NCBI RefSeq assembly: GCF_018327685.1
Contig: NZ_BNEL01000001.1
Coordinates: forward strand, 5,457,501-5,521,500
Direction: 5' to 3'
From: Streptomyces sp. TS71-3
GTDB taxonomy: Bacteria; Actinomycetota; Actinomycetes; Streptomycetales; Streptomycetaceae
Length of the DNA stretch: 64,000 nucleotides
The position numbers and the translations under genes were made by a program. The notes below the pieces were generated by a model. That model searched no databases. It saw nothing but the letters and a program-made list of their open reading frames with translations, and was not told the DNA's origin. Shown here in pieces: positions 1 through 64,000 of the stretch. Position 1 is the first letter of the stretch, and each line of letters opens with the position of its first letter.

Positions 1-2232
<2,232 letters not shown>

Positions 2233-2319
2233 CTCAGGTGCTCGCGTTCACTGTGTTGGTTCTGAAACCACGACCAACCACACAACCTCTACGGGAAAGG
2301 GGGTGTGGTTGGTGTATGC

Positions 2320-2438
2320 GTTTCGGTGGCCATAGCGGGAGGGAAACGCCCGGTTACATTCCGAACCCGGAAGCTAAGCCTTTCAGCGCCGATGGTACTG
2401 CAGGGGGGACCCTGTGGGAGAGTAGGACGCCGCCGAAC
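2320..2438 (+). rRNA. rrf: 5S ribosomal RNA
   Basis: The 119-nt sequence starts GTTTCGGTGGCCATAGCG and ends GGACGCCGCCGAAC. It contains the conserved CCCGGTTACATTCCGAACCC and GATGGTACTGCAGGGGGGAC blocks of actinobacterial 5S rRNA, and its two ends pair as helix I. It lies about 87 nt after 23S rRNA, the usual 16S-23S-5S order. The 23S-5S spacer contains a complementary pair of GTGGTTGG/CCAACCAC-type segments suitable for processing stems. Confidence 0.97.
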
Positions 2439-2446
2439 TATCAGTG

Positions 2447-2486
2447 AAAGAGCCCTTGTGCCGGCGACCGGCACAAGGGCTCTTTT
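2447..2486 (+). terminator. rrn operon intrinsic terminator
   Basis: A perfect 18-bp inverted repeat (AAAGAGCCCTTGTGCCGG, loop CGA, then its complement) ends in TCTTTT and begins 8 nt after 5S rRNA. This is a textbook strong rRNA terminator. Confidence 0.93.
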
Positions 2487-2500
2487 CTGTCTCGATCTCC

Positions 2501-2570
2501 GTCCCCATCTCCCCGTCCCCATCTCCCCGTCCCCATCTCCCCGTCCCCATCTCCCCGTCCCCATCTCCAT
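2501..2570 (+). repeat. 14-bp tandem repeat, five copies
   Basis: The unit GTCCCCATCTCCCC occurs five times head to tail (2501, 2515, 2529, 2543, 2557); only the last copy deviates, ending in CCAT. The array sits 15 nt past the rrn terminator and before the phosphatidyltransferase gene. It is strongly strand-asymmetric, with no G except the unit's first base. It looks like a variable-number repeat made by slippage; no coding role is visible. Confidence 0.9.
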
Positions 2571-2749
2571 GTTCCCACCCCCGTACTGAGCATCCAGCGT
2601 CCCTTTGCGCCCGAGACCGAGGGCCCGGGGCCGGCCCAGGCCTTTCCCGCTCCTGGCAGTCCTCGGCCCACCCCTCCGTACCAGCCCGTTCCCGTCCCGG
2701 TAAAGTCGGGAAGCATCGTTGGCTCGTTTCACCCACAGGAGGCCCTCGG

Positions 2750-3358
2750 GTGGAGGTCCAGGAGACCCGCGTCCAGACGGACAGGGTCCTCACCATCCCC
2801 AACATCCTCAGCATGGCGCGCCTCGTCGGAGTGCCGCTGTTCCTGTGGCTGATCCTTCGACCGGAGTTCGGAGGGCCCAACAGCGACGGATGGGCATTGC
2901 TCGTCCTGGCCCTCAGCGGCGTGACCGACTACCTCGACGGGAAGCTGGCACGCCGCTGGAATCAGATCAGCAGCCTGGGGCGCATCCTCGACCCCGCCGC
3001 GGACCGGCTCTACATTCTGACCACATTGGCAGGACTCACCTGGCGGGGCATTCTCCCCCTCTGGCTGACCTCCGTGCTGGTGGCACGTGAACTCGTTCTT
3101 CTGGTAATGGTTGCCATCCTCCGACGGCACGGCTATCCACCGCCCCAGGTGAACTTCCTGGGCAAAGCGGCCACGTTCAACCTGATGTACGCCTTCCCTC
3201 TGCTACTGCTCAGTGACGGAAGCGGATGGATCGCGTCAACGGCCACCATTTTCGGATGGGCGTTCGCAGGATGGGGTACAACGCTCTACTGGTGGGCAGG
3301 GATCCTGTACGTGGTCCAGGTCCGCCGACTCGTCCGTGCGGACACCACGGCCGATTGA
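2750..3358 (+). CDS. CDP-alcohol phosphatidyltransferase (cardiolipin/PG-phosphate synthase type)
   Basis: This 202-aa membrane enzyme of phospholipid synthesis transfers a phosphatidyl group from CDP-diacylglycerol to an alcohol. The family motif D-G-x2-A-R-x8-G-x3-D-x3-D is complete (DGKLAR ... GRILDPAADR, about residues 64-88), so it should be active. Several hydrophobic segments follow. The GTG start at 2750 is chosen because AGGAGG at 2737-2742 lies 7 nt upstream and any earlier start would run back through the rRNA terminator. By position and family it matches the eukaryotic-like cardiolipin synthase of S. coelicolor (SCO1389, from memory) and M. tuberculosis pgsA2. The acceptor alcohol cannot be read from sequence. 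Confidence 0.9.
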   Translation: MEVQETRVQTDRVLTIPNILSMARLVGVPLFLWLILRPEFGGPNSDGWALLVLALSGVTDYLDGKLARRWNQISSLGRILDPAADRLYILTTLAGLTWRGILPLWLTSVLVARELVLLVMVAILRRHGYPPPQVNFLGKAATFNLMYAFPLLLLSDGSGWIASTATIFGWAFAGWGTTLYWWAGILYVVQVRRLVRADTTAD

Positions 3359-3505
3359 TCCTGCCGGTTGGCTTCCCCCACAGCCCCAGGGGCGCGGGAG
3401 GTGCCGCCTCCGATCGCTCAGGATGGCCCGCACCTGGTATGTGCGGGAGAATCTGGGTGGGTGCAGTCGGCCAGACCGTCGTCTCCCGAGGAGGACGTTT
3501 CCGAC

Positions 3506-6001
3506 ATGAAGGCCGTCGTGATGGCCGGAGGCGCAGGCACTCGTCTTCGCCCGATGACCTCAAGCATGCCCAAGCCGCTCCTGCCGGTGGCAAACCGCCC
3601 GATCATGGAGCACGTGCTACGGCTGCTCAAGAGGCATGGACTGAATGAGACCGTCGTCACAGTCCAGTTTCTGGCCTCTCTGGTCAAGAACTACTTCGGG
3701 GACGGTGACGAACTCGGCATGGAGCTCACCTATGCCAATGAGGAGAAGCCGCTCGGCACCGCCGGCAGCGTGAAGAACGCGGAAGCCGCCCTCAAGGACG
3801 ACGCGTTTCTGGTGATCTCCGGAGACGCACTCACCGACTTCGACCTCACCGATCTGATCAATTTCCACAAGGAAAAGGGTGCACTCGTCACGGTGTGCCT
3901 CACGCGCGTTCCCAACCCGCTCGAATTCGGAATCACCATCGTCGACGACGACGGCAAGGTGGAGCGCTTCCTGGAGAAGCCCACATGGGGCCAGGTCTTC
4001 TCCGACACGGTGAACACCGGAATCTACGTGATGGAACCGGAAGTGTTCGACTACGTGGAGGCCGACGTGTCCGTGGACTGGTCCGGGGACGTCTTCCCCC
4101 AGCTCCTCAAGGAGGGCAAGCCCATCTACGGCTATGTCGCCGAGGGCTACTGGGAGGACGTCGGTACCCACGAGAGCTACGTCAAGGCGCAGGCCGACGT
4201 CCTCGAGGGCAAGGTCGACGTCGAACTCGACGGATTCGAGATCTCACCCGGTGTATGGGTCGCCGAAGGCGCCGAGGTCCACCCCGACGCGATTCTCCGC
4301 GGCCCTCTCTACATCGGCGACTACGCCAAGGTCGAAGCCGACGCGGAGCTGCGCGAGCACACCGTCGTCGGATCCAACGTGGTCGTCAAGAGCGGCGCGT
4401 TCCTGCACAGGGCCGTTCTCCACGACAACGTCTACATCGGCCAGCACAGCAACCTCCGCGGCTGCGTCATCGGCAAGAACACCGACATCATGCGGGCCGC
4501 CAGGATCGAGGACGGCGCGGTCATCGGCGACGAATGCCTCGTCGGTGAGGAGTCGATCGTCCAGGGCAATGTCCGGGTCTATCCCTTCAAGACCATCGAG
4601 GCCGGCGCGTTCGTCAACACGTCGGTCATCTGGGAGTCCCGCGGACAGGCGCACCTCTTCGGTGCACGCGGTGTCTCCGGCATCCTGAACGTCGAGATCA
4701 CCCCCGAGCTGGCGGTGCGGCTGGCGGGCGCGTACGCCACCACGCTCAAGAAGGGCTCCACCGTCACCACCGCGCGCGACCACTCCCGTGGCGCGCGGGC
4801 CCTCAAGCGTGCCGTGATCTCCGCACTCCAGGCCAGCGCCATCGACGTACGTGACCTGGAGAACGTCCCCCTGCCCGTGGCGCGGCAGCAGACCGCGCGG
4901 GGCAGCGCCGGCGGCATCATGATCCGGACCAGTCCCGGCGTGCCCGACTCCGTCGACATCATGTTCTTCGACAGCCAGGGCGCCGACCTCTCCCAGGCCA
5001 ACCAGCGCAAGCTCGACCGGGTCTACGCACGCCAGGAGTACCGCAGGGCGTTCCCCGGCGAGATCGGCGACCTGCACTTCCCGTCCAGTGTCTTCGACTC
5101 GTACACGGGCTCCCTGCTGCGGAACGTGGACATCTCGGGGATCGCAGACGCCGGCCTGAAGGTCGTCGTCGACGCCTCCAACGGCAGCGCCGGCCTGGTG
5201 CTGCCCAGCCTGCTCGGCAAGCTCGGCGTCGACTCGCTGACCATCAACCCGGGCCTCGACGAGTCGCGGCCCACGGAGACCGCGCAGACGCGCAGGGCCG
5301 GCCTGGTGCGGCTGGGCGAGATCGTGGCTTCCGCGGGCGCCGCATTCGGAGTGCGCTTCGACCCGGTCGGCGAACGGCTCTCCCTGGTCGACGAGAAGGG
5401 CCGGATCGTCGAGGACGACCGCGCGCTGCTCGTGATGCTGGACCTGGTGGCCGCCGAGCGCCGCAGCGGGCGTGTGGCACTGCCGGTGACCACGACCCGA
5501 ATCGCCGAGCAGGTCGCGGCGTACCACGGCACCCAGGTCGAGTGGACGACCACCTCGCCCGACGACCTCACCCGCGTCGGCCGTGAGGACTCGACGATCT
5601 TCGGCGGCGACGGCCGGGGTGCGTTCATCGTCCCCGAGTTCAGCAGCGTGTTCGACGGCACGGCCGCGTTCGTACGGCTCATCGGCCTGGTGGCTCGCAC
5701 CCAGCTCACCCTGAGCCAGATCGACGCCCGCATCCCGCGTGCGCACGTCCTCCAGCGCGACCTGGCGACCCCCTGGGCCGTCAAGGGCCTCGTGATGCGG
5801 CGCATCGTGGAGGCGGCCGGCGACCGCTACGTCGACACGACGGACGGCGTACGGGTCGTGGAGGCGGACGGACGCTGGGTGATGGTCCTTCCGGACCCCG
5901 CGGAGGCCGTCACCCACCTGTGGGCCGAGGGTCCCGACGACGCCTCCGCGCAGGAGTTGCTGGAGGAGTGGTCGACCGTCGTGGACAGCGCCGGGCACTG
6001 A
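3506..6001 (+). CDS. Nucleotidyltransferase / left-handed beta-helix / phosphomannomutase-like fusion
   Basis: This 831-aa protein has three parts. Residues 1 to about 235 form a sugar-phosphate nucleotidyltransferase with the nucleotide loop GGAGTRLRP (8-16) and K23, typical of mannose-1-phosphate guanylyltransferases. Residues about 250-370 are hexapeptide-type left-handed beta-helix repeats. Residues about 380-831 are a phosphohexomutase-like domain. In the last part the catalytic-serine loop reads RTSPGVP (from 474) instead of TASHNP, the metal loop reads FDPVGERL (618-625) instead of DGDxDR, and the sugar loop reads GGDGRG (700-705). Mutase activity therefore looks lost or altered. The ATG at 3506 has GAGGAGG about 11 nt upstream. 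It resembles SCO1388; a GDP-mannose role is inferred. Confidence 0.9.
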   Translation: MKAVVMAGGAGTRLRPMTSSMPKPLLPVANRPIMEHVLRLLKRHGLNETVVTVQFLASLVKNYFGDGDELGMELTYANEEKPLGTAGSVKNAEAALKDDAFLVISGDALTDFDLTDLINFHKEKGALVTVCLTRVPNPLEFGITIVDDDGKVERFLEKPTWGQVFSDTVNTGIYVMEPEVFDYVEADVSVDWSGDVFPQLLKEGKPIYGYVAEGYWEDVGTHESYVKAQADVLEGKVDVELDGFEISPGVWVAEGAEVHPDAILRGPLYIGDYAKVEADAELREHTVVGSNVVVKSGAFLHRAVLHDNVYIGQHSNLRGCVIGKNTDIMRAARIEDGAVIGDECLVGEESIVQGNVRVYPFKTIEAGAFVNTSVIWESRGQAHLFGARGVSGILNVEITPELAVRLAGAYATTLKKGSTVTTARDHSRGARALKRAVISALQASAIDVRDLENVPLPVARQQTARGSAGGIMIRTSPGVPDSVDIMFFDSQGADLSQANQRKLDRVYARQEYRRAFPGEIGDLHFPSSVFDSYTGSLLRNVDISGIADAGLKVVVDASNGSAGLVLPSLLGKLGVDSLTINPGLDESRPTETAQTRRAGLVRLGEIVASAGAAFGVRFDPVGERLSLVDEKGRIVEDDRALLVMLDLVAAERRSGRVALPVTTTRIAEQVAAYHGTQVEWTTTSPDDLTRVGREDSTIFGGDGRGAFIVPEFSSVFDGTAAFVRLIGLVARTQLTLSQIDARIPRAHVLQRDLATPWAVKGLVMRRIVEAAGDRYVDTTDGVRVVEADGRWVMVLPDPAEAVTHLWAEGPDDASAQELLEEWSTVVDSAGH

Positions 6002-6155
6002 CCCGACGCGTTCCGCGCACCGACCGGCACACCCCGCACCGGGCACCGGTCACAGCACGCGCCGGGCACTGGCAACCGTGCGCCGGGTGGTCCGTCCGGG
6101 GCCGCCCGGCGCGTTCGGTGGGGCCATTCGGAGGAAGCGGCCGCGACGTGCGACG

Positions 6156-7064
6156 ATGTGCGGCATGCCGCAGCAGCCCCCCGTTCGGAGTACGCCGCCG
6201 TACCGCGCGCGTCCGGACGCGTCCATGTCGCTGCTCACCAACGTCATGGACCACAGCCTCGACGAGGGGTACGCGGAAGCGGCGGCACGTCGGAGGAGCG
6301 CGGCCCAGCCCGGCCTCCCGCGTGCCCTGAACGCCAAGCTGTGGCTCGCCGCGGGGCTGGTGCTCGCGGCGGCGGTGGTGACCGTCGGAGCCGCGCAGAC
6401 GCGCGTGGCGGCGCCGGGCGTCGCCAAGGAACGGCAAGAGCTCATCGACCGTATCGACGCGGAGACCGGGGCCGCCGACAAGCTGGAGTCCCAGGTCGAG
6501 ACCCTCCGCGGCCAGGTCAGCGCACGCCAGCGCGAGGCGCTGCGGAACAGCGGCAGCCCCGAGGGCGACGTGGTGGAGCTGGTGTCCGGGGCCATCCCGG
6601 CGCACGGTCCCGGGGTGAAACTCGTCGTCGACGACGCCAAGGAAGCGGACCAAGGGGGCGGAGGACCGCGCGAGAGCGCCGGTTTCTCCGACACGGGCCG
6701 GGTCCGCGACCACGACATGCAGCGGGTCGTCAACGGCCTGTGGGAGTCCGGCGCCGAGGCCGTCTCGATCAACGGCCAGCGGCTGACCGCCCTGTCGGCG
6801 ATCCGTGCCGCGGGGGACGCCATACTCGTCGACAACCGGCCGCTGGTGCCGCCGTACACCGTGCTCGCCGTGGGGGACGGCCAGAAGCTGAGCACCCGCT
6901 TCCAGAACAGCGGGGACGGCCAGTACCTCCACGCCTTGCAGGACAACTTCGGCATCCGGACCGCCATCTCGGTCCAGGACGACCTGCGGCTGCCCGCCGC
7001 ACCCAGCGTCACCGTACGAACAGCCAAGCCAGGATCACCGAGATCGGAGAAGGGCACATCGTGA
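6156..7064 (+). CDS. DUF881 membrane-anchored protein (first copy)
   Basis: This 302-aa protein has a cytoplasmic N-terminus of about 60 residues, one transmembrane anchor (LWLAAGLVLAAAVVTVGAA), a coiled coil (about residues 90-130) and an extracytoplasmic DUF881 domain. The family is paired with Sbp across Actinobacteria and Firmicutes and is thought to work at the envelope or division site; no biochemical role is established. The start is uncertain: ATG 6156 or ATG 6165, with GGAGGA at 6130-6135 rather far upstream. Its stop overlaps the sbp start (GTGA), so the two are translationally coupled. A second DUF881 gene follows sbp. Confidence 0.85.
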   Translation: MCGMPQQPPVRSTPPYRARPDASMSLLTNVMDHSLDEGYAEAAARRRSAAQPGLPRALNAKLWLAAGLVLAAAVVTVGAAQTRVAAPGVAKERQELIDRIDAETGAADKLESQVETLRGQVSARQREALRNSGSPEGDVVELVSGAIPAHGPGVKLVVDDAKEADQGGGGPRESAGFSDTGRVRDHDMQRVVNGLWESGAEAVSINGQRLTALSAIRAAGDAILVDNRPLVPPYTVLAVGDGQKLSTRFQNSGDGQYLHALQDNFGIRTAISVQDDLRLPAAPSVTVRTAKPGSPRSEKGTS

Positions 7065-7393
7065 TCGCCGTACTGGGCCTCGTCGTGGGCGTCGTGGTGG
7101 GACTCTTGGTCAGGCCCGAGGTCCCCGCAGTGGTCGAGCCGTATCTGCCGATCGCCGTCGTGGCGGCGCTGGACGCCGTGTTCGGCGGGTTGCGGGCGAT
7201 GCTCGACGGGATCTTCGACGACAAGGTGTTCGTGGTGTCCTTCCTGTCGAACGTGGTCGTCGCCGCGCTGATCGTGTTCCTCGGCGACAAGCTGGGCGTG
7301 GGCGCACAGCTGTCCACCGGCGTGGTCGTGGTGCTGGGCATCCGGATCTTCTCCAACGCGGCCGCCATCCGCCGGCACGTGTTCAGGGCGTGA
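7061..7393 (+). CDS. sbp: Small basic protein (DUF1290)
   Basis: This 110-aa integral membrane protein has about three hydrophobic segments and the family signature GGLRAMLDGIFDDKVFVVSF in the middle. The GTG start at 7061 overlaps the preceding TGA, and its own stop overlaps the GTG of the next gene, giving a tight DUF881-sbp-DUF881 trio. The family is named after a small basic protein of the B. subtilis division-gene region; its molecular role is unknown. Confidence 0.88.
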   Translation: MIAVLGLVVGVVVGLLVRPEVPAVVEPYLPIAVVAALDAVFGGLRAMLDGIFDDKVFVVSFLSNVVVAALIVFLGDKLGVGAQLSTGVVVVLGIRIFSNAAAIRRHVFRA

Positions 7394-8430
7394 CGCCGAT
7401 GAGCGGAGAGCACACGCCGGGACGCCACGTGCGCGGGGACAGGCACGGGCACCAGCTGCGCAAGGAACTGCCGGCCGAGGTCCCGTCCCCTGCCACCGGC
7501 GACCGGCCGGCCGAAGGACCGCGGGAGCCGGACGCCGAGCGCGAGCGCACCCCTGGGAGCAGGAACCCGAACGGCCCGGGGAGCCGGACACGCGCCGTGC
7601 CCGGCCCGGGCGGCGCCGAGCGGCCCGCCCAGGACCGTCGGCCCGCACCCGCCCCGCCCGCCGAGGAGCAGCGTGCGGACGGTGAGGGGGAGCGGTCCGG
7701 ACCGCGGTTGACGGGCCGCCAGTTGCTGGCGAAGTCGCTGTGGCCGCCGAGGGTGAGCAGGGCGCAACTCATCGTGGCCGTGCTGCTGTGCGGGCTGGGC
7801 TTCGGGCTCGCCATCCAGGTGGCCTCCACCAGTGACAACAGCGCCCTGCGCGGCGCGCGCCAGGAAGATCTCGTACGCATCCTCGATGAACTCGGGGACC
7901 GAACCCAACGTCTTCAAGATGAGAAGCAGAGCCTGCAGGACCAGCGCACCGAACTGGAGAACAGCTCGGACCAGGCCGAGGAGGCCCGCAAGCAGACGGC
8001 CGAGAAGGAACGTCAACTCGGCATTCTGGCGGGCACCGTGGCGGCGCAGGGCCCCGGGATCACCCTGACCATCGACGACCCCAAGGGAACGGTGAAGGCG
8101 GACATGCTGCTGGACACGATCCAGGAGCTGCGCGCGGCGGGCGCCGAGGCCATCCAGGTCGACGACGTGCGCATCGTGGTCAACAGCTATGTCACGGACC
8201 GGGACCACGGCGGCATCAGCGTGGACGGTCACAAGATCGGAAAACCGTACCGGTTCAAGGTGATCGGCAAACCCGAGGACCTGGAGCCGGCGCTCAACAT
8301 CCCCGGCGGAGTGGTGCAGACGCTGGAGAAGGAGCAGGCCACGGTGTCCGTGCAGCACTCCGGCAGGGTCGTCGTGGATGCCTTGCGACCCGCGAAGCGC
8401 CCTGACTACGCTCAGTCGTCCTCAGGGTGA
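7390..8430 (+). CDS. DUF881 membrane-anchored protein (second copy)
   Basis: This 346-aa paralogue of the gene two places upstream has a long disordered, charged and proline-rich N-terminus (about 115 residues). One anchor (LIVAVLLCGLGFGLAIQVA), a strongly predicted coiled coil (about residues 155-205, rich in E, Q and K) and the DUF881 domain follow. GTG 7390 overlaps the sbp stop; ATG 7399 is the alternative. The operon order matches Rv1823-Rv1825 of M. tuberculosis. The two DUF881 proteins probably form one envelope complex with Sbp, which is an inference from conserved linkage. Confidence 0.85.
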   Translation: MTPMSGEHTPGRHVRGDRHGHQLRKELPAEVPSPATGDRPAEGPREPDAERERTPGSRNPNGPGSRTRAVPGPGGAERPAQDRRPAPAPPAEEQRADGEGERSGPRLTGRQLLAKSLWPPRVSRAQLIVAVLLCGLGFGLAIQVASTSDNSALRGARQEDLVRILDELGDRTQRLQDEKQSLQDQRTELENSSDQAEEARKQTAEKERQLGILAGTVAAQGPGITLTIDDPKGTVKADMLLDTIQELRAAGAEAIQVDDVRIVVNSYVTDRDHGGISVDGHKIGKPYRFKVIGKPEDLEPALNIPGGVVQTLEKEQATVSVQHSGRVVVDALRPAKRPDYAQSSSG

Positions 8431-8629
8431 GCGCGGGGTGCATGGGGAGTGCTGCTCGGGGGCATGAGGATGCGGGGGGTCGGCGCACCGTAGAAGTGAA
8501 GTGTGGTGGAAACTGTCTGGTGCAAACGGACGTTGTGAGGGTGTCTGTGGCGCCGACGTATGCCGGTGTGTGCAGTGAGGGTTGGTCCTGCCCCACGGGC
8601 GGGTCTGTATCGGTCAAGGGGAATCGCCC

Positions 8630-9448
8630 GTGAAGTTGTTTGCGAAGTTGTTCGGCAAGACCGCGCGAGAAGGCGGTGGCAACGCCACCGCCCGCCATCG
8701 CGCACGCTCCTCCGAGGCGGAGAGAGGGGAGGGTGAGCGGCCGCTCTTCCGCGATCAGCTCGCTGCTCCAGGCGGTGACATTTCGGGCGAGCAGGGTCCT
8801 GGTTCTGTTGACCCCGCCGCATCGGGCCGCATAGGTTTCGGGGATTCGTCAGCCTCAAGTGCGGGTGGAGAGTTCCCGCCCGACCCTGGCCGGCCACGGC
8901 AGGAGGACCCCTCGATGTCCCTGGTGTGTACGAGGTGCGGGAACCGCAATGCTCAGGACAGCCGCTTCTGCTCGAACTGCGGCGCGCCGCTGAGGAGCGG
9001 CGCGAGCGAGCGCCCGTCCGAGACGACGTCGACGATCTCGATCTCGGGCATCGAAGCCTACGAGGCGGAGGTCACCGGCCAGACGACGCCGTCGCCTGCG
9101 CTCTCCCCGGAGGCCCAGGCGGCGGTGGACGCCCTGCCCATCGGCTCGGCGCTGCTGATCGTGCGCCGCGGTCCGAACTCGGGCAGCCGGTTCCTGCTCG
9201 ACGGCGACCTGACCACGGCCGGGCGGCACCCGCAGAGCGACATCTTCCTCGACGACGTGACGGTCTCGCGCCGCCACGTGGAGTTCCGCCGCGGCTCCGA
9301 CGGTGCCTTCACGGTCGCCGACGTGGGCTCGCTGAACGGCACCTACGTCAACCGTGAGCGCATCGACTCGGCCCCGCTCGCGGGTGGCGACGAGGTGCAG
9401 ATCGGTAAGTACCGCCTGGTCTTCTACACGAGCCAGCGCGGCGTCTGA
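8630..9448 (+). CDS. garA: GarA/OdhI-like FHA protein with zinc ribbon
   Basis: This 272-aa protein has a basic N-terminus (MKLFAKLFGK), a disordered stretch, a zinc ribbon with C100, C103, C114 and C117, an ETTS motif at 131-134, and a C-terminal FHA domain (GRH 198-200, SRRH 213-216, NGT 236-238). In GarA/OdhI the ETTS-type threonines are phosphorylated by PknB/PknG kinases; the FHA domain then binds its own tail and stops inhibiting 2-oxoglutarate-metabolising enzymes. The same control is inferred here. GTG 8630 has AAGGGGA 8 nt upstream. An internal ATG at 8915 has a perfect AGGAGG 8 nt upstream and would give a 177-aa, GarA-sized form. The next gene is ftsR, as in mycobacteria. Confidence 0.88.
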   Translation: MKLFAKLFGKTAREGGGNATARHRARSSEAERGEGERPLFRDQLAAPGGDISGEQGPGSVDPAASGRIGFGDSSASSAGGEFPPDPGRPRQEDPSMSLVCTRCGNRNAQDSRFCSNCGAPLRSGASERPSETTSTISISGIEAYEAEVTGQTTPSPALSPEAQAAVDALPIGSALLIVRRGPNSGSRFLLDGDLTTAGRHPQSDIFLDDVTVSRRHVEFRRGSDGAFTVADVGSLNGTYVNRERIDSAPLAGGDEVQIGKYRLVFYTSQRGV

Positions 9449-9462
9449 CCGTAGGAAGGTCC

Positions 9463-10233
9463 ATGCTGCAACCACCGAGCGGCGGCACCGGCGACGGTGC
9501 CGCCGCCGCGGACAACCGGCCGATGAGCATCGGCGCCGTGCTGAAGGTGCTGCGGGACGAGTTCCCTGAGGTCACCATCTCCAAGATCCGCTTCCTGGAG
9601 TCGGAGGGGCTGATCGAGCCCCAGCGCACCCCGTCGGGTTACCGGAAGTTCAGCAGCGCGGACGTCGAGCGGCTGGGCCGCGTCCTGCGCATGCAGCGCG
9701 ACCACTACCTGCCACTCAAGGTGATCAGGGGCCACCTGGACGCCCTGGAACGCGGCGAGGACCCGGCCTCCCCGGAAGCCCGCCAGGGGGACGGGGCGGG
9801 CGCGCAGGCCCAGCCCGGGACATTCACGCCCTACGGGGCGAACGAGGGCGCTGAGGCGCCGACCGCGGCCCGTGTCGGGCGCGCCGAGCTGCTGGCCGCG
9901 GCCGGGATCGAGGAGCGCGACCTCGACGAGTGGGAGTCGTACGGCCTGCTCGCCCCCCTGCCGGACGGCGGCTACGAGGCGGTGGCCGTGAGCGTGGCCG
10001 CCCTGGTGGGTGAGCTGGGACAGTTCGGCATCGAGCCTCGTCACCTCCGGGCCATGAAGGCCTCCGCGGACCGCGCCGCGGGCCTGGTCGACCAGGTCGT
10101 GGCGCCCCTGCGCCGACACCGGAATCCGCAGACCAGGGCCCACGCCGAGGCGCGCACCAAGGAGATCGCGGGCCTCACCGTGCGGTTGCACGCCGCGCTC
10201 GTGCAGAGTGCTCTCGGTGTCCGTCTGCCCTGA
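9463..10233 (+). CDS. ftsR: MerR-family regulator, FtsR type
   Basis: This 256-aa protein has an N-terminal MerR winged helix-turn-helix beginning MSIGAVLKVLRDEFP, with SKIRFLESEGLI and the wing RTPSGYRKF. A dimerisation helix and a larger C-terminal domain follow. It belongs to the Rv1828 / C. glutamicum FtsR group, in which FtsR activates ftsZ; that target is known from corynebacteria and only inferred here. AGGAAGG lies just before the ATG. It follows the FHA gene by 14 nt, so they are likely co-transcribed. There are no cysteines typical of metal-sensing MerR proteins. Confidence 0.85.
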   Translation: MLQPPSGGTGDGAAAADNRPMSIGAVLKVLRDEFPEVTISKIRFLESEGLIEPQRTPSGYRKFSSADVERLGRVLRMQRDHYLPLKVIRGHLDALERGEDPASPEARQGDGAGAQAQPGTFTPYGANEGAEAPTAARVGRAELLAAAGIEERDLDEWESYGLLAPLPDGGYEAVAVSVAALVGELGQFGIEPRHLRAMKASADRAAGLVDQVVAPLRRHRNPQTRAHAEARTKEIAGLTVRLHAALVQSALGVRLP

Positions 10234-10305
10234 ATAACGGGCTCTTCGCCCCGAATATCTGGTGTGCGTCGGCTGCCCGACTACCCAAAGGTGGCAGGCA
10301 CGGCC

Positions 10306-10311
10306 TAGGGT
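10306..10311 (+). promoter_or_regulatory. -10 box for leaderless bifunctional nuclease gene
   Basis: TAGGGT fits the Streptomyces TANNNT -10 consensus and ends 6 nt before the GTG at 10318. No ribosome site precedes that GTG, which predicts a leaderless transcript. No convincing -35 box is visible. Confidence 0.5.
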
Positions 10312-10317
10312 TGCTGT

Positions 10318-10791
10318 GTGAACGAGCTCGATGTCGTAGGTGTCCGGGTGGAGATGCCCTCCAACCAGCCGATCGTGCTCCTGCGCGAAGTGGGAGGCGA
10401 CCGGTACCTCCCCATTTGGATCGGCCCCGGCGAGGCGACGGCGATCGCCTTCGCCCAGCAGGGCATGGCCCCGGCAAGGCCCCTGACACACGACCTCTTC
10501 AAGGATGTCCTGGAGGCCGTCGGCCAGGAGCTCACGGAAGTGCGCATCACCGACCTGCGCGAGGGCGTCTTCTACGCGGAGCTGGTGTTCGCCAGCGGCG
10601 TGGAGGTCAGCGCCCGTCCGTCCGACGCCATAGCGCTTGCCCTGCGCACCGGCACACCGATCTACGGAAGCGACGGCGTCCTGGACGACGCTGGGATCGC
10701 CATCCCGGACGAGCAGGAGGACGAGGTGGAGAAGTTCCGTGAGTTCCTCGACCAGATCTCACCCGAGGACTTCGGCACCAACAGCCAGTGA
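10318..10791 (+). CDS. Bifunctional nuclease domain protein (DUF151)
   Basis: This 157-aa protein consists almost entirely of the DUF151/BFN domain: MNELDVVGVRVEMPSNQPIV, then LPIWIGPGEATAIAF and ARPSDAIALALRT. Plant BFN members show RNase and DNase activity; the actinobacterial role is unproven. The acidic C-terminal tail (DEQEDEVEKF) is typical. It stands between two MerR genes exactly as Rv1829 does in M. tuberculosis. The start has no Shine-Dalgarno site but has a -10 box at leaderless distance. Confidence 0.88.
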   Translation: MNELDVVGVRVEMPSNQPIVLLREVGGDRYLPIWIGPGEATAIAFAQQGMAPARPLTHDLFKDVLEAVGQELTEVRITDLREGVFYAELVFASGVEVSARPSDAIALALRTGTPIYGSDGVLDDAGIAIPDEQEDEVEKFREFLDQISPEDFGTNSQ

Positions 10792-10977
10792 CCGCCGGCG
10801 CCCGGTGACCCGCAGCACGCGGGTTCGCCGGGCGCATTCGGTCGGCTATTCCCCACGGCGAGGCACCGGAAACCACTCGTAGGGTGATTATCACCCGGCG
10901 TGCCGAGTGTGGCGATCGTTGACGCACCCCTGGTGACTGCCTACCGTCGTCAGAGCAGGTCAAGGACGGAGGTCGGC

Positions 10978-11610
<633 letters not shown>

Positions 11611-11623
11611 CCCGCCTGACACC

Positions 11624-11705
11624 CTCGTGTCTGGCCCCGTGTCTGGCCACCTCCGTGTCTGACCACCTCCCCGTTCGGCCACATCCGTGTCCGACACCGT
11701 CGTGT
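11624..11705 (+). repeat. Degenerate ~16-bp tandem repeat between merR and dinB
   Basis: About five imperfect copies of a unit like CGTGTCTGGCCACCT follow one another in the 238-bp gap, diverging progressively downstream. No protein or RNA structure is evident. It is probably slippage-derived. Confidence 0.55.
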
Positions 11706-11848
11706 CCCGCGCACTTCAGCGTCTTGCGCACTCCCGCGTCCGGCACTCCGCGACTCACGCCCGTCCCAGGGGCCCGGCGTGACACTCCGAGCCGCCAAGA
11801 GGGCCTGATCACCCCCTGATGTCAGTGGTGTAAGGCAGCATCGGTGTC

Positions 11849-13318
11849 GTGAGACGCGAGCCCACCATCCTGCATCTCGACATGGATGCCTTCTATGCCT
11901 CGGCCGAGCAGGCGGCGAAGCCGAGCCTGCGCGGCAAGGCGGTGGTGGTGGGCGGTCTCGGGCCACGCGGTGTGGTGGCCACTGCCTCGTACGAGGCCCG
12001 CCGTTTCGGTGTGCACTCCGCCATGCCGATGGGTCAGGCCCGCAGGCTCGCTCCGCACGCCGCATACCTGGTCCCGCGCTTCGCCCTGTACCGCGACATC
12101 AGCGAGCAGGTGATGGGTCTGCTGCGGCAGTTGTCGCCACTCGTGGAGCCGCTGAGCCTCGACGAGGCGTTCGTGGACCTGGAGGCCGCCGGCGCCGCCT
12201 GGGACGCCGAGTCGGCCCAGGCCACCGGCCGGCGGCTGCGCGCCGACATCCGCACGCTCACCGGCCTCGCCGGATCGGTCGGCCTGGCGGCGTCCAAGAT
12301 GCTGGCGAAGATCGCCTCCGAGGAGGCCAAGCCCGACGGACTGGTCCTCATAGAGCCGGGCACCGAGCGGGAGCTCCTCGCGCCCATGTCCGTACGCACC
12401 CTGCCGGGCGTGGGCCCCGCCACCGGCGACCATCTGCGCCGGATCGGCATCACCACGGTCGGGGAGATCGCGGAGGCCGGTGAGGACGAGATGGTCAGGC
12501 TGCTCGGGAAGGCGCACGGCAGCGCCCTGTACGCCATGGCGCTGGCCCGCGACGAGCGTCCCGTGGTGGCCGAGCGTGACACGAAGTCCGTCTCCGTGGA
12601 GGACACCTACGACGTCGACATCCACGACCGGGTACGGGTGCGCACCGAGGTGCAGCGGCTGGCCGACCGATGCGTCCAGCGGCTGCGCGCCGCGGGCCGC
12701 TCCGGCCGCACGGTCGTGCTGAAGGTACGGCGCTACGACTTCTCCACGCTGACCAGGTCGGAGACGCTGCGGGGCCCCACCGACGACCCCATGGTGGTGC
12801 GCGAGGCCGCCGCACACCTGCTGGAGTCCGTGGACACCACCGGCGGGGTGCGGCTGCTGGGCGTGGGCGTCAGCGGGCTCGCCGACTTCACCCAGGAGTA
12901 CCTGTTCGCGCAGGCGGTGGAGGAGCACGCCGCCGCGCCCGAGCAGCCCGAGTCCGAGCCGGAGCCGGAGGCGGCGCCCGCACCGGCCGAACGGCGCTGG
13001 CCGGCCGGCCACGACGTGCACCACAGCACGCACGGGCCCGGCTGGATCCAGGGCAGCGGCATCGGCAGGGTGACCGTCCGGTTCGAGACCCCCGGCTCCA
13101 GGCCCGGGCGCGTCCGCACGTTCAGCACCGATGACCCTGACCTCACCCTCTCCGACCCGCTGCCCCTGGTGCCGGAGGCGATGCCCGCCGCACCGGCGGA
13201 GGACGGGCCGGGAGACGGTCCGGAGCCGGAAGCCGGACCGAGGTCCGATGCCGGTCCCAGCGAGGAAGCCGGCCCCGGGCCGAGAGCCGGATCCGGGCCG
13301 GCCGAGGACGGCACGTGA
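11849..13318 (+). CDS. dinB: DNA polymerase IV (Y-family, translesion)
   Basis: This 489-aa Y-family polymerase starts with the catalytic HLDMDAFYASAEQ (metal aspartates) and has the second catalytic motif LSLDEAFVDL. The HhH thumb (LPGVGPATGDHLRRIG) and the little-finger domain follow. After the core (about residue 360) comes an acidic proline-rich tail (about 390-489) broken by a small folded piece around HDVHHSTHGPGWIQG, which is usual in Streptomyces DinP. No beta-clamp motif of the classic C-terminal form is obvious. The GTG start has no clear Shine-Dalgarno. It performs error-prone bypass synthesis at stalled forks. Confidence 0.93.
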   Translation: MRREPTILHLDMDAFYASAEQAAKPSLRGKAVVVGGLGPRGVVATASYEARRFGVHSAMPMGQARRLAPHAAYLVPRFALYRDISEQVMGLLRQLSPLVEPLSLDEAFVDLEAAGAAWDAESAQATGRRLRADIRTLTGLAGSVGLAASKMLAKIASEEAKPDGLVLIEPGTERELLAPMSVRTLPGVGPATGDHLRRIGITTVGEIAEAGEDEMVRLLGKAHGSALYAMALARDERPVVAERDTKSVSVEDTYDVDIHDRVRVRTEVQRLADRCVQRLRAAGRSGRTVVLKVRRYDFSTLTRSETLRGPTDDPMVVREAAAHLLESVDTTGGVRLLGVGVSGLADFTQEYLFAQAVEEHAAAPEQPESEPEPEAAPAPAERRWPAGHDVHHSTHGPGWIQGSGIGRVTVRFETPGSRPGRVRTFSTDDPDLTLSDPLPLVPEAMPAAPAEDGPGDGPEPEAGPRSDAGPSEEAGPGPRAGSGPAEDGT

Positions 13319-13364
13319 CGGTCACTGTCCGGAAGGGGCTGGTTCCGCCGCCCCCGGACCAACG

Positions 13365-13430
13365 GCGGGTTGGTGGTTGCCCGCGCAGTTCCCCGCGCCC
13401 CTGAGTGGGCCGGGGCGTAGCCCCGAGCAA
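13365..13430 (+). repeat. Streptomyces interspersed intergenic repeat
   Basis: The stretch around GTTGCCCGCGCAGTTCCCCG followed by CGCCCCTGAG is a short element I recall from many Streptomyces intergenic regions. Here it lies between the convergent dinB and PRC-barrel genes, where it may serve as a structured 3' end. Recognition is from memory. Confidence 0.5.
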
Positions 13431-13504
13431 GCCCGGCCACCGAAGGGGCGCACCCTGACAGCTGCCGAGCGATGCGTGACGCGGTGAGCGGCGCACGCCC
13501 CCGC

Positions 13505-13876
13505 TCACCCCTCGTCCTGGCCCGCCAACCGTCCGAAGTCACGGTCCTCGGGAGACGGCGGAGCCGCCGTGTCGAGGCCGTAGTGGTGGTAGAGCTGCAG
13601 CTCCTGGGCCGGTGAGAGATGGCGGCCCACGCCGAAGTCCGGCGCATCCTTGATCAGCGACCGTTCGAACGGCACGCGGAGCATGCCCTCCTCCAGGCGG
13701 CTGGGTTCCAGTGGCACGAAGGCGTCCCGGCTGAAGAATCCGGTCCGTATGGCGGCCCACTCCGGGACGCCCGTCGCGTCGTCGAGGTACACCTCGTCGA
13801 CCGTGCCGATCTTCGTGCCGTTGCGGTCGAACGCCTTGCGGCCGATCAGGTGGCGCGGATCGATGTCGCTCTGCAC
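13505..13876 (-). CDS. PRC-barrel domain protein
   Basis: This 123-aa protein has an N-terminal PRC barrel ([35 protein letters not shown]) and a C-terminal extension ending [18 protein letters not shown] barrels are small beta-barrel binding modules found in RimM and in photosynthetic or stress proteins; the partner here is unknown. The GTG start has a GGAGGG site 7 nt upstream on the minus strand. It is convergent with dinB and divergent from the glycine-riboswitch/gcvP unit. Confidence 0.8.
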
Positions 13877-13993
13877 GGTCCCTCCAGTGGTTGCACATCA
13901 TCCGTAATCTCTACGAAAGGGCACATTCAGGGCGTCGGCCACTCGAACGTTCTGCCGGGGTCCCCGCTGGTAGGCTGGCTTTGGCTGCTGAAC

Positions 13994-14192
13994 CCGTGCG
14001 GGAGAGCTCCAGGCCATGGCCATGGGGCGCCGAAGGAGCAAATCCTCCCCGGAAACTCTCAGGCCCAAGTACCGCACGGACGAGGTCACTCTGGAAAGCA
14101 GAGCGGGCGCCAAGGCCTCCGTTCTCACCGACGGTGCAAGCCGGGCGCCATGGCGCCCCGGTGAAGCTCTCAGGTCGAGATGACAGAGGGGG
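13994..14192 (+). ncRNA. Tandem glycine riboswitch upstream of gcvP
   Basis: Two adjacent aptamers are visible. The first runs from GTGCGGGAGAG through CGCCGAAGGAGCAA and ACTCTCAGGC to CCGCACGGACGAGG (P1 GTGCGG/CCGCAC). The second runs from ACTCTGG through ACCGACGGTGCAAGCC and GGTGAAGCTCTCAGGT to GACAGAGGG (P1 CTCTG/CAGAG). These are the conserved cores of the gcvT-type glycine riboswitch. A TAGGCT -10 box lies at 13971. The RNA probably turns gcvP on when glycine is plentiful, so that glycine is degraded. Confidence 0.92.
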
Positions 14193-14256
14193 AGGCCGTC
14201 CGGGCACCCGCAGTGGTGTCCCTCGCAGGTCGCAGCAGACCAGGAGGCCTCCCACC

Positions 14257-17163
<2,907 letters not shown>

Positions 17164-17170
17164 GCGCGGA

Positions 17171-17220
17171 CACAGAAGAGGGGCCGGTCCGGTCGCCCGG
17201 GTCGGCCCCCTTCTTCGTGT
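17171..17220 (+). terminator. Stem-loop terminator after gcvP
   Basis: ACAGAAGAGGGGCCG is followed about 15 nt later by CGGCCCCCTTCTTCGTGT, an imperfect long stem starting 8 nt after the gcvP stop. There is no U tract, as is common in Streptomyces. It may also serve the convergent DUF5999 gene. Confidence 0.65.
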
Positions 17221-17265
17221 GCGCCTGTGCGTCGCGGGCCCCGGCGCGCGGGTCCTCGGCCGCCG

Positions 17266-17472
17266 CTACGCGGCCGGTACCACCTGTGCCGTGCCGAGCG
17301 GCCGGTGCGGGGCGATGATCCGCCCGTCCGGGAGGAGTTCGCCGGTGTCCTCGAAGAGCAGCACGCCGTTGCAGAGCAGGCTCCAGCCCTGCTCCGGGTG
17401 GTGCGCCAAGGGGTGGGCGGCCTCCCGGGCGGCGGAGTCCGCCGGCGGGCACGGTGGCCGGTGCGGGCACAT
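17266..17472 (-). CDS. DUF5999 family small protein
   Basis: This 68-aa protein begins MCPHRPPCPPADSAAREAA and has the highly conserved core EQGWSLLCNGVLLFEDTGEL ending in LPDGRIIAPHR. Such proteins are very common in Streptomyces and of unknown function. The ATG at 17472 is preferred because homologues, from memory, begin MCPH and AAGGA lies about 10 nt upstream; a longer in-frame start at 17526 is unlikely. C2 and C7 could bind a metal, but this is untested. Confidence 0.8.
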   Translation of the reverse strand: MCPHRPPCPPADSAAREAAHPLAHHPEQGWSLLCNGVLLFEDTGELLPDGRIIAPHRPLGTAQVVPAA

Positions 17473-17723
17473 GGTCGGGAACTTTCCTTGTGGAGTGGTC
17501 TCTGCCTTGCGGCTCGATGCGGTCATACCGCCCCCGTATCAGATCGGTCCTGCCATCGGTTCCGCCCTGCGGGCAGCCGCCCGCAGGGGCTTCGCGGCAG
17601 TTTTCCACACGTGGTGAGGACGCGTCACACGGGCGGTCGGTTCAGCCCGGCTGCGCGGAGAACGGACGGTGGTCAGGGTTCCGGTGGTACGGGGGCGGCG
17701 GACTCGGCGCGGGACCGCGGCGG

Positions 17724-18305
17724 TCAGGCGGGCGAGCTCAGCAACGGCGTCGGCGTGAGACGCTGCGTGAGGACGGGCAGCAGCTCGGCGAAGCGGTACA
17801 CGCGGTGGGGAGCGATGCCGGGCGGCGCCGGAGCCAGCGGTACCAGCAGGTCCGAGGGTGCGGGGTGGCCGGTGGCGGCGTCCGCCGAGCAGTCGCCGTG
17901 CAGCCAGAGCGTGAGCATGTACAGTGCGGGCACCGACAGCACGCGCGGCTGGTACGCGGACGGCATGCTCTCGGCCTGCCGCAGCGCCTGCTCGGTGGCC
18001 GTGACGTACGGCCCCTCGAAGAAGTGGGAGAACGCCCAGCCGTCGGGCGTGAGCATGGTGTCGGCGGCGGCGACCGCGTGTCCACCGCTGCGGAGCAGGA
18101 AACGCCAGGCGGTGAGACGGCTGGGTGCGTGGCCGGAGGGCGTGATCCGGTCCAGGACGTGCACGGGCAGCGGAGACTCCGCGGTGACGGGCTGCTGGGC
18201 TGCGCGGAGCGCCGGCGTGGGGGCCTCACGGACGGCTGTGGGGGAGTTCAGTGCCATGAGGACACTGCGCTGGGCAGGCGCGGGAGCAGGGGGGACGTGC
18301 AGCAT
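17724..18305 (-). CDS. Hypothetical protein, Streptomyces-type
   Basis: This 193-aa protein has no recognised domain. It has a proline- and alanine-rich N-terminus, a central region with TAWRFLLRSGGHAVAAADT and SALYMLTLWLHGD-like segments, and the tail VYRFAELLPVLTQRLTP. There is no clear signal peptide or membrane helix. AGAGGCG lies before the ATG at 18305. It is divergent from the GCS2 gene across a 541-bp AT-richer gap. The coding bias is good, so I take it as real, but the function is unknown. Confidence 0.65.
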   Translation of the reverse strand: MLHVPPAPAPAQRSVLMALNSPTAVREAPTPALRAAQQPVTAESPLPVHVLDRITPSGHAPSRLTAWRFLLRSGGHAVAAADTMLTPDGWAFSHFFEGPYVTATEQALRQAESMPSAYQPRVLSVPALYMLTLWLHGDCSADAATGHPAPSDLLVPLAPAPPGIAPHRVYRFAELLPVLTQRLTPTPLLSSPA

Positions 18306-18846
18306 GATGGGTCGCCTCTCATTCGACAGGCAGGTGGAGCGGGGCTCGTGCGGACGACGCTGTCACTGTCAGATGCCGGTGGCGGGATTGGCGTGGGACG
18401 TGCCCACCGGTACCAACTCTCAGCCCCGTCCGCGAAGTTTATACGTCACGTGTTCCCACGAGGTTTCGCCTAGCTGTCCCCGATATTGCGGGCAAGGCTC
18501 CATCCGGTCACCATGATGTGGTATTCATCCCCATATTGGAGGGTGTCGCGGCTGTGACCTCGAAATCTTCACTTTGAACAGACGGCCGAATCTCGCCTGC
18601 GTTTATCTGCGGAGGTCGCGCTGAATACGGAAGCAACCGGCGTAGAGGCCTTCATCGTGCATGCCATACCGTGATCACGCGTGTACGCACTGCTCATGCC
18701 TCGTGAACGTGCCGGGTGCCCACTAGCATCGAACCTACCCGTTCCGCGGCTCCCCAGGTGAGAGTTTTCGATCACACCGCCAGGGCATCATCCACCGAGA
18801 CACATCGGCCGGGCCGTGGTCCGCCCATTCGAGGAGGGACACTTCG
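18306..18846. other. 541-bp divergent intergenic region with promoters
   Basis: This gap is clearly richer in A and T than its neighbours and holds no convincing gene. On the minus strand, GTATAAAC around 18435 could be a -10 for the hypothetical gene, next to a TCACGTG palindrome (about 18446). On the plus strand, TAGCAT at 18724-18729 is a plausible -10 for the ligase gene, leaving a leader of about 110 nt. No known operator was recognised. Confidence 0.4.
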
Positions 18847-20358
18847 ATGGGGGAGAAGGTCGTGGCAGGCGCGTTCGACCTGTCCGATCCGCAGGAGTAC
18901 CGCGAGAAGCTCAGGCAGTGCCTGGCGGTGCTGGCGCGACTGCTGGAGGAGCAGCGCTTCGATCGACCCAGGAACCTCATGGGGCTGGAGATCGAGCTGA
19001 ATCTCGCGGGGCCCGACGGCATGCCGAGGATGATGAATGCGCAAGTGCTCGAACGCATCGCGAGTCGGGATTTCCAGACCGAGCTGGCCATGTTCAACCT
19101 GGAAGTGAACATCGCCCCGCGCCGTTTGGGCGACCGGGTTCTCGACCGGCTCGCCGAAGAACTGCGCACCGGCCTCGGCTACGCCCACCGAAAGGCGAAG
19201 GAAGTCGACGCCGGCATCGTGATGATCGGCATTCTGCCCACCCTGGCCCGCCAGGACCTGGTGTCCGCGAACCTTTCGGACGTCGACCGCTACGCCCTGC
19301 TCAACGACCAGATCGTGGCCGCACGCGGCGAGGACTTCACCCTCGACATAGAGGGCGTGGAGAGACTTCAGTGCACCTCGGCCTCCATCGCGCCCGAGGC
19401 CGCGTGCACGTCTGTGCAATTGCATCTTCAGGTGACGCCGGGCCGGTTCGCCTCGGCGTGGAACGCCGCGCAGGCCGTGGCCGCCGCGCAGATCGTGGTC
19501 GGTGCCAACTCGCCGTTCCTCTTCGGACACGAACTCTGGCGCGAGTCCCGCCCGCCGCTGTTCCAGCAGTCCATCGACACCCGGCCGCCCGAGCTGCGGG
19601 CCCAGGGCGTGCGGCCCCGGACCTGGTTCGGTGAGCGCTGGATCGATTCTGCGCAGGACCTCTTCGAGGAGAACCTCCGCTACTTCTCGGCGCTGCTGCC
19701 CATCTGCGACCCGGAGGACCCGCAGCGCGTCCTGGACGAGGGCGGGGCGCCGAAGCTCGCCGAACTGGTCCTGCACAACGGCACCGTGTACCGCTGGAAC
19801 CGCCCGGTCTACGGTGTCGCCGACGGCGTGCCGCACCTGCGGGTGGAGAACCGCGTGCTGCCGGCCGGCCCCACGGTCATCGACGTCGTCGCCAATGCCG
19901 CCTTCTACTACGGCCTGGTGCGGGCCCTGGCGGACGAGTCACGGCCGATCTGGTCCCGGCTGCCCTTCGACGCCGCGGCCGCGAACTTCGACGCCGCCTG
20001 CCGGTTCGGGATCGACGCCGAGCTGGAATGGCCGCGGCGCGGCCGGTACGGCGGCCTGGCCCGGGTGCCGGGCGTGACCCTCATCCGCGACGAACTGCTG
20101 CCGCTCGCCGCCGCCGGACTGGATGCCTGGGGCGTGGAGCCGGCCGATCGGGACCTGTACCTGGGGGTGATCGAGGAGCGGTGCCGGCGGCGCCAGAACG
20201 GCGCCTCCTGGCAGGCCGCCACCTTCCACCGGGCCCTGGACAGCGGCCTGGAGCGGAAGGCGGCCCTCGCGGCCACCACGCACCGCTACTCCGAGCTGAT
20301 GGAGCTGGGCGAGCCGGTGCACACCTGGCCGGTGGCGGCCCCCGACGCGCTGCCCTAA
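18847..20358 (+). CDS. Glutamate-cysteine ligase-like protein (GCS2 family)
   Basis: This 503-aa member of the GCS2/carboxylate-amine ligase superfamily has the ATP/glutamate-site motif MGLEIELNL (about residue 44) and FNLEVNIAPRRLG. Catalytic strands LHLQVT and NSPFLFGHELWRESRPPLF and the region LRVENRVLPAGPT follow. Members ligate glutamate to cysteine or related amines with ATP. Streptomyces use mycothiol rather than glutathione, so the true substrate is unclear. The ATG at 18847 follows GAGGAGGGA. It appears monocistronic. Confidence 0.85.
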   Translation: MGEKVVAGAFDLSDPQEYREKLRQCLAVLARLLEEQRFDRPRNLMGLEIELNLAGPDGMPRMMNAQVLERIASRDFQTELAMFNLEVNIAPRRLGDRVLDRLAEELRTGLGYAHRKAKEVDAGIVMIGILPTLARQDLVSANLSDVDRYALLNDQIVAARGEDFTLDIEGVERLQCTSASIAPEAACTSVQLHLQVTPGRFASAWNAAQAVAAAQIVVGANSPFLFGHELWRESRPPLFQQSIDTRPPELRAQGVRPRTWFGERWIDSAQDLFEENLRYFSALLPICDPEDPQRVLDEGGAPKLAELVLHNGTVYRWNRPVYGVADGVPHLRVENRVLPAGPTVIDVVANAAFYYGLVRALADESRPIWSRLPFDAAAANFDAACRFGIDAELEWPRRGRYGGLARVPGVTLIRDELLPLAAAGLDAWGVEPADRDLYLGVIEERCRRRQNGASWQAATFHRALDSGLERKAALAATTHRYSELMELGEPVHTWPVAAPDALP

Positions 20359-20484
20359 CGAACCCTTGCCGGCTCGCGGCGGTGCCATCCGCACACGCCG
20401 CCGCGCCGGCCCGGCGCGGCATCCGGCAGAGTGGAGTCGAAAGCGCGGATGCGCAGGGAGCCGGATCACTCCTCAGGAGGCAGG

Positions 20485-21297
20485 GTGCGGGCGAAAGCGG
20501 AGGCCGAGTCGGGCGCGGCGGCCGGGGCGGTCCCCGGTGAGGGGCCGACGCGCCGCATCCTCGGCAGGGAGACCCTGCTGGTGTTCGGGCTCTCGCTCGG
20601 CGCCAGCGGCGTCTCCGCGCTGATCAGCTTCGTGGGCTCGGTCACCAAGCCGGGCGGTCTCAGAGACCAGGCGGCCACGATGAACGCCTCCGCCGCGCCG
20701 GGCCGCCCCTGGCTGGACCTCGCCTGGCAGCTCTTCGGCATCGCCACCGCTCTCGTCCCGGTCGCCCTGGTCGCGCACCTCCTGCTGCGGGAGGGCTCGG
20801 GACTGCGGGCCCTCGGCTTCGACCGCGGCCGGCCGCGCTTCGACGCGGCGCGCGGGGTGCTGATCGCCGCGGCGATCGGCAGCACCGGTATCGCGTTCTA
20901 CCTGGCGGCCAGGGGCCTCGGCTTCAACCTGACGGTGGTGCCGGAGGCGCTGCCGGGCGTCTGGTGGAAGTTTCCCGTCCTCGTGCTGTCCGCGGTGCAG
21001 AACGCGGTGCTGGAGGAGGTGATCGTGGTCGGCTATCTGCTGCGCCGCCTCGACCAGTTGGGCTGGAAGCCGGGGCGCACCCTGCTGGCCAGTTCCGTGC
21101 TGCGCGGCTCGTACCACCTCTACCAGGGCGTCGGCGGCTTCCTCGGGAACATGGCCATGGGCGCCGTCTTCGTGTTCCTCTACCGCCGCTGGGGCCGGGT
21201 GGGACCGCTGGTGGTGGCCCACTCCCTCCTCGACATCGGGGCGTTCGTCGGTTACGCGCTGCTCGCGGGCAAGGTGGGCTGGCTTCCGACGGCCTGA
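20485..21297 (+). CDS. CPBP-family intramembrane protease-like protein
   Basis: This 270-aa protein has about eight hydrophobic segments and an N-terminal disordered piece of about 25 residues. The CPBP (Abi) motifs are present: LEEVIVVGYLLRRL (the EExxxR-type motif, with R shifted), SYHLYQG (second, histidine motif) and AHSLLD (third). CPBP members include Rce1-type proteases and bacteriocin self-immunity proteins; the substrate is unknown. GTG 20485 has CAGGAGG 5-6 nt upstream and is preferred to an upstream start at 20431. Confidence 0.85.
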   Translation: MRAKAEAESGAAAGAVPGEGPTRRILGRETLLVFGLSLGASGVSALISFVGSVTKPGGLRDQAATMNASAAPGRPWLDLAWQLFGIATALVPVALVAHLLLREGSGLRALGFDRGRPRFDAARGVLIAAAIGSTGIAFYLAARGLGFNLTVVPEALPGVWWKFPVLVLSAVQNAVLEEVIVVGYLLRRLDQLGWKPGRTLLASSVLRGSYHLYQGVGGFLGNMAMGAVFVFLYRRWGRVGPLVVAHSLLDIGAFVGYALLAGKVGWLPTA

Positions 21298-21316
21298 CCG
21301 CGGGGGACTGGTGCGG

Positions 21317-21940
21317 TCAGGCGATGCCTGGTGCCTGGTCGGGCGGTGCCAGGTCAGCCGACGGGCCCGGTGGCGCGGGCTCGGGTCCGGCGGCCTCGTC
21401 GAGAAGCCGCTCGGCACGGTCCAGCGTCTCGCGGAAGTTGGCCTCCGTCGTGAGGTCCCGCGCCTGCGGAAGGGAGAGCCACCGCAGGGGAGCGGTCGGC
21501 TTCTCCGGGCGGACCGCCTCCGGGGTTCCGGTCGCGAACAGGAAGCGCAGGTCGACGTGCTCGTGCGCCGGCTCCCTGGCCGAGGCCGGCACCGCGACGA
21601 TCACCAGGTGCACCAGCGAGGGGTCCGGCCAGGGCACGAGGTCCGCGAGGCCCGCCTCCTCCGCGCCCTCGCGCAGGGCGATGTCGAGCGGACGGGACTC
21701 GCCCGGGTCCGCGTGCCCGCCGACCTGCAACCAGGCACCCTGGCGCTCGTGCCAGCGCAGCAGGGCGCGCCGCGTCGCGGGGTGCACGATCAGCGCGGAG
21801 GCCGTGAAGTGCGGGTAGCTCCCGCGGTCCCACGGATCCGCTGCCGAGAGCAGTTCCCGGGCCCGCGCGAGGTCCGCGGCCTCCACGTCGCTCCGGGGCC
21901 GGTGCCCCCTCAGCACGTCGGCCAGTGAGCCTGTCGCCAC
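21317..21940 (-). CDS. Nudix hydrolase
   Basis: This 207-aa protein has a complete Nudix box GGHADPGESRPLDIALREGA followed by EEAGL (GX5EX7REUXEEXGU), so it should hydrolyse a nucleoside-diphosphate-linked substrate with Mg2+. Preceding residues (RARELLSAADPWDRGSYPHF, TASALIVHP) match the isopentenyl-diphosphate-isomerase-like Nudix group common in actinomycetes. The GTG at 21940 has GGGAGGGAAGG upstream on the minus strand. It is convergent with the CPBP gene. The substrate is unknown. Confidence 0.87.
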   Translation of the reverse strand: MATGSLADVLRGHRPRSDVEAADLARARELLSAADPWDRGSYPHFTASALIVHPATRRALLRWHERQGAWLQVGGHADPGESRPLDIALREGAEEAGLADLVPWPDPSLVHLVIVAVPASAREPAHEHVDLRFLFATGTPEAVRPEKPTAPLRWLSLPQARDLTTEANFRETLDRAERLLDEAAGPEPAPPGPSADLAPPDQAPGIA

Positions 21941-22039
21941 GGATGCCTTCCCTCCCGCTCGGCGTACCTTCGATCGCGTCGCATGCTCCGCGCATGCGGC
22001 GGCGACGCTAGTGACGGGCCCACCGGCGGGCAACCGATT

Positions 22040-22206
22040 TAGGCCGTGTCCGGCGGATCTTCGTGGGCCCGCGATGCCTGGTACCGCACCTCGCCGCGTT
22101 GTCGGAGTCATCCGGGTACGCCCCGTACGAGGACGATCCTCCGCCTTGCGATGCACGGCACCAGACGCCGCAGGCTGATCCACGAAGATCCGCCGGACAC
22201 GACCTA
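22040..22206. mobile_element. MITE-like element with 27-bp terminal inverted repeats
   Basis: This 167-bp element is bounded by TAGGCCGTGTCCGGCGGATC... at 22040-22066 and its complement at 22180-22206, matching at 26 of 27 positions. TA at both ends is compatible with a TA target duplication. The interior is also partly self-complementary (CCTGGTACCGCAC versus GGCACCAG) and encodes nothing. I recall near-identical elements in other Streptomyces, which would make it a non-autonomous transposon moved by an IS transposase. It sits upstream of the Nudix gene and 22 bp past the phzF stop. Confidence 0.8.
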
Positions 22207-22227
22207 GGGCCCAGGAACGTGGCCGGG

Positions 22228-23037
22228 TCAGGCGAGCAGGTCGCCGTCGATGACGGTGACCGCCCCGCCGGTGAGGAGGGTGCGCTCGGCACGCAGCTCG
22301 GTGTGCACCAGGCCGGTGCGCGCCGAGGCCTGCAGGCCGGTGAGGGAGGGGCGGCCGAGACGCCCGGACCAGAACGGGGCGAGTGCGGTGTGGGCGCTTC
22401 CGGTGACCGGGTCCTCGTCGATGCCGACCCGGGGGAAGAAGCAGCGCGACACGTAGTCGTACGGGCAGGTGGGGTCCGCCGCCGGAGCCGTGGCGATGAT
22501 CCCGCGCTCGGAGTGCCGCACGAGGGCGCGGTGGTCGGGTGCGAGGCCGCGCACGGTCGCCTCGTCGGCCAGCTCGACCAGCAGGTCGCCGATGTGGGGG
22601 CCGGTGTCGTGGGCCCCGAGGAGCCTCGCGCCCAGCGCGGTGTCCAGCCCCGGGGGCACGGCCACCTCGGTCAGGGGCGCGGACGGGAAGTCCATGGTGA
22701 TGGCTCCGTCCGCGCGGCGCTCCGTGACGAGGGTGCCACAGCGCGCGGCGAATCGGATCCTGCCCTCGGCGGTGCCCGTCGAGTACAGCACGTGCGCGGT
22801 GGCCAGCGTGGCATGCCCGCACATGTCCACCTCGGTGACGGGCGTGAACCAGCGCAGCGCCCAGTCCGCCTCGCCGCCGGCGGGCAGCGGATGCGCGAAC
22901 GCGGTCTCCGAGAGGTTCACCTCCGCGGCCACCCGCTGGAGCCAGGCGTCGTCGGGGAACCCGTCCAGAAGGAGCACGCCGGCGGGGTTGCCCCCGAAGG
23001 GACGGTCGGTGAAGGCGTCGACGATTCGAATCCGCAT
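22228..23037 (-). CDS. PhzF-family isomerase/epimerase-like protein
   Basis: This 269-aa protein has the PhzF fold. It begins MRIRIVDAFTDRPFGGNPAG, carries the catalytic glutamate in NLSETAF, and has the paired motifs MCGHATLATAHVL and DEDPVTGSAHTAL. PhzF itself isomerises a phenazine precursor; most family members outside phenazine clusters have unknown substrates, and no phenazine genes are nearby. The ATG at 23037 was chosen because the family starts here; its ribosome site is weak. Confidence 0.87.
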   Translation of the reverse strand: MRIRIVDAFTDRPFGGNPAGVLLLDGFPDDAWLQRVAAEVNLSETAFAHPLPAGGEADWALRWFTPVTEVDMCGHATLATAHVLYSTGTAEGRIRFAARCGTLVTERRADGAITMDFPSAPLTEVAVPPGLDTALGARLLGAHDTGPHIGDLLVELADEATVRGLAPDHRALVRHSERGIIATAPAADPTCPYDYVSRCFFPRVGIDEDPVTGSAHTALAPFWSGRLGRPSLTGLQASARTGLVHTELRAERTLLTGGAVTVIDGDLLA

Positions 23038-23417
23038 GCCGCCGACGTTAAGGCGCTCCGAAGACGCCTCGCCAAGGCCAATTCCGCCGAGCTGGCCCTG
23101 GATCGGCGGGTCGGGCGCGTTCGCGCTTCGGTGCCCGGCTCGGGCGTCTTGAGGCTCTTCTCGGTCGTCCGAGGCTCCTCGTGCCGCGGGCGGGACACGG
23201 CCGGAGCGGACGAGGCGACCGCGGCACCGGGCGGGCGCCCGTCCGGGGCGGGTGGTCGCAACGGGGTGATCGCGCGCCGCCTCCGTGAGCCCGGACGGGT
23301 GATGCGACCCGCTCCGGGCGAGCCATCGCAGACCCGACCTGCATGGTTGCCTGATAGAAGTCGGCGATATATCGTTGAGGCATCGCGACCGATCAATCGA
23401 TGAAAGGAGCGATGGCA
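23038..23417. other. 380-bp divergent region between phzF and padR
   Basis: No gene is supported here. The padR-proximal end (23365-23400) is AT-rich and carries the palindrome described separately. The remainder is GC-rich and contains several GAGGCTCTTC/GAGGCTCCTC-like repeats around 23150-23180. A phzF promoter could not be assigned. Confidence 0.4.
23365..23374. promoter_or_regulatory. Candidate PadR autoregulatory operator
   Basis: CGATATATCG is a perfect 10-bp palindrome, 43 nt before the padR start in an otherwise GC-rich region. PadR-family repressors commonly bind AT-rich palindromes containing ATAT and repress their own genes. Binding here is an inference from sequence type and position. 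Confidence 0.5.
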
Positions 23418-24047
23418 ATGCGTGCATACGGATATGAGCACGAGCACAAGCAGGGACACGGCGGCTGCGGGCCGCACCATCACGGTCGGGGCGGCTTCGA
23501 GCGGCGGCGCGCCGCATTCGGGCCCTTCGGCCCCGGCGGCTTCGGGCCGGGCGGTTTCGGGCCCGGCGGCCCCTGGGGCGGCCGCGGTCGCGGCCGGCCG
23601 CAGGGCAGGGCCAGGCGCGGCGACGTACGCGCCTCGATCCTCGCCCTGCTGAAGGACCGCCCGATGCACGGGTACGAGATGATCCAGGAGATCGCCGAGC
23701 GCAGCGCCGGAGCGTGGAAGCCCAGCCCCGGATCCGTCTACCCGACCCTCCAGCTCCTTGAGGACGAGGGCCTGATCGCCAGCGCCAGCGAGGGCGGCAA
23801 GAAGCTGTACTCGCTCACCGAGGCGGGCCGCGAGGCCGCCGACCAGGGCCCCGAGGCGCCCTGGGAGGAGGCAGGCCGCGGAGTCGACTGGGAGCTGGTG
23901 AACGAGGTCAGGCAAGCTGGATTCGGCTTGATGGAAGCCTTCGGGCAGGTCTGGAAGACCGGCGACAAGGACCAGCGCGACAAGGCCCTGACCGTGATCA
24001 ACGAGGCCCGCAAGCGGCTCTACCGGATCCTGGCCGACGAGGACTGA
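23418..24047 (+). CDS. PadR-family transcriptional regulator with His/Gly-rich N-terminus
   Basis: This 209-aa protein has an unusual N-terminus of about 65 residues: a histidine-rich patch (HEHKQGHGGCGPHHHG) followed by repeats of FGPGG. A canonical PadR winged helix follows (RRGDVRASILALLKDRPMHG, SPGSVYPTLQLLEDEGLI, YSLTEAGREAA) and then a C-terminal dimerisation helix. ATG 23418 is chosen over 23400 and 23412 because AAAGGAG lies 8 nt upstream. The His patch could bind metal. A palindrome upstream suggests autoregulation. The target genes are unknown. Confidence 0.88.
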   Translation: MRAYGYEHEHKQGHGGCGPHHHGRGGFERRRAAFGPFGPGGFGPGGFGPGGPWGGRGRGRPQGRARRGDVRASILALLKDRPMHGYEMIQEIAERSAGAWKPSPGSVYPTLQLLEDEGLIASASEGGKKLYSLTEAGREAADQGPEAPWEEAGRGVDWELVNEVRQAGFGLMEAFGQVWKTGDKDQRDKALTVINEARKRLYRILADED

Positions 24048-24134
24048 CCCCCGCGCTCGCCTTTCGAAATGGCAAGAAAGCGAGCAGGACATGGGTCTGG
24101 CGTGAGCAGAAATGCACGTTCTGTATGGCGTGCC

Positions 24135-24170
24135 GGCAGGCGTCCCGCGAGAATATGCGGGGCGCCTGCC
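24135..24170 (+). other. Strong RNA hairpin downstream of padR
   Basis: GGCAGGCGTCCCGCG, loop AGAATAT, then GCGGGGCGCCTGCC forms a stem of about 14-15 bp with one G-U pair. The flanks GTGCC/GGCAC extend it. It begins 87 nt after padR. It may be the padR terminator (no U tract) or part of a structured leader for the downstream leader ORF and Clp-N gene. Confidence 0.55.
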
Positions 24171-24281
24171 GCTGTGGCACACGCATGGCCGCACTGCCGG
24201 CACAGGGGCCCCTGGCAAGGAGGCGCGCACGTGCAAGGTCGTCGAGGGCAGGAAGTCATCCTTGAGAAGGAGACACCGCGT

Positions 24282-24350
24282 ATGGATGCCCACCCTGTGT
24301 TGGACGTGGGAATGCTTCCCGCCGCTGATGCAGTGATCCTCCGGGGCTGA
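24282..24350 (+). CDS. Possible 22-aa leader peptide before the Clp-N gene
   Basis: This short frame begins MDAHPVLDVGMLPAADAV and ends 12 nt before the GTG of the next gene. It has a good ribosome site (GAAGGAG about 10 nt upstream), better than most genes in the window, and is in the same frame as the downstream gene but separated by TGA. It could couple translation or regulate it, or be a small protein in its own right. No homologue is recognised. Confidence 0.4.
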   Translation: MDAHPVLDVGMLPAADAVILRG

Positions 24351-24362
24351 TGGGGTAGGGGA

Positions 24363-24902
24363 GTGCCACCCCGAATTCCGCGTCAGCCCGCCGAGCGCGG
24401 ACCCAACCGCGTCGAGCTCGATGCCAGGCTCAGCGCCGAGTTGCTCTCCGCGATGGCAGGGGCTCGCCGCCGTGCCGCACGGGACGGGGATCGCCAGATC
24501 GACACCGCCCACCTGCTGCACTCGCTGCTGGAATCCGACCCGCAGGTGCGGCAGGTGTTCGACGGTCCCGTCCTGGCCCGGCTGCTCGGATACCTCGTGC
24601 AGCGGAGCATCGGTTACGGGCTGCTGTGGCAGAGCTCCGTGGAGGACTCCGGGAGCGTGCCGGTGGTCAGGGAGGCCGGATGGTCGCCCGCCGCCGCCTT
24701 CGCCATGGACTGCGCACGCAAGCGGTCCGAGAAGCGCGGCGACCCGCAGGCCCGCGGCCTCGATCTGCTGGTCGCCCTGGCCGCCGACACCGAGTGCCGC
24801 GCCGTCGAGGTTCTCGGAAGGGCCGGAGTGCGCGCGGAGGGCCTGGAGTCCCGTGTCGAGGCGGCCGAGGGCGGAGGTGTCGCGGGCGAACTGCCGCCCT
24901 GA
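24363..24902 (+). CDS. Clp N-terminal (repeat) domain protein
   Basis: This 179-aa protein consists essentially of one ClpA/ClpC-type N-domain: ELLSAMAGARRRAARDGDRQ, then IDTAHLLHSLLESDPQ, and a second repeat RGLDLLVALAADTECRAVEVLGRAGV. In Clp ATPases this domain binds substrates or adaptors. No AAA+ module follows, so this is a free-standing ClpN protein, possibly an adaptor or competitor. GTG 24363 has AGGGGAG a few nt upstream. A 22-aa frame and a hairpin precede it. Confidence 0.8.
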   Translation: MPPRIPRQPAERGPNRVELDARLSAELLSAMAGARRRAARDGDRQIDTAHLLHSLLESDPQVRQVFDGPVLARLLGYLVQRSIGYGLLWQSSVEDSGSVPVVREAGWSPAAAFAMDCARKRSEKRGDPQARGLDLLVALAADTECRAVEVLGRAGVRAEGLESRVEAAEGGGVAGELPP

Positions 24903-25015
24903 CCGTGCGTGAGGCGCGGCCCTCACCAGGCCTCCTTCCACGCGAGTTTCCTCCAGCCGGCCGGACAGGGGTTATTTGAGATGACGGTCCTGACCGGGTT
25001 TGCCATCATGAGCGG

Positions 25016-26077
25016 ATGCATACCGCTTCGGAGCGCCGGCCCGGCCGCGCCAAGAGTGCCGGCCTCGCCCTCGCGCTGGTGTCGGCCGTGGCCTTCGGAG
25101 GCTCCGGCGTCGCCGCGAAACCCCTGATCTCGGCAGGGTTCGGATCGCTCCAGGTGGTCTGGCTCCGGGCCGCGGGCGCCGCGCTCGTGATGCTGCCGAT
25201 CGCCTGGCGGCACCGGCGGCTCGCGCTGCGGCGGCCCGTCCTGCTCGCCGGCTACGGGCTCCTCGGCGTCGCGGGCGTGCAGGCCTGCTACTTCGTGGCC
25301 ATCGCGCGGATCCCCGTCGGCGTCGCCCTGCTCGTCGAGTACCTCGGGCCCGCGCTGGTGCTCGGCTGGGTCCGGCTCGTGCAGCGCCGGCCGGTCAGCA
25401 GGGCCGCCGCACTCGGGGTGGTGCTCGCCGTCGGCGGGCTGAGCTGCGTCGTCGAGGTGTGGTCGGGGCTGGGCTTCGACGCCGTGGGCCTCCTCTTCGC
25501 CCTCGCGGCGGCCTGCTGCCAGGCCGCCTACTTCCTGCTCGGCGACCACGGCAGCGGCGCGGGCACCGACACCCCCGACCCGCTCGGCGTGATCGCCTAC
25601 GGCATCCTCACGGGCGCCGCGCTGCTCACCCTCGTGGCGCACCCCTGGACCCTCGACTGGTCGAAGCTCGGCGGCAGCGCGCGGATGGACGGCACGCAGG
25701 TCCCGAACGCCCTGCTCGTCTGCTGGCTCGTCCTGCTCGCCACCGTCCTCGCCTACGGCAGCGGCATCCTGGCCGTGCGCCGGCTCTCACCGCAGGTGGC
25801 CGGCGTCGTGGCGTTCCTGGAGGCGGTGGTCGCCACCGTCCTGGCGTGGTTCCTGCTGGGCGAACACCTCGGCGCACCGCAGCTCATCGGCGGTGTCGCG
25901 GTCCTCGCGGGTGCCTTCGTCGCCCAGTCCGCCACCCCCGCGCGGGCCCCCGCCGCCCCCGTCACCCGCGGGCGCCCCGAGGCCGCCGGCACACCGCAAC
26001 CGGCCGGGCCCCTTCCCGCTGCTCCTGCTCCGACCGAGCTTCCCGACCCGCCCACTCCGCGGGGCCACCAGATGTGA
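25016..26077 (+). CDS. EamA/DMT-family transporter
   Basis: This 353-aa inner-membrane protein has ten hydrophobic segments in two EamA repeats (LALALVSAVAFGGSGVAAKP ... ; GVIAYGILTGAALL ... FLLGEHLGAPQLIGG). The C-terminal tail of about 45 residues is proline- and alanine-rich and probably cytoplasmic. The family exports metabolites such as amino acids (RhtA type); the substrate here is unknown. The ATG at 25016 has no strong ribosome site. The next gene but one is another EamA protein of the same family. Confidence 0.87.
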   Translation: MHTASERRPGRAKSAGLALALVSAVAFGGSGVAAKPLISAGFGSLQVVWLRAAGAALVMLPIAWRHRRLALRRPVLLAGYGLLGVAGVQACYFVAIARIPVGVALLVEYLGPALVLGWVRLVQRRPVSRAAALGVVLAVGGLSCVVEVWSGLGFDAVGLLFALAAACCQAAYFLLGDHGSGAGTDTPDPLGVIAYGILTGAALLTLVAHPWTLDWSKLGGSARMDGTQVPNALLVCWLVLLATVLAYGSGILAVRRLSPQVAGVVAFLEAVVATVLAWFLLGEHLGAPQLIGGVAVLAGAFVAQSATPARAPAAPVTRGRPEAAGTPQPAGPLPAAPAPTELPDPPTPRGHQM

Positions 26078-26170
26078 CGTGGCGCCGGTTCCGCGTGCCT
26101 CGTCGCGCGGGACGCCGACGTGCACGCGCAGGAGCACCGGGACATGTTGTCGCCGCGCCGCCCCGGCCCC

Positions 26171-26176
26171 TAAGGT
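26171..26176 (+). promoter_or_regulatory. -10 box of leaderless leader-peptide transcript
   Basis: TAAGGT (TANNNT) ends exactly 7 nt before the ATG of the 13-aa peptide at 26184. A weak TTGTCG lies about 19 nt upstream as a possible -35. Transcription would start at or within a base of that ATG. Confidence 0.55.
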
Positions 26177-26183
26177 GCTGATC

Positions 26184-26225
26184 ATGCATTCCGACGCACT
26201 CGTTCTTCCGCCCCCCGCCCGCTGA
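26184..26225 (+). CDS. Leaderless 13-aa leader peptide ([13 protein letters not shown])
   Basis: This short frame starts 7 nt after a TAAGGT box, so the transcript probably begins at its ATG. It encodes [13 protein letters not shown], which contains three consecutive prolines, a known ribosome-stalling sequence that needs EF-P. Its stop codon lies inside an inverted repeat (CCCGCC / GGCGGG) and is followed by CCGGCCC/GGGCCGG-type stems before the exporter gene at 26344. The layout fits a translation- or transcription-attenuation leader. The function is inferred. Confidence 0.5.
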
Positions 26226-26343
26226 GGCGGGCCCTCCGGAGCGCAGCCCGGCCCACCGGCCGGGCCGAGCGGTGCTGCCCGCAGAAGAAGTCCACGCCCT
26301 GACGGGGCGCCATCCGAACTTCTGCATCCTGCGGAGAATCCAC

Positions 26344-27303
26344 GTGTCGAATGCCGTATCCCCTGCTGCCGCGAGCCTGTCCACGGGCCGGGGCCTCAGC
26401 TATCTGGTCGTCGCCGGTGTCGCCTGGGGCACCGCCGGCGCGGCCGCGTCCCTGCTCTACCGCGCCGGCGACCTCGGCCCCGTCGCCCTCTCCTTCTGGC
26501 GCTGCCTCGGCGGGCTGGCCCTGCTGCTCGCCGCCCGGCGACTGCGCCGCGGGCCGCGCGTGACCGGGTACGAGACGCGCCGCAACCGAGTGCTGCGCAT
26601 CCTCGTCACCGGCTTCGCCCTCGCCGTCTTCCAGACCGCCTACTTCGCCGCCGTCCAGGCGACCGGGCTCGCCGTGGCGACCGTGGTGACCCTCGGGGCA
26701 GGCCCGGTGCTCATCGCCGTCGGCGCCCGCATGACCATGGGCGAACGGCTCGGCCGCGGCGGCACCGCAGCCGTCGCCGGGGCCCTGGCCGGGCTTGTCG
26801 TGCTGGTGCTCGGCGGCAGCCACGCCACGGTGCGGCCCTGGGGGATCGCGCTGGCCGTGCTGTCCGCCGCCGGATACGCCGTCATGACGCTGGTGACACG
26901 CAAGCGGGGACGGAGCGGGAGCGGCGACGGCACCGGCACCACCGTCTGGGTGTTCGCCGTGACCGTGCTCTGCCTGCTGCCCTTCGCCCTGGCCGAGGGG
27001 CTGGTGCCGGGCACCGCGCACCTCGGACGGGTGGTGCTCCTGCTGGTGTACATCGCCGCGGTGCCCACCGCGCTCGCCTACGGCCTCTACTTCGCGGGCG
27101 CTGCCGTCGTGCGCTCCGCGACCGTGTCCGTGATCATGCTTCTGGAGCCGGTCAGCGCGGCCGTGCTCGCCGTGGCCCTGCTGGGGGAGCGGCTGACGTT
27201 CCCGACGGTGGCGGGGACGCTGCTCATGCTGGCCGCCGTCGCCGGGCTGGCCGTGGCGGAGGCCAGGGGCGCCACGGCCCGGCGGGAGAGTCTGGCGGCG
27301 TGA
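26344..27303 (+). CDS. EamA/DMT-family transporter behind leader peptide
   Basis: This 319-aa protein has ten predicted membrane helices in two EamA repeats ([20 protein letters not shown] ... [40 protein letters not shown] near the end). It begins at GTG 26344 with GGAGA 7 nt upstream. It is 30% or less similar by eye to the preceding EamA gene, so it is not a recent duplicate. The 5' leader of about 160 nt contains the 13-aa peptide and hairpins, suggesting regulated read-through. The substrate is unknown. Confidence 0.87.
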
Positions 27304-27412
27304 GCGCCGGCGCCGGCCGGCTCACCGGGGCGAGCCCGGCCGGCCGGCGCGCTCCCGGGCGCCGGGCCCACGTCCCGGCGCTCGGCGCTCGGCGCGGTGC
27401 GGGCTGCCGCGG

Positions 27413-28054
27413 TCACTCCCCGCGGCGCCGGAGCTGATGGGCACGGGCCGCGGCATCCCGCGTCCCGGCACGCTCCGCGAGACCCGTCACGATCCGGTCC
27501 TGCACTTCTTGCGGCTTCTGGTTGGCGTACTTGAACTTGGCGCGCACTTCCCGCACCTCGAGCCGCAGCCCCCTGATGCCCGGAAGCAGCCGGCCGTGCG
27601 GAGCCTCGCCCTCGGCGGCCGGGGCCGTCAGACCCGCCGCCTGGAAGTGCCCGACCTGGCGGTTGAGCAGGTCGGCCTTCTGGACGGCGTCATCCACGAC
27701 GATGGCGGTACAGCGGAGCTGGACGGCCGAGTACAGGCTGGTCGGCACGCCGTGCTCGGGCCGTACTCCGGCCGCGGCCGCCCAGGGGCCCGGTATGTAG
27801 ACGTAGTCGTCCACCACGCTCAGGAGCACCTCGGGGTCGGCCTCAAGGGCCGGCCACAGCGGGTTGGGGCGGGCCAGATGGGTGATGACCTCGCCGTGGG
27901 GCCCGTGGCCGGGGTCGTAGGCGAAGTGCAGGGGCTGGACGTACGGGGGCTCGCCGGACAGGCCGTTCACGGCCAGCTCTCCGAAGTCGTGGAGGGCGAG
28001 CCAGTCGCGCCACTCGGCCTCGTCGTGGGGCGCGTCCCAGGGGTGGATCAGCAT
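27413..28054 (-). CDS. PaiB-like FMN-binding protein
   Basis: This 213-aa protein begins MLIHPWDAPHDEAEWRDWL and has the flavin split-barrel features ELAVNGLSGEPPYVQPLHFA, HLARPNPLW and SVVDDYVYIPG. The C-terminal ALRGIRGLRLEV-KFKYANQK region is typical of the FMN-binding negative regulator (PaiB) family. The ATG at 28054 overlaps the upstream gene's stop by one base (TGATG), so it is co-translated with it. The role may be flavin-dependent or regulatory; no DNA-binding domain is visible. Confidence 0.82.
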   Translation of the reverse strand: MLIHPWDAPHDEAEWRDWLALHDFGELAVNGLSGEPPYVQPLHFAYDPGHGPHGEVITHLARPNPLWPALEADPEVLLSVVDDYVYIPGPWAAAAGVRPEHGVPTSLYSAVQLRCTAIVVDDAVQKADLLNRQVGHFQAAGLTAPAAEGEAPHGRLLPGIRGLRLEVREVRAKFKYANQKPQEVQDRIVTGLAERAGTRDAAARAHQLRRRGE

Positions 28055-28716
28055 CAGAGCACCGTCAGGTAGTCGGGTACCGCGATCGCGGCGTGCAGGT
28101 CGTCTGCCCCGACGGGCTCCTCGTACCCCTTGCGGAGAGGCAGGACCCCGGCCCAGCACGGGAGGGAGAGGTCGTCGGGATCGTCGTTCGGACCGCCGGT
28201 GCGTAGCTTGGCCGAGACCTCCACCAGGTTCATGCGCATCACCGCGGTGGCGGCCAGCTCCTTGGCGTTCCCCGGGCGCGAGTCGGCGGCCCGGCCCGGC
28301 ACGACATGGTCGACCAGCGCGTTCAGAGCGGCCCGCTTCTCGTCCCGGTCGGTCACCTGGTGGGCCGTGCCGTGCACCACCACCGAGCGGTAGTTGACCG
28401 AGTGGTGGAAGGCGGACCGGGCCAGCACCAGCCCGTCGACGTGCGTGACCGTCACGCAGACCGGCAGGCCGTCGTCGGCCCGTCCGGCCATCTGCAACGG
28501 GCGCGAACCGGTGGACCCGTGCAGGTACAGGTGTTCGCCGACACGGGCGAACAGCGTGGGCAGCACCACGGGCCTGCCGTCGCGCACGAAGCCGAGATGG
28601 CAGACGTACGCCTCGTCGAGGATCGCGTGCACCAGCGCGCGGTCGTACGCGGCGCGTTCACGGGAACGGGTGGGGATCGTGCGGTCGGTGGGCGCGTATG
28701 CGGTCTCGTCGGGCAT
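28054..28716 (-). CDS. Pyridoxamine 5'-phosphate oxidase-family protein
   Basis: This 220-aa flavin split-barrel protein has YDRALVHAILDEAYVCHLGF, RPVVLPTLFARVGEHLYLHG and NYRSVVVHGTAHQV, as in the nitroimidazole-resistance/PNPOx group. It probably binds FMN and reduces or oxidises an unknown small molecule. It is the first gene of a two-gene operon with the PaiB-like gene and is divergent from a MocR regulator. MocR proteins sense PLP or amino compounds, so a link to vitamin B6 chemistry is possible but unproven. Confidence 0.85.
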   Translation of the reverse strand: MPDETAYAPTDRTIPTRSRERAAYDRALVHAILDEAYVCHLGFVRDGRPVVLPTLFARVGEHLYLHGSTGSRPLQMAGRADDGLPVCVTVTHVDGLVLARSAFHHSVNYRSVVVHGTAHQVTDRDEKRAALNALVDHVVPGRAADSRPGNAKELAATAVMRMNLVEVSAKLRTGGPNDDPDDLSLPCWAGVLPLRKGYEEPVGADDLHAAIAVPDYLTVL

Positions 28717-28806
28717 CCGTCTTCCTCGCGGGCCGGGGCTTGTCGGACTTCGGGAGGGCGCGGTGGGCGCCGGGCGCGCCGGCCCTCCGTGGGCACTTGC
28801 GAGCTG

Positions 28807-28839
28807 TTTTGTGCTAGCGCAAAATGCTCTTTGTGCTAG
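28807..28839. promoter_or_regulatory. Candidate MocR operator with direct repeats and palindrome
   Basis: TTTGTGCTAG occurs at 28808-28817 and again at 28830-28839, exactly 22 bp apart (two helical turns). The first copy is also part of the near-palindrome TTTTGTGCTAGCGCAAAA. MocR/PdxR regulators typically bind paired direct repeats in divergent promoters. The second repeat overlaps the mocR start region, which would give autoregulation and control of the split-barrel operon. Confidence 0.6.
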
Positions 28840-30161
28840 AAGAGTATCGGATCCAGGGTCGGCGCGCAGCCGAGATCGCCGCCAGCGTCGAACAGGCGGT
28901 CGGCGCCGGTGAGCTGCCGCCCGGCTCCCCGCTGCCGCCGATGCGCGAGCTGGCGGACCGGCTGGGCGTCAATCCGCACACGGTCGCGGCCGCCTACCGC
29001 ACCCTGCGCGAGCGCGGCGTCGTGGAGACAGCGGGCCGCCGGGGCACCCGGATCCGCCCCCGGCCGGCGACGACCTCCCGTGAGCTCGCCCGCGTCAGTG
29101 CCCCGCCCGGCGTCCGTGACGTCTCCCAGGGCAACCCGGACCCCGCCCTGCTGCCGTCGCTCTCAGAGGCGTTCGCGGCAGCCGCCGCGGAGGCCGACGC
29201 CCGCCCCGTGCTGTACGGCGAGAGCGCCGTGGACCCGGAGCTGGCCCGGCGGGCGCGCGCGGCCTTCGACGCCGACGGGGTGCCGCCCGGCCCCATCGCG
29301 GTCACGTCCGGTTCGCTGGACGCCGTCGAGCGGGTGCTGGCCGCCCACCTCAAGTCCGGTGACGCGGTCGCCGTCGAGGACCCCGGATGGGCCGCCCTGC
29401 TCGACCTGGTCCCCGCGCTCGGGCTGCGCACCGTCCCCGTGCGGGTCGACGAGGAGGGGCCGTTGCCCGCCTCCGTCGCCCAGGCCCTGCGGGGCGGGGC
29501 ACGCGCGATCGTCGTCACCGACCGGGCGCAGAACCCGCTCGGCGCCTCGATCGGCGCCGAGCGCGCCAAGGCCCTGCGGGCGGTGCTCGCGGACCACCCC
29601 GAGGTGCTGCTCATCGAGGACGACCACGGTCACGCCATCGTCGACCTGCCGCTGCATCCGCTTGCCACCGTGGCGCGCACCTGGGCGCTGGTCCGATCCG
29701 TCGCCAAGGCGCACGGCCCCGATCTCCGGCTGGCCGTCCTCACCGGGGACGCCGTCACCGTCGACCGGCTGCTCGGCCGGCAGCGGCTCGGCCCCGGGTG
29801 GGTCAGCCGCATCCAGCAGCGCGCCGTCGTCCACCTGTGGGAGCGCGGTGCGCTACGGCCGTCCGTCGCGGCCGCCTATGACAGGCGCCGGGCGGCCCTG
29901 ATCGCGGCGCTCGCCGAGCGGGGCGTGCCGGCACGGGGCCGCAGCGGCATGAACGTCTGGGTGCCGGTGCGCGACGAGACCGGTGCCGTGGCGCGGCTGC
30001 TGCACTCGGGCTGGGCGGTGGCACCGGGTGCGGCCTTCCGGTTGAACTCACCGCCCGGGATCCGCATCACCGTCTCCGGCCTGACCGCGGACGACGTCGA
30101 AGGGATCGCGGACGCCGTCGCGGTCGCCCTCGGGCCCGCGCCCGCGCGGCGCTACGACTGA
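28824..30161 (+). CDS. MocR-type GntR regulator with aminotransferase-like domain
   Basis: This 445-aa protein has an N-terminal GntR winged helix (LPPGSPLPPMRELADRLGVN, PHTVAAAYRTL) and a C-terminal domain of the type-I aminotransferase fold. That domain includes the PLP-lysine region RSVAKAHGPDLRLAVLTG, and K is kept. Members are PLP-binding regulators. ATG 28824 lies at the edge of a repeat; GTG 28833 (MLEEYRIQ) is an alternative start that matches how homologues begin. It is divergent from the two split-barrel flavoprotein genes, its likely targets. Confidence 0.88.
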   Translation: MLFVLEEYRIQGRRAAEIAASVEQAVGAGELPPGSPLPPMRELADRLGVNPHTVAAAYRTLRERGVVETAGRRGTRIRPRPATTSRELARVSAPPGVRDVSQGNPDPALLPSLSEAFAAAAAEADARPVLYGESAVDPELARRARAAFDADGVPPGPIAVTSGSLDAVERVLAAHLKSGDAVAVEDPGWAALLDLVPALGLRTVPVRVDEEGPLPASVAQALRGGARAIVVTDRAQNPLGASIGAERAKALRAVLADHPEVLLIEDDHGHAIVDLPLHPLATVARTWALVRSVAKAHGPDLRLAVLTGDAVTVDRLLGRQRLGPGWVSRIQQRAVVHLWERGALRPSVAAAYDRRRAALIAALAERGVPARGRSGMNVWVPVRDETGAVARLLHSGWAVAPGAAFRLNSPPGIRITVSGLTADDVEGIADAVAVALGPAPARRYD

Positions 30162-31321
30162 GACCGCCGTCCGGTCCGGCGCGGCCGGCCGGTTCCACGG
30201 GGCCGGGACTGCGTGAGGGCCGCGCCGGCGATCACTATCGCCGCGCCCACGGGCGTCGACCAGGTCAGCGACTCGCCGAGGACGGCGACGCCGGCGGCGG
30301 TGGCGATCACGGGGATGAAGTACGTGACCATCTGCGCGGTCGTCGGGCCGATCTCCAGGACGAGGCCGTACTGCACCAGCAGCGCGAACCCGGTGCCCAG
30401 CGCGCCCAGGGCGACCACGGCCAGCAGCGGCACCACCGCGAGGCGGGCGGGCACCGCGGTGAACAGCGGGGTGACGACGGCGAGCTGGACCGTCGCCATC
30501 AGGAGCTGCCCGCCCGTCATCGACAGATGGGAGTACCGGACACCCGCCAGGGTGCGCCGGACATAGATCCAGCCGACCGGGTAGCTCAGCGAGGCGAGCA
30601 GGGCCAGGGCCGTGCCCCGCGCATCCAGGCCGCTGAAGCCCTGCCAGGCACCGAGCACCGTCAGCACGCCGAGGAAGCCGAGGCCGAGCCCCGCGACCCG
30701 GCGCCGGGTGGGCCGGTCCTCGGAGAGCGCGACGAGGGACAGCACCATGCCCCACAGCGGGGACGTGGCGTTGCAGATCCCGGCCAGCGTGGACGGAATG
30801 GTCAGTTCCGCGAAGGCGAACAGGGAGAACGGCAGCGCGTTCAGCAGGAAGGCGGCGACCGCCAGATGGCCCCAGAGGCGGAGTCCGCGCGGCAGCCGCT
30901 CCCGCTTGACCGCCATCGCCACGGCCAGCACCGCGGTACCGAAGAACAACCTCCCGAACGTCACCTGAAAGGGTGCGTACGCCTGCGTGCCGACCTTGAT
31001 CAGAAGGAAGCTGAAGCCCCAGACGAGCGACAGCACGCCGAAGCGGAGGCGCCAGTCCAACGCCGGACGCGTGGCGGCGCGGGGACCCGAGGTCCGCGCG
31101 GACTGCGCGGCCGGGAGCCCCGAGCCGGGTGGGGCGGGCGGCCGAGGGTGCCCAGTGCCGGGCGCCCTGCGGCCCTCCTCCGCGGGCGGCGCGGACGCAG
31201 CGGGCGGCGTGGCAGGCGGCAGGTGCTCGGCGAGCCGCGCACCGGTGGCGGCTTCGGGCGTGGCCTCGGTGGACGGATGGGCGGCGGCTCCGTGCCCGGC
31301 GGCTCGGTGGGTGGGGGTCAT
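30152..31321 (-). CDS. EamA/DMT-family transporter
   Basis: This 389-aa protein has a disordered proline- and alanine-rich N-terminus of about 85 residues, then ten membrane helices in two EamA repeats (FGVLSLVWGFSFLLIKVG ... RLFFGTAVLAVAMAVKRERL; MVTYFIPVIATAAGVAVLGE). ATG 31321 is preferred over an in-frame upstream start because the latter would overlap the divergent lysR promoter. Its 3' end overlaps the convergent mocR gene by 10 nt. It is divergent from lysR, which likely controls it. Confidence 0.87.
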   Translation of the reverse strand: MTPTHRAAGHGAAAHPSTEATPEAATGARLAEHLPPATPPAASAPPAEEGRRAPGTGHPRPPAPPGSGLPAAQSARTSGPRAATRPALDWRLRFGVLSLVWGFSFLLIKVGTQAYAPFQVTFGRLFFGTAVLAVAMAVKRERLPRGLRLWGHLAVAAFLLNALPFSLFAFAELTIPSTLAGICNATSPLWGMVLSLVALSEDRPTRRRVAGLGLGFLGVLTVLGAWQGFSGLDARGTALALLASLSYPVGWIYVRRTLAGVRYSHLSMTGGQLLMATVQLAVVTPLFTAVPARLAVVPLLAVVALGALGTGFALLVQYGLVLEIGPTTAQMVTYFIPVIATAAGVAVLGESLTWSTPVGAAIVIAGAALTQSRPRGTGRPRRTGRRSQS

Positions 31322-31381
31322 GCCGTCAGCATGGAACGGTCCATGTGTTAGCACAAGCGAGATTTGTTTGCGGCAACCGCG

Positions 31382-31387
31382 TAGCAT
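31382..31387 (+). promoter_or_regulatory. -10 box for leaderless lysR
   Basis: TAGCAT ends 7 nt before the lysR ATG at 31395, which has no Shine-Dalgarno site, so transcription likely starts at the ATG. Upstream, TGTTAGCACAAGCGAGATTTGTTTGC holds T-N11-A-type half sites suited to LysR binding in the divergent gap. Confidence 0.5.
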
Positions 31388-31394
31388 CGCTTAG

Positions 31395-32303
31395 ATGTTG
31401 AACCTGGAGCGCCTTCGCACCCTCGACGCCCTCGCGCGGCACGGCTCGGTCAGCGGAGCCGCCGCGGGGCTGCATGTCACGACGTCCGCGGTCTCCCAGC
31501 AGATGACCAAGCTGGAGCGCGAGGTGGGCCAGCAACTCGTCGCCAAGAACGGCCGGGGGGTGCGTCTGACGGACGCCGGGCGGCTGCTCTCCGAGCACGC
31601 CGCGCGCATCCTCTCCCAGGTGGAGCTCGCGCAGTCAGACCTGGAGGCGCAGCGCGGCCAGGCCGTGGGGGAGCTGCGCATCGCGGCCTTCCCCACCGCG
31701 GCACGCGGCCTGCTGCCCGCCGCGGTCGCCTCGCTCCGCGGGCGGTACCCGGGCCTGCGGGTGCGCACGGCGGAGCTGGAGCCCGAGTACGGCGTGCGGG
31801 GCGTGGTCCGCGGCGATCAGGACCTGGCCGTCGTCCTCGACTGGCAGAACAAACCGCTGCCGCTGCCCGGCGGCCTGCTGAAGGCCGCGATCCTCGACGA
31901 CCCGGCGGACGTGGCCATGCCTCAGGCGCATCCGCTGGCGGACCGCGCGGAGCTGGACCTGGAGGATCTCGCGGACGACGAGTGGATCACCTGGCCCGAG
32001 GGCCAGTTCTGCCACGAGTGGCTGCTGTCGACGCTGCGCTCCAAGGGCTTCGAGCCGCGGATCGCGCACTGCGCGCAGGAGCACCCCACCCAGCTCGCGC
32101 TGGTCGCCTTGGGGCTCGGGGTCTGCGTGGCGCCCCGGCTGGGCCGCGACCCGGTGCCCGCGGGGGTGCGGACGGTCCCGGTGCGGCACCGGGTGCACCG
32201 CCACATCTACGTCGTCTGGCGGGCCGACGCCGACCGGCGCCCGTCGATCCGTGCCGCCGTCGACGCGCTCCGGCGGATCGCGGGCACGGAGGGCGGCGAG
32301 TAG
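31395..32303 (+). CDS. LysR-family transcriptional regulator
   Basis: This 302-aa LysR regulator has a complete N-terminal helix-turn-helix (LDALARHGSVSGAAAGLHVT, TSAVSQQMTKLEREVG) and a periplasmic-binding-like effector domain (LRIAAFPTAARGLLPAAV ... ). The divergent EamA exporter 73 bp away is the likely target, as in ArgP/LysG-type exporter pairs, where the regulator senses the exported amino acid. That analogy is an inference. Confidence 0.9.
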   Translation: MLNLERLRTLDALARHGSVSGAAAGLHVTTSAVSQQMTKLEREVGQQLVAKNGRGVRLTDAGRLLSEHAARILSQVELAQSDLEAQRGQAVGELRIAAFPTAARGLLPAAVASLRGRYPGLRVRTAELEPEYGVRGVVRGDQDLAVVLDWQNKPLPLPGGLLKAAILDDPADVAMPQAHPLADRAELDLEDLADDEWITWPEGQFCHEWLLSTLRSKGFEPRIAHCAQEHPTQLALVALGLGVCVAPRLGRDPVPAGVRTVPVRHRVHRHIYVVWRADADRRPSIRAAVDALRRIAGTEGGE

Positions 32304-32476
32304 GGCGGCTCGCGGCCGGCCCGATCGCACCCCCGGCCGGACATTTCGGGCAGGTTGGCCGGTGTTCCCCGCCTCGTGAGCGTTCGTGCCGGGTGCCCTG
32401 CCGGAGTGCTCCTCGGAAAGCGGCTCCGGAAGCCGCAGTCGGGGCGCTCGATGCGGAGCCCCGGCACGCCCCCCGT

Positions 32477-32529
32477 GGCCCGGCCCGTCCTGCCCGCCTC
32501 CCTGGTCCTGGCGGGTGGGACGGGCCGGG
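32477..32529. terminator. Bidirectional hairpin between lysR and Rieske gene
   Basis: GGCCCGTCCTGCCCGCC and GGCGGGTGGGACGGGCC form a 17-bp stem with two mismatches, located between convergent genes and ending just before the Rieske stop codon. Confidence 0.65.
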
Positions 32530-32532
32530 GGC

Positions 32533-33018
32533 TCAGGACAGCTTGATCTCGTCGCCCGAGACCTCGATCTTCATGGACTCCAGCGGGGACATCGCCGGCG
32601 GGTGCTTCACGCTGCCGTCCTCGATGGAGAACTTGCTGCCGTGGCAGGGGCAGTTGATCGTGCCGCCCGACACGCTCGCCACCGTGCACCCCTGGTGCGT
32701 GCAGGTGCTCGTGAACGCCTTGAAGTCGCCCTTCGTCGGCTGGGTCACCACGACCTGCTGCTCCTTGAAGACCTTCCCGCCACCCTCGGGGATGTCGCTG
32801 GTCTTGGCCAGCGGGCTCGCGGACCCCTTGCCCGAGCCCTTCGCGGAACCGGAGCCGGAAGCCGTTCCGGAGTCGGAGGCACCGGAGCCGGAGGCGTCGG
32901 AGCCTGGATCGCCGGATCCGCCACAGGCGGCGAGGGTGGCTGCCAGCCCCGCGGCTCCCGCGGCGGTGACGACCGCGCGGCGGGACGGGGACGTGAAGGA
33001 TTCGTGCGAAAGGCTCAT
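32533..33018 (-). CDS. Rieske [2Fe-2S] lipoprotein
   Basis: This 161-aa protein carries a twin-arginine-type signal (SRRAVVTAAGAAGLAATLAAC) ending in a lipobox cysteine. A Gly/Ser-rich linker of about 40 residues follows, then a Rieske domain with CTHQGC and CPCHGSKF, the two Cys-His pairs for the cluster. It should be exported folded by Tat and lipid-anchored outside the membrane. Such free-standing Rieske lipoproteins are common in Streptomyces; the electron partner is unknown and no oxygenase or cytochrome is adjacent. Confidence 0.9.
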   Translation of the reverse strand: MSLSHESFTSPSRRAVVTAAGAAGLAATLAACGGSGDPGSDASGSGASDSGTASGSGSAKGSGKGSASPLAKTSDIPEGGGKVFKEQQVVVTQPTKGDFKAFTSTCTHQGCTVASVSGGTINCPCHGSKFSIEDGSVKHPPAMSPLESMKIEVSGDEIKLS

Positions 33019-33314
33019 AGGTACTGCCTCCGTGCTCGGACGTGTGCGTCGGGCCGTGCAAGACGCCGGTGCCGGGGGCGGCAGCGGCGACGTACCTCAT
33101 ACGTACAGCGGCGGCCGTATGTTCAACGAGTCTTCGGCCGCGTGAGGTACGGCATATGCACCGAAGCGCCCGTAGTGCTCCTCATCCGCCCGTGCGCACG
33201 ACTCGGCGCCGGCCGAACGGGCGGCGGGGGAGCAGCGGCGGCCGGCGGCGTCCGGGCGCCGGTGGGCCGCCTGTGGCCGGCTTCGACGGCTGAGCAGGGG
33301 CGCGTCGACCGTGG

Positions 33315-33989
33315 TCAGCCGGTGTCGCCGAGCAGGGTTCGGCGGACGTGCCTGAGGTGGGCCTTCATCGCCTCACGGGCGGCATCGGCATCCCTCTCCC
33401 GGAGCGCGGCCACGATCTGTTCGTGTTCGCGGCAGTAGCTCTGGTGGCGCTCGGCGCCGAAGGTGCGCTTCTTCAGGCCGCCCCACACCGGCTGGCGGCG
33501 TGCGGCGATGAGCAGGGAGCTGACCTCGACGAGGACGGCGTTGTGCGTGGCGACGGCGAAGCTGTGGTGCAGGGCGGTGTCCCAGCGCTCGAACTCCTCC
33601 GAGGTGAGCGCCTTCTGCCCGCCGCGCAGGCAGCGCTCCATCTCGGCGAGGTCGGCGCCGGTCGCCGAGACGACGGCGAGGGGCATGAGCTCCGGTTCCA
33701 GGACCATGCGGGAGGCCATGATCTCGGAGGGGCTCGGCAGGTGGTCGCCGCCGCCCGGGGCCGCCGTCTCGTCGCGGGTGAGAAACGTGCCGCGGCCGAC
33801 GTGGCGCGTTACGACGCCTCGTTGCTCAAGGTCGTTCAGGGCCGCGCGGACCACGGCTCGGCTCACGCCTGTGGCGGCGGCGAGGTCGCGTTCGGTGGGC
33901 AACCGGTCCCCGGGCCCCAGGCCCGCCCTGTCGATGTGCCGCTCGACGTGCCGGACCACGGTGACGGCGGCCCCCACGAGGTCTTCCAT
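33315..33989 (-). CDS. FadR-type GntR regulator of the divergent catabolic operon
   Basis: This 224-aa protein has an N-terminal GntR winged helix (LGPGDRLPTERDLAAATGVS, RAVVRAALNDLEQRGVV) and an all-helical FCD effector domain (MVLEPELMPLAVV, WDTALHHSFAVATHNAVLVE, REHEQIVAAL) whose histidines and aspartate usually bind a metal and a carboxylate ligand. ATG 33989 is preferred because GGAAGG lies 10 nt upstream. A longer start at 34031 would place coding over an operator. It is divergent from the hydrolase fusion gene and probably represses it until a carboxylic-acid inducer binds. Confidence 0.88.
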   Translation of the reverse strand: MEDLVGAAVTVVRHVERHIDRAGLGPGDRLPTERDLAAATGVSRAVVRAALNDLEQRGVVTRHVGRGTFLTRDETAAPGGGDHLPSPSEIMASRMVLEPELMPLAVVSATGADLAEMERCLRGGQKALTSEEFERWDTALHHSFAVATHNAVLVEVSSLLIAARRQPVWGGLKKRTFGAERHQSYCREHEQIVAALRERDADAAREAMKAHLRHVRRTLLGDTG

Positions 33990-34016
33990 GACGTGCAGAA
34001 CCTTCCCGGCTGCATA

Positions 34017-34032
34017 ACCAATGTGAACCAAT
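34017..34032 (-). promoter_or_regulatory. Candidate operator 1 of the GntR regulator
   Basis: On the minus strand this reads ATTGGTTCACATTGGT, a direct repeat of ATTGGT spaced by four bases. It lies in the leader of the gntR gene. The same pattern recurs, on the opposite strand, at 34125. Confidence 0.6.
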
Positions 34033-34072
34033 AATAGCAGTCCAGGTTGCTATACCGGGAGTGTTGGAGCTG

Positions 34073-34101
34073 TTGACCCCGCTGAGGCGCCTCCCTACGC
34101 T
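34073..34101 (+). promoter_or_regulatory. Consensus promoter of the hydrolase-fusion operon
   Basis: TTGACC (34073-34078), a 17-bp spacer and TACGCT (34096-34101) form a near-perfect housekeeping-sigma promoter. The predicted start is near 34108, overlapping an extra ATTGGTG half site (34102-34107 region, minus strand TTATTGGTG). Confidence 0.75.
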
Positions 34102-34124
34102 CACCAATAAGGGCCGATGCGAAT

Positions 34125-34140
34125 ATTGGTCCATATTGGT
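34125..34140 (+). promoter_or_regulatory. Candidate operator 2 of the GntR regulator
   Basis: ATTGGTCCATATTGGT repeats the operator-1 pattern (ATTGGT-N4-ATTGGT) on the plus strand, between the predicted transcription start and the ribosome site at 34141-34147. A repressor here would block elongation or initiation. Confidence 0.62.
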
Positions 34141-34151
34141 TTGGAGGTTTG

Positions 34152-35813
34152 GTGCGGTACGCGAGGATTCACACCACGGACGGCGCCCGTGTCTGCGTTG
34201 TCGACGGACACGGAAGTGCCCACCCGGTCGGTTTCTCCGACACCGGGGAGCGGATCACCGAGCTCCAGCAGATCATCGCCGCCGGGCCGGGGGCCTCGTC
34301 GCGCCTGAGGGCGGAGGAGCGTCCGGCCGACGGAAAGCTGCTGGCACCGCTGACCCCGCACCGCAACGTCTTCTGCGTGGGGCGCAACTACACGGAGCAC
34401 GCGGCCGAGTTCGGCAGGAGCGGGTTCGACGCCACCGGGTCTGGCGACGGCCGGCACGTGCCGGAGCATCCCGTGGTGTTCACCAAGCCCGCGTCCTCGG
34501 TGATCGCCTCGGGTGACGCGATCGACCCGCACACGGACATCACCTCCGCGCTCGACTACGAGGGCGAGATCGGCGTCATCATCGGCCGCCGCTGCTCGAA
34601 GGTCGGCCGTGACGAGGCCATGCAGTACGTGTGGGGCTACACCCTCATCAACGACGTCACCGCGCGGGATCTGCAGCGCGACCACAAGCAGTGGTTCATC
34701 GGAAAGTCCCTCGACACCTTCTGCCCCGTGGGGCCGTGGGCGGTCACCGCGGACGAGGTCGACATCGCCGATCTCCGCTTGCAGACCCGGGTCAACGGCG
34801 AACTGCGCCAGGACGCCAGCACCGCCCAGCTGATCTTCGACGTGGCCACCGTCATCGAGACGCTGTCCGCGGGAATCACCCTGGAGCCCGGCGACGTGAT
34901 CGCGACCGGTACCCCGGTCGGTGTCGGCATCGGCTTCGACCCGCCGAAGTACCTGGCAACCGGCGACCAGGTGACCGTCTCCGCACCGGGCCTGGGCGAC
35001 CTCACCAACGTGGTCGGCCCCGTGACCGGAGGCGACTTGCTGGTGCCCGCCGCCTCCGCGCGGCTGTACGTGGAGAGGTCCGGGCAGGGCTCGCCCGTGG
35101 TCCTCATCCACGGCCTGGGCGGTGCGACCACCTTCTACGACCCCCAGGTGGCGGCCCTCGCCGAGGACCACACGGTGCTGCGCTACGACCTGTCGGGGCA
35201 CGGCCGCTCCCCGCGGGCCGGCGTTCCGAGCATCGAGGGCTGGGCGGACGAACTGCTGGCGCTCCTGGACGCCGAGGGCATCGAGGAGACCGCCGTCGTG
35301 GCCCATTCCATGGGCACGCTGGTCGCCTCCCGCTTCGCCGCGGCCCACCCGGGCCGGGTGACCAGGCTGGCCCTGCTGGGCCCGTTGCGCGCGCAGGGCG
35401 AGAAGGCCAAGGCGGCCACCCGTGCCCGTGCGCGTACGGTGCGGGAGGGCGGGATGTCGGCCGTCGCCGACACCATCGTCTCGGTGGCCACCTCTCCGGC
35501 GACGCGTGCCGAGCGGCCCCTGGCCGCGGCCCTGGTCCGCGAACTGCTGCTGGGCCAGGACGCCGAAGGCTACGCGCTGGCCTGCGAGGCGCTGGCCGCC
35601 GCGGAGGAGCCCGACTTCGCGGGCATCAAGGCCCCGGTCCTGCTGCTGACCGGCAGCGAGGACAAGACCAGCCCCGTGGCCCTGAACGACGAGATCGGCT
35701 CCCTGCTGGCCAGGGCGAGCCGGCGCGTGATCGAGCAGATCGGCCACTGGCACGCCCTGGAAGCGCCGCACGACGTCACGAGCGCACTGAAGGAGTTCCT
35801 CACCCAGTCCTGA
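34152..35813 (+). CDS. Fumarylacetoacetase-fold / alpha-beta-hydrolase fusion enzyme
   Basis: This 553-aa protein joins two enzymes. Residues about 60-290 are a fumarylacetoacetate hydrolase (FAH) domain with VGRNYTEHAAEF, metal ligands E137/E139 (DYEGEIGVIIG) and D168, the loop KSLDTFCPVGPW and GDVIATGTPVGVG. Residues about 305-553 are an alpha/beta hydrolase with nucleophile S386 in AHSMGTL, D504 in GSEDKTSP and H532 in GHWHALEAP, closest by eye to 3-oxoadipate enol-lactonases. Both active sites look intact, so it may act on two successive ring-cleavage or acylpyruvate-type intermediates. GTG 34152 follows TTGGAGG closely; TTG 34149 is the alternative. It is co-transcribed with the amidohydrolase. 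Confidence 0.9.
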   Translation: MRYARIHTTDGARVCVVDGHGSAHPVGFSDTGERITELQQIIAAGPGASSRLRAEERPADGKLLAPLTPHRNVFCVGRNYTEHAAEFGRSGFDATGSGDGRHVPEHPVVFTKPASSVIASGDAIDPHTDITSALDYEGEIGVIIGRRCSKVGRDEAMQYVWGYTLINDVTARDLQRDHKQWFIGKSLDTFCPVGPWAVTADEVDIADLRLQTRVNGELRQDASTAQLIFDVATVIETLSAGITLEPGDVIATGTPVGVGIGFDPPKYLATGDQVTVSAPGLGDLTNVVGPVTGGDLLVPAASARLYVERSGQGSPVVLIHGLGGATTFYDPQVAALAEDHTVLRYDLSGHGRSPRAGVPSIEGWADELLALLDAEGIEETAVVAHSMGTLVASRFAAAHPGRVTRLALLGPLRAQGEKAKAATRARARTVREGGMSAVADTIVSVATSPATRAERPLAAALVRELLLGQDAEGYALACEALAAAEEPDFAGIKAPVLLLTGSEDKTSPVALNDEIGSLLARASRRVIEQIGHWHALEAPHDVTSALKEFLTQS

Positions 35814-35844
35814 CCTCTGCTGGTCCGAAAGGAAGATGACGACG

Positions 35845-37128
35845 ATGTCACCGAGCACGTCGACCCTGTTCACGAACGTACGCGTCTTCGACTCCAGTGG
35901 CGACCAGCCTTTCGCGGGCGAGGTCGTGGTGAGCGGCGAGCGCATCGTCGAGGTCCACCATGGCAGCGGCGCCGCGGCCCGCGAGGGCGCCCGCGTCGTC
36001 GACGGACACGGCCGGTTCCTCATGTCCGGCCTGTGTGACGCGCACACGCACTTCTCCTGGATCAACTCCGCCGACCTGCCGGGACTCGGGCGCCTGGGAG
36101 TCGAGGAGCACACCCTCCTGTCGGCGAAGTCGGCCCTGACCTACCTCGACTCGGGCTACACGATGTGCGTCGGAGCGGCCTCCGCGAAGCCGCGACTGGA
36201 CGTCGTGATCCGCAACTCGATCAACGAAGGACTGATCCGCGGCCCCCGCTACCTGGCCAACTGCCAGGAGATCGCCGTCACCGGCGGTGACCTCATCGAG
36301 GGCATCACCGCGTTCGCCGACGGGCCCGAGGAAATGCGCAAGGCGGTACGCCGCAACGTCGCCCACGGCGCCGACCTGGTCAAGCTGAGCATGTCAGGGG
36401 AGGAGATCACCGGCGACAAGCACGCCGAGGACAACTACTTCTCCGACGAGGAGGTGCTCGCGGTCACCACCGAGGCCCACCGGCGCGGGCTTCGGGTGTG
36501 CTCCCACGCCCGCTCGGCGGAGAGCGTGAAGATGTCGCTGCGCAACAACGTCGACATCATCTACCACGCCAGCTTCATCGACGACGAAGGCATGGACATG
36601 CTGGAGGCCAAGAAGGACGAGGTGTTCGTCGCACCCGGTCTGAACTGGCTTGTCGCGACGCTGCATGACGCCGCGGAGTTCGGCTACCCGCCGGCGGCCG
36701 CCGAAGCGGCCGGGTACAAGCACGAACTGGACTGCGCCATCGCCGGACTCCAGGAGATGCGCCGGCGCGGCATCCGGGTCCTGCCCGGTGGCGACTACGG
36801 ATTCGCCTGGACCCCGCACGGCACCTACGCCCGCGACCTCCAGCACTTCGTCGAGCTGCTCGGGTACACGCCGATGGAGACCCTGCTCGCCGCCACCAGG
36901 CTGGGCGGCGAGATCATGCGGATGCCCGACGAGCTCGGGCAGGTCAAGCCCGGCTTCTACGCCGACCTGATTCTCGTCGACGGAGACCCGCTGGAGGACA
37001 TCGGCGTCCTGCGGAGCCGGGACCGCATCGTCGGCATCATGAAGGGTGGCGACTTCCACAAGGATCCTGACACCGGAGCCACGGGGGATACGTCCCCCCT
37101 CGCCGGCGGATCCGTGATCACCGCCTGA
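35845..37128 (+). CDS. Metal-dependent amidohydrolase
   Basis: This 427-aa member of the amidohydrolase superfamily (imidazolonepropionase/prolidase-like group) has H67 and H69 in DAHTHF, the carboxylatable K180 in DLVKLSMSG, H221 (CSHA), H241 (YHAS) and D317 (PGGDYGF), a complete binuclear-type metal site. It should hydrolyse an amide, lactam or cyclic imide. ATG 35845 lies 11 nt after AAAGGA; ATG 35836 would be too close. It starts 31 nt after the fusion gene, so they form one operon under the GntR regulator. The substrate is unknown. Confidence 0.9.
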   Translation: MSPSTSTLFTNVRVFDSSGDQPFAGEVVVSGERIVEVHHGSGAAAREGARVVDGHGRFLMSGLCDAHTHFSWINSADLPGLGRLGVEEHTLLSAKSALTYLDSGYTMCVGAASAKPRLDVVIRNSINEGLIRGPRYLANCQEIAVTGGDLIEGITAFADGPEEMRKAVRRNVAHGADLVKLSMSGEEITGDKHAEDNYFSDEEVLAVTTEAHRRGLRVCSHARSAESVKMSLRNNVDIIYHASFIDDEGMDMLEAKKDEVFVAPGLNWLVATLHDAAEFGYPPAAAEAAGYKHELDCAIAGLQEMRRRGIRVLPGGDYGFAWTPHGTYARDLQHFVELLGYTPMETLLAATRLGGEIMRMPDELGQVKPGFYADLILVDGDPLEDIGVLRSRDRIVGIMKGGDFHKDPDTGATGDTSPLAGGSVITA

Positions 37129-37139
37129 CCCACCGGACT

Positions 37140-37178
37140 CCGGTGCCCTCGCGCCTTGATCCGGCGCGGGGGCACCGG
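37140..37178 (+). terminator. Terminator of the hydrolase/amidohydrolase operon
   Basis: CCGGTGCCCTCGCGCC, loop TTGATCC, then GGCGCGGGGGCACCGG forms a 16-bp stem with one G-U pair, 12 nt after the amidohydrolase stop. Confidence 0.8.
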
Positions 37179-37249
37179 CGCGTCCGGCTCCCGCTTGAGG
37201 CGATCACCGCTAGCTCTCCCGCCCGCCCCTCGCGTGGTGATCGCTGCCC

Positions 37250-37465
37250 TCACATGACGATGCGGACCTTCAGCGCCGAGCGGTCGTCCATCGCCCGGTA
37301 GCCGTCCGGCACGCCGTTCAAGCCGACCGTGTGGTCGAAGAGGGGGCCCGGGTCCATGACGCCCTCCAACACGTCGTGAAGCAGCTCGGGGAGGTAGGCG
37401 CGGGCGGGGGCACGCCCCCTGCGAGCGTGATGTCGCGGTCGAACATCTCGCCGCCCGCCCCCAGG
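37250..37465 (-). pseudogene. Zinc alcohol dehydrogenase remnant (C-terminus, frameshifted)
   Basis: Reading on the minus strand, one frame gives GGEMFDRDITLAGGV and another continues ARAYLPELLHDVLEGVMDPG and TVGLNGVPDGYRAMDDRSALK, the typical C-terminal end of Zn-dependent alcohol dehydrogenases. The switch occurs near a G/C run around 37415. The N-terminal catalytic domain is absent. This is a dead fragment, not a gene. Confidence 0.75.
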
Positions 37466-37484
37466 CGCCGAGACACGCATCCCG

Positions 37485-37888
37485 CAGATCGACCCGATGG
37501 TCGCCGTACTGCGCGGAGACCACCCCGCGGCCGACCCCGAAGAGGGCCCGATCGAGCTGCGGGAGCTGGCAGGCGCCTCCTGGATCGCCGCCCCCGCCCA
37601 GACAGCGTGTGGTGATGCGTTCCTTCAGGCCTGCCGCTCGGCAGGCTTCGCCCCGCGGATACGGCACATCTGCACCGGCTCTCCGCCATGGCCGCTCTGG
37701 CCGCGAGCGGTGGCCATCCGGCCCTCATCCCCCGCCTGGCCGCGGCACATCTGCCGCTCTTGCTGACCACACGTCCTGTGGCGGACGGCAGCCTCGCCCG
37801 CACGACCGGGATTGCGGTCAGGCACGGCACGGCGCGTGAGCCCGAAATCGTTGCCGGCCTGAAATCGCTCCAAACCATGCGTAGCTGA
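37485..37888 (+). pseudogene. LysR regulator remnant (effector domain, frameshifted)
   Basis: The frame from about 37485 reads MVAVLRGDHPAA ... IELRELAGASWIAAPAQTAC ... FLQACRSAGFAPRIRH, which is the substrate-binding half of a LysR regulator. It then shifts near 37690 to the frame MAALAASGGHPALIPRLAAA ... VRHGTAREPEIVAGL, which completes the domain. The DNA-binding N-terminus is missing. It abuts the dehydrogenase remnant head to head, suggesting a deletion removed the middle of a former regulator/dehydrogenase pair. Confidence 0.7.
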
Positions 37889-38251
37889 CAGCGGTGGAAA
37901 AGATTCTCCCTCCATGCCCCGTCTCCGACAGCGTTCCGAAGGACGGCTTCCGCCGCTGCGACGCGCCTACGCCCTGATCATGCCGGAGCAGGGGAGCCCG
38001 CGGTGACGCCGGCACGATGGCTCCGGTGCTCGTCCCCGGCTGTCACGCTTGGTCACTATGCTCACTTCATGCCGAAGGCCGGAAGCAGGGGCCGCACCGC
38101 CATGGATGGACCGCTGGGGAGACACGGAGACGAGCATGCCGATGGAAACTCCCCGGATTCTCCCCGGGGCTGGTCGGGGAGGCCTTCCCGGATGGCACCA
38201 CGTTCGCGTTGCCGTGGCATGCAAGGTAAACGAGTCGTGGAGCCTTGAGAG
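37889..38251. other. 363-bp region without a supported gene
   Basis: TATGCT at 38057-38062 lies 6 nt before an ATG (38069) opening a 59-codon frame with basic, low-information content. This might be a leaderless small gene, but codon bias does not support it over two overlapping frames. More likely this is the promoter and leader of the HipA-like gene. Nothing else is recognised. Confidence 0.35.
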
Positions 38252-39079
38252 ATGCTGACAGAAGTCGCTGCCACCCGCTACATCACGCCCCTGCGTGAGG
38301 GCGGCTCGCTGCCCGGTCTCGTCGAGGCGGACGACCGGGCCACCTACGTGGTGAAGTTCACCGGTGCGGGACAGGGCCGCAAGACCCTGGTCGCCGAGGC
38401 GATCTGCGCCCGGCTCGCCCGGGGCCTTGGCCTGCGTGTCCCCCCACTCGTCACGGTCCGGCTGGATCCGGTGCTCGGCCTGGGCGAGCCCGACCCCGAG
38501 GTGCAGGACCTGCTCAAGGCCAGCGGCGGGCTCAACCTCGGCGTGGGCTACCTCTCCGGCGCCCTCGGCTTCGACCCGCTCGCGTACGGCGTGGAGCCCC
38601 GGGAGGCCGGCCGTATCGTGTGGTTCGACGCGTGGGTGGGCAACGTCGACCGGTCCTGGCGGAACCCCAACATGCTCGTCCGGGGGCAGGACCTCTGGCT
38701 GATCGACCACGGCGCCACCATGATCTGGCACCACAACTGGCCGACCGTCCAGACCGCCGCCGCCCGCCCCTATGACGCCTCCGACCACGCGCTGGCCGGC
38801 TTCGAGCCGGATGTCGCGGCCGCCGCCGCCGAGCTGGCTCCCGGTGTCACCCCCGAACTGCTCGCCGAGGCCACCGCCGACGTCCCGGACGCCTGGCTGG
38901 CCGACGAGGCGGGCTTCGGCAGCCCCGACGAGGTGCGCGAGGCGTATGCCTCCGCGCTCCTCGCGCGCGCCGCGACCGTCCACGAGCACATCACCCTGGG
39001 CCGGCCGCCCGGCGCCCGGCCCGTCGGCTCCTCGGGCTGGCTCCCCGCCGGCCCCGCAACCACCGGCGAGGCCTCATGA
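38252..39079 (+). CDS. HipA-family kinase-like protein
   Basis: This 275-aa protein matches the short HipA-like kinase family rather than toxin HipA itself. It has a putative ATP lysine K35 in TYVVKFTGAGQGRKTL, a catalytic-loop segment FDAWVGNVDRSWRNPNML (D133, N138/N140 region) and the metal aspartate D152 in LIDHGATMIW. It therefore could be an active serine/threonine or small-molecule kinase. Its stop overlaps the start of a DUF3037 gene (ATGA). No HipB-type antitoxin is nearby. The pair is known in many bacteria without an assigned role. Confidence 0.83.
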   Translation: MLTEVAATRYITPLREGGSLPGLVEADDRATYVVKFTGAGQGRKTLVAEAICARLARGLGLRVPPLVTVRLDPVLGLGEPDPEVQDLLKASGGLNLGVGYLSGALGFDPLAYGVEPREAGRIVWFDAWVGNVDRSWRNPNMLVRGQDLWLIDHGATMIWHHNWPTVQTAAARPYDASDHALAGFEPDVAAAAAELAPGVTPELLAEATADVPDAWLADEAGFGSPDEVREAYASALLARAATVHEHITLGRPPGARPVGSSGWLPAGPATTGEAS

Positions 39080-39459
39080 GCGACCGGAGCGTCTTCGAGT
39101 ACGCGCTGCTGCGCGTCGTGCCGCGGGTGGAGCGGGGCGAGCTGATCAACGCCGGTGTGATCGTCTACTGCCGCGCGCACGGATACGTCGCTGCGCGCAC
39201 CCACCTCGACGAGGCCAGACTGAGGGCGCTCGACCCCGCAGTGGACCTCACCGGCGTGCGCGCCGCCCTGGTGGCCGTGGAGCGCGTCTGCCAGGGCGGC
39301 GAGGGGGCGGGGGAGGCCGGCCGGGACGACGCCGGGCGCCGCTTCCGCTGGCTGATCGCCCCCCGCTCCACCGTCGTACAGCCGGGCCCCGTGCACACCG
39401 GGCTCACGGACGACCCCGAGGCCGAGGCGGAGCGGCTGCTCGACCTCCTGGTGAGGTGA
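39076..39459 (+). CDS. DUF3037 protein, partner of HipA-like kinase
   Basis: This 127-aa protein has the DUF3037 features FEYALLRVVPRVERGELINA, GVIVYCRAHGYVAAR and a C-terminal WLIAPRSTVVQPGPVHTGLT. It overlaps the kinase gene by 4 nt, so the two are translationally coupled and probably act together, perhaps as kinase and target or inhibitor. The function is unknown. Confidence 0.85.
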   Translation: MSDRSVFEYALLRVVPRVERGELINAGVIVYCRAHGYVAARTHLDEARLRALDPAVDLTGVRAALVAVERVCQGGEGAGEAGRDDAGRRFRWLIAPRSTVVQPGPVHTGLTDDPEAEAERLLDLLVR

Positions 39460-39507
39460 GGCCGGCGCGCGCCGGGGAGCGAAGGGGGCACGCCGCCCGG
39501 CGTGCCG

Positions 39508-39536
39508 TTGACACCGGGTGCCGCGGCTTCTAGCGT
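39508..39536 (+). promoter_or_regulatory. Consensus promoter of the SDR operon
   Basis: TTGACA, a 17-bp spacer and TAGCGT is one of the best promoter matches in the window. It predicts a start near 39543 and a leader of about 110 nt. Confidence 0.75.
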
Positions 39537-39554
39537 CACGCCTACCGAAGGTAC

Positions 39555-39568
39555 TAAGCGGTCGCTCA
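39555..39568. promoter_or_regulatory. Candidate TetR-type operator below the SDR promoter
   Basis: TAAGCGGTCGCTCA contains the inverted arms AGCG/CGCT around GT, just downstream of the predicted start. Similar AAGCGGTCGCT sites often precede fatty-acid genes under TetR control in actinomycetes, from memory. No TetR gene is adjacent. Confidence 0.45.
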
Positions 39569-39652
39569 CCCCGTGGGGACCGCGCCGGACCCGCTGTCCT
39601 GGGAGCAGGAACGGCAGGAACGGCAGGGACGACCGGAATGAGGAGAAGCTGA

Positions 39653-40414
39653 ATGTCCACCACTGAGCAGCGCGTCGCGATCGTCACCGGTGCCGCGCGC
39701 GGCATCGGCGCCGCCACCGCGGTACGGCTGGCCGCGGACGGTCGCGCGGTAGCCGTGCTCGACCTCGACGAGGGTGCCTGCGAGGACACCGTCGAGAAGA
39801 TCACCGCCGCCGGCGGCAGGGCGCTCGCGGTGGGCTGCGACGTCAGCGACGAGGAGCAGGTGGCCTCGGCGGTCCAGCGCGTCGCGGACGGTCTCGGCGC
39901 GCCGACGATCCTCGTGAACAACGCCGGGGTGCTCCGCGACAACCTCCTGTTCAAGATGAGCGTGTCCGACTGGGACACGGTGCTCGGCGTCCACCTGCGC
40001 GGCGCCTTCCTGATGTCCCGCGCGGCACAGAAGCACATGGTGGACTCCGCGTTCGGCCGCATCGTCAACCTGTCGTCGTCCTCGGCGCTCGGCAACCGCG
40101 GCCAGGTGAACTACGCCGCGGCCAAGGCCGGCATGCAGGGCTTCACGAAGACCCTGGCCAAGGAGCTGGGGAAGTTCGGCGTCACCGCCAACTCCGTCGC
40201 CCCCGGCTTCATCGCCACCGAGATGACCAAGTCGACCGCGGAGCGCGTCGGCATGGGCTTCGAGGACTTCCAGGCCGCGGCCGCCACGCAGATCCCCGTC
40301 CAGCGCGTCGGGCAGCCCGAGGACGTCGCCAACGCCATCGCCTTCTTCACGGGCGACGCGGCCGGCTTCGTCTCCGGGCAGGTCCTGTACGTGGCCGGCG
40401 GCCCGCTCAACTGA
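39653..40414 (+). CDS. Short-chain dehydrogenase/reductase (FabG-like)
   Basis: This 253-aa SDR has a Rossmann loop TGAARGIG, NNAG, catalytic Ser in LSSSSALGN, and YAAAK (Y-x3-K), plus the family end PEDVANAIAFF. It is close to 3-oxoacyl-ACP/CoA reductases and should reduce or oxidise a 3-hydroxy/3-oxoacyl substrate with NAD(P). It is first in a two-gene operon with another SDR, 17 nt apart, behind a consensus promoter. AGGAGAAGC precedes the ATG. Confidence 0.9.
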   Translation: MSTTEQRVAIVTGAARGIGAATAVRLAADGRAVAVLDLDEGACEDTVEKITAAGGRALAVGCDVSDEEQVASAVQRVADGLGAPTILVNNAGVLRDNLLFKMSVSDWDTVLGVHLRGAFLMSRAAQKHMVDSAFGRIVNLSSSSALGNRGQVNYAAAKAGMQGFTKTLAKELGKFGVTANSVAPGFIATEMTKSTAERVGMGFEDFQAAAATQIPVQRVGQPEDVANAIAFFTGDAAGFVSGQVLYVAGGPLN

Positions 40415-40431
40415 TCGCGAGGAAGACCCCA

Positions 40432-41187
40432 ATGACACAGCAGGACAGCGGCAAGGTCGCGCTGATCACCGGCGCGAGCCGCGGCATCGGCTACGGAGTG
40501 GCGCAGGCGCTGGTGGCCCGCGGAGACCGGGTCTGCATCACGGGCCGGGGCGAGGAGGCCCTCAAGGAGGCCGCCGAGAAGCTGGGCGCGGACCGCGCGC
40601 TGGCCGTGCCCGGCAAGGCGCACGACGAGGCGCACCAGGCGCTCGCCGTCGAGCGCACCATGGAGACCTTCGGCAGGATCGACTTCCTCATCAACAACGC
40701 GGGCACCAACCCCGTGTTCGGGCCGATGGCCGACATGGACCTGGGCGTCGCGCGCAAGGTCTACGAGACCAACGTCATCTCGGCGCTCGGCTTCGCCCAG
40801 CGCACCTGGAAGGCGTGGCAGCAGGAGAACGGCGGCGTGATCGTCAACATCGCCTCCATAGCGGGCGTCGGTGCGTCCCCCTTCGTCGGCGCCTACGGCA
40901 TGAGCAAGGCCGCGATGATCAACCTGACCCTCCAGCTCGCGCACGAGTTCGCCCCGCGGGTGAGGGTCAACGCCATCGCGCCGGGAGTGGTCAAGACCCG
41001 CTTCGCGAAGGCCCTGTACGAGGGCCGCGAGGAGGAGGCGGCCGCTGCCTACCCGCTGGGCCGGCTCGGCGTGCCCGAGGACGTCGGCGGCGCGGCGGCC
41101 TTCCTCACCTCGGACCAGTCGGAGTGGATCACCGGCCAGACCCTGGTGGTGGACGGCGGCATCTTCCTCAACGCGGGTGTCAGCTGA
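40432..41187 (+). CDS. Short-chain dehydrogenase/reductase
   Basis: This 251-aa SDR has TGASRGIG, NNAG, IASIAGVG (Ser) and YGMSK (Y-x3-K), with the ending PEDVGGAAAFLTSDQSEWITGQ. It is a separate subfamily from the preceding SDR (low overall similarity), so the operon encodes two different oxidoreductases, perhaps for consecutive steps of fatty-acid or related metabolism. GAGGAAG lies upstream of the ATG. Confidence 0.9.
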   Translation: MTQQDSGKVALITGASRGIGYGVAQALVARGDRVCITGRGEEALKEAAEKLGADRALAVPGKAHDEAHQALAVERTMETFGRIDFLINNAGTNPVFGPMADMDLGVARKVYETNVISALGFAQRTWKAWQQENGGVIVNIASIAGVGASPFVGAYGMSKAAMINLTLQLAHEFAPRVRVNAIAPGVVKTRFAKALYEGREEEAAAAYPLGRLGVPEDVGGAAAFLTSDQSEWITGQTLVVDGGIFLNAGVS

Positions 41188-41325
41188 CCGGCCGGTAACC
41201 CTCGACACGCGTTCTCTCCTCGATAGGTGACTACCCCTCACCTTTGCCGGGGTGCGGCGGATCGGGCGGCTCGGCGCTGCGGTATCGTCGGCCGACTCAT
41301 GGCGTGACCTGATCGAGGAGAGCGC

Positions 41326-42906
41326 GTGTTCAACCGGATCCGATGTGTACGGCCCCTTGCCGCGACCGTCTCCATATCCGTGCTTGCCGGATGTGGGCTC
41401 ATGTCTTCGGACGACGCCGGTCACGGACAGCAGATCGCCGTGGGAACGACCAGCGCCCCCAGCACGCTGGACCCCGCAGCAGCCTGGGACGGCTCGTGGG
41501 AGCTGTTCCGGAACATCTACCAGACGCTGCTCGCCTACCCTGACGGCGCCACGCAGCCCAAGCCGGACGCCGCCGAGAACTGCAGGTTCACGGATTCCGG
41601 AAAGCGCACCTACCGGTGCACGCTCCGCTCGGACATGACGTTCTCCAACGGGGACACGCTCGACGCGCAGGCCGTCAAGTACTCCATGGACCGGATAGGC
41701 AAGATCAACGCGCCGGGCGGTCCCGCCGGACTGCTGGGCAGCCTTGACCGGGTCGAGACCAAGGGCGACTCGGTGGTGCTCTTCAAGCTCAAGAAGCCCG
41801 ACGCCACCTTCCCGTTCGTCCTGGCCACGCCGGCCATGTCCATCGTCGACCCGGCGGAGTACCCGCCCGACGCGGTCCGCAAGGGCAACGAGGTCACGGC
41901 CTCGGGACCGTACACGCTGAAGAGCTACGTCGCCGGCAAGCAGGCCGTGCTGGCCAGGAACGAGAGTTACAAGGGCCCGGCCCGGCTGAAGAACGACGGC
42001 ACCACGATCCGCTACTTCCAGGACTCCCACGAAATGGTCCGGGCCCTGAAGAAGAAGCAGATCGACGTCACCGTGCGCGGCCTGGCCGCGGACGACATCG
42101 TGGCGCTCAAGAGCGGTGAGTCGCAGGAGGGCATCCAGCTGATCGAGGAGGCCGGCACGGAGACCAGCTACCTCGTCTTCAACCCGAAGGACCCGTGGGC
42201 CGGCAAGCTCCCGGTGCGCAGGGCGATCGCCCAGCTCATCGACCGGGGCGCCATCGCGGACAAGGTCTACCAGGGCACCGTCGAGCCGCTCTACTCGATG
42301 ATCCCGAAGGGGGTCGTGGGCCACACCGCCGGGTTCTTCGACGAGTACGGCAAGGCCAGCGCCTCCAAGGCCCGCTCGATCCTCACCGACGCGGGCATCA
42401 CCAAGCCCGTGCCGCTCACCCTGTGGTACACCTCGGACCGGTACGGCTCGGCGACCCAGCCGATGTTCGAGGAGATCAAGAGCCAGCTCGACGGCTCGGG
42501 CCTGTTCACGGTCACGCTCAAGAGCCGCCCCTGGACGGAGTTCGAGGCGGGTTACCAGAAGGGCGAGTACCCGGTGTTCGGGCGCGGCTGGTCGCCCGAC
42601 TTCCCCGACCCGGACGACTTCGTCACGCCCTTCGTGGGGGACCAGAACGCCCTCGGCACCCCCTACGAGTCGCCGCGGATGACCGACGAGCTGCTGCCGG
42701 AGTCCCGCGAGGAGAGCGACCGCGGCGAGGCCGTGCAGGCCTTCGAGCAGATCCAGGAGATCATGCTCCAGGACGCGCGGCTGCTGCCGCTGTGGCAGAG
42801 CAAGCTGTTCGTGGCGGCGAGCGAGGAGATCTCCGGCGCCGAGAGCGCCTTCGACTCGGGTTCGATCATGGACATGTGGGAGCTGGGCCGGAAGACGAGC
42901 TGGTAG
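41326..42906 (+). CDS. Family 5 substrate-binding lipoprotein (oligopeptide/nickel type)
   Basis: This 526-aa lipoprotein has a short signal with lipobox LAGC and a family-5 (SBP_bac_5) binding domain: TLDPAAAWDGSWELFRNIYQ, TYRCTLRSDMTFSNGDTLDA, ASGPYTLKSYVAG and LFVFNPKDPWAGKLPVRRAI-type segments. It delivers peptides, nickel or other solutes to an ABC permease. No permease or ATPase gene is adjacent, so it is an orphan that may use a shared transporter or act as a sensor. GTG start after GAGGAGAGC. Confidence 0.9.
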   Translation: MFNRIRCVRPLAATVSISVLAGCGLMSSDDAGHGQQIAVGTTSAPSTLDPAAAWDGSWELFRNIYQTLLAYPDGATQPKPDAAENCRFTDSGKRTYRCTLRSDMTFSNGDTLDAQAVKYSMDRIGKINAPGGPAGLLGSLDRVETKGDSVVLFKLKKPDATFPFVLATPAMSIVDPAEYPPDAVRKGNEVTASGPYTLKSYVAGKQAVLARNESYKGPARLKNDGTTIRYFQDSHEMVRALKKKQIDVTVRGLAADDIVALKSGESQEGIQLIEEAGTETSYLVFNPKDPWAGKLPVRRAIAQLIDRGAIADKVYQGTVEPLYSMIPKGVVGHTAGFFDEYGKASASKARSILTDAGITKPVPLTLWYTSDRYGSATQPMFEEIKSQLDGSGLFTVTLKSRPWTEFEAGYQKGEYPVFGRGWSPDFPDPDDFVTPFVGDQNALGTPYESPRMTDELLPESREESDRGEAVQAFEQIQEIMLQDARLLPLWQSKLFVAASEEISGAESAFDSGSIMDMWELGRKTSW

Positions 42907-43007
42907 GACGGGTACGGGCCGGGTGTCAGTGGTCGCCGGTAGGTTCTCCTCCTGGCGACCGCATCTTCGCGCGGCCGTCGAGTGAACGTATCCCGGAGGA
43001 AGTTGAC

Positions 43008-43700
43008 GTGACCGACACCGCCATGCTGCCCGAGTCCTGGCGCGGCGTCCTCGGCGAGGAACTGCAGAAGCCCTACTTCGCGGAGCTCACCGAGTTCGTG
43101 GAGGAGGAGCGGGCGAGGGGTCCCGTCTATCCGCCGCGCGAGGAGGTGTTCGCCGCCCTCGACGCGACGCCCTTCGACGAGGTGAAGGTCCTCGTCCTCG
43201 GCCAGGACCCCTACCACGGCGAGGGCCAGGGCCACGGCCTGTGCTTCTCGGTCCGCCCCGGAGTGAAGACGCCCCCGTCGCTGCGGAACATCTACCGCGA
43301 GCTCCAGGACGAGCTGGGCCTGCCCGTCCCGGACAACGGCTACCTGATGCCGTGGGCCCGCCAGGGCGTCCTGCTGCTCAACGCGGTCCTGACCGTCCGC
43401 GCCGGCGAGCCCAACTCCCACAAGGGCAAGGGCTGGGAGAAGTTCACGGACGCCGTGATCAGCGCCGTGGCCGAGCGCCCCGACCCCGCGGTCTTCGTGC
43501 TCTGGGGGAACTACGCCCAGAAGAAGCTCCCCCTCATCGACGAGAAGCGGCACGCGGTCGTCAAGGGAGCCCACCCCTCGCCGCTCTCCGCCCGCAAGTT
43601 CTTCGGCTCACGCCCGTTCACCCAGATCGACAAGGCGGTCGCCGAGCAGGGGCACGCCCCGATCTCCTGGCGCATCCCCGATCTGGGGGCGGCCGGCTAG
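43008..43700 (+). CDS. ung: Uracil-DNA glycosylase (family 1)
   Basis: This 230-aa enzyme removes uracil from DNA for base-excision repair. Motifs are complete: catalytic D67 in GQDPYHG, GHGLCFSV, and H189 in HPSPLSARKFFGSRPF (the DNA-intercalation loop). The length matches the family. GTG 43008 follows GGAGGA by 6-7 nt. Streptomyces carry more than one ung gene, from memory. There is no operon partner. Confidence 0.96.
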   Translation: MTDTAMLPESWRGVLGEELQKPYFAELTEFVEEERARGPVYPPREEVFAALDATPFDEVKVLVLGQDPYHGEGQGHGLCFSVRPGVKTPPSLRNIYRELQDELGLPVPDNGYLMPWARQGVLLLNAVLTVRAGEPNSHKGKGWEKFTDAVISAVAERPDPAVFVLWGNYAQKKLPLIDEKRHAVVKGAHPSPLSARKFFGSRPFTQIDKAVAEQGHAPISWRIPDLGAAG

Positions 43701-43997
43701 CACCTCCGGACGGCCTCCCCCTGCCGGGAACCGCCACCGAGAACACATCGGAGAGCACCATCGCGGCTGCGGCGCCTGGCCCCGCACTGCAAGGAACGTC
43801 CCACGCGACCTTGCCCGGGGTGGGGTCCGGGGCCTGGCGCGCGGCCCGTCCGCGGCCTCCGGCACCACGCGTACGGCCCCGCCGTCACCGCCCTGGCCCA
43901 ACCCCGGATGCCGGGCGGGGCGGCCCACGCCATTGTCGGTGGCGGTGGACAGCGGGGTGACGCGGCGCCGGGCCGCCGTGTCGTCGTGGGCCGGAGC

Positions 43998-44507
43998 GTG
44001 GAGGACGCGGTGGCGCAGTACCAGGAAGGCGCGGAGCCCACGGCCGACGACGCCATGATGACCAGGATCGGTCAGGTGATCATGCTGCACCACGGAGGCG
44101 ACCGCGAGGAGGCTCGCGGCCGCTTCCTCGCCCTCTGGTCGGAGATCGGCGAGGACGGCGACCCGTTGCACCGCTGCACCCTGGCCCACTACATGGCGGA
44201 CACCCAGGACGACCCCGTCGACGAACTGGCCTGGGACCTGCGCGCGCTGTCGGCCGCGGAGGAACTGACCGTGCTGCCGCCCGCTCCCGGCACCCCGGGT
44301 GGAACGCCCGCCGCCCGGGCCTTCCTTCCGTCGCTGCACCTCAACCTGGCGGCGGACTACGACCGCCTCGGCCGCCCCGAGGCGGCACGCAGCCACGTGC
44401 GCCGCGCCCGCGGCGCCATGGCCGCCCTCGGTGACGACCGGTACGGAAGGAGCGTGCGAGACGCCATCGGCCGGCTGGAACAGAGACTCACCGACAAGTC
44501 GACATAG
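43998..44507 (+). CDS. Tetratricopeptide-like hypothetical protein
   Basis: This protein of about 169 aa has helical-repeat character: IGQVIMLHHGGDREEARGRFLALW, HRCTLAHYMADTQDDPVDELAWDL, SLHLNLAADYDRLGRPEAARSHVRRAR. The pattern fits TPR scaffolds. The start is uncertain: GTG 43998 is chosen because conserved-looking coding begins here, but starts at 43908 or 44055 are possible and none has a good ribosome site. The function is unknown. Confidence 0.65.
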   Translation: MEDAVAQYQEGAEPTADDAMMTRIGQVIMLHHGGDREEARGRFLALWSEIGEDGDPLHRCTLAHYMADTQDDPVDELAWDLRALSAAEELTVLPPAPGTPGGTPAARAFLPSLHLNLAADYDRLGRPEAARSHVRRARGAMAALGDDRYGRSVRDAIGRLEQRLTDKST

Positions 44508-44653
44508 CGACGACGCGTCGATACCGGCCGTCCCGTTGCCTCGGCGACCCTTCGGTCGCGGTCCCGACGGCCCGCGGCAGCCCGGTGCGGGCGCCGCCGG
44601 GAGCGGTGGGGGAAGACCGACAACAGGAAGCGCGGCCGGGCCGCGTCACGTGC

Positions 44654-45178
44654 TCACGGCCACATGCCCATCCCTCCGCACCCGGCCACCCCTCTGCCGG
44701 CCGGAGCCGCGGGTGCGAGCGGGCAGGCGCCGGCTCCGGGCGGGACCAGCCAGAGCGGTCCGACGGGGCCGGCGGGGATCGGCACGGGGATCCGCGGGGC
44801 GGGTGCGGCCGGGTAGGGCGCGTTGGGCACCGCGGGCGCCGGCTGGGCCGGTGGCCGCCGGACCCCACCGGGTGGCGCGCCCACACGGCCGCGCGCACCC
44901 GGGAGCGCCCCCGGTGGTCCGTCGCGCCTCGGCTCGGGCGCCCTTGAGCGGTCCTTGCGGGCCATCCGCTCCAGGGCCTCCAGGGCCGGCGCCCGGACCG
45001 TCCGCGGCGGCTTCGCGTCGTCCGGAGCCGTCGCGAGGCCTGGCGAGGGGCCTGTCCGTGACGCGGTCGCCCCGCCCGGCCGCGACGTGCCCGGCGGCGA
45101 CTGCACGCTCACACAGGCCGTGACGGTCGAGACGGCCGTGACGATCAGGAGCGCCGCTGATGTCGTGGTTCTGTGCAC
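44654..45178 (-). CDS. Proline-rich putative lipoprotein
   Basis: This 174-aa protein has an N-terminal signal ending VTAC (lipobox), then an Ala/Pro/Arg-rich, low-complexity body with PAPAVPNAPYPAAPAPRIPV and a Gly-rich end. It is probably exported and lipid-anchored. No domain is recognised. An overlapping frame on the same strand (44646-45218) is less likely because it lacks a signal peptide. Function unknown. Confidence 0.55.
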   Translation of the reverse strand: MHRTTTSAALLIVTAVSTVTACVSVQSPPGTSRPGGATASRTGPSPGLATAPDDAKPPRTVRAPALEALERMARKDRSRAPEPRRDGPPGALPGARGRVGAPPGGVRRPPAQPAPAVPNAPYPAAPAPRIPVPIPAGPVGPLWLVPPGAGACPLAPAAPAGRGVAGCGGMGMWP

Positions 45179-45320
45179 TCGGGCAACTCTGCTGAGTCGT
45201 GCCCCTTTTCATGTGCATATGAGCCCTGTATGGCCCTTACGAGTGATCACCCGAACGGATGGCCCACCCTGCGGACCCGGGTCGCCGAGGGGGTCTTGGG
45301 CGGCCTACGGCCTGCCGTGA

Positions 45321-45944
45321 TCAGGGGTGGCCGGTGCCGACCAGGCCGGCGAGGAGCTCGCGGACGCTGAGCCGCAGTTCCTCGGCGGACGGGACCTCCG
45401 CGTGGTACGAGCCGGCCACGCACGAGAACATCATCCCGTCGCACCAGGCGGTGAGCGACAGTGCGTGCCGCGCCGGGTCCGTGGAGCCGGCCGCCGCGAC
45501 CATGGCCGTCAGCGGATCCCTGAAACGCCGGCCCGCGGCGTCGAAGAACTCGCGGAGCTCGGGGCGCCGGGTGGCCTCCAGGGCGAGTTCGTAACGGGCC
45601 GTCAGCAGCTCCCGGTATCCGCTGAGGTAGCGGTGCAACGCAAGGGCGAGGCCGTCGGCCAGCGCCTCGGCGCCGCCCCGCGGGTCCGGCATCTCGTCGG
45701 GCGTGAGCACGCTCGCCTCGCGCTCCGCGAGCCTCCGCACCGCCGCCTGGAGCAGTGCGAGGCGCGTGCGCGCGTGATTGGACGTGGAGCCCGGCGGAAG
45801 GCCCGCCGCCTCGTCGACCGCCCGGTGCGTCAGCCCCCGCATGCCCCGCTCCGCGAGGAGCTTCAGTGCCGTGTCGGCGACGGTCTCGGCCCGGGAGGAG
45901 CGCTGGTGGGAGCCGGGGGATCGGGCGGGGGTGCGTGCGGACAT
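45321..45944 (-). CDS. TetR-family regulator
   Basis: This 207-aa TetR protein has the helix-turn-helix ALKLLAERGMRGLTHRAVDE, AAGLPPGSTSNHARTRLALL and a C-terminal ligand-binding domain of the TetR_C type with ELLTARYELALEATRRPELR. It is divergent from an FAD monooxygenase across 140 bp that contains a CACTACA-type palindrome. It very likely represses that gene and itself. Confidence 0.88.
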   Translation of the reverse strand: MSARTPARSPGSHQRSSRAETVADTALKLLAERGMRGLTHRAVDEAAGLPPGSTSNHARTRLALLQAAVRRLAEREASVLTPDEMPDPRGGAEALADGLALALHRYLSGYRELLTARYELALEATRRPELREFFDAAGRRFRDPLTAMVAAAGSTDPARHALSLTAWCDGMMFSCVAGSYHAEVPSAEELRLSVRELLAGLVGTGHP

Positions 45945-45996
45945 GCCCCCAACCTACCTGCGGCACTGCGGATGTAGTACGTTCGAGGGCGGCTGC

Positions 45997-46012
45997 CACT
46001 ACAGGTGTAGTG
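45997..46012. promoter_or_regulatory. Candidate TetR operator
   Basis: CACTACAGGTGTAGTG has perfect 7-bp arms (CACTACA / TGTAGTG) around GG. A partial copy, GATGTAGTAC, lies 26 bp upstream. It is placed in the divergent tetR/monooxygenase gap, 73 bp before the monooxygenase start. Confidence 0.65.
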
Positions 46013-46084
46013 ACCATGGCGTTCCCGCCCGGTATCCGGCGCGGGCGACGGGGCACGGGGACGGACCGGCGAGGGGAGAGTCCG

Positions 46085-47365
46085 ATGCGGAACAGCACAA
46101 CGGGCGGGGCGGGTGAACGGGCGCCGCGCGCCGTGGTCATCGGCGGCGGCATCGGCGGCCTGACCGCCGCGGTGGGTCTCCACCGGCGCGGGTGGCGCGT
46201 GACGGTGCTGGAGCGCGCAGGCTCACTGGCCCCGGTCGGCGCCGCGATCGCGCTGTCGCCCAACGCCCTGCGCGCCCTCGACGTGATCGGTGCAGGTAAG
46301 GAGGTCCGCGCCCTTGCCGCCTGGGAGGGCGACGGCGGCCTGCGCACCCCGTCGGGCCGCTGGCTCGCCCGCACGGACGCCGAACGCAACGAGGCGAGGT
46401 TCGGCGGCCCGCTGGTGCTGCTGCGCCGTTCGACGCTGGTCGACCTCCTCGCCGCGCGGCTCCCGGACGGCGCCGTCCGCACGGGGTCCCAGGCCGCACT
46501 CGCCGACGTGGGAGACCCGGGACACGCGAGCGCACCGGGTGCCGCCGAGCCCGGCGGTGCTCCGCCGGCATCCGGCCGCCCTGCGCGGGTGACCACCCCG
46601 GACGGCGACCTGGAGGCCGAGCTCGCCGTCGCCGCCGACGGCGTCCACTCCGGCGCCCGGGCCGTCCTCTTCCCGGACCACCCCGGTCCCTCCTACGCCG
46701 GATTCACCACCTGGCGCCTGATGGTCCCGGCCCCCGGCCCGTTCGCGCCCCACGAGACCTGGGGCCGCGGCCTGCTGTGGGGCACCCAGCCGCTCAAGGA
46801 CGGCTCCGTGTACGCCTACGCCGCCGCCGCGGCACCGCCCGGCGGCCACGCCCCCGACGACGAGCGGGCCGAGCTGCGGCGCTTCTTCGGCCACTGGCAC
46901 GAGCCGGTCCCGTCCCTCATCGACGCCGTGCCCGCGGACGAGGTGCTGCGGCATGACGTCCACCATCTCGCGACACCGCTGCCCGCCCTCCACAGGGGCC
47001 GGGTCGCGGTGCTCGGCGACGCCGCGCACGCCATGCCGCCCACCCTCGGACAGGGCGGCAACCAGGCCGTCGAGGACGCCGTCGTGCTCGCCCACCACGC
47101 CGACCCCGCCGCGCCCGCCCCCGACCTCGCCGGGTACACCCGGGACCGGCTGCCGCGCACCACGGCCATCGCGGCCCGTTCGGTCAGCACCAGCCGAATG
47201 ATGATCACCCGGCGTTCCGCGGCCGCCGTCGCCCTTCGGAACGGCGCCATCGCCGTCCTCTCCACGCTCTTCCCCGCGGTCATGCTGCGCAGTTTCGACG
47301 AGGTGGCCGGCTGGCGGCCGCCGGGGGCCACGTATGCTTCCCCGACATCGGAGCACACCCCCTGA
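46085..47365 (+). CDS. FAD-dependent monooxygenase (PHBH family)
   Basis: This 426-aa class A flavin monooxygenase has an N-terminal dinucleotide fold VVIGGGIGGLTAAVGLHRRG, the DG motif AADGVHSGAR and the GD motif VAVLGDAAHAMPPTLGQGGN. Relatives hydroxylate aromatic or polyketide rings using NAD(P)H and O2. ATG 46085 has AGGGGAGA 6 nt upstream and is preferred to ATG 46016, which lies beside the operator. It is divergent from its likely repressor, tetR. The substrate is unknown; relatives of this arrangement often confer antibiotic modification. Confidence 0.9.
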   Translation: MRNSTTGGAGERAPRAVVIGGGIGGLTAAVGLHRRGWRVTVLERAGSLAPVGAAIALSPNALRALDVIGAGKEVRALAAWEGDGGLRTPSGRWLARTDAERNEARFGGPLVLLRRSTLVDLLAARLPDGAVRTGSQAALADVGDPGHASAPGAAEPGGAPPASGRPARVTTPDGDLEAELAVAADGVHSGARAVLFPDHPGPSYAGFTTWRLMVPAPGPFAPHETWGRGLLWGTQPLKDGSVYAYAAAAAPPGGHAPDDERAELRRFFGHWHEPVPSLIDAVPADEVLRHDVHHLATPLPALHRGRVAVLGDAAHAMPPTLGQGGNQAVEDAVVLAHHADPAAPAPDLAGYTRDRLPRTTAIAARSVSTSRMMITRRSAAAVALRNGAIAVLSTLFPAVMLRSFDEVAGWRPPGATYASPTSEHTP

Positions 47366-47421
47366 CACCACGCTCCGTGGCGAGAACGCCATCGACTGCG
47401 ACGAGAGCTGAGGAGACCCGG

Positions 47422-48327
47422 GTGAAGGTCGGCTGCATCGGACTGGGTGACATCGCCCAGAAGGCGTATCTGCCGGTGCTCACCGCCCTGCCGGGCGTCG
47501 AACTCCACCTGCACACGCGGACGCCCGTGACCCTGGCCCGGGTCGCCGCCGCCCACCACATCCCCGCCGAGCGCTGCCACGAGGACCTGGGCGGGCTGCT
47601 CGCGCAGGACCTCGACGCGGCGTTCGTGCACGCCCCCACCGCGGTGCACCCCGAGATCACCGGGCGGCTGCTGGAGGCGGGCGTACCCACCTGCGTCGAC
47701 AAGCCGCTCGCCTACGACCTCGACGACTCCGAACGGCTCGTGGGCCTCGCGGAGCGGCGCCGCACCAGCCTGATGGTGGCGTTCAACCGGCGCTACGCCC
47801 CCGCGTACGCGCAGTGCGCCGAGCACCCGCGCGAGCTGATCCTGATGCAGAAGAACCGGGTCGGCCTGCCCGAGGAGCCCCGGACGTTCATCCTCGACGA
47901 CTTCATCCACGTCGCGGACACCCTGCGCTTCCTGGCACCGGCCGCGATCGACCACGTGAGTGTCCGGGCCCGGGCGGCACGCGGGCTGCTGCACCACGTC
48001 GTGCTCCAGCTCGGCGGCGACGGCTTCACGGCCCTCGGCGTGATGAACCGTCTCAGCGGCTCCACCGAGGAGATCCTCGAAGTCTCCGGGCAGGACACCA
48101 AGCGGCAGGTGGTGAACCTCGCCGACATCGTCGACCACAAGGGCCAGCCGAGCGTGCGGCGGCGCGGCGACTGGGTTCCGGTGGCACGCCAGCGCGGCAT
48201 CGAGCAGGTGGTCCTGGCCTTCCTGGACGCCGTGCGCGCCGGCACCGTGCTCAGCGCCCGGGACGCCCTGGCGACCCACGAGTTGTGCGAGCGGGTGGTC
48301 GCGGCGGTCGGCGAGCAGACCGCCTGA
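47422..48327 (+). CDS. Gfo/Idh/MocA-family oxidoreductase
   Basis: This 301-aa protein has an N-terminal Rossmann fold VKVGCIGLGDIAQKAYLPVL, the nicotinamide-site motif CVDKPLAYDL (DKP in place of EKP) and a C-terminal alpha/beta domain with DDFIHVADTLRFL. It should oxidise or reduce a sugar-like substrate with NAD(P). GTG 47422 follows GAGGAGA. It is 56 nt after the monooxygenase and may be co-transcribed. The substrate is unknown. Confidence 0.88.
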   Translation: MKVGCIGLGDIAQKAYLPVLTALPGVELHLHTRTPVTLARVAAAHHIPAERCHEDLGGLLAQDLDAAFVHAPTAVHPEITGRLLEAGVPTCVDKPLAYDLDDSERLVGLAERRRTSLMVAFNRRYAPAYAQCAEHPRELILMQKNRVGLPEEPRTFILDDFIHVADTLRFLAPAAIDHVSVRARAARGLLHHVVLQLGGDGFTALGVMNRLSGSTEEILEVSGQDTKRQVVNLADIVDHKGQPSVRRRGDWVPVARQRGIEQVVLAFLDAVRAGTVLSARDALATHELCERVVAAVGEQTA

Positions 48328-48453
48328 GCGACGGGGCCCGCCACGAGGACGGGCACCAGCGGCGGCCGGAACAGTGCCATGGGCCTTGACCCGGGCGGTC
48401 CGCCGGGCCGCGCCGCACCCTCCGCGGGCGGCGTGGGACCTACGCTGCTGTGG

Positions 48454-49113
48454 ATGATGCAGACCTTCGTGTTCGACGTGGGGGAGACCCTCACCAAGGA
48501 CGACCGTTACTGGGCGGGCTGGGCCGACTGGCTGGGCGTCCCGCGGCACACCGTCTCGGCGCTGGTGGGCGTCGTCGTCTCGCAGGGCCGCGACAACGCC
48601 GACGCGCTGCGGCTGCTCAGCCCGGACATCGACGTGGACTCCGCGTACCACGCGCGGGAGAGAGCCGGACGCGGCGAGTACCTTGACGAGAGCGACCTCT
48701 ACCCCGATGTGCGGCCCGCGCTCGGCCGACTGCGCGCGCTCGGCAAGCGGGTGATCGTGGCCGGCAACCAGACGGCACGCGCGGGGGAGCTCCTGCGCGA
48801 CCTGGACCTTCCCGCCGACGCCGTCGTCACCTCGGGGGACTGGGGTGTCGCGAAACCGGACCCGGCGTTCTTCGAGCGCGTCCTCGAACTGGCCAAGGCG
48901 CCCGCGGAGCGGACCGTCTACATCGGCGACCACCCTGTCAACGACGTCTTTCCGCCGAAGGCAGCCGGCATGCGCGTCGCCCACCTCCGGCGCGGCCCCT
49001 GGGGGCACCTGTGGGCGGACGACCCGGACGTGGTGGCGGCCGCCGACTGGCGCGTCGCATCCCTCATCGAACTCACGGAACTCACCGAACTCAGGGACGC
49101 CGCCGGCGAATGA
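48454..49113 (+). CDS. HAD-superfamily hydrolase
   Basis: This 219-aa protein has motif I FVFDVGETLTKDDRYW (nucleophile D, with acid position replaced by G in DVG), motif II IVAGNQTARAGELLRDL (weak), and motif III/IV KPDPAFFERVLEL ... YIGDHPVNDVFPPKAAGM. The nucleophilic Asp and final GD are present, while the canonical DxD is DVG, so activity may be altered. ATG 48454 lies 7 nt after TACGCT, predicting a leaderless mRNA; an upstream start at 48379 is unlikely. Confidence 0.85.
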   Translation: MMQTFVFDVGETLTKDDRYWAGWADWLGVPRHTVSALVGVVVSQGRDNADALRLLSPDIDVDSAYHARERAGRGEYLDESDLYPDVRPALGRLRALGKRVIVAGNQTARAGELLRDLDLPADAVVTSGDWGVAKPDPAFFERVLELAKAPAERTVYIGDHPVNDVFPPKAAGMRVAHLRRGPWGHLWADDPDVVAAADWRVASLIELTELTELRDAAGE

Positions 49114-49385
49114 GCCCCGCGCGGTCCACCGCGATGCGCCCCCCTGCACCACCCGGCTCGGCAGGCCGCCGGCGCACACGCCCCTCGCCCGCGCCGCAGG
49201 TCCGCGCCCGCGCCACAGTCCCGCGCGCGGCCACGGCGGACGCGCGGCCACCCACGGCCGCGGGCCGTCACCCCGCGCACTTGGCTGCCGGAGCGCCCCG
49301 TTACGTGTCCGGAATGAGGGGGACCCCGAAAGGAGCAGCCGTCCCGCCGGGGGCGCCGGACAGACCCGTGCTGAGGGAGACCGTC

Positions 49386-50096
49386 ATGCCATCGATCCTC
49401 ATGGTGCTGACCGGAGCGACCCGGTGGAGCCTGAAGGACGGAACGCAGCGCCCGACCGGCTTCTGGGCTGAGGAGTTCGTGGAGCCGCACAGCATCCTCC
49501 GTGCCGCCGGCGCCCGCATCACGCTGGTCACCCCGGGCGGGCGGCGGCCCGTACCGGACGAGCTCAGCCTGAGGTCGGAGATGAACGGCGGCGACCCGGC
49601 GCGCGTGGACGAGATGCGCTCGTACCTGGACGAGGTGGCCGACGCACTCGACGCGCCGGGGCGGCTGGAGGAGGCCGACGCCGCCGGGTTCGACGGCGTC
49701 GTCATCCCCGGCGGGCACGGCCCGATGCAGGACCTGGCCGTGAACGAGGAGGTCGGCGCACTGCTCGCGGCCGTCCTGCCCGACTTCACCAAGGTCGTGG
49801 GCGCGCTGTGCCACGGACCCGCCGCCTTCATGCCGGCGGGCACCGAGGAGGGCTGGCTGTTCAGGGGCCGGGCGATGACGTCCTTCACGGACGAGGAGGA
49901 GCGCCAGACGGGGCTCGCCGGCAATGCGCCCTGGCTGTTGGAGTCGCGGCTGCGCGCGGCCGGGGCGCGTTTCGTTGCGGGCGCTCCCTGGTCCTCGCAC
50001 GTCGTCGTGGACGGCAACCTCGTCACGGGCCAGAACCCCGGTTCCGCACGGGAGGCCGCGCAGGCCATCGTCAAGGAAATAGGTGTGCGCACCTGA
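49386..50096 (+). CDS. DJ-1/PfpI-family protein (class I glutamine amidotransferase-like)
   Basis: This 236-aa protein has a nucleophile-elbow cysteine in VVGALCHGPAAF and the family motif VIPGGHGPMQDL. These are characteristic of DJ-1/PfpI proteins such as Hsp31-type glyoxalases and chaperones. It may detoxify methylglyoxal. ATG 49386 has GAGGGAGA about 9 nt upstream. The 272-bp gap before it holds no gene. A strong terminator follows. Confidence 0.88.
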   Translation: MPSILMVLTGATRWSLKDGTQRPTGFWAEEFVEPHSILRAAGARITLVTPGGRRPVPDELSLRSEMNGGDPARVDEMRSYLDEVADALDAPGRLEEADAAGFDGVVIPGGHGPMQDLAVNEEVGALLAAVLPDFTKVVGALCHGPAAFMPAGTEEGWLFRGRAMTSFTDEEERQTGLAGNAPWLLESRLRAAGARFVAGAPWSSHVVVDGNLVTGQNPGSAREAAQAIVKEIGVRT

Positions 50097-50125
50097 CCCC
50101 CCGCGGCCGAAGGCGCGGCAGAAGA

Positions 50126-50162
50126 GAGAGCCCCGGCCGGTCACGCGCCCGCCGGGGCTCTT
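50126..50162 (+). terminator. Terminator after the PfpI-family gene
   Basis: AGAGCCCCGGC and GCCGGGGCTCT form a perfect 11-bp stem with a 13-nt loop, extended by AA/TT, starting 30 nt after the stop codon. Confidence 0.8.
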
Positions 50163-50290
50163 CGGTCGTCGGGGAAGTCGGTCGGGTTTCCCGGATGGGG
50201 CGGACGAGCCGCCGGGGGAGTGGCACCCACGGGGGGTGCGGTGGGCCGGGCGCCAGGGGCGCGCACGGCCCGAGCCGAGCGTGCGGAAGG

Positions 50291-50470
50291 TCAGGCCGCT
50301 TCGATGATCTCCCAGCGCATCGCCTCGGCCCACTCGGTCACCAGTGCCTCGTACACCCGTCGCTGGTCCGTCGAGAGCGTGCCTCCAGCACGCAGCCACA
50401 GCGCACGGATCTGCTCGTTCACCTCAGCAGAAGATCGCACGGGACGACGTGTCTCACGGATTGGGGACAT
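50291..50470 (-). CDS. Conserved 59-aa small protein
   Basis: This short gene encodes a 59-aa protein starting MSPIRETRRPVRSSAEVNEQ and containing IRALWLRAGGTLSTDQRRVY and EWAEAMRWEIIEAA. It is predicted as two or three helices with a basic N-terminus. I recall near-identical small proteins in many Streptomyces genomes, of unknown function. TAAGCT lies exactly 7 nt before the ATG, so the mRNA is probably leaderless. It stands alone between the pfpI terminator and the carbohydrate operon. Confidence 0.82.
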   Translation of the reverse strand: MSPIRETRRPVRSSAEVNEQIRALWLRAGGTLSTDQRRVYEALVTEWAEAMRWEIIEAA

Positions 50471-50953
50471 GCCTTAAAGCTTAGGGGGTGAATATGACTG
50501 CGGCTCCGCTCCGTCAGTAATCCATTGCCACCTGTAGTCACCAATGCGGCTCTGACCTGGCCTCTTGCGCGTGAAACAACCCTTCATATATCCGATGTGA
50601 TGTTGGCCGCATCGGGGTTTGGCGTCAGAACAGCATTGAGAAGGCAGGTTTCCTGTGGCTTGCCCATGTCACGGGAGGACTTCCTGTGTGCCCCCGCCTC
50701 CCCTTGGGTTCCTTCGTAAGTCTTTCGGAGGCGGGTGGAAGAGGGTAGGGGACGGCGGGTGCGCGGGGGGCCCGGGGCGCGTGGCGAGGTGGTTGGGGCG
50801 GTGGGCGTGGGCGCCGGCGGGGCGACTCCGCGGACGTCGTCCGGCCCGGCGGCGGTCCCCGAAGCGGAGCCGGCGGCGCGCGTGCTCGCACCCGCGGCGG
50901 GCACCGGCCGCGATCTCGCCCGAAGACGTGTCCCGCATTCGCGCGCAGGGTTG
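50471..50953. other. Long intergenic region with G-rich tract
   Basis: No gene is supported. 50478-50483 is the TAAGCT -10 of the small minus-strand gene. 50580-50615 is AT-rich and contains CCGATG ... CATCGG arms. From about 50730 to 50830 the plus strand is very G-rich (GAGGGTAGGGGACGGCGGG and similar), with several runs of three or more G. An operon promoter lies at the right edge and is listed separately. Confidence 0.45.
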
Positions 50954-50982
50954 TTGACCCCTCGTTCTGAGGCCCCTAAGTT
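50954..50982 (+). promoter_or_regulatory. Promoter of the DUF6807/ABC-transporter operon
   Basis: TTGACC (50954-50959), a 17-bp spacer and TAAGTT (50977-50982) form a near-consensus promoter with a predicted start near 50989, just before two LacI-like operators. Confidence 0.75.
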
Positions 50983-50996
50983 GCCGCGCACGGGGC

Positions 50997-51022
50997 GAAA
51001 GCGCTTGCTATGAATCGATTCA
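50997..51022. promoter_or_regulatory. Paired LacI-type operators
   Basis: GAAAGCGCTTGC (50997-51008) and the perfect palindrome TGAATCGATTCA (51011-51022) both match the LacI/GalR-family pattern with a central CG. They lie one after the other between the predicted transcription start and the ATG at 51049. No lacI gene is adjacent, so the repressor is encoded elsewhere. Confidence 0.75.
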
Positions 51023-51048
51023 TCTCCACGCCACACCCAGGAGGCCGG

Positions 51049-52059
51049 ATGAACGACGAGGTCACCCGAACGGCCGGAGACGGCCCCCACGTCACGGCAG
51101 TACTCGCGGGGAACGCCGCGGGCCCGGCGGGCGGGGCCGGTCTGCGTATCGTGCACACCCACGGTGAGAGCGTCACGGTCACCGAGCCGACCACCGGCGT
51201 CGAGCTCTTCCGCTACGTCTACCGGCAGGAAGCGGCCTTCGAGGCGCCGAAGCCCTACCTCCACCCCGTCAGGACGCTGACGGGCGAGGTGGTCACCGAC
51301 TACCGGCCCAACGACCACCGCTGGCACAAGGGCCTCCAGATGACCGCGTCCCACCTGTCGGGGCAGAACCTCTGGGGCGGCAACACCTATGTGCACGGCG
51401 AGGGATACCTCCCGCTGCCCGAGACGGTGGGCTCCATGGCCCACGTGGCCTTCGACGAACTCGCTGCGCGGGACGGCGGTCTCGTCCTCACCGAGTGGCT
51501 GACCTGGCACCCGTACGGCGGCGAGCTGTGGGCCGAGGAGACCCGCCGGATCGAGGTGCGGGACGTGGATCCGGCCACCGGGACCTGGGCGATGGTGTGG
51601 AGCACCCGGGTCACCAACCGCAGGGACGAGCCGCTGAGGTTCGGCAGCCCCACCACGCACGGCCGCGAGATGGCGGGCTACACGGGGCTGTTCTGGCGGG
51701 GGCCGCGCGCCTTCAGGGGCGGCCGGATCCTCGCCCCCGGCGCCGAGGGGCCCTCACTGATGGGTGAGCAGGCGCCCTGGCTCGCCTACGGCGGCGAGCA
51801 CGACGGCACCGACGGCCACGCCACCCTCGTCTTCGAGCACGCCCCCGAGAACGGCCACGCGGGCGACGGCGCCAACCACCCCGCCCACTGGTTCGTGCGC
51901 AACGAACCGTTCGCGGCCGTCGCACCGTCCCTCGCGTTCTTCGACGAGTTGGAGCTCGCCCCCGGCGACAGCCTGGAGCGCCGGTACCGGATCGTCGTGG
52001 CCGCCGCCGCCTGGGAGCGGGACGACGTCGCGGGATACCTCCGAGAGCACCCGTGGTGA
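51049..52059 (+). CDS. DUF6807 (PmoA-like) protein
   Basis: This 336-aa protein has the DUF6807 signature PYLHPVRTLTGEVVTDYRPN followed by DHRWHKGLQM, many conserved histidines and a beta-rich C-terminus. The family is annotated as PmoA-related, but its members sit in sugar and cyclitol catabolic clusters and their reaction is unknown. ATG 51049 has AGGAGG 4-5 nt upstream. An earlier ATG (51010) overlaps the LacI operator and is rejected. It is first in the operon and overlaps the binding-protein gene. Confidence 0.85.
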   Translation: MNDEVTRTAGDGPHVTAVLAGNAAGPAGGAGLRIVHTHGESVTVTEPTTGVELFRYVYRQEAAFEAPKPYLHPVRTLTGEVVTDYRPNDHRWHKGLQMTASHLSGQNLWGGNTYVHGEGYLPLPETVGSMAHVAFDELAARDGGLVLTEWLTWHPYGGELWAEETRRIEVRDVDPATGTWAMVWSTRVTNRRDEPLRFGSPTTHGREMAGYTGLFWRGPRAFRGGRILAPGAEGPSLMGEQAPWLAYGGEHDGTDGHATLVFEHAPENGHAGDGANHPAHWFVRNEPFAAVAPSLAFFDELELAPGDSLERRYRIVVAAAAWERDDVAGYLREHPW

Positions 52060-53390
52060 CCCGCGGCCCGGTCCCCGGGCGGCCGGTGAGGCGCCGCCGC
52101 GCCGCGACCCTGCTCGCCGCGGCCGGCACCGCCTGCGCCCTGCTGCTGTCCGGCTGTTCGGGCAGCGGTGCCGGCAGCGCGGGCGGGGGGATCACCCTCA
52201 CCTTCACCTGGTGGGGCAACGACGACCGCGCCGAGCGCACCAACCGGGTGGTGGACCTCTTCGAGAAGCGGCACCCCGGGATCACCGTGCGCACCAGCTT
52301 CGCCAGCTACGACACCTACGTGCAGAAGCTCGCCACCCAGGCCGCCGGCGGCGACCTGCCCGACGTGGCCCAGCTCGACTACCGCCAGATATCGCAGTAC
52401 GCAGGCAGCGGAACCCTCCTCGACCTCGGCCCCTACCTGAGGAACGGCACCATCCGCACCGCCGACTTCGACCCGGACCTGACCCGCACCGGCGTCTACG
52501 ACGGCACCCAGTCCGCGCTGCCGATGAGCGTCGGCACCACCGGATTCGCCTACGACGCCGCCGTGTTCCGCAAGGCCCACGTGCCCACCCCCAGGCCCGG
52601 CTGGACCTGGGGCGACTGGGCCGAGGCGGGCCGCAGGATCAGCGCCCTCGGCCTCAAGGGCCCAGACGGGCGTGCCTACACCGGCCTCGGGGACGTCGGC
52701 GGCACCGAGGACGCCTTCGAGGAATGGCTGCGCGGCCAGGACAAGAAGCTCTACGCCTCAGGGCACGAGGTCGGCTTCACGACCGGCGACCTGACGCGCT
52801 TTTGGACCTGGACGGACAAGCTCCGCCGCGAAGGCGTGGTGTCCCAGGCCAAGGACACCGCGCAGATCGGCAGTGTCGCCGAGGACAGCCCCCTCGGCCG
52901 CGGCCTCGCGGCGACCGACTTCAACTGGGACGCGCCCTTCCTCGCCTACCCCCCGATGCTCGGCGACAGCATCCACTTCGCACCGGTGCCGTCCATCAAC
53001 GGCCGGCTCGGCCAGTACTTCAAGCCGAGCATGCTCATCGGCATCGGCTCGCGCAGCGCCCACCCCAAGCAGGCCGCCGAGCTGATCGACTTCATCCTCA
53101 ACGAACCGGACTCCGGCAGGATCCTCGGCGTCAGCCGCTCCACCCCCGCCAACCGGAAGATCGCGGAGTCGGTGGGCGGGACCCTCGAAGGCCCCGAGAA
53201 GGAGGTCTACGACTACGGCAGGAAGATAGCCGCCTACGGCACCGACCCGCCACCCGCCGCACCCCCGCGCGGCGACGTGGTCCTCCAGGTGTCGTTCACC
53301 CGCACCTACCAGCAGGTGATCTTCGAGCGGCAGAGCCCGGCCCAGGCCGCGGCGGAGTTCGTGGCGGAAGCAGGGAGGGAACTGCGATGA
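52053..53390 (+). CDS. Sugar ABC transporter substrate-binding lipoprotein
   Basis: This 445-aa family-1 solute-binding lipoprotein has an arginine-rich start, a hydrophobic signal and lipobox LSGC. The binding domain starts TLTFTWWGNDDRAERTNRVV and carries QKLATQAAGGDLPDVAQLDY. It delivers a carbohydrate to the two permeases encoded next. GTG 52053 (or 52056) overlaps the upstream stop. The ATPase is missing, as is usual in Streptomyces, where the shared MsiK ATPase energises such systems. Confidence 0.92.
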   Translation: MVTRGPVPGRPVRRRRAATLLAAAGTACALLLSGCSGSGAGSAGGGITLTFTWWGNDDRAERTNRVVDLFEKRHPGITVRTSFASYDTYVQKLATQAAGGDLPDVAQLDYRQISQYAGSGTLLDLGPYLRNGTIRTADFDPDLTRTGVYDGTQSALPMSVGTTGFAYDAAVFRKAHVPTPRPGWTWGDWAEAGRRISALGLKGPDGRAYTGLGDVGGTEDAFEEWLRGQDKKLYASGHEVGFTTGDLTRFWTWTDKLRREGVVSQAKDTAQIGSVAEDSPLGRGLAATDFNWDAPFLAYPPMLGDSIHFAPVPSINGRLGQYFKPSMLIGIGSRSAHPKQAAELIDFILNEPDSGRILGVSRSTPANRKIAESVGGTLEGPEKEVYDYGRKIAAYGTDPPPAAPPRGDVVLQVSFTRTYQQVIFERQSPAQAAAEFVAEAGRELR

Positions 53391-54349
53391 CATCCGCGCC
53401 CCGCACCGCGGCACCGCGGCCGGCCGCCGCACCCCCGGCCGGCGGGCCCCGGCGCCGCGGGCCCCGCCGGGAGAGGCAGGGACCCGCCTTCGTCTTCCTG
53501 ACCCCGTGGATGCTGGGCGTCGGCCTGCTGACGCTGGTGCCGATGGCCGTCTCCCTCTACCTGTCGTTCACCGACTACAACCTCTTCGACGCGCCGAAGT
53601 GGGTGGGGCCCCGCAACTACACGGAGATGTTCACCCAGGACCCGCGCTACTGGCGGTCGGTGGGCACCACCCTGCTGTTCGTGGTGGTCGCCGTGCCGCT
53701 GAAGCTGGCCCTGGCGCTCGGTGTCGCGCTGCTGCTGAAGGGCATGCGGCGCGCCAAGGGCTTCTACCGGTCCGCCTTCTACGCCCCGTCGCTGCTCGGC
53801 GCCAGCATGTCCATCGCCCTTGTGTGGCGGGCGCTCTACAACGACGGCGGCACCGTCGACAGCGTGCTGTCGTCGGTCGGCATCCACACCGGCGGCTGGG
53901 TCGGCGACCCCGACCTCGCCGTGTTCGTGGTCGCCCTGCTCACCGTCTGGCAGTTCGGCGCCCCGATGGTGATCTTCCTCGCCGGGCTCCAGCAGATACC
54001 CGCCGACCTCTACGAGGCCGCCGCGCTGGACGGGGCGGGGCGGTGGCGGCAGTTCGCGTCGGTGACGGTGCCGATGCTGTCCCCGGTGCTCTTCTTCAAC
54101 CTGGTCCTGGAGACCATCCAGTCCTTCCAGGTCTTCACGCCCGCCTTCGCCATCAGCGGCGGCAAGGGCGGACCCGCGGACTCCACCAACTTCTACACGC
54201 TCTACCTCTACGAGCGGGGGTTCACCGACTCCCACATGGGCTACGCCTCCGCCATGGCGTGGGTGCTGCTGGTCGCCATCGGCGCGGTGACCGTCGTGCT
54301 CTTCCGCACCTCGCGTTCCTGGGTCTTCTACGCCAACGAGGGGGCATGA
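53387..54349 (+). CDS. Sugar ABC transporter permease (MalF type)
   Basis: This 320-aa permease has six membrane segments and the EAA loop YEAAALDGAGRWRQFASVTVP that docks the ATPase. The N-terminus of about 30 residues is disordered. It overlaps the binding-protein gene by 4 nt (ATGA) and the next permease likewise. It forms a heterodimer with the following gene product. Confidence 0.93.
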   Translation: MTSAPRTAAPRPAAAPPAGGPRRRGPRRERQGPAFVFLTPWMLGVGLLTLVPMAVSLYLSFTDYNLFDAPKWVGPRNYTEMFTQDPRYWRSVGTTLLFVVVAVPLKLALALGVALLLKGMRRAKGFYRSAFYAPSLLGASMSIALVWRALYNDGGTVDSVLSSVGIHTGGWVGDPDLAVFVVALLTVWQFGAPMVIFLAGLQQIPADLYEAAALDGAGRWRQFASVTVPMLSPVLFFNLVLETIQSFQVFTPAFAISGGKGGPADSTNFYTLYLYERGFTDSHMGYASAMAWVLLVAIGAVTVVLFRTSRSWVFYANEGA

Positions 54350-55215
54350 TGACGTCCGCCCTGCACATCCCCGCCCGCGGTACACGCGGCGCACGCCGGA
54401 TCCTGCTGCACGCGCTGGCGCTCGTGGTCCTGCTGGTGCTGCTGTACCCGCTGGCGTGGCTGCTCGCCACCTCGCTGAAACCTGCCGACGAGGTCCTCAC
54501 CAGCCTCAAGCTGCTGCCGGGCCACCTTGAACGGTCCAACTACACCACCGCCCTGGACGGCGTCAGCGGGGTCACCGTGACCCGGCTGCTCGGCAACTCC
54601 CTGCTGATCTCGCTGGGCTGCGTGCTCGGCAACGTCCTCTCGTGCTCGCTGGCCGCCTACGCCTTCGCCCGGCTGAGGTTCCGGATGCGCGGGCCGATGT
54701 TCGCCTTCATGCTGGCGACGATGATGCTGCCGCACCACGCCGTGCTGATCCCGCAGTACATCATCTTCAACAAGCTCGGCATGGTGGACACCTACTGGCC
54801 GCTGATCCTGCCGAAGTTCCTGGCCACCGACGCGTTCTTCGTCTTCCTCATCGTGCAGTTCATGCGCGGCCTGCCGCGCGAGATGGAGGAATCCGCGCGG
54901 ATCGACGGCTGCGGGCCCTTCCGCACCTTCTGGTCGGTGGTGCTTCCGCTGACCCGGCCCGCGCTGATCACCACCGCCATCTTCACCTTCATCTGGACCT
55001 GGAACGACTTCCTCACCCAGCTCATCTACCTCTTCGACCCGGAGAAGTTCACGATCACGCTGGCCCTGCGGAGCTTCGTCGACCAGTCGAGCACGTCGGC
55101 GTACGGGCCGATGTTCGCGATGTCGGTGATCTCGGTGCTGCCCATCGTGCTGTTCTTCTTCGCCTTCCAGCGCTACCTGGTGCAGGGCGTGGCGACATCC
55201 GGGCTCAAGGGCTGA
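54346..55215 (+). CDS. Sugar ABC transporter permease (MalG type)
   Basis: This 289-aa permease has six membrane segments, the motif EESARIDGCGPFRTFWSVVLP (EAA loop) and the MalG-like C-terminus RYLVQGVATSGLKG. ATG 54346 overlaps the previous stop; ATG 54349 is an alternative. It partners the preceding MalF-type protein. Confidence 0.93.
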   Translation: MMTSALHIPARGTRGARRILLHALALVVLLVLLYPLAWLLATSLKPADEVLTSLKLLPGHLERSNYTTALDGVSGVTVTRLLGNSLLISLGCVLGNVLSCSLAAYAFARLRFRMRGPMFAFMLATMMLPHHAVLIPQYIIFNKLGMVDTYWPLILPKFLATDAFFVFLIVQFMRGLPREMEESARIDGCGPFRTFWSVVLPLTRPALITTAIFTFIWTWNDFLTQLIYLFDPEKFTITLALRSFVDQSSTSAYGPMFAMSVISVLPIVLFFFAFQRYLVQGVATSGLKG

Positions 55216-55245
55216 GCCGGGCTTCCGACGGAGACAGGAGTGGTC

Positions 55246-55926
55246 ATGCAGTCCTCCGCGGCGCAGCACCGCGAGCCCGGCGAGCCGTTCGGGCCCCGCT
55301 TCGTGCTCTTCGCCGACATGCTCGCCATCGGCCTCGCCACGACCGCCGCCTGCCTGCCGGTGGTCACCGCGCCTGCGGCGTTCGCGGCGGCCTGTGCTGT
55401 GCTGCGCGGCGCCATCCGCGAGCAGCGGCCCGCCACCCTCGGCCGCTACGTGGCCGAACTGCGCGCCCACGGGCTCCGCAGGACGCTGGCCGCCGGCGCC
55501 GTGACCCTGGCGGGTGGGGCACTGCCGGCGGTCGACCTGCTCCTGGCGCGGGCCGGCCTGCCCGGGGCGGGCCCGGTGGCGGTGGTGGTGGCCGCGGTCG
55601 CGGCGGGCGCCCTGGTGGTGGGGTTGCGGGGCGCGGCCGAACCGCGGGCCGCGGAGAGCTGGCGTGAAGCGGTGCGGACCGCGGCCGGGCGCTCCGTAGC
55701 CGATCCCTCCGGGTCCGCGCTGTTGCTGGCGGCGACGGTGCTCTGCGCCGTGCTGGTCTGGATGCTGCCGCTGCTGGCGCCGCTCACCCCGGGCATCCTC
55801 GCCTTCGCCGTGACGGCGGTGTCGCTGCGGACGCCGCCGGACGCCGTGGAACGGGCTGCCGCGCCCTCGACTGCCCCGGCCGGCATCGGCGCCGAGCCGG
55901 CCGGCCAGCCGGCCGCAAGACCGTAA
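55246..55926 (+). CDS. YesL-like (DUF624-type) membrane protein
   Basis: This 226-aa membrane protein has about five hydrophobic segments. The conserved-looking start FGPRFVLFADMLAIGLATTA and the later VSLRTPPDAVERAA resemble proteins found beside carbohydrate ABC transporters in Gram-positive bacteria, usually labelled DUF624/YesL. The role is unknown, possibly in transporter assembly. ACAGGAG precedes ATG 55246. It is the last gene of the operon. Confidence 0.7.
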   Translation: MQSSAAQHREPGEPFGPRFVLFADMLAIGLATTAACLPVVTAPAAFAAACAVLRGAIREQRPATLGRYVAELRAHGLRRTLAAGAVTLAGGALPAVDLLLARAGLPGAGPVAVVVAAVAAGALVVGLRGAAEPRAAESWREAVRTAAGRSVADPSGSALLLAATVLCAVLVWMLPLLAPLTPGILAFAVTAVSLRTPPDAVERAAAPSTAPAGIGAEPAGQPAARP

Positions 55927-56093
55927 ACCGGTCATACCCACCGCGTGAAGGTCCGCCGACCGGGCCCTGCCGGCAATCTCCACACGGTGGGCACATTCCG
56001 CTCGCAACTAGACTCTGGCGTGTTGATACCACCCGCGTAGACTCCCGCCACGCTAGCCACACCCACATGGCTCGGGAAAAGACAGAGGGACGT

Positions 56094-56666
56094 ATGAGCA
56101 GACACCGCCGACGACGCGTGATAGGCCGGGCGCGGTCGACCGTCATCAAGACCGCCGCCGCGATGGGCGTGGCCACCGCCATCGCCGCCGGGGCCCACTC
56201 GGTGGCGGACAGCCCCGTGCAGGCCCAGGCGTCGTCCGAACCGCGTGACGAGGCGCCGGAGACCAGCGAGGACCAGCTGGCCACCGCCGAGAACACCGCG
56301 CACCAGACCCCCGCGGAGAAGCCGTCGGACCTCGCCACGGACTCCGCCCGCGCCCCGCAGGCGGTCCAGCCCGCGTCCCACTACGTCGTGACGGGTGCCG
56401 CCGGTACGGCGCACGCGGGGCAGCACGCCTCCAGCGCCGTGGCCCAGACGCCGTCCGCGCACCACTCGGCGCCCTCCACCGCGCCCACCTCGGCCACGCC
56501 CTCCACCTCGGCTCCGAGCCAGCCCCCGGCCTCCTCGCAGCAGCCGTCCTCCCCGCCTCCGGCGTCGTCCTCCGCTCCCGCGGGCGGCGACCAGGACGAC
56601 CAGGGCGGACTGCTGGGCGGTGTCGTGGACGGGGTCGGCGGCGTCCTCGGCGGGCTGCTCGGCTGA
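56094..56666 (+). CDS. Secreted Ser/Ala/Pro-rich protein
   Basis: This 190-aa protein begins with a basic run MSRHRRRRVIGRARSTVIKT and a hydrophobic signal (AAAMGVATAIAAGAHSVADS). The body is Ala/Ser/Pro/Thr-rich, and the C-terminus is hydrophobic and glycine-rich (GGLLGGVVDGVGGVLGGLLG). It is probably secreted and disordered; the end could associate with the envelope. ATG 56094 has AGAGGGA upstream. No domain is recognised. Confidence 0.7.
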   Translation: MSRHRRRRVIGRARSTVIKTAAAMGVATAIAAGAHSVADSPVQAQASSEPRDEAPETSEDQLATAENTAHQTPAEKPSDLATDSARAPQAVQPASHYVVTGAAGTAHAGQHASSAVAQTPSAHHSAPSTAPTSATPSTSAPSQPPASSQQPSSPPPASSSAPAGGDQDDQGGLLGGVVDGVGGVLGGLLG

Positions 56667-56785
56667 GCCCCGCGAAGACCGTACGAACCGTCAGGCCCCG
56701 TCCCGGGCCGGCGCGCGGAAGCGCCCCGGGGCGGGGCTGCCGCGTTCCCGGAATCGTTTCTCCATTCGCCGCGCGCGCCCGGCGC

Positions 56786-57514
56786 TCAGCGGTCGCGCAG
56801 CCGGTGGCGGTGGCGCCAGGCGACCACCGCCGCGGCGAGCCCCGTCACCACGAGGAAGCCCATCGCGATGAGGAAGACCGGTGACATCGGTTCCGCGGCC
56901 CGGGCACCCGCGAAGACGTACGCCGCCGTGTTGGGCGCCGTGCCGAGAAAGGTCGCGATGAGGAAGGCCGGCCAGCTCATCCGGGAGACCGCCGCGGCGT
57001 AGTTCGCCGCCCAGAACGGCACTCCGGGGAAGAGCCGGATCGCCATCATCGAGCGGAATCCGTGCTTGCTGAGCTGGTGGTCCACCGCCTTCAGCATCCG
57101 GTTCCGCAGCAGCGGGCGCAGCGCGTCCTGACCCAGCAGCCTGCCGAGCCCGAACGAGATCGCGCCCCCGGCGACGGAGCCGACGAGGGCCACCGTGAGG
57201 CCGAGCACCGATCCGAAGAGCGCGCCCGCGGCGAGACTCATCAGCGGCCGTGGCACGAACACCGCAGAGAGCACGCTGTACACGGCCGTGAACACCACGA
57301 CCGCCGTCACACCGCTGAACTCGTGCGGCCAGCCGCCGGCCAGCATCCTCTGCGGCTTGAAGAGCAGTACGCACGCACCGCAGACGGCGAGCAGCACCAG
57401 CAGCACCCACAGCCGGAACCACGAGGACACCATGGCCCGCACACAGCGCTGGGCCAGGCCCGGCCGCGCGGGAGGGGCCGGGTCGGTGACGGGTGGTGCG
57501 GCCGAGTCGAGCAC
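56786..57514 (-). CDS. TVP38/TMEM64 (DedA-superfamily) membrane protein
   Basis: This 242-aa membrane protein has the SNARE-associated/VTT features FTAVYSVLSAVFVPRPLMSL, AAGALFGSVLGLTVALVGSVAG and FRSMMAIRLFPGVPFWAANY. VTT-domain proteins act in lipid transport or scrambling. GTG 57514 lies about 6-8 nt after TACTCT/GATACT on the minus strand, consistent with a leaderless mRNA. Longer in-frame starts (57553, 57904) lack support. Confidence 0.85.
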   Translation of the reverse strand: MLDSAAPPVTDPAPPARPGLAQRCVRAMVSSWFRLWVLLVLLAVCGACVLLFKPQRMLAGGWPHEFSGVTAVVVFTAVYSVLSAVFVPRPLMSLAAGALFGSVLGLTVALVGSVAGGAISFGLGRLLGQDALRPLLRNRMLKAVDHQLSKHGFRSMMAIRLFPGVPFWAANYAAAVSRMSWPAFLIATFLGTAPNTAAYVFAGARAAEPMSPVFLIAMGFLVVTGLAAAVVAWRHRHRLRDR

Positions 57515-57997
57515 TCCCGGAGAGTATCCGACGTACCCGGCTGATCGTCGCATGGGGCCGCTCGCCAGAGACCCTGCCGGAGCCCTGCCGGGGGCCCGAA
57601 GGCCCCGGCGGCGCACGGCCGGAGAGTCCGGCAGGGTCTGGCCCGGGAGTGCCGGCCGCCCACGTTCGTTGAGTCCGGCCGACTGCGGCCGGGGAGTGCA
57701 GCCGGGTACGTCCGGGGCACCCCGCCGGCTCGGCGACCCCGAAAACCAGTCGACGGCGGACCGGCGCTCGGCGATGATCGGCGTCATGTTCCGGTACGCC
57801 TTCCTCCTCGCCGCATCCGCAGCCGCGGATGCGCGGAGGGCTGCCGGGTTCCTCGTCCTGCCGGCCGCCGTCGACGGCGCCCGAAGCTGACCCTTCCCGG
57901 ACATTCCGGCGGACCCCGCAGGGGGAGGGTCGGCCGGTCCAACGGGGTCCCCCTCCCGCCCTGCGGGACGCTCTCACTCGACTCCTCGAGGACAGCC
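57515..57997. other. 483-bp gap before tuf3 with two large hairpins
   Basis: No gene is supported. An inverted repeat with arms AGACCCTGCCGGA (57569) and TCCGGCAGGGTCT (57627) encloses a second hairpin CCGGGGGCCC/GGCCCCGG. Just before tuf3, CCCGCAGGGGGAGGG (57915) can pair with CCCTCCCGCCCTGCGGG (57951-57967), a stem that would end 30 nt before the tuf3 start and could influence its expression. Confidence 0.5.
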
Positions 57998-59173
57998 ATG
58001 CCCAAGACGGCATACGCGCGCACCAAGCCGCACATGAACATCGGCACCATGGGCCACGTCGACCACGGCAAGACGACTCTGACCGCCGCCATCACCAAGG
58101 TGCTGGCCGAGCGCGCCGGCGGCGGCACCCGGTACGTGCCGTTCGACCGCATCGACCGCGCCCCGGAAGAGGCCGCGCGCGGCATCACCATCAACATCGC
58201 GCACGTCGAGTACGAGACCGACACCCGGCACTACGCGCACGTCGACATGCCGGGCCACGCCGACTACGTCAAGAACATGGTCACGGGCGCGGCGCAGCTG
58301 GACGGCGCGATCCTGGTGGTCTCCGCCATCGACGGCATCATGCCGCAGACGTCCGAGCACGTGCTGCTCGCGCGCCAGGTGGGCGTGGACCACGTCGTCG
58401 TGGCGCTCAACAAGGCGGACGCCGGCGACGACGAGCTCACCGACCTGGTCGAGCTGGAGGTGCGCGAGCTGCTGAGCGCGCACGGCTATCCCGGCGACAC
58501 GGTGCCCGTCGTCCGGGTGTCCGGGCTCGGGGCGCTGTCGGGCGACCCCCGCTGGACGGCGTCCGTCGAGGCGCTGCTCGACGCGGTCGACACCTATGTC
58601 CCGCTGCCCGAGCGATACCTGGACGCGCCGTTCCTGCTGCCGGTGGAGAACGTCCTGACCATCACGGGACGCGGCACCGTCGTCACGGGTGCCGTGGAGC
58701 GAGGCACCGTCCGCGTCGGCGACCACGTCGACGTGCTCGGCGCGGACACCGCCACGGTGGTCACCGGCCTGGAGACCTTCGGCAAGCCCATGGCGCAGGC
58801 GCAGGCCGGCGACAGCGTGGCGCTGCTGCTGCGCGGTGTGCCGCGCGACGCGGTACGGCGCGGCCACGTCGTCGCGGCGCCGGGCAGCATCACGCCCAGC
58901 GGACGGTTCAGCGCGCGGGTGTACCTGCTGCCGCCCGCCGGGGGAGGGCGCGGCACCCCGATCGCCACCGGCTACCGCCCGCAGTTCTACATCAGAACGG
59001 CGGACGTGGTCGGCGAGGTGGACCTGGGCGAGCAGGGCGCCGCCCGGCCCGGTGACACGGTCGCCATGACGGTCACCCTCGGCCGCGCGGTGCCCCTGGA
59101 GCCGGGCCTCGGCTTCGCCGTCCGCGAGGGCGGGCGCACGGTCGCCGCGGGCACGGTCACCGCGGTCGGCTGA
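57998..59173 (+). CDS. tuf3: Divergent elongation factor Tu (EF-Tu3)
   Basis: This 391-aa EF-Tu paralogue has G1 GHVDHGKT (19-26), ARGITI (60-65), G3 DMPGHADY with M84 in place of the usual Cys, G4 NKAD (138-141) and G5-like VSGLGAL. Domains II and III follow, with [17 protein letters not shown] and the conserved [16 protein letters not shown]. All GTPase residues are kept. It is clearly more diverged than a housekeeping EF-Tu and lacks a tufA context (no rpsL/rpsG/fusA). In S. coelicolor tuf3 (SCO1321, from memory) is stress- or ppGpp-induced. Stop at 59173. Confidence 0.93.
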
Positions 59174-59261
59174 GCCGCGGACAGCGCGCTCCCGGCGGTG
59201 CCACGCGCACCGCCGGGCGCGCGGCTCCCGGCGCGGTGCGTGCCGGCGGCACAATGGACCG

Positions 59262-60107
59262 GTGGACGAGTCGATACCGGTGACCCGGGCCGTGGACCAC
59301 GGCACCGCCAGGCTGCTGCCCGACGTCGACCGTGGCCGCGCCTGGCTGCTCACGCTCGACGGCGCCCCGCAGTCGTACGTCGACCTGGACGATCCCGCGC
59401 ACCTGGAGTTCGAGTACGCGCGGCGGGTGGGGCACATCCTGGACACGGTGGCACCGCGCGGCCGGCCGCTGGACCTGGTCCACCTCGGCGGCGGGGCGCT
59501 GACGCTGCCGCGGTATGCCGCCACCACCCGCCCCGGCTCGCGCCAGGATGTCGTGGAGGCCGACCGGGGCCTGCTGCGGCTGGTCACGGAACTGCTGCCG
59601 CTGCCGCCCGACGCGGGCATCCGCCTGCACTCCGCGGATGCCAGGGCCTGGCTGGAGGCGGCGGAGCCGGATCGCGCAGACGTGATCATCGGGGATGTCT
59701 TCGGCGGCGCACGGGTGCCGGCCCACCTCACCTCGCTCGGGTACGCCCGCACGGTGGACCGGGTGCTGCGGTCCGACGGTGTCTACGTGGCCAACCTCGC
59801 GGACGGTGCTCCGTTCACCTTCCTGCGGGGGCAACTGGCCACGCTGGCCGCGGTCTTCGAGGAGCTGGCGCTGGTCGCCGAGCCCCCCGTGCTGCGGGGG
59901 CGCCGGTTCGGCAACACCCTCGTGGTCGCCTCCCACCGGGGGACCGACCTCGCGGCGCTGTCGCGGCGCACGGCCGCGGACGCCTTTCCCGCGCGCGTCC
60001 AGCACGGGGCGCAGCTGCGGCGCCTGATAGGCGACGCGTCGCCGGTGCGCGAGGAGGACGCCACCGCGTCTCCGCCGCCGCCGGCCGGCACCTTCAGCGT
60101 GGGGTGA
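59262..60107 (+). CDS. Spermidine synthase-like methyltransferase-fold protein
   Basis: This 281-aa protein has a Rossmann-type fold of the spermidine synthase group: LDLVHLGGGALTLPRYAATT (motif I), QDVVEADRGLLRLVTELL (acidic loop E), ADVIIGDVFGGARVP (catalytic-site D). The canonical gatekeeper and polyamine-binding residues are not obvious, so it may not make spermidine. GTG 59262 lies 6 nt after CACAAT, consistent with a leaderless mRNA. It is convergent with the MFS gene; its stop lies inside a direct repeat. Confidence 0.82.
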   Translation: MDESIPVTRAVDHGTARLLPDVDRGRAWLLTLDGAPQSYVDLDDPAHLEFEYARRVGHILDTVAPRGRPLDLVHLGGGALTLPRYAATTRPGSRQDVVEADRGLLRLVTELLPLPPDAGIRLHSADARAWLEAAEPDRADVIIGDVFGGARVPAHLTSLGYARTVDRVLRSDGVYVANLADGAPFTFLRGQLATLAAVFEELALVAEPPVLRGRRFGNTLVVASHRGTDLAALSRRTAADAFPARVQHGAQLRRLIGDASPVREEDATASPPPPAGTFSVG

Positions 60108-60148
60108 TCGGCGTCCCGGGGTTCAGCTTGGGGTGATCGGCGTCCCGG
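60093..60148. repeat. 27-bp direct duplication at convergent gene ends
   Basis: The sequence starting TTCAGC(G/T)TGGGGTGATCGG occurs at 60093-60119 and 60122-60148 with a single mismatch. Copy 1 carries the stop codon of the spermidine-synthase-like gene and copy 2 carries that of the MFS gene. It looks like a recent slippage duplication. Confidence 0.9.
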
Positions 60149-61580
60149 CAGGGGCCTCGGCCGGGCCGGGGGCCGCGCTCGGCGCGGTGCCGGAGACGCC
60201 GGTGGCCTCGGCGGCGCCCGGGGACCCGGCGACGGCGGCGCTTCCGGCGATGCCGGCGGTCCCGACGATGCCGGCGGGGTCCGGGGCGGTCTCGGGGGTG
60301 CCGGGAGTGCCGGGGCCGGCGTCCGTGCCGCTTCCGGCGGTCCCGGAGGTCCGCCGGGTGAGCCGGCGCACGTCCGGCACGAGCAGCACGGCCGCGGTCA
60401 CCAGCACCACCAGCGCGGCGCACCCCCACAGCGCCGCCGTCCGCCCGACCGCCTGCTCCGCGGGGCCCGCGAGCGCGGTGGCCACGGGCAGCATGCCGAT
60501 CGAGCCCAGCCAGTCGTAGGCGGAGACGCGGGAGAACTTCTCCTCCGGGATCTCCTGGTGCATCGTGGTGATCCACGAGACGCCGAACACCTCGATGGTG
60601 GCACCGCTCACCAGCATCACCGCGCAGAGGGCTTCCACCGGCACCGGCAGGGCGAGCGCGGCGGACGGCAGCGCCAGCGGGAAGACGCAGAGCGTGCCCG
60701 CGAGCAGCAGGCGCCGGGGTCTCCAGCGGACCATGAGCAGCGCCCCGCACACCGTCCCCGCGCCGAAGGCGCCCAGCGCGAGGCCCCACGGCCCCGGCCC
60801 GCCCAGCCGATCCCGGGCGACCAGCGGTCCGTAGACCGACTCGGCGGCCCCGACCACCGCGACCACCACCGAGAACTGCGCGACGATCGACCACAGCCAG
60901 GGCCGGCCGATGAACTCCCGCCAGCCGTCCCGCAGATCCGCGAGCATCCCCCCGCCGGGCTCCCGGGGCGCCATGTGGCTGAGGTCCAGCAGCGAGCGAA
61001 GCGAGCCGGCGAGCGCGAAGCAGCCGGCGTCCACGACCAGCACCCAGCCGGGCCCGATCGCGGCCACCAGCGCGCCGCCCAGCGCGGCGCCGCCGATGCC
61101 GGCGCCGTTCACCGCAATCCGGTACAGCGCGAACGCGCGTCCCGCCTGCTCGCCGGAGACCGAGGCCATCAGCATGCCCTCGGAGGCAGGGCTGAAGAAC
61201 GCCTGGCCGGTACCGCCGAGGGCGGTGAGCAGCATCATCTGCCACACCCGGGGCTCACCGGCCAGCACCAGGACGCCGAAGGCGGCCTGCGAGAGGCAGT
61301 TGAGGGTGTTGGCCGCGACCATCACGCGGTGCCGCGGCAACCGGTCCGCGACGGCGCCACCGACCAGCAGGAACACCACCAGCGGGAGGGTCCTCGCCGC
61401 GGCCACCAGCCCCACGTCGGAGCTGTCGCCGCCCTCGCCGAGAACCGCGAAGGCGGCCGCGATGAGCGCTCCGTTGCTGCCCAGGTTGGTGATCACCGTG
61501 GCGGCGGTCAGCAGGGTGTAGTTCCGGCCGGGCCGCGCGGCGCGGGGCCCGGCGACGGCGTCGGAGTCGGGAGCGGTCAC
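60123..61580 (-). CDS. MFS exporter
   Basis: This 485-aa major-facilitator protein has about twelve membrane segments (ITNLGSNGALIAAAFAVL; GGAVADRLPRHRVMVAAN, the A motif between helices 2 and 3). A low-complexity C-terminal tail of about 90 residues, rich in Gly, Ala, Pro and Thr, follows. It resembles enterobactin/macrolide-type exporters (EntS/MefA group). GTG 61580 lies 6 nt after GATAGT on the minus strand, so the mRNA may be leaderless. The substrate is unknown. Confidence 0.88.
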   Translation of the reverse strand: MTAPDSDAVAGPRAARPGRNYTLLTAATVITNLGSNGALIAAAFAVLGEGGDSSDVGLVAAARTLPLVVFLLVGGAVADRLPRHRVMVAANTLNCLSQAAFGVLVLAGEPRVWQMMLLTALGGTGQAFFSPASEGMLMASVSGEQAGRAFALYRIAVNGAGIGGAALGGALVAAIGPGWVLVVDAGCFALAGSLRSLLDLSHMAPREPGGGMLADLRDGWREFIGRPWLWSIVAQFSVVVAVVGAAESVYGPLVARDRLGGPGPWGLALGAFGAGTVCGALLMVRWRPRRLLLAGTLCVFPLALPSAALALPVPVEALCAVMLVSGATIEVFGVSWITTMHQEIPEEKFSRVSAYDWLGSIGMLPVATALAGPAEQAVGRTAALWGCAALVVLVTAAVLLVPDVRRLTRRTSGTAGSGTDAGPGTPGTPETAPDPAGIVGTAGIAGSAAVAGSPGAAEATGVSGTAPSAAPGPAEAPAGTPITPS

Positions 61581-61704
61581 CCGGGGACTATCGCCGCTGC
61601 GGGGGCCGGTCGGCAAACGAATTGTGCCGGCCGGCCCGGCGGGGCGCAGGGGCTCTCCGGGCTTCCCCTCCTGCCGCCCGGCGCCCGTTCTCCTCCCAGA
61701 CCCC

Positions 61705-62745
61705 TTACTCGCCCGTGGGCGGGTCCTGGGTGAGGCGCACCGTGCTCAGTATTTTCTGGACGGTGGCTTCGGGGAGTTCGTCCTTGACGCCCTTGACGCC
61801 GAAGAGGTCCCAGCTCACGATGTCGCCCGCGCCGTTCTTGAAGGCGAAGGTGATCGCCTTGCCGTCCGTGGCGCACTTTCCGCGCTGGGGCGTGTTCGTG
61901 GAATGGGCGGTGGTGAGGCTCCCCTTCAGCCCCGACTTGGTCGTGTACGGCTTCGCCTTGCTGTACGAGATGGTCTTCTTGTCGGGGTGCGTGTAGCCGC
62001 CGTATATCCACCACGGCACGCGTGTCTCGGCCGCGTCGTCGGTGTTCTTCGCGCCGTTCTCGCCGCGGGCTCCAGCGGTGGCCAGGCCGGTGTCCTCCGG
62101 GGTGCCGTCCTTGTCCGAGTCGTCGGTGCACCACTTGGACTTGAACTCGGCGGGAGCCGTGACCGTCGTACTGTCGGTCTTTCCGCCCTTCTCGTCCCAT
62201 TCGAAGCCGACGCTCAGTGTCGGCGCCTCGACCTCCCACTCCGGCGGCACGTCGAAGACCGTGCCGAACCGGGTGTTGATCACGGTCTTCCAGCCCGGGA
62301 TGGTGGTCTTCTCCCTGGCCTGCGTGCCGCGCTGGTCGTCGCCGGAGGAGTCGGAGTCGCTGGGGCTGGGCTGGGCCCGGCCGGAAGGGGAGGCCGACGA
62401 GGAGGCGGACGGGGCGGGGCTCGCCTTGTCGTCCTTCTTGCCGCCCAGAACCAGGAAACCGGTCACACCGGCGGCGATCACCACGGCCGCCGCCGCGACC
62501 ACCGCGGTGATCATCGTCTTCTTGCGGTCGTCACGCGGGGGCTTGGACGGGCCGCCGGGCACCGTCGGGGCGGACCAGTGCGGCTGGCCGGGCTGCTGCC
62601 CAGGCGGCTGGGTGTAGGGGTTCGGCTGCTGGTACCCCGGCTGCTGATACGGATTGGGTTGCTGATACCCCGGTTGCTGATAAGGGTTCTGCCCCTGGTT
62701 CTGCTGGTTCTGCTCGCCCCCGGGCGGCTGGTCTCCTGGCCACAT
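61705..62745 (-). CDS. Membrane-anchored protein with PYQQPGYQQPN repeats (DUF8017-like)
   Basis: This 346-aa protein has a cytoplasmic Pro/Gln/Tyr-rich N-terminus with repeats of GYQQPNPYQQP, one membrane segment (MITAVVAAAAVVIAAGVTGFLVLGG), a Ser/Pro linker and an extracytoplasmic domain of about 200 residues (TRFGTVFDVPPEWEVEAPTL, GKCATDGKAITFAFKN). The outer domain resembles DUF8017, from memory. ATG 62745 lies 7 nt after TAAAGT on the minus strand, so the mRNA is probably leaderless. Function unknown. Confidence 0.8.
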   Translation of the reverse strand: MWPGDQPPGGEQNQQNQGQNPYQQPGYQQPNPYQQPGYQQPNPYTQPPGQQPGQPHWSAPTVPGGPSKPPRDDRKKTMITAVVAAAAVVIAAGVTGFLVLGGKKDDKASPAPSASSSASPSGRAQPSPSDSDSSGDDQRGTQAREKTTIPGWKTVINTRFGTVFDVPPEWEVEAPTLSVGFEWDEKGGKTDSTTVTAPAEFKSKWCTDDSDKDGTPEDTGLATAGARGENGAKNTDDAAETRVPWWIYGGYTHPDKKTISYSKAKPYTTKSGLKGSLTTAHSTNTPQRGKCATDGKAITFAFKNGAGDIVSWDLFGVKGVKDELPEATVQKILSTVRLTQDPPTGE

Positions 62746-62929
62746 GGGCAGCACTTTAGTGGCGCGACGGACACGTTTCCGTCACCGGGCCTCGTCAGCT
62801 CCGTACCGGATCAACGCCACCGTGCGCGCCGGACGTTGGGGATGCCCCGGGGGATGCCCCGGGGGCGATACACCTCGAATTCACCGGGACCGCGGATCAT
62901 GGGGGCTGGTCAGCGAAACTACCAGTCGG

Positions 62930-62935
62930 TAACCT
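62930..62935 (+). promoter_or_regulatory. -10 box for leaderless thioesterase gene
   Basis: TAACCT ends 7 nt before ATG 62943, which has no Shine-Dalgarno site. Confidence 0.5.
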
Positions 62936-62942
62936 CGCGCGC

Positions 62943-63395
62943 ATGACAGTCGAAAGCGCCGGAATCGGCGACATGCTGGCCTCCCTGGTTCCGATGATCC
63001 GGACCCTGAAACTGGAATTCGTCGAAGTCACCGGGGAGCACGCCGTTCTCCGCCTCCCGGATCAGCCGGAGTACCACAACCACCTCGGCGGCCCCCACGC
63101 GGGCGCCATGTTCACCCTGGGCGAGTCCGCCAGCGGTGCCATCGTCTTCGCCGCCTTCGGCGAGCAGCTCTCCCGCGCGGTGCCGCTCGCGGTGCGGGCC
63201 GAGATCGCGTACAGGAAGCTCGCCAAGGGTCCGGTGACCGCGACGGCGACCCTGGGCCGGCCGGCGGCCGAGGTCATCGCCGAACTCGACGCGGGTGGCC
63301 GCCCGGAGTTTCCGGTCGCCGTCGCCGTGCAGCGCGAGGACGGGGCCGTCACGGGCGAGATGACCGTGGTGTGGACGCTGCGGCCGAACGACTGA
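62943..63395 (+). CDS. Hotdog-fold thioesterase (PaaI/DUF4442 type)
   Basis: This 150-aa single hotdog domain has the motif NHLGGPHAGAMFTLGESASG, typical of PaaI/DUF4442 acyl-CoA thioesterases, followed by RAEIAYRKLAKGPVTATATL. It probably hydrolyses an acyl-CoA thioester. The substrate is unknown and no pathway genes are adjacent. Confidence 0.85.
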   Translation: MTVESAGIGDMLASLVPMIRTLKLEFVEVTGEHAVLRLPDQPEYHNHLGGPHAGAMFTLGESASGAIVFAAFGEQLSRAVPLAVRAEIAYRKLAKGPVTATATLGRPAAEVIAELDAGGRPEFPVAVAVQREDGAVTGEMTVVWTLRPND

Positions 63396-63595
63396 GGGAC
63401 TTCGGTGGACTCCTCCTGGAGAACCGCTCGACGCGGTGCCGGACGCCGGCGAGGTCCCCTTCGACCCGCCGAAGCGGGCGGCCTCCCTCAGGGGTGTGGA
63501 CGGCCTGCCGGTCGAGTCCCGGGTGAATCCCTGACCGGCGCCGGTCCGGGGTCCCCGCTCCGGCGGGGCTTACGCACGTGTCGCGGTGACCGCCG

Positions 63596-64000
63596 ATGAC
63601 TGCGACGCGAATCCGGCTGCTGGACCTCGGCACCGTGCGCGAGGTGGTACGCGTCTCGGTCCCGCTGATGTTCGGCATGGTCGGCAACCTGATCCTGATG
63701 CTGGTCGACCGGATCTGCCTGGCCCGCTACTCGCAGGACGCGCTCAGGGCGTCCGGCCCCGCCGTGTTCACGGCGACCACGGTGATCATGGTGACCACGG
63801 GGGCGGTGGGCATCACCCGCTCCTACGTGGCACAGGCCCACGGCCGCGGTGACGAGCGCGACGCGCAGGACGAGGGCGCCACCGGCTTCGTCCTCGGCCT
63901 GCTGTTCTCGGCGCTGCTCCTGCTGTGCACCCCGGTGCTGACGAGGGTGCCGGCGCTCAGCGGGCAGCCCCCGGGCATCCAGGAGCTGGAGGCGCAGTTC
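63596..64000 (+). CDS. MATE-family efflux transporter (5' part, runs off window)
   Basis: The first 135 codons encode MTATRIRLLDLGTVREVVRV, then membrane segments with VPLMFGMVGNLILMLVDRIC and VTTGAVGITRSYVAQAHGRG, the N-terminal pattern of MATE/NorM cation-antiporter exporters. ATG 63596 is the best start seen; the ribosome site is weak. The remainder lies beyond the window. Between the thioesterase and this gene (63396-63595) I see no supported gene. Confidence 0.85.
   Translation, partial: MTATRIRLLDLGTVREVVRVSVPLMFGMVGNLILMLVDRICLARYSQDALRASGPAVFTATTVIMVTTGAVGITRSYVAQAHGRGDERDAQDEGATGFVLGLLFSALLLLCTPVLTRVPALSGQPPGIQELEAQF

Follow-up and report, generated by a model that had tools for sequence, protein, structure and literature searches.

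A divergently transcribed GntR/FCD regulator, FAH-alpha/beta-hydrolase fusion and amidohydrolase in Streptomyces sp. TS71-3: a probable three-enzyme catabolic cassette

Organization of the locus

The window, a stretch of 64 kb from the genome of Streptomyces sp. TS71-3, contains a divergon in which, from its open reading frames and domains, an FCD-type GntR regulator faces an in-frame fusion of a fumarylacetoacetate hydrolase (FAH) domain with an alpha/beta-hydrolase (ABH) domain, followed by an amidohydrolase (AH) (Table 1). A sequence-only reading of the same DNA had drawn these frames and domains with intact catalytic residues, and our analysis bears it out. The regulator combines a GntR winged helix-turn-helix (PF00392, 69.1 bits against a cut-off of 27) with an FCD domain (PF07729, 82.5 bits against 24.3). 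Because homology in four Streptomyces-type loci (L009, L010, L066 and L067) starts at residue 14-15 of the listed frame, translation probably begins at ATG 33989 and not at the listed start; in several other loci the homology reaches residue 1, and the extra codons there overlap the conserved operator. Downstream of the amidohydrolase gene the stretch 37125-37185 folds at -43.1 kcal/mol (z -5.4). The strong terminator claimed earlier is a very stable hairpin, but one that has no T-run and was not listed by the terminator scan; it is the probable end of the transcript. Two SDR genes lie 2.5 kb downstream of the module.

Table 1. Features of the divergon (positions within the window).
Feature	Position	Strand	Remarks
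FCD-domain GntR (FadR-type) regulator	33315..33989	-	listed frame extends to 34031; likely start ATG 33989, 224 aa
Operator site 1 (predicted), ATTGGTTCACATTGGT	34017..34032	-	one of two exact matches in the genome
Enzyme-gene promoter TTGACC-N17-TACGCT	34073..34101	+	TTGAC in 19/19 orthologous regions
Operator site 2 (predicted), at the presumed start point	34103..34118	-	exact half-site plus degenerate half-site; 2-mismatch match
Operator site 3 (predicted), ATTGGTCCATATTGGT	34125..34140	+	the other exact match in the genome
Ribosome-binding site GGAGG, preceding GTG 34152	34143..34147	+	sequence
Fusion, 553 aa: FAH domain, short linker, PcaD-like ABH domain	34152..35813	+	PF01557, PF00561
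Amidohydrolase, 430 aa	35836..37128	+	PF01979 (E 5e-19); residue census
GC-rich hairpin, 16 bp, 3' of the amidohydrolase gene, without T-run	37140..37178	+	folding energy

Promoter and operators

The motif ATTGGT-N4-ATTGGT occurs exactly twice in the 9,790,272 bases of the whole genome, both times in the intergenic region of the divergon and at the two places given in the sequence-only reading, and its reversed control does not occur at all in the same bases. The region also holds five of the seven ATTGGT/ACCAAT half-sites of the window, among them the one reported at the start point, which is an exact half-site with a degenerate partner. Site 1 overlaps a possible -10 element of the regulator gene (TATTAT, minus strand, 34031-34036), while site 3 sits between the start point and the ribosome-binding site. 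The same operator pattern reappears at the same promoter in relatives: site 1 (ACCAATN4ACCAAT) is exact in 13 of 18 relatives, a set used here since the borders of the 19 orthologous regions cut this site in several loci; site 2 is found as ACCAATANNNACCGA within one mismatch in 15 of the 19 regions; and site 3 (WTTGGTN4ATTGGT) within one mismatch in 18/19 regions and exactly in 15/18 relatives. One genome with the module (G831) has no exact operator match. The enzyme-gene promoter had been called near-perfect. Its -35 core is conserved throughout (Table 1), but the description overstates the element, because the -10 hexamer agrees with TATAAT at three of six positions and a scan for consensus promoters found none at this place.

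The fusion protein

The FAH ligands E137, E139 and D168 and the ABH triad S386, D504 and H532 named in the sequence-only reading are exact when counted from GTG 34152, the start of the fusion, and are invariant in 13 aligned homologues (the alignment is numbered from TTG 34149, one residue higher). So are N79, Y80, H83 and E86, which with the three ligands complete the metal site and the NYxxHxxE motif, whose histidine and glutamate are catalytic. Numbered from TTG 34149, PF01557 spans residues 74-289 (E 3e-73) and PF00561 residues 316-539 (E 6e-23). A structure model of the fusion (mean pLDDT 85, pTM 0.54) matches YisK, Cg1458, FAHD1 and the enol-lactonase 2xua in fold search. By sequence and fold, the nearest FAH structures are YisK, EaFAH, Cg1458, fumarylpyruvate hydrolase and the acylpyruvase FAHD1, to which the FAH part is 29-43% identical in the fold-search alignments. 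The ABH half has the Ser-Asp-His order of the alpha/beta-hydrolase fold and matches 2xua and 4uhc.

None of the NCBIfam models shown for the fusion reaches its cut-off. For the FAH half the top match is 2,4-didehydro-3-deoxy-L-rhamnonate hydrolase (NF053535), at 166.1 bits against a cut-off of 500; for the ABH half the closest single-function model is 3-oxoadipate enol-lactonase (PcaD, TIGR02427), at 156.5 bits against 255.85.

The amidohydrolase

The amidohydrolase was said to carry all metal ligands, and a residue census agrees: H70, H72, K183, H224, H244 and D320 are each conserved in at least 119 of the 120 relatives listed, and in 107-118 of the 119 sequences of a second set, where the 11 exceptions at H70/H72 are unaligned ends. 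Its assignment by family models is less specific, as none of the NCBIfam models shown reaches its cut-off (the Xaa-Pro dipeptidase model NF051886 gives 209 bits against 500). Its closest relatives with a solved structure hydrolyse amides or peptides. In a tree the module enzymes form a separate clade; the split of these and the amidohydrolases of clusters for 4-hydroxypyridine catabolism (kpi) from six other amidohydrolases has 92/90 support, with long-branch warnings. An arginine in the H-x-R motif (R226) and the absence of a glutamate before H244 are common to the module enzyme and three kpi-type enzymes and are not found in the six others compared (two of them near-identical); a Massilia member of the module clade has glutamine in place of R226. 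Across 296 genomes of the phylum, a match at E <= 1e-130 was found in the strain's own genome only. The structure model of the amidohydrolase (mean pLDDT 66.5) was left out of the fold search.

Distribution, fusion and neighbouring genes

Actinobacteria, Proteobacteria, Firmicutes and fungi all have representatives of the module. Several actinobacterial genera and fungi share the FAH-ABH fusion, and since these are independent genomes a stop codon lost by sequencing error was rejected; the fusion is genuine, its two domains being joined in many homologues and separate in others. A complete fusion is present in 14 relative loci, two of which belong to one genome; the regulator is divergent in all 14, and the amidohydrolase gene directly follows in 13, two of these cut by a contig end. 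Proteobacteria and one Corynebacterium have FAH, ABH and AH as separate adjacent genes. Sixteen plasmid records contain most of the fusion query: in all 12 examined (ten annotated, H3 and H13 read by tblastn) FAH and ABH are separate frames followed by AH, once with a DUF1636 gene intervening, and in the other four the coordinates place AH adjacent. Two Firmicutes hold FAH, FadR, ABH and AH together in a different gene order. In ascomycetes all three enzymes form one protein of ca. 1,060 aa, with the domain order AH-FAH-ABH in the four fungal proteins scanned; by hand count, 85 of the 120 matches listed have all three domain types. The double fusion is one stage in a progression that leads from the operon through the double to the triple fusion. 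A single origin of all fusions is not supported: a 37-row tree needs three label changes, and its starred branches force at least two.

The set is not invariable. There are also FAH-only relatives. Some have this divergent regulator (L010, L080 and, in unfused form, the same-genus genome G116), and P0063 and P0064 are others, so that FAH can serve without a fused ABH. Amidohydrolase relatives without partner genes occur in R. opacus (L084) and Massilia (L085), Peteryoungia has an ABH of a different family, and one genome (G292) shows no amidohydrolase within the 20 kb taken. Six phage records match the FAH part, none covering 80% of the query.

Beyond the module genes, the only recurring neighbours are families present in few loci. 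Sugar-type ABC transporter genes lie 3' of the amidohydrolase gene in Paraburkholderia, Caballeronia and Peteryoungia; other modules adjoin genes for branched-chain-amino-acid (BCAA)-type ABC transporters, MFS transporters, and SDR or aldo/keto reductases. As the adjoining transporters differ, the substrate may differ too.

Proposed function

The repeated linkage and fusion strongly suggest that one small compound is processed by the three enzymes one after another, and the series from operon to triple fusion strongly predicts consecutive reactions; very probably they serve one short pathway. The earlier idea of a compact, self-regulated catabolic module is supported. Taken as a whole, the data are best explained by a mobile, substrate-inducible, self-repressed three-enzyme catabolic cassette with acylpyruvate cleavage as its end step, a reading to which we give a probability of roughly 0.58. 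The GntR/FCD protein would repress its own gene and those of the enzymes from the three ATTGGT-type sites that lie over the divergent promoters, and would probably release the DNA once a pathway intermediate occupies its FCD domain. The amidohydrolase-fold enzyme may then open or cleave a ring substrate, the PcaD-like serine hydrolase may hydrolyse the product at an enol-ester, lactone or N-acyl group, and the FAH domain may release pyruvate and a small acid from the resulting acylpyruvate (2,4-dioxo acid). Two exact sites in the whole genome make an unusually clean operator, and inducer and substrate could therefore be screened with one reporter.

As to the substrate class, analogy with the lower 4-hydroxypyridine pathway leads us to hypothesize a 4-pyranone or 4-pyridone-like heterocycle that is already hydroxylated; a 3-hydroxy-4-pyranone or 4-pyridone would be our guess. 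A tentative and rather doubtful extension makes the amidohydrolase, instead of an amidase, a KpiC-type ring-cleaving enzyme for 3-hydroxy-4-pyranones (candidates are of the kojic acid, pyromeconic acid and maltol type) or 3-hydroxy-4-pyridone. Ring cleavage would give an enol-formate or N-formyl product, to be deformylated by ABH and split by FAH into pyruvate and formate or glycolate, in a complete, hitherto undescribed route of three enzymes. Such a route would have been transferred between bacterial phyla and would have reached fungi, where ascomycetes have all three activities on a single polypeptide. If true, this would add another oxygen-dependent enzyme on the amidohydrolase scaffold and give the ascomycete protein a function. 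The kojic-acid literature, as far as it was accessible, yielded no degradation genes, and the pyranone idea is therefore without literature support here.

Other routes fit parts of the evidence. In a sugar-acid pathway, AH and ABH would be sugar-lactone lactonases and FAH a 2,4-diketo-3-deoxy-sugar-acid hydrolase releasing pyruvate and lactate or glycolate. The top family match of the FAH half, the presence of 2,4-didehydro-3-deoxy-L-rhamnonate hydrolase structures (8gsr/8gst) among the fold matches, the sugar-type transporters of the three genera above and the SDR genes that recur near some modules, including the pair in the window, speak for it. We nevertheless hold it unlikely, because that family match falls far below its cut-off, the shared core of the relative loci has neither a dehydratase nor a dehydrogenase, and BCAA-type ABC or MFS transporters elsewhere replace the sugar type.

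In the sequence-only reading, the amidohydrolase would open a lactam or imide, whose acyl product the fusion would cleave. The full binuclear-type ligand set and the amidase- or peptidase-like solved relatives agree with this, but the enzyme reaches no NCBIfam cut-off, forms its own clade and lacks the glutamate before H244 present in the six other amidohydrolases compared. Neighbours vary, and amine- or ammonia-handling genes neither recur in the shared neighbour clusters nor are annotated beside the module in any of the ten plasmid records with annotation. A cyclic amide or imide as substrate is thus not supported and seems distinctly improbable. Very improbable is a lower aromatic route of the meta-cleavage type, with ABH as C-C hydrolase, FAH as hydratase/decarboxylase and AH removing a side amide: HpaG-type matches of FAH and meta-cleavage hydrolase matches of ABH would fit, but ABH reaches 157 bits with PcaD, compared with 60 for HsaD and 31 for BphD, and the 9-kb flanks of the module in the same ten plasmid records carry no annotated ring-cleaving dioxygenase.

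Comparison with known systems

All three enzymes fall into known superfamilies. Neither for the three-enzyme set nor for the FAH-ABH fusion did we find a characterised pathway in the literature searched, whose coverage leaves out most subscription journals, and in this scope the earlier statement that no named pathway has this fusion holds. The divergon is less undescribed than had been supposed, since the same fused architecture is named in NCBI and UniRef records ("bifunctional fumarylacetoacetate hydrolase/alpha/beta hydrolase family protein", up to 80% identity), a database name without function, partner or pathway. In the accessible parts of the sources, the riboflavin/lumichrome pathway (PMC12746152) has an unassigned FAH gene and otherwise nothing matching the module, and was set aside; a Fusarium FAH-family gene (FVEG_03394) is induced by 2-benzoxazolinone (PMC10512309); and nothing relevant to the module appeared in those of an A. 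terreus salicylate paper (PMC7842363) and an A. oryzae RNA-seq study (PMC9394295).

Among single enzymes, YisK (8sky/8sut) is the best match to the FAH domain by sequence and fold and, like Cg1458, the acylpyruvase FAHD1 and fumarylpyruvate hydrolase, shares its fold and metal site; unlike the fusion, all four are single-domain enzymes. PcaD is the nearest single-function named family to the ABH half, which stays below the equivalog cut-off and is fused to FAH, not to PcaC.

The nearest characterised analogue of the module is the kpi cluster for 4-hydroxypyridine catabolism in Arthrobacter sp. IN13, which, in the part of the source accessible, combines the same four families (a FadR regulator, the amidohydrolase-fold ring-opening KpiC, the alpha/beta-hydrolase KpiB and the FAH protein KpiD) and has acylpyruvate cleavage to pyruvate proposed as its last step; it has no fusion, and adds a monooxygenase and a permease that the module lacks (PMC7356986). 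Neither of the two was found among the window genes scanned (30152-42906), and the nearest FAD_binding_3 protein found lies 9 kb away (46133-47365). It is 29% identical to that of genome G116, whose kpi-like cluster encodes an FAD monooxygenase, amidohydrolase, RidA, ABH, FAH, FadR and a cytosine/purine-type permease. In two kpi-like clusters, which are relatives and not Arthrobacter's own sequences, AH is 28-30% and ABH 25% identical to the window proteins, and by this comparison with relatives of KpiC the module AH is not close to the kpi type and stays in its separate clade. FAH is 37% identical in the kpi-like cluster of R. rhodochrous BX2. In G116, GGTTCACATTGGT precedes fah, a 3-mismatch operator match that is one of six there, against two for the reversed control, and the FAH and regulator of this cluster are 59% and 57% identical to those of the window.

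Layout and genomic setting of the module

The divergon of GntR regulator, FAH-alpha/beta-hydrolase fusion and amidohydrolase (AH) was confirmed: an FCD-type GntR regulator is encoded on the minus strand, and the fusion followed by the AH on the plus strand. Every catalytic residue named in the sequence-only reading was correct. The start of the fusion was corrected to GTG 34152 and that of the regulator, probably, to ATG 33989, which leaves an intergenic region of 162 bp. The module appears to represent an uncharacterised pathway, widely spread and built from known parts, and offers excellent handles for study.

The module was most likely acquired by this locus of the 9.79-Mb host genome. A Rieske-protein gene and a HipA-like kinase gene flank it (see table) and lie 5.2 kb apart, a disrupted LysR fragment included. 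In three of 11 relatives (L109, L110, L111) the two genes adjoin, with ca. 215-410 bp separating the aligned ends; for the remaining eight, the 1.5-kb flank of the HipA-like gene contained no Rieske match.

Features of the module, its surroundings and related loci
Feature	Record	Position	Strand	Remark
Rieske-protein gene	window	32533-33018	-	flanks divergon on one side
Candidate operator site 1, regulator side	window	34017-34032	-	overlaps possible gntR -10
Promoter	window	34073-34101	+	enzyme side
Candidate operator site 2, degenerate repeat	window	34103-34118	-	at presumed start point of enzyme promoter
Candidate operator site 3, enzyme side	window	34125-34140	+	
Short piece	window	37253-37624	-	by eye like zinc-alcohol-dehydrogenase end; no Pfam match
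LysR substrate-binding fragment, disrupted	window	37431-37763	+	PF03466, E 1.9e-9; between module and HipA-like gene
Short piece	window	38048-38110	+	by eye like tyrosine-recombinase C-terminus; no Pfam match
HipA-like kinase gene	window	38252-39079		flanks divergon on other side
Two tandem short-chain dehydrogenases	window	39653-41187		2.5 kb downstream of module
FAD_binding_3 monooxygenase	window	46133-47365		9 kb downstream of module
FAH-only gene	L010	10001-10954		
FAH-only gene	L080	9334-10257		
kpi-like cluster	L081 (G116)	5057-13417		
Second kpi-like island	L102 (Rhodococcus rhodochrous BX2 plasmid)	8078-14249		
AH domain	P0293 (A. parasiticus, 1067 aa)	111-453		domain scan
FAH domain	P0293	551-764		domain scan
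ABH domain	P0293	821-1052		domain scan

Candidate operators and promoter

The exact word ATTGGT-N4-ATTGGT, reported as a pair in the sequence-only reading, does occur twice in the whole genome, both times in the module's intergenic region. We scanned 20 picked genomes, of which 16 carry the module or its FAH and four carry neither, for WTTGGT-N4-ATTGGT and obtained 34 matches, against four for the reversed pattern used as control; by coordinates, 28 of the 34 lie at the module promoter, the other six do not, and one of those six comes from a genome lacking the module. Two of the 16 genomes with the module or its FAH (G831 and G116) have no exact match. The enzyme-side site (WTTGGT-N4-ATTGGT) is present with at most one mismatch in 18 of 19 regions and exactly in 15 of 18 relatives, the regulator-side site (ACCAAT-N4-ACCAAT) exactly in 13 of 18 relatives. 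Of the 19 regions, 15 match the degenerate direct repeat, which lies where transcription is presumed to start, with no more than one mismatch, and all 19 conserve TTGAC. The natural reading of this arrangement is that the regulator would repress both directions through these candidate operators and that a metabolite would lift the repression.

Distribution and age of the fusion

A protein search with the fusion gave 1,921 matches, 120 of them listed. Those listed include full-length fusions in named records, with 68-80% identity for Streptomyces, Nonomuraea, Yinghuangia, Rhodococcus, Nocardia and Williamsia and 43-47% for fungi. Among genomes the fusion is patchy: the full fusion occurs in the own genome and two others of 392 in the genus, at least one complete copy in 10 of 401 genomes of a second family (any match in 12), and in the own genome only among 396 of the phylum set. 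In a 37-row tree the main actinobacterial and fungal fusions fall on one side (support 99/96), and separate genes with four further fusions on the other; the fused or separate state must change at least twice. The fusion is real and old, and its sharing by Actinobacteria and fungi implies that it was transferred across kingdoms. The AH tree nests the fungal P0118 among the actinobacterial sequences (100/99); its neighbour there is Corynebacterium, a placement of modest support (86/82).

Relatives L010 and L080 each have an FAH-only gene and the same divergent regulator; the C-terminal tails of these FAH proteins resemble the fusion linker, which gives the impression of a lost hydrolase domain. 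UbiD and P450-reductase genes lie near the former.

Linkage of the three enzymes

FAH, alpha/beta-hydrolase (ABH) and AH belong together. Fourteen relative loci, two of them in one genome, have a complete fusion: all 14 show the regulator in divergent orientation, and in 13 the AH comes next. Twenty-one plasmid records carry an AH relative, including all 16 that hold most of the fusion query. Twelve of the 16 were inspected, two of them unannotated and read by tblastn, and ten annotated (Corynebacterium, two Paraburkholderia, Caballeronia, Cupriavidus, two Azospirillum, Pantoea, Pseudomonas and Variovorax); all 12 encode FAH and ABH in separate frames, with the AH after them, and in the remaining four match coordinates place the AH beside the FAH/ABH match. 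An FCD/GntR gene adjoins the block in nine of the ten annotated records, Variovorax being the exception, and is on the same strand as the block in Corynebacterium. All four genes are also present in Alicyclobacillus and Priestia, differently ordered and with a homologous ABH; Peteryoungia has an FAH but an Abhydrolase_3 protein as hydrolase, and the R. opacus and Massilia AH records are without the FAH/ABH pair. Overall, FAH and a homologous ABH lie near the AH relative in 18 of 21 plasmid records. The Variovorax paradoxus VAI-C record (L058, L089) matches the AH in three places: one module has two tandem matches, and another FAH-ABH-AH module has the third.

For ascomycetes, the AH part of P0118 used as query gave 213 matches; of the 120 listed, 85 combine PF01979, PF01557 and an ABH domain on a single polypeptide (hand count of precomputed domains). 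Of six proteins that we scanned for domains, four had all three, arranged AH-FAH-ABH. The AH and FAH-ABH genes of Rhodotorula toruloides have consecutive locus numbers (NBRC10512_005634, 005635). The predicted proteins P0295 (Aspergillus oryzae) and P0333 (Fusarium sp. AF-6) carry an extra Fungal_trans domain, probably because the gene models overrun into a neighbouring transcription factor, possibly the fungal counterpart of the GntR regulator.

Enzyme families and comparison with hydroxypyridine catabolism

The best structural relatives of the FAH half are YisK, EaFAH, Cg1458, fumarylpyruvate hydrolase and FAHD1; the ABH half is PcaD-like, and the AH stands in a clade of its own, close to prolidase/imidazolonepropionase-like amidohydrolases. 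Within domains the fusion model is good; its pTM of 0.54 is too low to fix how they are arranged. For the three proteins no row (the best 25 for regulator and fusion) passed an NCBIfam cut-off, so no named function applies. The functional outline proposed earlier, a self-regulated catabolic module, was supported, but not the cyclic amide or imide as substrate.

The report on the 4-hydroxypyridine (kpi) cluster of Arthrobacter sp. IN13 (PMC7356986) describes a FadR regulator, conversion of 3,4-dihydroxypyridine by KpiC (amidohydrolase family), in which the mass rose by 32, KpiB (alpha/beta-hydrolase) acting in the step after KpiC, and KpiD (FAH protein), for which splitting of 3-formylpyruvate was proposed and expression failed. 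In the same-genus genome G116, a cluster that we call kpi-like from its resemblance in family content and gene sizes encodes a FAD_binding_3 monooxygenase, an Amidohydro_1 protein of 475 aa, RidA, alpha/beta-hydrolase, FAH, FadR and a cytosine/purine-type permease; it likely serves hydroxypyridine catabolism. The Rhodococcus rhodochrous island, flanked by transposases on both sides, encodes GntR, a kpi-type amidohydrolase (52% identical to that of G116), an HpaB-like monooxygenase, a type differing from that in G116, alpha/beta-hydrolase, RidA and FAH.

Compared with the window, the G116 FAH is 59% and the regulator 57% identical; among the matches listed, the FAH-only proteins P0063 and P0064 are closer (75-76%). 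Upstream of fah in G116 lies GGTTCACATTGGT, one of six matches at three mismatches against two for the reversed control, so that this link to the module is suggestive only. Genome G1015 has FAH and regulator ca. 3 kb away from a permease that shares 44% identity with that of G116, to which Pfam assigns no family. By analogy, our leading guess is that the module would open the ring of a hydroxylated 4-pyridone or 4-pyranone; our one ground for preferring the pyranone is the sugar-type ABC transporters that stand beside the AH in three genera. Ring opening is kept as a guess because AH and ABH identities between module and kpi-type proteins are low and the joint grouping of their AHs is weakly supported. 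Both AH types nevertheless have Arg in H-x-R (Gln in Massilia), and where six other AHs have a Glu preceding the fourth ligand, both lack it.
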